From: Candidatus Cloacimonadota bacterium
Lineage (GTDB): Bacteria > Cloacimonadota > Cloacimonadia > Cloacimonadales > Cloacimonadaceae
Assembly: GCA_017995495.1 (NCBI GenBank)
Contig: JAGOIS010000013.1
Span: 1-18,403 of the forward strand
DNA length: 18,403 nt
Direction of reading: 5' to 3'
In this document: positions 1 through 18,403 of the stretch, piece by piece
How the letters are laid out: each line of letters begins with the position of its first letter
Numbering within the stretch: the first letter of the stretch is position 1
Program-made: the position numbers and the translations under genes
Notes under the pieces: generated by a model
What the model saw: the letters and a program-made list of their open reading frames with translations, nothing else
The model's database searches: none
What the model was told of the DNA's origin: nothing

Positions 1-139
1 AGTGGCGCTCAAACATGCCGGTGCGGGTGCGGATCCACTCGTCGGTGGTCTCCACGATCTTTTCCAGATCAAAGTTGTTTACTATTTTGGCCGGAGCGTG
101 GCTTCCAAAGGCGGAGAATTTGGCGTTGTGCAAAGGCAT
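1..139 (-). CDS. fabH: 3-oxoacyl-[ACP] synthase III (FabH), N-terminal fragment
   Basis: Only the first 46 codons lie in the window; the gene runs off the left edge. FabH condenses acetyl-CoA with malonyl-ACP to start type II fatty acid synthesis in the cytosol. The visible part matches the family N-terminus: a short beta strand with a G-S-x-x-P turn ([11 protein letters not shown]), then the highly typical segment [16 protein letters not shown], where family members carry (T/S)-(T/S)-D-E-W-I-x-x-R-T-G-I-x-x-R. The ATG (139-137) overlaps the last base of the plsX stop codon (TAATG), which implies translational coupling. The conserved plsX-fabH order supports the call. The catalytic Cys-His-Asn triad lies outside the window and cannot be checked. 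Confidence 0.9.
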
Positions 140-1137
140 TAGCTGATCCTCTCGAAATACTGTCTGGTATGGTGAACAAATCCCGACTTCGCGGTACGCG
201 CGGCGAAGCGGATCCCGTTTTTGATGGCATGGGCGTTGCTGCTGCCGTGGCAGACGATGCTGCAGCCGTTCAGGCCCACCAACAAAGCGCCGCCGATCTC
301 GGTGTGGTCGAGCTTGCGCTTCAGATAGCTGTATACCGGATAAGAGAGGATGGCGCCGAATTTGGCGATCCAATCCTTGTTCAATTGCTCTTTCAGCAGT
401 TGAAACACGGCCATCACCGCCCCTTCCATGGTTTTCAGGACAACATTGCCCACGAAGCCGTCACAGACGATCACGTCGCAGTTTCCTTTCAGCACGTCCT
501 TCCCCTCGATGTTGCCCACAAAGTTCAGGTCAGGCGCGCTGGAAAGCAGGTTCCAGGCTTCGCGGGACATGGAATTGCCCTTGGCGCTTTCCTCGCCAAT
601 ATTCAGAAGCGCCACCCGCGGGGTGGCAATGTCGTAGATGTAGCTGCAATATATCTTGCCCAGTTGGGCGAACTGGAGCAGGTTGGCCGCTTCGCAATCG
701 ACGTTGGCCCCCATGTCCAGCAAGATTTCGGGCTGCTTCATGGTGGGCAGCGTGACCGCGATGGCAGGCCGCGACACGCCTTTGATGCGGCCATAGGCGA
801 AAAGTGAGGCTGTCATGAATGCCCCGGAATTTCCCGCGCTCACTGCCGCGTCCGCCGCTCCGTCCTTGTGCAGATTCACCGTTTTGACCATAGAGGAGTC
901 CTTTTTGGCGCGGACAGCCTCGGCGGCGTGGTCTTCCATCGTGATGCGCTCGCTGGCGTGTTCTATCCTGATCCGGTTTGTATCGTAATAATACTTTTCC
1001 AGTGCTTGCCGCAGAACGGATTCGTCGCCGACCAGGATGATCTCGTCGCAGATTTCTTCTTTGATAGCCTGGATGGCGCCCTCTATCTCCGGAAACGGCG
1101 CTTTGTCGCTTCCAAAGGCGTCTAAGGCTACGCGCAC
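139..1137 (-). CDS. plsX: Phosphate acyltransferase PlsX
   Basis: PlsX makes acyl-phosphate from acyl-ACP for PlsY/PlsC phospholipid synthesis. It is a peripheral membrane enzyme. Family signatures are present throughout: [12 protein letters not shown] at the N-terminus (usually DAMGGD, so two positions vary), [31 protein letters not shown], the GNIEGKD and [11 protein letters not shown] blocks, and the C-terminal [11 protein letters not shown]...CHGSS. I chose the GTG at 1137, giving 332 aa, the usual family length. It puts the first strand at residue 3, follows an AAGGAG ribosome site by four bases and begins two bases after the rpmF stop. An in-frame ATG at 1191 would add 18 residues but overlap rpmF by about 50 bases, with a low-complexity leader. 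Upstream is rpmF, downstream fabH, as in many bacteria. Confidence 0.95.
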
Positions 1138-1138
1138 A

Positions 1139-1318
1139 TCACTCCTTGGCGGCTTTGATCTGCTTGCCGGCGTAGGTTCCGCAATTGTCACACACGTGAT
1201 GCGGACGGGCGGGCTCGCCGCATTTGGAACAGGTGGTCACTGCCGGGGGCGTGAGCGCGTCGTGCGTTCTGCGTTTATCTCTGCGTGTCTTGGATGTTTT
1301 CCTTTTTGGAACAGCCAT
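1139..1318 (-). CDS. rpmF: 50S ribosomal protein L32
   Basis: This is a 59-residue basic protein beginning MAVPKRKTSKTRRDKRRTHD, the canonical L32 N-terminus. A zinc ribbon follows: Cys30-x-x-Cys33 and Cys43-x-x-Cys46, with HHVCDNCGTYAGKQI in the usual place. This is the four-cysteine, zinc-binding form of L32, not the cysteine-free paralogue. The start has a clean AAAGGAG site six bases or so upstream. Its stop codon falls just before the plsX start, so rpmF-plsX-fabH is one overlapping transcription unit. L32 is a structural protein of the large ribosomal subunit, near the peptidyl-transferase exit region. Confidence 0.96.
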   Translation of the reverse strand: MAVPKRKTSKTRRDKRRTHDALTPPAVTTCSKCGEPARPHHVCDNCGTYAGKQIKAAKE

Positions 1319-1421
1319 GGGTTCTCCTTTGTGGATATCTCGTGTTCAAGTTCAGATGGCGCTTGCGGGACACTATGGTCAAACCGCAGACCATGCTGAG
1401 ACAAATCTCTCTATTCAAAGC

Positions 1422-1450
1422 AATGTCCGCCAACGGCGGTATTTTGTCAA
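1422..1450 (-). promoter_or_regulatory. Possible promoter for rpmF-plsX-fabH
   Basis: On the minus strand a perfect TTGACA (1450-1445) is followed after 17 bases by GACATT (1427-1422), a poor -10 with three of six matches. The spacer and its edge contain a small palindrome, CCGCC-AAC-GGCGG (1427-1439 on plus), which could be an operator or a weak hairpin. It lies about 100 bases upstream of rpmF, in the 205-base gap after the MFS gene. The -35 is convincing, the -10 is not. Confidence 0.25.
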
Positions 1451-1523
1451 TCAAAATCGGTAAGCCAATGCCTGATAAGCAGATGGGCTTTGCCGCCCCG
1501 AGCTTCGCCGGCGATCCCGGTGC

Positions 1524-2897
1524 CTATCTGATTGGTGACTGAAACATGATGCTCCGCTTTTCTTTAACGGCAAGCAACGGAATCACGCTCAGCCAGCGCA
1601 AGATACCACCTACGCCAAAGATCACCTGTTCCGGTTCAAGGATCCGCGCGCCCAGCTGTAGAGATTGGGGGAAAAATGCCCCGGTGAGCAGGGTCGAGGC
1701 CATCATGCTGATACCGCCGATGGCGCCGTAAAGCGCGCTGTAGGTTTGTTCGCGGCCCTTGCCGGCGATGGCCAGCACGAAATTTGTGGTCACCACTCCG
1801 TTGCCCGCCCACATGAAACCTGAAAGCAGGCCTTCAAACCACAGGATGGTGTAATTCGCGGGCGTCATGAACAGCCAGAACATGGGATTCAGCCCACCCA
1901 GCAGCACGCAGATCAGCATCGCGTTCCTGTTTCCCCAGCGATCGATGAACCGGCCCCAAAAGGAATAGGAGAGCAGCGAGGAAGCCATGTGCAGGCTGCC
2001 GTAGAGCTGCATCTGAAAGAGGCTCATCCCCAGTTTTTTGAGCATGAAGGGGCCCCAGAAGGCGCTGCCCACGCCGATCGCCAGCATCCACCAGATCCCG
2101 AAGGCCAGCAGCAGCCGGAAATTCCTGTCCCGCAAAGCTTCGCTGAATTTGCGCCTCAGGGCCATCCTTTCCTGCAGCGAACGCTTGCGGTCCGGCTGCA
2201 GGGAGAGGATATACAGTCCGATGAAGCCGATCAGGCCAGCCAGAACAAAGATCCCGGCCAGCCACCAGGCCTGGTTGCCCGGGGTGAAAAACGCGTCCGG
2301 ATCGATCCAGCGCGAGACAATGTTTCTCAGCCTGCCCCCGCCTCGTTCGAAAAGGTCGGTGCCATAGCTGAGGATATAGCCCGCCACCAGCCCGGAAAGC
2401 ACCAGGATCTGGTTGCGCCGCGCGAAAAAACGGCCCCGGATGCCGATCGGGATGAGATCGCTCACCCAGGCGATCCAGATGTTGCCTCCCACCGCCTGCA
2501 AACCCGCGCTGACAAAGAGCAGGGCCAGCACGAAGACGATCCCCTCCTGGCGCGATGTGAAAAGCAAGGCCGCCCCGATGAACAAACTCAGGAAGCGACC
2601 CACTGCCGTCACCGCCACGCACACCTTTTTGCGCTGTTTCAACCTTTGCATCAGGGCCACGCCCAGGGGCTGGAACACCGCCGCCACCTGGCCCAGCGCG
2701 CTCAGGATGCTGAACTGCAGCGGGGTGGCGCCCAGCAGCACCATGAACTTGGTGATGAAATTGCTGCCGATGTTGGCCAGATTGCCGTAGATCTGAGCGA
2801 ATATTCCCTCGATCACCGAGATCCGGTAAGCCCGGGACACGGTGAACTTTTTCTGTTGCGCCCTGCGCTCCCGGCTCTTGCTGCTGCTCTTTGGCAT
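1524..2897 (-). CDS. Major facilitator superfamily transporter
   Basis: This is a 457-residue polytopic inner-membrane protein with about twelve hydrophobic segments and a basic cytosolic N-terminus (MPKSSSKSRERRAQQKK). A long loop at about residues 190-220 and a charged central loop (about 250-275) separate the two halves. The first helix region IYGNLANIGSNFITKFMVLLG and the loop motif GRFIDRWGNRNAM, in the style of MFS motif A (G-x-x-x-D-R-x-G-x-R), support the superfamily. The substrate cannot be read from sequence. I prefer the ATG at 2897, which has AAAAGGAG seven bases upstream. A GTG at 2939 would extend the protein by 14 residues but has no ribosome site. It lies upstream of rpmF on the same strand with a 205-base gap, so it is probably a separate unit. 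Confidence 0.85.
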   Translation of the reverse strand: MPKSSSKSRERRAQQKKFTVSRAYRISVIEGIFAQIYGNLANIGSNFITKFMVLLGATPLQFSILSALGQVAAVFQPLGVALMQRLKQRKKVCVAVTAVGRFLSLFIGAALLFTSRQEGIVFVLALLFVSAGLQAVGGNIWIAWVSDLIPIGIRGRFFARRNQILVLSGLVAGYILSYGTDLFERGGGRLRNIVSRWIDPDAFFTPGNQAWWLAGIFVLAGLIGFIGLYILSLQPDRKRSLQERMALRRKFSEALRDRNFRLLLAFGIWWMLAIGVGSAFWGPFMLKKLGMSLFQMQLYGSLHMASSLLSYSFWGRFIDRWGNRNAMLICVLLGGLNPMFWLFMTPANYTILWFEGLLSGFMWAGNGVVTTNFVLAIAGKGREQTYSALYGAIGGISMMASTLLTGAFFPQSLQLGARILEPEQVIFGVGGILRWLSVIPLLAVKEKRSIMFQSPIR

Positions 2898-3478
2898 CCA
2901 CCGGCTCCTTTTCCGGATATTATATTCAGCCCCTGCCACAGCTTGCCCCCATATTCCGGAGCCTATTTCCGCCAGCCCTGTTTCCTGTAAAGCTTTGTTT
3001 TAGGCTGGCAAAATCGCTCCTGCCGAGTAAATAGAGCTTTACTGGACATATCCCTACCATATGCCCAAAAAACCTTCGTATTATAGACACGTTATTAGCA
3101 CTTCTCTGGAGTACGTCCTGATAAGTTGAGGCCCGGCGAAACAGACGAAGCAGAGCTTTAGCCTTTGGCCACAAAGTAGCTTTTATGAAAAAGAACTTGA
3201 CTTGGATAAACAAGATGAAAACAATGCAAATGGTCGCTTGGCTTTACATAGATTGTGAGTAACGAGGGAGATCAGATGCCCTCAAACAACCCGAGAAACA
3301 ACGAGATGGAATTTACACCAACATTTGGAACTCAACAAAATAAGGTCCGTTGAGTAAAAAATTTGCATACAAATTAACGCAACCTTACAAATGATGTTAT
3401 CTGTATGAAGTGGTCGTTTTATCCCCTTGGGGTCTAGCCAAAGCGATCGGCTGTTAATCATGCTATGGGAGGTGAACT
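2898..3478. other. Intergenic region, AT-rich from about 2990
   Basis: This stretch of about 580 bases lies between the divergent MFS gene (minus) and the small gene at 3479 (plus). From about 2990 it is visibly richer in A and T than the flanking genes. Apart from the -10-like element near 2919 I see no tRNA, CRISPR or convincing gene. Two tiny plus-strand frames (3185-3262, 24 codons; 3276-3353, 25 codons, the latter after a GGGAG) and a 95-codon minus-strand frame (2926-3213) have no recognisable content and are not called. Confidence 0.6.
2919..2924 (-). promoter_or_regulatory. Possible -10 element for the MFS gene
   Basis: An exact TATAAT on the minus strand sits 21 bases before the MFS ATG, which would give a short leader of roughly 14 bases. 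No good -35 hexamer is found at 16-18 bases spacing, so this is a weak call. Confidence 0.3.
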
Positions 3479-3769
3479 TTGGCCAAACGCTATAGGCAGG
3501 TTGGCAGAAGCTACGGTGGCAAAGTGATCAGTCACCAAGGTAAACTTGTGTTTGAACACATTAACGGGGACACTGTTGTTTTGAGCAAAAATGACGTGGC
3601 CAAAGTAGTTAGGGAGTATAACGAATCTGTTGATGAATATGAGGTCAGGGTATATCTGAAAAATGGAAGTTATCACGTAGCGCATGAACGTTTTGCCACA
3701 GAACTTTTGAACTTCAAACCCGCAACGGAAAGAGGTTTTGAACAGGATGCAGCATCAAATCTTAACTGA
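3479..3769 (+). CDS. Small hypothetical protein, 96 aa
   Basis: I do not recognise the family. The start is TTG: a strong GGGAGG (3467-3472) lies six bases before it, and an in-frame stop (TGA 3473-3475) just upstream rules out a longer form. The product begins MAKRYRQVGRSYGGKVISHQ. It has alternating short hydrophobic and polar stretches that suggest a small, mostly beta fold (VISHQGKLVFEHINGDTVVL, then YEVRVYLKNGSYHVAHERF), with one acidic helix-like segment (KNDVAKVVREYNESVDEYE). There is no signal peptide or membrane segment. Codon use is more AT-rich than in the neighbouring operons, which fits a recent arrival or a poorly constrained accessory gene. A second frame overlaps its last 23 bases (see 3747-3980). 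The two may form a unit ending at the hairpin at 4023. Confidence 0.6.
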   Translation: MAKRYRQVGRSYGGKVISHQGKLVFEHINGDTVVLSKNDVAKVVREYNESVDEYEVRVYLKNGSYHVAHERFATELLNFKPATERGFEQDAASNLN

Positions 3770-3980
3770 GGGCTACCTTGCCACCCCAGATAATGTTGGT
3801 GTTGCTAAGCTGTCAGCCGTCCGTCATACTGAGGGACCCCTTTCAACTTGTATTAAATCGGTGATCATTGAGTACGCAAACTAGACGGATTGCCTCAATG
3901 TCTTAGTCCAATCTATGCGGAATGGCTATCACTACGCAGATGCTCGTGGACAACTAATTGGTTGCATATGTCTTGGGTGA
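3747..3980 (+). pseudogene. Possible small gene interrupted by one TAG codon
   Basis: An ATG at 3747, inside the end of the preceding small gene, opens a frame of 45 codons ending in TAG (3882-3884). The same frame then continues without a stop for another 31 codons to TGA at 3978-3980. The two parts read MQHQILTEGYLATPDNVGV... and TDCLNVLVQSMRNGYHYADA...GQLIGCICLG. The frame ends 42 bases before a terminator-like hairpin, which makes a real second gene of this unit somewhat more likely. I do not recognise the product. It could be a gene broken by a nonsense mutation, a short 45-aa gene, or chance; the region is AT-rich and chance open frames of this size are not rare. Confidence 0.25.
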
Positions 3981-4022
3981 GCTGGGTTCAAGTCAATTAC
4001 AGGCCAACTCCGGAATAGAGCC

Positions 4023-4080
4023 AACCCTTGTCTAAATAACGGCCGTTTCTGAGACCTACTTTAGCAAGGGGTTTATTTTC
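4023..4080 (+). terminator. Putative intrinsic terminator after the small-gene unit
   Basis: AACCCTTG (4023-4030) pairs with CAAGGGGTT (4065-4073, one bulged G). Inside it CTAAA (4032-4036) pairs with TTTAG (4060-4064). The loop of about 23 bases itself contains the palindrome ACGGCCGT. A short T-rich tail, TTATTTTC, follows directly. The loop is longer than in a classic terminator, so confidence is moderate. Confidence 0.45.
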
Positions 4081-4269
4081 TCAAAACAGAGTTATATTTT
4101 TGCCTATGAACCCATCCATTTATTATACTCAAATTAGCAACCTCGGCCTGGGTTTATGTTAGCCACTATATATGGAGGGCCAGGCTTTTGATCATCGGGA
4201 AAAACCCTACGGAACCTGCAGGCCCCGCCCTGAGCCCTCTTCCATTCACTTCCCATGAACCACTCATTA

Positions 4270-4305
4270 GCCTCCCGTCTGGGCAAGGGGAGGTGTGCGG
4301 GAGGC
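4270..4305. repeat. Inverted repeat, 8-bp arms
   Basis: GCCTCCCG (4270-4277) is exactly complementary to CGGGAGGC (4298-4305), with a 20-base loop. No T-run follows on either strand, so it is not a standard terminator. It sits inside the GC-rich non-coding block and may be part of a dispersed element. Confidence 0.45.
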
Positions 4306-4503
4306 GGGCAAGATGCGGATGAGAAAGGGCTCTGGGCAGATCCACGGCAAGATCCGATCTCTCACAAAGCCCTGGTTCAATGATGGTGGGCGCGCGTAAC
4401 AGCCTTGCAAGCCGCAGGAACCGACATAAGCCCTCCAAGCCTGGGGAAAATCCGCCGCGCAAGGTTGATCTGGCAAGTTGGGACTCCAGGAAACACCCAG
4501 CGG

Positions 4504-4531
4504 TTGATTGACGGCCAGTGAGAATTATGAT
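4504..4531 (+). promoter_or_regulatory. Candidate promoter of the ssnA operon
   Basis: TTGATT (4504-4509) and TATGAT (4526-4531) are separated by 16 bases. The -35 has four of six matches and the -10 five of six. Transcription would start near 4538, leaving a leader of about 50 bases before the ssnA ATG. A perfect TTGACA (4531-4536) overlaps the -10 but has no good partner 16-18 bases downstream. No clear operator is seen. Confidence 0.4.
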
Positions 4532-4591
4532 TGACAGAAACCGCAAGCCTTTTTTCGTAACTTATTACAAAATTTCCAGAGGTGGGAACAG

Positions 4592-5920
4592 ATGAAACCA
4601 TACATCATCACAGGCGGGACAATTCTCACATTCGATCCGGCGAGGCCGGTGATCGAGGGCGAGGCCATCCTGGTGCAGGACGGCAGGATCATTCGGGTGG
4701 CCCCGGACGCTGAACTTTCACTGCTGCATTACGAACGGTTGGACGCCACCGGCAAGATCGTGATGCCGGGCCTGATCAATGCCCATCACCATTTTTACAG
4801 CACTTTGGTGACCGGCCTGGGCAAGGCGGCGCCATCCAAGGACTTCAACGCGGTGCTGGAAAACCTTTGGTGGCGGCTGGACAAGAAGCTTCTGGCGGAT
4901 GACATTCATATCAGCGCCCTGGTTTCCTCGCTTAACGCCATCCGGCATGGCTGCACCACCGTGATCGACCATCACGCCAGCCCCCACGCCATCGGCGGTT
5001 CTTTGGCGCTGATCGCCAAAGCGCTGAAGCAATGCGGGATCCGCGGTTCGCTCTGCTATGAGGTTTCAGACCGGGACGGAGAACAGCGCTGCCAGGAAGG
5101 GATCCAGGAAAACGTGGATTGGCTGATGCGGATGCAGGACGATCCGGAGCCGGATCTGAAGGGACTTTTTGGCATGCACGCGGCTTTCACGCTGAGCGAC
5201 AAGACCTTGGGCCAGATCGCGGACTGGGTGCAAAAAATCGGCTGCGGCACTCATATCCACGCCGCGGAGGCTGAATCGGACGAACTTTACAACATCCAGC
5301 ACTTCGGCAAGCGCGTGGTGGAGAGGCTTTGCGACTTCGGGCTGGTGAATGCCAACAGCATCCTGGCCCACGGAGTGCATCTGAACGCCCGGGAAATGAT
5401 GCTGGTGGCGGATTCCGGCGCCGCGATCGTCACCAATCCGCAATCCAATCTGAACAACGCTGTGGGCATCGCCGACGTCTGCAAGATGGCGGAACTGGGC
5501 ATCACGGTGGGCCTGGGCACGGACGCGATGACGGTGAACATGCTGGAGGAATTGCGGGTGGGGCTCTGGGCCCAGCATCTGAGGCAGCAAAACCCCGGCG
5601 CGGGCTTCATGGAGATCGCCTCCACCCTGCTGCAAAACAATCCCCGCATCGCGCAAAAATACTGGGGTCCGGGGCACGGAGTGATCGCCGACGGCAATCC
5701 GGCGGATCTGGTCTGGGTGGATTACGAGCCCCACACACCCCTGAACGCGGAAACCTGGATCGGGCATGTGATCTACGGCATTTCCCAGGCCAGGGTGGAC
5801 ACCACCATCTGCGCCGGCGAAACGCTGATGTGGAACGGACAGCTGACTCTGGACCTGGATGAAACGGAGGTCCGGATCAAGTCGCGCGAACTGGCAAAGA
5901 ATCTCTGGGACAGGTTTTAA
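4592..5920 (+). CDS. ssnA: SsnA-family aminohydrolase
   Basis: This is a 442-residue member of the metal-dependent amidohydrolase superfamily (ATZ/TRZ and guanine-deaminase-like branch), the same length as E. coli SsnA. The N-terminal beta-sandwich half (IITGGTILTFDP...) leads to the metal site NAHHHFYS (His65, His67). Then come HIHAAEAESD (His223 metal ligand, Glu226 catalytic), LAHGVHL (His260/His263) and GLGTDAM (Asp311). All expected metal and catalytic residues are present, so it should be an active hydrolase. SsnA belongs to the E. coli xdh/yge/ygf region and to gut-bacterial urate/xanthine catabolic clusters. Its exact substrate is not settled; ring opening or deamination of a purine-derived heterocycle is the likely role. 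It is first in the operon, with an AGAGGTGG ribosome-site-like sequence about nine bases before the ATG. Confidence 0.92.
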   Translation: MKPYIITGGTILTFDPARPVIEGEAILVQDGRIIRVAPDAELSLLHYERLDATGKIVMPGLINAHHHFYSTLVTGLGKAAPSKDFNAVLENLWWRLDKKLLADDIHISALVSSLNAIRHGCTTVIDHHASPHAIGGSLALIAKALKQCGIRGSLCYEVSDRDGEQRCQEGIQENVDWLMRMQDDPEPDLKGLFGMHAAFTLSDKTLGQIADWVQKIGCGTHIHAAEAESDELYNIQHFGKRVVERLCDFGLVNANSILAHGVHLNAREMMLVADSGAAIVTNPQSNLNNAVGIADVCKMAELGITVGLGTDAMTVNMLEELRVGLWAQHLRQQNPGAGFMEIASTLLQNNPRIAQKYWGPGHGVIADGNPADLVWVDYEPHTPLNAETWIGHVIYGISQARVDTTICAGETLMWNGQLTLDLDETEVRIKSRELAKNLWDRF

Positions 5921-5930
5921 GGAGCATAAA

Positions 5931-7124
5931 ATGTATCAGACAATACTGGCCAAGGCTAGGGAGTATGAATCCGAAAGCGTGCGTTACCTGCTTGACATGG
6001 TGCGCATTCCGGCTTTTTCCACCAAGGAAAAGGAAGTGGTGGAATACATTCTGGCTGAGATGAAAAAAGCCGGCTTCGATGAGGCTTTCATCGATCCCCT
6101 GGGCAATGTGCTGGGCCGCATCGGCTTTGGAGAGCGGGTGTTGGCTTTCGACGCCCACATCGACACGGTCTATCCCGGCGACCTCAAGCTCTGGGAATTC
6201 GATCCCTTCGACGCCCACGTGAAAGACGGCAAGGTCTGGGGCCGCGGCTCCGTGGACCAGGAAGGGGGCATGGCCTCGATGCTCACCGCCGCGAGGATCA
6301 TCAAAGACCTCGGCCTGAACGACAAATTCAGCATCTGGTTCACCGGCACCGTGATGGAGGAAGACTGCGACGGACTTTGCTGGCAGTACATCATCAATGA
6401 GGACAAGATCGTTCCGGAACTGGTGGTGATCACGGAGCCCACGAACCTGAACATCTATCGCGGCCACCGCGGCCGCATGGAAATGCAGGTGCACGTGAAA
6501 GGCCTTTCCTGCCACGGCTCCGCGCCCGAGCGGGGTGACAACGCCATCTACAAGATCAGCCGCGTGGCCCTGGAGATCGAAAAGCTGCACGAGCGGCTGC
6601 GCTACGACGAGTTTTTGGGCAAGGGAAGTATCTGCGTGACAGAGGTTTACTTCACCGGGCCCTCCCAGTGCGCGGTGCCGGACAGCGCCCGCGTCCATCT
6701 GGACCGCCGCCTCACCTGGGGTGAAACCAAGGACAGCGCTGTCGCGGAGGTGCGCGAGGCTTGCAAGCTGGCCGGAGAGGCAGACGCCGAGATCGAGGTA
6801 CTGACCTACGCAGAAGCCGCCTTCACGGGTTTGGTCTATCCCACGGAAAAGTATTTCCCCACCTGGGTCACCCAGCCCGATTCTCCCTGGCTCAAAGCAG
6901 CGGAAGAGGCGTATCAGGAAACCCTGGGACGTGCCCCGAAAGTGGACAAATGGACCTTTTCCACCAATGGTGTGGCGATCGCGGGAATGCACGGTATTCC
7001 CTGCCTCGGACTGGGGCCGGGCAACGAAGTTTACGCCCACGCGCCCAATGAAGCCACTCCCATCGAGCATCTGACCGAGGCCGCGGCCTTCTACGCGGCT
7101 CTGGTGCATAAACTCAACCAGTGA
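5931..7124 (+). CDS. ygeY: YgeY-type M20 metallohydrolase
   Basis: This is a 397-residue dinuclear zinc hydrolase of the M20/ArgE/DapE family, close in length to E. coli YgeY (403). Metal-site motifs are intact: FDAHIDTV (His76, Asp78), GRGSVDQEGG (Asp109 bridging), VMEEDCDG (Glu143/Glu144: general base and ligand), ITEPT (Glu169) and EVYAHAPNE (His370). The middle section (about 180-290) is the dimerisation lid. YgeY is linked to the breakdown of ureido or amino-acid intermediates next to YgeW and YgeX, but its substrate has not been firmly assigned. The start at 5931 has AAGGAG seven bases upstream, 10 bases after ssnA. A longer frame from 5859 would overlap the end of ssnA and adds only a basic, non-conserved leader. 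It overlaps the next gene by four bases. Confidence 0.92.
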   Translation: MYQTILAKAREYESESVRYLLDMVRIPAFSTKEKEVVEYILAEMKKAGFDEAFIDPLGNVLGRIGFGERVLAFDAHIDTVYPGDLKLWEFDPFDAHVKDGKVWGRGSVDQEGGMASMLTAARIIKDLGLNDKFSIWFTGTVMEEDCDGLCWQYIINEDKIVPELVVITEPTNLNIYRGHRGRMEMQVHVKGLSCHGSAPERGDNAIYKISRVALEIEKLHERLRYDEFLGKGSICVTEVYFTGPSQCAVPDSARVHLDRRLTWGETKDSAVAEVREACKLAGEADAEIEVLTYAEAAFTGLVYPTEKYFPTWVTQPDSPWLKAAEEAYQETLGRAPKVDKWTFSTNGVAIAGMHGIPCLGLGPGNEVYAHAPNEATPIEHLTEAAAFYAALVHKLNQ

Positions 7125-8275
7125 GCCATTTCCAGAACTGGCGCTGCACGGATTGCGGCCGGGAATTTGCCTTGGACGAGGTCCGCTACCTCTGTCCGGA
7201 TTGCGCCAAAGACTACTCGCCGGGGGTGCCACTGCCGGGTGTGCTGGAAGCGAGGTTCGATTATCCCATGCTGCGGGCGGCTTGGGAAAACAAGCCTGAT
7301 CCAAAGCTGTTCAGCGTGCTCGGGCCAGAGTATTATCCGCCTCTGCCTGTGGGCAACACACCGCTGTTCAGGGTTCACCGCCTGGCCACCGCGCTCAAGC
7401 TGCAAAACCTTTACATCAAGAACGACAGCCTGAATCCCAGCGGCTCCTTCAAAGACCGGGCCTCAGAACTTGTGGTGGCGGACGCCATCCGCCTGGGGAT
7501 GGAGGAAATTGTCTGCGCCTCCACCGGCAACGCAGCCTCCTCGTTGGCTTGCCTCTGCGCCGCGGCCGGGAAAAAAGCTGTGATCTTCGTGCCTGCCAAA
7601 GCTCCAGCCGCGAAGCTTGCCCAGATCCGGATCCACGGAGCTGAACTGCACAGCGTGGCAGGCACTTACGACGATGCCTTCGCCGCCGCGCTGGATTATT
7701 CCGCCAGCCACAACTGTTTGAACCGCAATACAGCCTACAACCCTCTCACCATCGAAGGGAAAAAGAGCTCCGGACTGGAGATATACCTCCAACTGGGCGC
7801 GGTGCCGGACTGGATCGTGATCCCGGTGGGTGATGGCGTGATCCTGGCCGGGATCCACAAGGCCTTCGTGGATCTGCTGCGGGCTGGGATCATCACCAGA
7901 TTGCCTCGCCTGTTGGCGGTGCAGGCCGATAGCTCTGACACCATCACATCATATTGGGAGAGCGGGATTTACCATTATGCCGCCCATCCTCTTACCGTGG
8001 CGGATTCGATCTCTGTGACCACACCTTCCAACGCCCATGGGGCCGTTCGCGCCCTCCGGGAAACTGGTGGCGCCGCGGTCCGGGTGAGCGACGTCCAGAT
8101 CCTGCAGGCACAAAAAGAGCTTGCCAGGCAGACCGGGATATTCGCTGAACCGTCTTCCGCGGCGGTGCTTGCGGGTTTGCTCAAAGCCATCCAACAAGGC
8201 CTTGCCGGACCCAACGACAAGGTGGTGCTGCTCATCACCGGACACGGATTGAAGGACATCAATGCCGTCGGTTGA
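7121..8275 (+). CDS. Threonine-synthase-like PLP enzyme with zinc ribbon
   Basis: This is a 384-residue fold-type-II PLP enzyme. An N-terminal zinc ribbon (Cys9-x-x-Cys12 and Cys25-x-x-Cys28) precedes the catalytic part, as in one branch of threonine synthases. The PLP lysine is Lys111 in NPSGSFKDRA; the cofactor-ring segment is STGNAASS (about 134-141), and the glycine loop reads IPVGDGVILAG. The GTG start overlaps the ygeY stop as GTGA, and an in-frame TAA (7109-7111) excludes a longer form. A housekeeping threonine synthase would normally sit with hom/thrB. Here it is embedded between ygeY and a hydantoinase, so it more likely acts in the catabolic pathway, for example as a beta-replacement or ammonia-lyase enzyme on a diaminopropionate-like or hydroxy amino acid. 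That role is inference; the family call is firm. Confidence 0.85.
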   Translation: MSHFQNWRCTDCGREFALDEVRYLCPDCAKDYSPGVPLPGVLEARFDYPMLRAAWENKPDPKLFSVLGPEYYPPLPVGNTPLFRVHRLATALKLQNLYIKNDSLNPSGSFKDRASELVVADAIRLGMEEIVCASTGNAASSLACLCAAAGKKAVIFVPAKAPAAKLAQIRIHGAELHSVAGTYDDAFAAALDYSASHNCLNRNTAYNPLTIEGKKSSGLEIYLQLGAVPDWIVIPVGDGVILAGIHKAFVDLLRAGIITRLPRLLAVQADSSDTITSYWESGIYHYAAHPLTVADSISVTTPSNAHGAVRALRETGGAAVRVSDVQILQAQKELARQTGIFAEPSSAAVLAGLLKAIQQGLAGPNDKVVLLITGHGLKDINAVG

Positions 8276-9290
8276 ACTCTTTCCCGGGATCTGCGATTTC
8301 CACGTTCACGTGGGGGAAAAGATCGGTGGTTACGAGCTCCGCGACGATTTTTCCGCTCTGGACAAGCTTGCCCGAAGGCAGGGTTTGAGAGCCATTGGCG
8401 CTTTCGTGACGGAAGAGGAGGGACTTTCCCTCCCCGAAAAGCTCAGGCGCATGCAAGATGACGCGCGGCAACATTTTGAGGGCTTTGTCCACTGGCATCT
8501 GACCCCTGTATCCGCCTCAGTCGAAGACATCCACCCGCTGTTGGAGGAAGGCTGCGACCTCAAGTTTTACACCACCTACAAGCAGGCAGGCATCTACAAG
8601 TCCTACAAGGAAATAGGCCGGTGGATCGAAGACCTGTCCCAGCTCAAGACCCGCATCCTGTTGCACTGCGAAGACGATTCCGTGATTGCCCAAGCCAGTG
8701 CCGCCCATTACTTCAAAACAGCCATGAACCACACTCTGAGGCGTCCGGAACTGGCTGAAACCATCGCCGTGGAGAGGGTTCTGGACCTGGCTGTGCGGTA
8801 CGACCATCCAATTCACATCGTGCATGTTTCCACCCCCGGCGCGGCCCTGCTGATCGCCGAGGCCAAACAGCACAATCCGGGCATCACCTGCGAGACCGCG
8901 CCGCACTACCTGCTTTACAATGCTGACCTGCTAAAAGGTCCGCAGGGACACCGCTGGCTCTGCACGCCGCCGCTGCGAAGCGAGGAATCCCGCGGCCTGC
9001 TGGTGGAACTGTTGCAGGAAGGGGTTTTCGATATCATTGCCAGCGACCACTGTGCGTTCAATCCGGAGGATAAGGACCGGTTCAAAACTGATCCGGCCAG
9101 GGTCCCCTGCGGGTTGGAAGGGCTGCAATCTCTCTTTCCGTCGCTGTTTGAACGCTTGGTGGAGCCTGGAAGCATCAGCCTGGAAGCCCTGGTTCGCTTG
9201 TGCTGTCAGCGTCCGGCCGAATTGATGGGAGTGGCAAATCCGCCGCGATATACTTTGAACCAACTTTTGGGAAGGGAAAAACATGGATAA
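8262..9290 (+). CDS. Dihydroorotase/hydantoinase-family cyclic amidohydrolase
   Basis: This is a 342-residue amidohydrolase with a full binuclear site: DFHVHV (His14, His16), LKFYTTY (Lys101, the expected carboxylated bridging lysine), LLHCEDD (His135), IVHVSTPG (His188) and ASDHCAF (Asp262). ETAPHYLLYN and VPCGLEGLQSLFP are typical of hydantoinases, dihydropyrimidinases and dihydroorotases, which hydrolyse cyclic ureides. It is much shorter than E. coli HyuA (461), because it lacks the N-terminal beta-sandwich strands and the C-terminal extension. The first metal motif lies only 14 residues from the start. The ATG lies 14 bases inside the preceding gene, with GAAGGA about six bases upstream. 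By position it is the counterpart of HyuA in purine clusters; pyrimidine synthesis is unlikely because no pyr genes are near. Substrate unknown. Confidence 0.85.
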   Translation: MPSVELFPGICDFHVHVGEKIGGYELRDDFSALDKLARRQGLRAIGAFVTEEEGLSLPEKLRRMQDDARQHFEGFVHWHLTPVSASVEDIHPLLEEGCDLKFYTTYKQAGIYKSYKEIGRWIEDLSQLKTRILLHCEDDSVIAQASAAHYFKTAMNHTLRRPELAETIAVERVLDLAVRYDHPIHIVHVSTPGAALLIAEAKQHNPGITCETAPHYLLYNADLLKGPQGHRWLCTPPLRSEESRGLLVELLQEGVFDIIASDHCAFNPEDKDRFKTDPARVPCGLEGLQSLFPSLFERLVEPGSISLEALVRLCCQRPAELMGVANPPRYTLNQLLGREKHG

Positions 9291-11520
9291 ACCAGCATTT
9301 CGCAACGACTCCCGGGCCAAGGTGACCGGCCGGGCGCGCTATACAGATGATCTGCAGCTGCCGGGCATGCTGTACGCCGTACCGGTTCACAGCCAGCTTC
9401 CGCGGGCCAAACTTGTTTCAATTGATGCCGGCGAAGTCCTGAAGCAGACAGGCGTGGTGGCGGTTTTCACCGCCCGGGACATTCCTGGAAACCAGCGCTT
9501 CGGCCAGATCATCAAAGACTATCCCACCCTGGCCGGAGAAGACATCAATTCCACCGGAGACGTACTGGCCCTGATCGTGGCTACCACCCGCGATCAGGCG
9601 ATCGACGCCATTCCCTTTGTGAAGGTGGAACTGGAGCCGTGCCCGCCAATCCTTGACCCGGAGAAAGCTCTCCAACCAGAGGCGGAGATCCTGCATCCCT
9701 TACATGGCTCAAACATCGCCAACCACCACAGGGTCCGGCGTGGAGACGTGCCCGCCGCTGAGAAGGGCGCGGATTTCATTATTGAAGAGGAATTCTCCAC
9801 CCAACGGGTCGAGCACGCCTATCTGGAGCCGGAAAGTTCTGTCTGCCAATTGCGGCCGGACGGGGTGATGGAAGTTTTCGGCAGCATGCAGCATCCTTTC
9901 TCCACCCGGCGGTTCGTGGCCTCCACCCTGGGCTTGGAACTCAAGGATGTGGAGGTGCGCACGATACCGATGGGAGGAGGTTTTGGCGGCAAAGACGACA
10001 CCGCGGCGCTGGTCTGCGCCCGGGCGGCGCTCTGCGCCTGGCATCTCAAGCGTCCGGTCAAGCTCACTTACACCCGCGAATGGAGCCTGCGGGAAAGCTA
10101 TAAACGCCATCCCTACAAGCTGCAGTACCGCATGGGGCTCAGCCGGGACGGCCTGATCAAATCCGTGAATGTGCGGATGGTAGCTGACGGTGGCGCCTAT
10201 TGCAGCGTAACTCCTTGGGTAACTTGGCGTTCCACGGTGCAATGCTGTGGCTGCTACGAAGTGCCGAACGTCCACTGCGACGTCTACGGGGTCTATACTA
10301 ACAACGTTTTCAGCGGCGCCATGCGCGGTTTCGGCTCGCCGCAGGTGAATTTCTCCATCGAGCAGTTGGTGGAGATCGCGGCAGCCAAATGCGGGCTGGA
10401 TGAAATTGAATTTCGCCGCCGCAACATGGTGAAACAGGGCTCCACCACGGTCACCGGCCAAGTACTGGACACCCATGTGGTATCACTGGGCCAGGTTCTG
10501 GATACGGTGCTGAATGAGATCGATTATGAGCGCAAGCGCCAAAACTGCAGCTTTGGTGACGCCGCCAAAGACGAATGGTACGGCATCGGCCTGGCTCTCA
10601 GCTATCGCGGCATGAGCCTCGGCGCGGAAGGCACGGACGTGAATTCCGCCATCATCAACGTGCAGCCGGACGGCTCGGTGTTGATCGAAACCGGCATCCA
10701 CGAAAATGGCCAGGGCTCTGAATCGGCCATGATCCTTTTGGTTTCACAAGAACTGGGACTCCCACCGGAGCGGATCCGCTATCGCCTGCCCTCCACCGCG
10801 AACATACCGGATGGCGGTACCACCGTCGCCTCACGCGGCACCATCATGGGCGGGGGAGCAACGGTCAATGCCTGCAAGATATTGAAAGATATGATCATGG
10901 ATGCCATGAAACAGATCCGGGGACTGGATGTGACGGGGTTTGGCGAGCAGAATCTCCTGGATGCCGGGGGCAAGGTTTTGATATCATGGAACGAGGCTAT
11001 CAAGCTGTGTTTTAATAATCAGATCTATCCCCACGCCTTTGGCGTGTATAAAGCGCCGCGGGTGGACTGGGACGAAGCCACCGGGCAGGGTAATGCTTAT
11101 TTCACATGGGTTTATGGCTGCCAAGCGGTGGAACTTAAAGTAGATCCAACCACCAAAGCCGTCACGCTATTGAATATGGTGGCCGCCCACGACGTTGGCA
11201 AGGCCGTCAACCCCGCTCTGGTTAAAGGCCAGGTCTTCGGCGGTATGGCCATGGCGACAGGTTACGCGCTATTTGAGGATTGCGCCTGCGAAAACGGCAT
11301 GCCCAAGCCCACCAACCTGCACAACTACCGTCTGGCCCGCAGCACCGACCTGCCGGAGATGACCGCCATCATCGTGGAAAACCCCGACCCCACCTCACCT
11401 TCCGGCGCCAAGGGCATCGGCGAACCCACCAATGAACTGCTGGCTCCGGCCATCGCCAACGCTGTGTATCGTGCAACAGGGCAGCGATTTAACCATCTTC
11501 CCATAAGGATAAAACCATGA
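9283..11520 (+). CDS. xdhA: Xanthine dehydrogenase-type molybdenum-binding subunit
   Basis: This is a 745-residue large subunit of a xanthine oxidase-family hydroxylase, close to E. coli XdhA (752). An a/b hammerhead domain (KVTGRARYTDDLQLPGML onward, about 10-120) is followed by two molybdenum-cofactor domains. Key segments are EHAYLEPE (177-184), GGGFGGK (231-237), AMRGFGSPQ (346-354, including the Arg that orients purine substrates in xanthine dehydrogenases), NGQGSESAM and GAKGIGEP near the C-terminus, whose Glu714 is the expected catalytic base. It would hydroxylate a purine or similar N-heterocycle. The ATG lies 8 bases inside the previous gene, after a GGGAAGGG. The [2Fe-2S] subunit follows with a four-base overlap. 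No FAD subunit is in the window, so the electron acceptor is unclear. Other hydroxylases (nicotinate, CO dehydrogenase-like) share the fold; context favours purine. Confidence 0.9.
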   Translation: MDKPAFRNDSRAKVTGRARYTDDLQLPGMLYAVPVHSQLPRAKLVSIDAGEVLKQTGVVAVFTARDIPGNQRFGQIIKDYPTLAGEDINSTGDVLALIVATTRDQAIDAIPFVKVELEPCPPILDPEKALQPEAEILHPLHGSNIANHHRVRRGDVPAAEKGADFIIEEEFSTQRVEHAYLEPESSVCQLRPDGVMEVFGSMQHPFSTRRFVASTLGLELKDVEVRTIPMGGGFGGKDDTAALVCARAALCAWHLKRPVKLTYTREWSLRESYKRHPYKLQYRMGLSRDGLIKSVNVRMVADGGAYCSVTPWVTWRSTVQCCGCYEVPNVHCDVYGVYTNNVFSGAMRGFGSPQVNFSIEQLVEIAAAKCGLDEIEFRRRNMVKQGSTTVTGQVLDTHVVSLGQVLDTVLNEIDYERKRQNCSFGDAAKDEWYGIGLALSYRGMSLGAEGTDVNSAIINVQPDGSVLIETGIHENGQGSESAMILLVSQELGLPPERIRYRLPSTANIPDGGTTVASRGTIMGGGATVNACKILKDMIMDAMKQIRGLDVTGFGEQNLLDAGGKVLISWNEAIKLCFNNQIYPHAFGVYKAPRVDWDEATGQGNAYFTWVYGCQAVELKVDPTTKAVTLLNMVAAHDVGKAVNPALVKGQVFGGMAMATGYALFEDCACENGMPKPTNLHNYRLARSTDLPEMTAIIVENPDPTSPSGAKGIGEPTNELLAPAIANAVYRATGQRFNHLPIRIKP

Positions 11521-11978
11521 TCAGGGTTAACGGTATTGAATTCCGAGATTATGATCCCGATACCAAGCTCTCCGCCTGGCTGCGCGAAGAACTGGACCTC
11601 ACCGGAACCAAGGTCGGCTGCGACATCGGCGTCTGCGGTTCCTGCACCGTGCTGGTGAACGGCGAGCCCAAGCGTTCCTGCAAGCTGAAGCTGCAAGATG
11701 TTGAAGGCGCGGAAATCCTAACCATAGAAGGAGTTGCGTCCCCGGATGGCAGCTTGCACCCCATCCAGCAGGCCTTCATCGACGCCGGCGCGATCCAGTG
11801 CGGTTTTTGCACCCCCGGAATGGTTTTGGCATCCCACGCCCTGCTGGCCAAAAATCCCCATCCTTCCCGGGTTGAGGTGCGCCAGGCCCTGAAGGGAAAT
11901 CTCTGCCGCTGCACCGGCTACCAGCAGATCATCGACGCCGTGCTGAGAGCCGCAGAGGTCATGAGTCAAAATCCATAA
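11517..11978 (+). CDS. xdhC: Xanthine dehydrogenase-type 2x[2Fe-2S] subunit
   Basis: This 153-residue small subunit resembles E. coli XdhC (159). The N-terminal plant-ferredoxin-type cluster is bound by Cys35, Cys40, Cys43 and Cys55 (GCDIGVCGSC, then C twelve residues on). The second cluster, in the helical C-terminal domain, is bound by Cys95/Cys98 (QCGFCTPGM) and Cys130/Cys132 (NLCRCTGYQ). All eight cysteines are present. It passes electrons from the molybdenum site of the partner subunit to FAD or another acceptor. The ATG overlaps the xdhA stop (ATGA), so the two are translated together. The order here is Mo subunit then Fe-S subunit, without the FAD subunit that lies between them in E. 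coli xdhABC. Confidence 0.94.
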   Translation: MIRVNGIEFRDYDPDTKLSAWLREELDLTGTKVGCDIGVCGSCTVLVNGEPKRSCKLKLQDVEGAEILTIEGVASPDGSLHPIQQAFIDAGAIQCGFCTPGMVLASHALLAKNPHPSRVEVRQALKGNLCRCTGYQQIIDAVLRAAEVMSQNP

Positions 11979-11999
11979 CTAATTAACACAGAGGATATT

Positions 12000-13172
12000 A
12001 TGCATAACACCCAAGCCATTCAAAGCCGCCTTGATGAACTTGCCAGCCTAAGCCCCAACCGCTTTGGCCAAGACTTTCTGCTCACCTGGGATAACAGCCA
12101 GGACAACCTAAAGGCCGTGATGTTGGTGGCGGAGATCCTCCAACTCCTGCACCAGGAAAAGAAGCCCTGGCGCATTTTCGACTATGGCCTGGCCATCTCC
12201 ATTTTTCGCGACAACAGCACCCGCACCCGCTTCAGTTTTGCCTCCGCGGTGAACGGCTTGGGCTTGGCGCTCTCAGAACTCGACGAGGTGAAATCCCAAA
12301 TCGCCCACGGAGAGACTGTGCGTGAAACGGCGGCCATGATCTCCTTTTTGACCGAAGTGATCGGCATCCGGGACGACATGTATCCCGGAGAGGGGCACTC
12401 CTACATGCTGGAAGTCGCTGATGCCGTTACGGAAAGCCATCAGCAGGGCGTTCTGGCCCAGCGTCCCACCCTCGTGAACCTGCAGTGCGATCTCGACCAT
12501 CCCACCCAGAGCCTGGCTGACCTGCTGAAACTCAAAGACTATTTCGGCGGACTGGAGAACCTGAAAGGCAAAAAGATCGCCATGAGTTGGGCCTATTCTC
12601 CCTCCTACGGCAAACCCCTTTCCGTGCCCCAGGGCGTGATCAACCTCATGAGCCGCTTTGGCATGGACGTGGTGCTGGCCCATCCCGAAGGCTACGACCT
12701 GCTTCCGGAAACTGTCACTTCAGCCCAAAAATTCGCCGGCCAAAGCGGAGGCTCCTTCCGGATCACACACGACATGGACGAAGCTTTCAAGGAAGCGGAT
12801 GTGGTCTATCCCAAATCATGGGCACCGATGACCGTGATGCAGGAGCGCACCCGACTGCTCAAACAGGGCGACCGCGAAGGATTGAAAGCCCTGGAGCAGC
12901 AATGCCTGGCCGAAAATGCCCGCCACGCGGACTGGGAATGCACTGAAGGCAGGATGAAGCTCACCCGCGGAGGCAACGCCCTGTATGAACACTGCCTTCC
13001 CGCCGACATCTCAGGCGTGAGCTGTGAACAGGGGGAGGTGGCCAAATCCGTGTTTGAGCGCTATCGCCTGCACACCTACCAGGAAGCCGGTTACAAGCCC
13101 TTCGTCATCGCCGCCATGATCTTCACGGCCAAGGTGCAAAGCCTCGCTGATAAACTAAAGACATTTCTGTAA
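12000..13172 (+). CDS. ygeW: YgeW knotted carbamoyltransferase
   Basis: This 390-residue protein belongs to the aspartate/ornithine carbamoyltransferase superfamily and matches E. coli YgeW (396) in length and features. The carbamoyl-phosphate loop is FRDNSTRTRF (Ser73-Thr74-Arg75-Thr76); DHPTQSLADL (about 166-175) and EHCLPAD (331-336) are the other signature sites. The insertion around WAYSPSYGKPLSVPQG and the long C-terminal part fit the knotted branch. Structural work on the E. coli protein described a knotted catabolic transcarbamylase with an unknown substrate. In purine clusters it is expected to split an ureido compound with phosphate to give carbamoyl phosphate, which carbamate kinase turns into ATP; no carbamate kinase is seen here. 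It starts 21 bases after xdhC with GAGG just upstream. Confidence 0.92.
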   Translation: MHNTQAIQSRLDELASLSPNRFGQDFLLTWDNSQDNLKAVMLVAEILQLLHQEKKPWRIFDYGLAISIFRDNSTRTRFSFASAVNGLGLALSELDEVKSQIAHGETVRETAAMISFLTEVIGIRDDMYPGEGHSYMLEVADAVTESHQQGVLAQRPTLVNLQCDLDHPTQSLADLLKLKDYFGGLENLKGKKIAMSWAYSPSYGKPLSVPQGVINLMSRFGMDVVLAHPEGYDLLPETVTSAQKFAGQSGGSFRITHDMDEAFKEADVVYPKSWAPMTVMQERTRLLKQGDREGLKALEQQCLAENARHADWECTEGRMKLTRGGNALYEHCLPADISGVSCEQGEVAKSVFERYRLHTYQEAGYKPFVIAAMIFTAKVQSLADKLKTFL

Positions 13173-13180
13173 CACAGGGG

Positions 13181-13253
13181 CACAGAGACACAGAGAAATG
13201 GAAAGAAGAGAATCTTGATTATTGATGACTTCTGCCTTCTTTGCTGCTCTGTG
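13181..13253. repeat. Imperfect hairpin of CACAGAG type in the only operon gap
   Basis: CACAGAG occurs twice at the left (13181-13187 and 13189-13195) and its complement CTCTGTG at the right (13247-13253). Comparing 13181-13197 with the complement of 13237-13253 gives 13 matches in 17, and weaker pairing continues inward. No T-run follows. The repetitive CACAGAGACACAGAGA type of text is common in dispersed intergenic elements of environmental bacteria. It occupies the sole sizeable gap (137 bases) between ygeW and the next gene and could process or attenuate the transcript. Confidence 0.5.
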
Positions 13254-13309
13254 GTAAAATATTCTCTGCTATCTATTATTATATTAATGAATCCAAGGAG
13301 TAAATGATA

Positions 13310-14761
13310 ATGCCCAAACTGATAACCCACAAGAATCCAGACATCATCAAGAAAAACGCCCGCCGTTGCAAAGAGCGCGGCATCATCCTGCCCACCATCC
13401 GTCAGCAGATGTTTCCCGAGACCATCCCGGACGCGATCAAACAGAAACTCCAGCCCATTGGACAGGGTGACGTTAACCCCCTCAACCTCTTCCGCATCAC
13501 CTGGAAAAACAACATCGAAACTGGACTCTTCGGCCCGCCTGATTATTTTGAGATACCCTCTTCAGTCACTGGCGTTAGAGCCAGGATCATTGGTCTGGTG
13601 GGAAAACACTTCCCCACCGGGGCCCACAAGGTTGGAGCGGCCTATGGTTGCCTGGCGCCGCGCCTGTCCAGCGGTGAGTTTGACCCGGAATTCGACAAAG
13701 CCGTCTGGCCCTCCACCGGAAATTACTGCCGCGGGGGAGCTTTCGACTGCGCGCTGCTGGCCTGCACAGCCATCGCCATCCTGCCCGAGGAGATGAGCCA
13801 GGAACGCTTCGACTGGCTGCGCGAGATCGGCGCCGAGGTGATCGCTACCCCCGGCTGCGAATCCAACGTGAAGGAGATCTTTGACAAATGCCACGAACTG
13901 CGTGCCGACCCCCACAATTTCACATTCAACCAGTTTGAAGAATTCGGCAATCCCTTCTGGCACTACCAGGTAACCGGCAACGCCATCGCCGAGGTTTGGG
14001 ACTTGGTGAAAAAACCAACCAGCAGATTGAGCGGCTTTGTAAGCTCCACAGGCAGCGCGGGAACGATCGCCGCGGGGGATTTTCTCAAGACGCGCTTTCC
14101 CCTGATGAAAACCACCGCCGCCGAAGCCTTGGAATGCCCCACCCTGCTCAACAACGGCTTTGGCGGACACCGCATCGAAGGCATCGGCGACAAACATGTG
14201 CCCTGGGTGCACAATGTGCGCAACACAGATGCCGTGGCCGCCATCCGCGATGAAGACTGCATGAGGCTGCTGCGGCTCTTCAACGAACCTGCGGGCCAGG
14301 AATTCCTGATGCGGGAAAGGATCCCCGAAAAGGTGATCAAAGACCTGCCCCTGCTGGGAATTTCCTCGATCGGCAACCTACTGGCCTGCATCAAACAAGC
14401 CAAGTATTTTGAGTACACCGAAGATGACGTCATCTTCACCATCTTCACCGATTCGGCGGAGCTCTACCTTTCCCGGATCGCGGAACAACAAGCGCTCAAG
14501 GGCGAATACACTTCACTGCAGGCCGCGTTGGACCGCGAGGCCGCCCTCAACTGCCAGCAAACGGACAACTTCCTGGAACTGACCTACGAACAGAGAAAAC
14601 GCGTCCACAACCTCAAATATTACACTTGGGTGGAGCAACAGGGCAAAACCTACGCAGAGATCCTGCGCCAGTGGGACGACCCGGATTACTGGATGGAAAC
14701 CTTTGAGCGCAACCTCGACGAATTGGACCAGACCATCGAAGAATTCAATGCCCTGCTCTGA
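13310..14761 (+). CDS. PLP-dependent fold-type-II enzyme (ammonia-lyase/cysteine-synthase-like)
   Basis: This 483-residue enzyme of the tryptophan-synthase-beta fold is clearly longer than the usual 300-400. The PLP lysine is Lys107 in FPTGAHKVGAAYG; the ring-binding loop is WPSTGNYCRGGAFDC (about 134-148) and the phosphate-binding glycine loop is SSTGSAGTIAAG (about 245-256). An N-terminal extension of about 90 residues precedes the core, and a charged helical C-terminus (LTYEQRKRVHNLKYYTWVEQ) follows. It is not a close match to E. coli YgeX (diaminopropionate ammonia-lyase, 398 aa), but occupies the place beside ygeW where YgeX would be expected. I infer an amino-acid lyase or beta-elimination role. 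Two ATGs, 13304 and 13310, are in frame. AAGGAG (13295-13300) is three bases from the first and nine from the second, so I chose the second. Confidence 0.8.
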   Translation: MPKLITHKNPDIIKKNARRCKERGIILPTIRQQMFPETIPDAIKQKLQPIGQGDVNPLNLFRITWKNNIETGLFGPPDYFEIPSSVTGVRARIIGLVGKHFPTGAHKVGAAYGCLAPRLSSGEFDPEFDKAVWPSTGNYCRGGAFDCALLACTAIAILPEEMSQERFDWLREIGAEVIATPGCESNVKEIFDKCHELRADPHNFTFNQFEEFGNPFWHYQVTGNAIAEVWDLVKKPTSRLSGFVSSTGSAGTIAAGDFLKTRFPLMKTTAAEALECPTLLNNGFGGHRIEGIGDKHVPWVHNVRNTDAVAAIRDEDCMRLLRLFNEPAGQEFLMRERIPEKVIKDLPLLGISSIGNLLACIKQAKYFEYTEDDVIFTIFTDSAELYLSRIAEQQALKGEYTSLQAALDREAALNCQQTDNFLELTYEQRKRVHNLKYYTWVEQQGKTYAEILRQWDDPDYWMETFERNLDELDQTIEEFNALL

Positions 14762-15266
14762 GATCATCGCCGTGATCCTGGCCTCGGGCCAGGGCAGAAG
14801 GTTTGGCGGACCGAAGGTGGATGCCCGCGCCGGCAGCCAAACCTTTGCCGAGCATATTGTTGCCACCCTGAAACAGGCTGGGATCGACCGCATCCACATC
14901 GCCCGGGACCTGCAAACCCCGGACATGCTGGCCACCCTCAAAGTGGCGCTGAGCGAAGCCCGCGATCCACAAACGAAGGCCTGCCTGGTTTTTCCGGTGG
15001 ACCATCCTTTTGTGAAACCAGACACCGTGCGCAGCCTCTGCTCCGCCTGGCAGAAAATGCCTGAGGCAGTATTCCGCCCGGTCTGCCAAGGACGGCCGGG
15101 GCATCCTGTGCTGATCCCGCTGTGGCTGGACCTCGACGCCGACGACCAGGGCCGCGGCCTGGCCGGGATCATCCGCTCCCAGGCTTGCAGCGTGATCGAC
15201 ATCCCGGTGGAGGACGGGGCCATTCTGCGCAACGTCAACTTTCCCAAAGATCTGCGGGAGGAATGA
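14748..15266 (+). CDS. mocA: Molybdenum cofactor cytidylyltransferase (MocA/YgfJ family)
   Basis: This 172-residue nucleotidyltransferase is a little shorter than E. coli MocA (about 190). It has the nucleotide-binding loop VILASGQGRRFGGPK (about 9-23), the metal-binding region FPVDHPFVKPDT (82-93) and the MocA hallmark CQGRPGHPVLIP (113-124). MocA attaches CMP to molybdopterin to give the cytosine dinucleotide form used by xanthine-oxidase-family enzymes. It therefore very probably serves the XdhA-type subunit in the same operon. The ATG lies 14 bases inside the previous gene with only a weak ribosome site, which implies translational coupling. An upstream TTG at 14703 would add 15 residues with no conserved content. 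Its stop overlaps the next start as TGATG. Confidence 0.88.
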   Translation: MPCSEIIAVILASGQGRRFGGPKVDARAGSQTFAEHIVATLKQAGIDRIHIARDLQTPDMLATLKVALSEARDPQTKACLVFPVDHPFVKPDTVRSLCSAWQKMPEAVFRPVCQGRPGHPVLIPLWLDLDADDQGRGLAGIIRSQACSVIDIPVEDGAILRNVNFPKDLREE

Positions 15267-15829
15267 TGGAATTCCTGGATCTGGTCGCCAGCCGTCACAG
15301 CGTGCGGGATTTCCTGCCCGATCCCATTCCGGAGGATGTTTTGCGGGAGATCCTGGAAGCCGGCCGCCTCGCTCCGTCAGCCCAAAACCGCCAGCCCTGG
15401 CGCTACGTGGTTCTGTCTGATAACGGGCAGGTGAAAAAACTGGCCCTCAACTGCGGCCTGATAGGCCTTTCCAACATCTTCATCCGCAGCGCCCCCTGCC
15501 TGATCGTGGCCTGCGCCGACGCCGGCAAAAACGTGCGGATCAACCACAAGGACTACTATCTGGTGGATACAGCCATCTCTTTGCAACAGATGGTTTTGGC
15601 CGCCTGGAACCGCGGCATCGGCAGTTGCTGGTTGGCCGCCTTCAGCGAAAAAGCTGTAAAAAAATACCTGAGGCTGCCAGCCAAATGGCAGGTGGTGGCC
15701 CTGCTGCCCCTGGGTTATCCGGCGGAGAAAAAAACCATGTACACCAAAGCTTTAAGCACGTTCCCACGCAGCCAGGATCGTCTGCCCTTGGAAAAAATAG
15801 TCACCTATTTTGACAAGGATGATATGTGA
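15266..15829 (+). CDS. Nitroreductase-family FMN oxidoreductase
   Basis: This 187-residue NADH/NADPH-dependent flavoprotein begins MEFLDLVASRHSVRDFLPDPIP, with the family signature (R-x-S-V-R-x-F) for FMN phosphate binding. Then come EAGRLAPSAQNRQPWRYVVL and the C-terminal GIGSCWLAAF...PLGYPAEKK blocks. These enzymes usually form homodimers in the cytosol and reduce nitro compounds, quinones or other conjugated acceptors; the physiological substrate is not predictable. It is coupled to mocA by a one-base overlap. GGAGG (15257-15261) favours the second of two adjacent ATGs (15266) over the first (15263). In a cluster whose hydroxylase lacks an FAD subunit, it could supply or drain electrons, but that is speculation. 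A four-base overlap links it to the DUF3795 fragment. Confidence 0.88.
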   Translation: MEFLDLVASRHSVRDFLPDPIPEDVLREILEAGRLAPSAQNRQPWRYVVLSDNGQVKKLALNCGLIGLSNIFIRSAPCLIVACADAGKNVRINHKDYYLVDTAISLQQMVLAAWNRGIGSCWLAAFSEKAVKKYLRLPAKWQVVALLPLGYPAEKKTMYTKALSTFPRSQDRLPLEKIVTYFDKDDM

Positions 15830-15993
15830 GCTCAAAATTCTCTCCCTGCGGCATCGATTGCAACGAATGCTGGGTGTTCATCGCCACGCGGGACTACGAC
15901 AGCGCCCTGAAACAGCGGCTGGCCGATGATTTTTTCACAGATCACGGCATCAAGGCAGACCCGACTGACATCAACCGCCAGTCGCTCCCATGA
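15826..15993 (+). pseudogene. Truncated DUF3795-family protein, 55 aa
   Basis: The GTG start (AAGGA six bases upstream; GTGA overlap with the nitroreductase stop) opens a reading frame beginning MSSKFSPCGIDCNECWVFIATRDYD. The CGIDC-x-x-C-x-x-(Y/F)-x-A-T pattern is the N-terminus of DUF3795, a small cysteine-rich, probably metal-binding family normally of about 100-130 residues. Similarity to the family fades at about residue 50 (DPTDIN), where the usual following C-x-x-C region should start. The frame stops at 15991-15993, where the large inverted repeat begins. No continuation is seen beyond the repeat. This looks like a gene cut off at its 3' side by insertion or rearrangement; a functional short form cannot be excluded. 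Confidence 0.6.
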
Positions 15994-16063
15994 TCAATAC
16001 GGAATAAATACGGAATCAATACGGATTTCATCCGTATTGATTCCGTATTTATTCCGTATTGAT
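15993..16063. repeat. Perfect 34-bp inverted repeat made of 11-nt units
   Basis: Bases 15993-16026 are exactly complementary to 16030-16063, with the three-base loop TTC. Each arm is itself three tandem copies of an 11-nt unit: CAATACGGAAT (15995-16005), AAATACGGAAT (16006-16016) and CAATACGGATT (16017-16027, the last base lying in the loop). No T-run follows on either side, and pairing stops sharply beyond the arms. It separates the plus-strand operon from the convergent minus-strand genes and abuts the truncated DUF3795 gene. Possible roles are a transcription barrier, a small mobile palindromic element or a protein-binding array. Confidence 0.9.
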
Positions 16064-16092
16064 AGTGACGTGATCGCGGGGGCGGAGGAGTA

Positions 16093-16443
16093 TCAAGTGG
16101 ATTTTTTGGTCAGATAATGCGAGGCGGCGAACAAGATCGCGCAAAGCAAAGGGATGCCGGAGATCGCGATGAAGGCACGCCAGTCCTTTTCATACATCCT
16201 GAAATAAAGGGTTATGGCCACTCCCAGCGCCAGAAAGAGCAGCGCGGTTATGAGGGGCCGTTTCCAGGTGAGCCACAAAGCCAGGAACAAGATGATCACG
16301 GGGATGTTGTGGATCAGAAGACCCAGCAGTTTACGCCAGATACTTTCGCCACCTCCGAAAACATCGAGGGAAAACAGGAACATAAAGATTCCCAGCAGAA
16401 TAGCCAGGATCCTGGGTATCCAGATCAGCCAATGTTGTTTCAT
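16093..16443 (-). CDS. Small four-helix membrane protein, hypothetical
   Basis: This 116-residue protein has four hydrophobic segments at about residues 5-29, 41-63, 65-84 and 89-110, short basic loops (TWKRP, YEKDWR) and a lysine-containing C-terminus. It should be an integral inner-membrane protein without a cleaved signal. The pattern RILAILLGIFMFLFSLDVFGGG followed by a helix starting LLGLLIHNIPV resembles a widespread family of uncharacterised small membrane proteins often found in environmental bacteria. I can assign no function. The start has GGGAGGAAGA immediately upstream. It lies alone on the minus strand between the palindrome and the pyruvate:ferredoxin oxidoreductase gene, which ends 258 bases upstream of it. 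Confidence 0.75.
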   Translation of the reverse strand: MKQHWLIWIPRILAILLGIFMFLFSLDVFGGGESIWRKLLGLLIHNIPVIILFLALWLTWKRPLITALLFLALGVAITLYFRMYEKDWRAFIAISGIPLLCAILFAASHYLTKKST

Positions 16444-16647
16444 TCTTCCTCCCTGTAGTTAGGGTTGAAGATACAATAATCTAATTCGGGTATTTTGCCA
16501 CACAGATCTGCCTGCCGTGAAAATCAATCCGGATGAAGCCGGCTGGCGGGCCAGGCTGAAGGGTGGGCCCATTCAGATCGGACAGATACGGCAGATCCGC
16601 CAGGCTGTTGTACAACGGCTCCGGCAGCTCTTTTACCAAACACAAAC

Positions 16648-16675
16648 AACCGGCGGATCCTGAGGTCCGCCGGTT
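16648..16675 (-). terminator. Intrinsic terminator of the pyruvate:ferredoxin oxidoreductase gene
   Basis: AACCGGCGGA (16648-16657) pairs perfectly with TCCGCCGGTT (16666-16675) around an eight-base loop. Reading on the minus strand the stem is followed by GTTTGTGTTTGG, a T-rich tail. It begins 26 bases after the stop codon, so it is well placed. Confidence 0.8.
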
Positions 16676-16701
16676 GATCGTTATCTGATGAGGGTTGGAG
16701 A

Positions 16702-18403
16702 TCAACCCTCGGTGAGCTTTTTATACTGGAAGTATCTGTCCTTGAAGAATTCCTGGGCCTCGCCCTGGAACTTCTCGGAGCGGTCCGGGAAGATCCGCTG
16801 CAGGGCGGAATAGCGGGTTTCGCCTTGGAGGAATTCCTGCACGGGCAGGCTGGGTTCCTTGCTGTCCAGGGTGAGGGGGTGTTTGCCCTGCGCCGCGTTG
16901 AGCGGATTGTAGCGGTAGAGCAGCCAGTAGCCTGTATCCACGGCTGTTTTCTGGCGTTTCTGGGCCAGGGACATATCGATGCCGTGGTTGATGCAGGGCG
17001 CGTAGGCGATCACGATCGAGGGTCCGGGATAGGCTTCGGCCTCGAGGATGGCGTTCATGGCCTGGGCTTTGTTCGCGCCCATGGCGATGGCGGCCACATA
17101 GACGTAGCCGTAGCTCATCATCATCATGCCCAGGTCCTTCTTGTTGGTGTTTTTGCCGGCCTCGGCGAAGCGGGCGATGGAGCCCAGGGGCGTGGCTTTG
17201 GAGGCCTGTCCGCCGGTGTTGGAATAGACCTCGGTGTCCAGCACGAAGATGTTCACGTTCTGGTTTGAGGCCATCACGTGATCGAGTCCGCCGAAGCCGA
17301 TGTCGTAAGCCCATCCGTCACCGCCGATCGCCCACACGGAGCGCTCCACCAGGTAATCCTGCAATTCCTTCACCTTTTCCAGCAGGGGTTTGCAGCCTTC
17401 GCAGGCCTTCCCAATCGCGGCGGGCAGCAGGGTTCTGATCTTGTCCGCGTTGTCCTTGGCGGCGGCATCCACGTCCGCCCAGTGTTCCAGCGCGTAGCCG
17501 AAAGCTTCTTTCAGGGCGGGGTCGATGGCTTTTTCCCGCAGCTGTTCCAGATAAAAACGCAGCAGCTTGCGGTGGGAATTCACGGCCAGACGCATGCCGA
17601 AGCCATATTCGGCGTTGTCCTCAAAGAGGCTGTTCGCCCAGGCGGGTCCTTTACCATCCTTGTTTTTGGCGTAGGGGATGGTGGGGAAGGTGCCGCCCCA
17701 GATGGAGGAGCAGCCGGTGGCGTTGGCAATTATCATGCGGTCGCCGAACAGCTGGGTTAGCAGCTTGATGTAGGGCGTTTCGCCGCAGCCGGCGCAGGCG
17801 CCGGAGAATTCCAGCAGGGGCTGTTTGAATTGGGAGCCCTTTACGTTGTTTTCCTTGAAGGTGGCCAGCACGTCGGAGGGAAGGGCGTCGAAATATTCAT
17901 AGTTGGCCTGTTCGCCGGCGGCACGCTCATCCTCGATGGGGCGCATTTCCAGAGCGGTTTTGGGGCACTCGTTCACGCAAACGCGGCAGCTCTGGCAGTC
18001 GTCGATGTAAACCTGCACCTTGTATTGATAACCTTCGGCGCCGGTGGCCTTGAGGGTTTTGAAGCTGGCGGGTTTGTCCCCGAGGTCTTCATCCTTGATC
18101 AGTTTGGCGCGGATGGCGGCGTGGGGGCAAACGAAAGAGCACTGGTTGCACTGGATGCAGTTTTCCGGGATCCAATGCGGCACGGCCGGCGCCACCCGGC
18201 GTTTTTCCAGCCTGGCGGTCCCGCTGGGCGCGTAACCATCCAGGGGCATCTGGGAAACCTTTATCTGGTCGCCCTTTTCGCGCATGATCGGTTCGATCAC
18301 GCCAGTGGTGAACCCATCCGAGCCGTCCGGCACCAGTTTCTTTTGGGGAGTGCATTTATCCGGGCTGGCAGCCGGGATGGGGATTTCTGCCAGGGCTTCA
18401 TTA
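16702..18403 (-). CDS. nifJ: Pyruvate:ferredoxin oxidoreductase, C-terminal part
   Basis: About 566 residues of an enzyme usually near 1,170-1,200 are present; the reading frame runs off the right edge. The enzyme oxidises pyruvate with CoA to acetyl-CoA and CO2, reducing ferredoxin. Two [4Fe-4S] ferredoxin motifs are seen: CIQCNQCSFVCP near 18159-18124 and CQSCRVCVNECP near 17997-17962. The proximal-cluster cysteines follow (GACAGCGET near 17797, ATGCSS, and APCINHGID near the end). The thiamine-diphosphate site is GGDGWAYDIG (near 17325) and YSNTGGQ (near 17226). A further CEGC pair (around residue 334 of the fragment) is not one of the usual ligands. A GTG at 18333 could be mistaken for the start, but the frame continues upstream with family-typical sequence. 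A terminator follows the stop. Confidence 0.95.
   Translation of the reverse strand, partial: NEALAEIPIPAASPDKCTPQKKLVPDGSDGFTTGVIEPIMREKGDQIKVSQMPLDGYAPSGTARLEKRRVAPAVPHWIPENCIQCNQCSFVCPHAAIRAKLIKDEDLGDKPASFKTLKATGAEGYQYKVQVYIDDCQSCRVCVNECPKTALEMRPIEDERAAGEQANYEYFDALPSDVLATFKENNVKGSQFKQPLLEFSGACAGCGETPYIKLLTQLFGDRMIIANATGCSSIWGGTFPTIPYAKNKDGKGPAWANSLFEDNAEYGFGMRLAVNSHRKLLRFYLEQLREKAIDPALKEAFGYALEHWADVDAAAKDNADKIRTLLPAAIGKACEGCKPLLEKVKELQDYLVERSVWAIGGDGWAYDIGFGGLDHVMASNQNVNIFVLDTEVYSNTGGQASKATPLGSIARFAEAGKNTNKKDLGMMMMSYGYVYVAAIAMGANKAQAMNAILEAEAYPGPSIVIAYAPCINHGIDMSLAQKRQKTAVDTGYWLLYRYNPLNAAQGKHPLTLDSKEPSLPVQEFLQGETRYSALQRIFPDRSEKFQGEAQEFFKDRYFQYKKLTEG

Follow-up and report, generated by a model that had tools for sequence, protein, structure and literature searches.

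Gene content and order of the operon

The window, the whole stretch of DNA analyzed here, is an entire contig of 18,403 bases (G000:C182) from a 1.49-Mb genome in 194 contigs that is 71% complete and was placed in Candidatus Syntrophosphaera (Cloacimonadaceae). Ten intact genes, from ssnA to a nitroreductase gene, form one array on the + strand. A convergent gene, truncated at the contig end, lies outside the operon.

4592..5920, +, ssnA-like aminohydrolase, 442 aa (NF005540 495 bits, cut-off 444)
5931..7124, +, ygeY hydrolase (M20), ~397 aa (NF009555 546.7 bits, cut-off 321)
7121..8275, +, threonine-synthase-like PLP enzyme, 384 aa (TIGR00260 196.5 bits, cut-off 167.1)
8262..9290, +, short hydantoinase, 342 aa, catalytic barrel only (TIGR02033 157.9 bits, cut-off 393.25)
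9283..11520, +, xdhA-like molybdopterin subunit, 745 aa (PF02738, PF20256, PF01315)
11517..11978, +, xdhC-like 2Fe-2S subunit, 153 aa (PF01799, PF00111)
12000..13172, +, ygeW carbamoyltransferase, 390 aa (NF005538 636.3 bits, cut-off 453)
13304..14761, +, long PLP enzyme, 485 aa, cysteine-synthase-type fold, step undescribed
14748..15266, +, mocA/mobA-like nucleotidyltransferase (molybdenum cofactor), 172 aa (PF12804 84.9 bits, longer ORF scanned)
15263..15829, +, nitroreductase-family flavoprotein, 188 aa, no role assigned (PF00881 113.8 bits, longer ORF scanned)
16702..18403, -, pyruvate:ferredoxin oxidoreductase, 3' part (TIGR02176 740.3 bits, profile 607-1166 of 1167)

Neighboring genes overlap by 4-14 bases or are separated by 10-21 bases, and the one wider gap, 131 bases, separates ygeW from the long PLP gene; for the nitroreductase gene the spacing was computed from a start shifted by 3 bases. 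This agrees with an initial annotation, made from the DNA letters, that had described ten intact genes on one strand, overlapping or nearly touching. The longer ORF starts of ygeY, mocA and the nitroreductase gene were dropped for ~5931, 14748 and 15263, respectively. When ORFs were picked by length, longer antisense ORFs masked some genes, and partner genes were therefore counted by tblastn. An Rfam scan of the window gave nothing at gathering scores. A promoter scan gave 14 sites against 5.7 expected, an excess on which we place no reading, and 9 terminator-like sites were found against 16.8 expected.

The core order ssnA, ygeY, threonine-synthase-like gene, hydantoinase gene, xdhA, xdhC, ygeW, long PLP gene was found on one strand in 18 of the 41 loci compared (window counted), 15 of the 18 being from Cloacimonadaceae; the core with mocA and the nitroreductase gene was present in 13 of the 41. 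The other loci included several truncated at contig ends as well as split or rearranged clusters. The initial annotation had asked whether the order recurs. It is common in the family, and the literature searched (mostly not in full text) gave no description of it and no assignment to another pathway.

Lower and upper routes

The YgeW protein is 64% identical to E. coli YgeW, passing a second model as well (TIGR03316, 617.1 bits, cut-off 500), and YgeY is 56% identical to E. coli YgeY. By sequence, both are clearly orthologous to enzymes of the reductive uric acid pathway in E. coli, and the lower route would therefore be common to the two organisms. As first proposed, the locus belongs to the YgeW-YgeY-SsnA-Xdh purine system in a differently assembled form. 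The proposal that the route is complete did not hold, as the operon lacks a dearomatising reductase and carbamate kinase is encoded on another contig (G000:C161:3601-4398). The kinase aligned to positions 47-308 of the 309 in the model with 331.6 bits, below the 358.25 cut-off because the gene is truncated at the contig end. Of the absences first listed, those of YgeX and YgfK extended to the family (see below) and that of carbamate kinase was confined to the window; such absences are partly a contig effect, as the window spans just one contig and the genome is 71% complete.

Divergence was greater in the upper route, where SsnA, the hydantoinase and XdhA showed 28-34% identity to their E. coli counterparts (33.6% for SsnA) and XdhC 49%. 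SsnA fell marginally below the TIGR03314 cut-off (453.8 against 455.5), and XdhA reached no NCBIfam cut-off. In the alignment, the hydantoinase retained the metal-ligand positions and lacked both sandwich-domain segments; hydantoinases without this domain occur in much of the family. Among the genomes tested, XDH large subunits were present in all 17 that carry the cluster (16 from the family plus G055) and in none of the seven cluster-less ones of the family. We had considered whether XdhD Glu606 could indicate that yanthine is formed, and dropped it as its column falls in a gapped region of the alignment.

Dearomatising reductase

No YgfK over the cut-off was found in the 49 family genomes, and the host genome (71% complete) gave no UacX-like match either. 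Across the 124 genomes of the phylum, a UacX-like reductase of the dihydropyrimidine-dehydrogenase type was present in 41 and YgfK in 43 (38 over the cut-off and 5 fragments, with fragments in G085 and G109 left out of the count). The two were never found in the same genome (0/124), a result that holds only if one weak UacX-like match (30% identity, 102.5 bits), that of the YgfK-carrying genome G059, is disregarded. In the separate count of partner genes by tblastn, the figure for YgfK was 26, partial PreT-like matches included. Within the family, 28 of the 32 YgeW-positive genomes carry the UacX-like gene; genomes in which it was not found include G025 (83% complete) and two YgeW-positive ones that are 97% complete, G004 and G007.

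The UacX-like protein combines the domains Fer4_20, Pyr_redox_2, DHO_dh and Fer4. Its gene lies immediately upstream of ssnA in two genomes of other families (G080 and G050), loci with this arrangement include L036 and L072, and at locus L105 it sits beside XdhC/B-XdhD, divergent from ssnA. Since this reductase is encoded elsewhere in relatives, we rejected the reading of the missing YgfK as a lost step; the UacX-like enzyme could fill its place there. The nitroreductase was also considered as the dearomatising enzyme and set aside; it was not seen in several loci that retain the other genes (L037, L047, L036, L056 and L072).

Two PLP enzymes and the missing YgeX

Both PLP enzymes match Pfam PF00291, and they travel as a pair: 81 of the 124 genomes of the phylum carry both, as do purine clusters in other phyla. 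YgeX gave no match at 1e-30 in the host genome or in any of the 49 family genomes. In the phylum, seven of 124 genomes had YgeX matches of 280-521 bits, several just below the 532 cut-off and none above.

The threonine-synthase-like gene was present in all 32 YgeW-positive family genomes versus 5 of the 17 YgeW-negative ones, 12 cluster-less family genomes being without it; G084, at 33%, was removed from the presence set. The protein exceeds the cut-off of the threonine synthase model TIGR00260, scored 235 against PRK08197 (cut-off 303) and did not reach the score of the cysteate synthase family model. In a tree, the cluster copies form a clade apart from paralogues (one of 67 cluster copies omitted for length; 10 of the 12 genomes giving paralogues also contribute their cluster copy). 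The arginine of the NS..NPxR motif, which comprises the substrate-phosphate residues of the Thermus structure, was found in none of the 67 cluster copies (62 with T, 5 with M, L or C) versus 10 of the 14 paralogues, and four bacterial threonine synthases of solved structure, aligned for comparison, also have it. At the positions of the catalytic YgeX residues Asp120 and Asp189, the protein has Thr and Asn, and serine racemases were among the fold matches of its structural model.

Alternation with YgeX was weak within Cloacimonadota, where five of the seven YgeX-matching genomes also have the threonine-synthase-like gene. Outside the phylum, 40 genomes were picked for partner genes from 80 long-PLP loci, all of them found via the long PLP enzyme. 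A cluster-type threonine-synthase-like protein (at least 379 bits) was present in 35 of these, and a YgeX match was obtained in four of the five genomes without it versus four of the 35 with it (Fisher p 0.0035, a value that overstates independence because the genomes are related). Among 13 further genomes in which the long PLP gene is unlinked, three had no threonine-synthase-like gene. Outside the phylum, the enzyme mostly alternates with YgeX; together with the lost arginine, this makes it probable that it is a diaminopropionate lyase of a second type.

The long PLP gene was found in 31 of the 32 YgeW-positive family genomes versus 1 of the 17 negative ones. Residues ~40-410 have a cysteine-synthase-type fold, with extra N- and C-terminal segments, and the best family score was 106.9 bits (cysteine synthase, TIGR01136, cut-off 344.15); one analysis of the long PLP enzyme omitted seven rows that came from short loci. 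A role as replacement of YgeX is less likely because YgeX-like proteins coexist with it in L194 and L220, where their genes adjoin the long PLP gene. Its occurrence with either lyase would probably mean an extra, undescribed step. The neighbors of long PLP genes outside purine clusters gave no functional clue; the nine scanned included a rodA-type protein, a tRNA nucleotidyltransferase and a methylenetetrahydrofolate reductase.

Proposed pathway and alternatives

The operon of this uncultured anaerobe most likely carries a pathway of oxygen-free uric acid breakdown. We infer the reactions from gene content and order, the orthology of YgeW and YgeY, co-occurrence and the near-exclusion of YgfK and UacX-like reductases, and read the operon as a rebuilt form of one half of the reductive uric acid pathway, the half that covers ring opening and the steps after it (probability about 0.7). 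Urate would be reduced to yanthine by a molybdenum hydroxylase, either XdhA-XdhC or a second XDH encoded elsewhere, and yanthine would be dearomatised by the UacX-like flavoenzyme, also encoded elsewhere. SsnA could then open the first ring of dihydro-yanthine and the short hydantoinase the hydantoin. YgeW would transfer one carbamoyl group to phosphate, allowing carbamate kinase to form ATP, and YgeY would take off the second.

The pair of PLP enzymes most likely performs or flanks the last step, and the pairing recurs in several bacterial phyla. The threonine-synthase-like enzyme could deaminate 2,3-diaminopropionate to pyruvate in the place of YgeX, and the long PLP enzyme might act on a beta-substituted alanine (albizziin, an isomer or diaminopropionate) by elimination or racemisation. 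A bolder reading, rather less likely than not, is that many bacteria in several phyla with the reductive urate route have a chemically different lower end, combining a new threonine-synthase-derived diaminopropionate lyase with a wholly undescribed long PLP enzyme that acts on a ureido-alanine, for example by direct beta-elimination or epimerisation of albizziin. The published scheme would then be only one of two end-games.

It is fairly unlikely that the two PLP enzymes differ in stereospecificity, with D-diaminopropionate used by one and L-diaminopropionate by the other, or that one of them is a racemase supplying its partner. Percudani (2025) counts the stereochemistry of the ureido intermediates among the open questions, E. 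coli YgeX accepts both isomers (Li et al. 2025, PMC12507026), and both the serine racemase fold matches and the replaced YgeX aspartates would suit such a split. However, the long PLP enzyme also occurs with YgeX-like proteins, which may accept one isomer or both.

The initial annotation had raised another substrate, and a different purine or hydantoin, entering through the divergent XdhA, SsnA and hydantoinase and converging on 2,3-diureidopropionate, is unlikely. It keeps some ground because these three proteins are so much less similar to their E. coli counterparts than YgeW and YgeY, and the missing sandwich domain points the same way. The missing YgfK does not require it, given the UacX-like gene in most YgeW-positive family genomes. 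The same enzyme types accompany the UacX-like reductase and a second XDH, SsnA exceeds the NF005540 cut-off, and YgfK and UacX-like proteins hardly ever occur together in a genome, which would be expected of alternative solutions to a single step.

Reversed roles, in which diaminopropionate lyase activity would reside in the long PLP enzyme and the threonine-synthase-like protein would serve threonine synthesis or another function, are quite improbable, as the long PLP enzyme is retained where a YgeX-like protein occurs (L194 and L220), 12 cluster-less family genomes lack the threonine-synthase-like gene, and all 67 cluster copies are without the substrate-phosphate arginine. A reductive pyrimidine (uracil) pathway with an ordinary dihydropyrimidine dehydrogenase would fit the domain set of the UacX-like protein, the PreA match of its C-terminal half (NF006183, 193.9 bits, below the 335 cut-off) and the resemblance of the hydantoinase to dihydropyrimidinase, but it is very improbable, as YgeW, YgeY and SsnA belong to the urate pathway, XDH genes co-occur and no beta-ureidopropionase was seen in the window.

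If the proposed replacement of enzymes is correct, annotation that relies on YgeX, YgfK or the PALP Pfam domain alone would miss or misread urate breakers in Bacteroidota, Ignavibacteriota, Acidobacteriota, Chloroflexota, Elusimicrobiota and Cloacimonadota. Two enzyme families that current models or sources would name threonine synthase and cysteine synthase could then be tested directly, and the long PLP enzyme may reveal a step bearing on the albizziin question.

Comparison with known systems

The reductive urate pathway is a recent finding, first published in 2025; its E. coli enzymes are XdhD-YgfM, YgfK, SsnA, HyuA, YgeW, YqeA, YgeY and YgeX (Li et al. 2025, PMC12507026). The order of ureido cleavage and the electron donor of XdhAC are among its open questions (Percudani 2025). 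The SsnA, YgeY and YgeW families, a molybdenum hydroxylase, a hydantoinase and a carbamate kinase in the genome are shared with E. coli. In contrast, no YgfK over the cut-off and no YgeX are found here, two other PLP enzymes are present, the hydantoinase is short, XDH has no FAD subunit in the operon and carbamate kinase lies outside it.

The C. difficile version uses UacX and UacY (Li et al. 2025), and a "dehydrogenase X1" has been described with ygeW, ygeY, ssnA, hyuA and XDH genes (Barba et al. 2013, PMC4016543). A relative of dihydroorotate and dihydropyrimidine dehydrogenases in the YgfK position is common to these and to Cloacimonadota, and this association is prior knowledge. Unlike the C. 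difficile version, that of Cloacimonadota has the UacX-like protein fused to an FAD/NAD domain, retains YgeW and has no YgeX.

For the SsnA clusters of Chloroflexota an F420-type reductase was proposed, and YgeX was marked by Pfam PF00291 (Li et al. 2025). Five Anaerolineae/Chloroflexi loci (L173, L196, L211, L216 and L221), without UacX-like or YgfK match, share the long PLP and threonine-synthase-like genes, carbamate kinase and a carbamoyltransferase.

The threonine-synthase-like protein has the fold and PLP lysine position of threonine synthase but differs in its replaced substrate-phosphate NS..R motif and its location in purine clusters. The long PLP enzyme shares its fold over residues ~40-410 with O-acetylserine sulfhydrylase and cystathionine beta-synthase, from which its terminal segments and low family score (106.9 vs 344 bits) set it apart. 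The operon probably represents a known pathway in a new form, with these two proteins as candidate enzymes.

Organization and conservation of the operon

The window is the entire contig C182 of a genome (G000) of 1.49 Mb in 194 contigs that is 71% complete. Ten plus-strand genes follow one another in it, joined by overlaps of 4-14 bases or by short gaps, the largest (131 bases) lying 3' of ygeW. Our analysis finds the operon real and conserved and assigns it, most likely, to the reductive urate pathway in a rebuilt form that includes two unassigned enzymes.

4592 to 15829, plus strand: ssnA, ygeY, threonine-synthase-like, hydantoinase, xdhA, xdhC, ygeW, long PLP, mocA and nitroreductase genes
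7121 to 8275, plus strand: threonine-synthase-like PLP enzyme, proposed diaminopropionate ammonia-lyase replacing YgeX
8262 to 9290, plus strand: short hydantoinase
13304 to 14761, plus strand: long PLP enzyme of cysteine-synthase-type fold, proposed to add an undescribed step

The operon is flanked upstream by plsX and an MFS transporter gene on the other strand, and downstream by the terminal part of a pyruvate:ferredoxin oxidoreductase gene. Positions 3001-4000, which separate ssnA from the divergently oriented MFS gene, are low in GC (43%, the remaining 1-kb blocks having 53-61%); no family match was obtained for the small ORFs scanned here, and no Rfam RNA was found. This stretch may hold the control region of the operon.

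In the published pathway, urate is converted to yanthine by XdhD-YgfM, dearomatization is carried out by YgfK, or by UacX in C. difficile, SsnA opens the ring, HyuA opens the hydantoin, the two ureido groups are removed by YgeW or UacY, and by YgeY, and YgeX forms pyruvate from diaminopropionate (Li et al. 2025, PMC12507026). The window proteins are 64% (YgeW), 56% (YgeY), 49% (XdhC), 33.6% (SsnA), 29% (XdhA) and 28% (hydantoinase) identical to those of E. coli, values that mark YgeW and YgeY as orthologues and SsnA, the hydantoinase and XdhA as divergent.

YgeW was found in 48 of the 124 Cloacimonadota genomes, above the cut-off in 45, and stretches were fetched from 40 of the other 47. The initial annotation had asked whether the gene order recurs, and it does: the eight genes from ssnA to the long PLP gene are intact in 18 of the 41 loci, the window counted, and all ten in 13. 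The same operon is present in Candidatus Syntrophosphaera thermopropionivorans (NZ_SMOG01000001.1). This species and G026, a genome listed in the same genus as G000, have identical threonine-synthase-like proteins, and the window probably belongs to Candidatus Syntrophosphaera, in the family Cloacimonadaceae of the phylum Cloacimonadota. The array is divided between two places in G045 and G046, and several loci of other Cloacimonadota families carry the same genes reshuffled and, in addition, YgfK, XdhB or carbamate kinase. Outside the phylum, the order (UacX-like, ssnA, ygeY, threonine-synthase-like, xdhA, xdhC, ygeW, long PLP) occurs in one record of candidate division LCP-89 (L151), a locus with no hydantoinase match. 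No description of the variant came up in the open-access literature searched, passages of PMC13219045 and PMC11129491 included, and Cloacimonadota are not named in the main text of Li et al. 2025 (PMC12507026).

A UacX-like protein, proposed to take the place of YgfK

YgfK exceeded the cut-off in 38 of the 124 phylum genomes. None of the 49 Cloacimonadaceae genomes was among them; their matches were all partial and covered a shared oxidoreductase region. Upstream of ssnA, G080 (L036) and G050 (L072) encode a protein of 818-820 aa with Fer4_20, Pyr_redox_2, DHO_dh and Fer4 domains, the layout of animal PydA (Li et al. 2025, PMC12507026). A dihydropyrimidine dehydrogenase relative, the uncharacterised dehydrogenase family X1, had already been linked with ygeW, ygeY, ssnA, hyuA and XDH genes (Barba et al. 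2013, PMC4016543).

Relatives of the C-terminal half of this UacX-like protein were found in 42 of the 124 genomes, or 41 once the match in G059 (30% identity, in a genome with YgfK) is dropped. With 41 UacX-like and 43 YgfK genomes (five of the latter with fragments), no genome has both; if the G059 match is kept, one does. Within the family, the UacX-like protein accompanies YgeW in 28 of 32 genomes and occurs in 5 of 17 YgeW-negative ones, all five of which also have the threonine-synthase-like gene; it is missing from all 12 genomes without any marker. It was not found in G000, G025 (83% complete), G004 or G007 (both 97%). Among 18 family stretches around the UacX-like gene, xdhD adjoins it in 3 (genus g9) and not in 15; the G045 copy comes after xdhC/B and xdhD and is oriented divergently from ssnA. 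In an Ignavibacteriota locus (L147), separate genes that match the NAD-binding and dehydrogenase halves of the UacX-like protein adjoin the long PLP gene, possibly as a split form.

Two PLP enzymes and YgeX

YgeX gives at most a short weak match to either window PLP enzyme. No phylum genome (0/124) has YgeX above the cut-off; seven, none in the family, have matches of 280-521 bits. Both window enzymes match Pfam PF00291, the family by which YgeX is marked in Li et al. 2025 (PMC12507026). The excerpts covered of PMC2276186 and PMC6615313 do not mention threonine synthase, cysteine synthase or pyridoxal. In the phylum, the long PLP enzyme is present in 85 genomes, the threonine-synthase-like enzyme in 93 (92 without one 33% match) and both in 81.

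A pattern scan of GTDB contigs gave at least 80 long PLP loci, and 2 of the 80 listed are from Cloacimonadota. By tblastn, 59 of these 80 contain at least one other pathway gene or the threonine-synthase-like gene (42 of 56 among loci of at least 12 kb have a partner).

Partners found by tblastn in the 80 listed long PLP loci
Threonine-synthase-like: 35
SsnA: 29
Carbamoyltransferase: 27
YgfK-like: 26
YgeY: 21
Hydantoinase: 16
Carbamate kinase: 11
UacX-like: 4

In 40 genomes picked by eye from these loci for partner genes, the threonine-synthase-like enzyme was found in 35 (at least 379 bits; next matches at most 265 bits) and YgeX matches in eight, one above the cut-off. YgeX occurs in 4 of those 35 genomes versus 4 of the remaining 5 (G141, G147, G161 and G162; Fisher p 0.0035), and the fifth, the 1.3-Mb genome G150, has neither. 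Genomes were searched for 13 of the 14 partnerless loci of at least 12 kb: ten encode the threonine-synthase-like enzyme elsewhere (357-460 bits) and three do not. Its neighbourhood in nine of the ten holds one or more of carbamate kinase, YgeW, YgeY, another carbamoyltransferase, SsnA and YgfK; for six of them, the match to carbamate kinase is only 33-34% identical. The long PLP enzyme thus accompanies the pathway with either lyase. In genomes from other phyla than Cloacimonadota, the threonine-synthase-like enzyme and YgeX mostly alternate; within Cloacimonadota, the two occur together in five of the seven YgeX-match genomes.

In the long PLP tree, Cloacimonadaceae copies share a group with those of Acidobacteriota, Ignavibacteriota and LCP-89 and are separated from most of the remaining Cloacimonadota rows, which makes gene transfer likely.

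Hydantoinase and carbamoyl-group enzymes

Complete family copies of the hydantoinase have 320-371 aa, against 431 aa in G045, 435-462 aa in other families and 461 aa in E. coli. In an alignment of 11 sequences, five short hydantoinases lack the N-terminal and almost all C-terminal sandwich segments and keep the HxH, Lys, His, His and Asp positions, which we take to be the metal ligands. Most of both sandwich-domain halves has been lost within Cloacimonadaceae, G045 and the other families keeping about 431-462 aa.

Carbamate kinase, noted initially as absent from the window, is indeed not in the operon, but G000 encodes it on contig C161, where it is cut by the contig end. The broader proposal of a complete but differently built route holds for a rebuilt urate-pathway member, but not for completeness, with this gene on another contig and the UacX-like reductase not found in G000.

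In other Cloacimonadota families, the YgfK clusters L094 and L097-L102 have two divergent carbamoyltransferases (27-33% identical to YgeW) adjoining carbamate kinase, with no close YgeW and no YgeY match in the stretch, some stretches stopping at contig ends. These clusters might recover both carbamoyl groups in the form of carbamoyl phosphate. L095 and L096 have three carbamoyltransferases and YgeY.

Xanthine dehydrogenases and a possible urate reductase

A third XDH gene set lies beside FdrA-like and arylformamidase-like genes in L231 (G000, contig C101), L238, L246, L247, L248 and L249; the FdrA-like gene, scanned in L231 only, scored 366 bits (cut-off 433). This set possibly serves another heterocycle or an oxamate route.

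All 17 genomes with the cluster that were tested, 16 from the family plus G055, encode at least two molybdenum-hydroxylase large subunits, compared with none of seven cluster-less family genomes. G000 has two beyond that of the window, and the copy on contig C167 reaches 792 bits for TIGR02965 (cut-off 849.5). No FAD subunit gene is found in the operon.

The two studies of the pathway, Li et al. and Liu et al., disagree on which ureido group is lost first, and the stereochemistry and the electron donor of XdhAC are named as open questions (Percudani 2025, PMC12990295). XdhAC of C. sporogenes is reported there as a urate reductase. Our guess would be that the second enzyme, on C167, oxidizes xanthine with NAD and that XdhA-XdhC of the window is a urate reductase, like C. 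sporogenes XdhAC.
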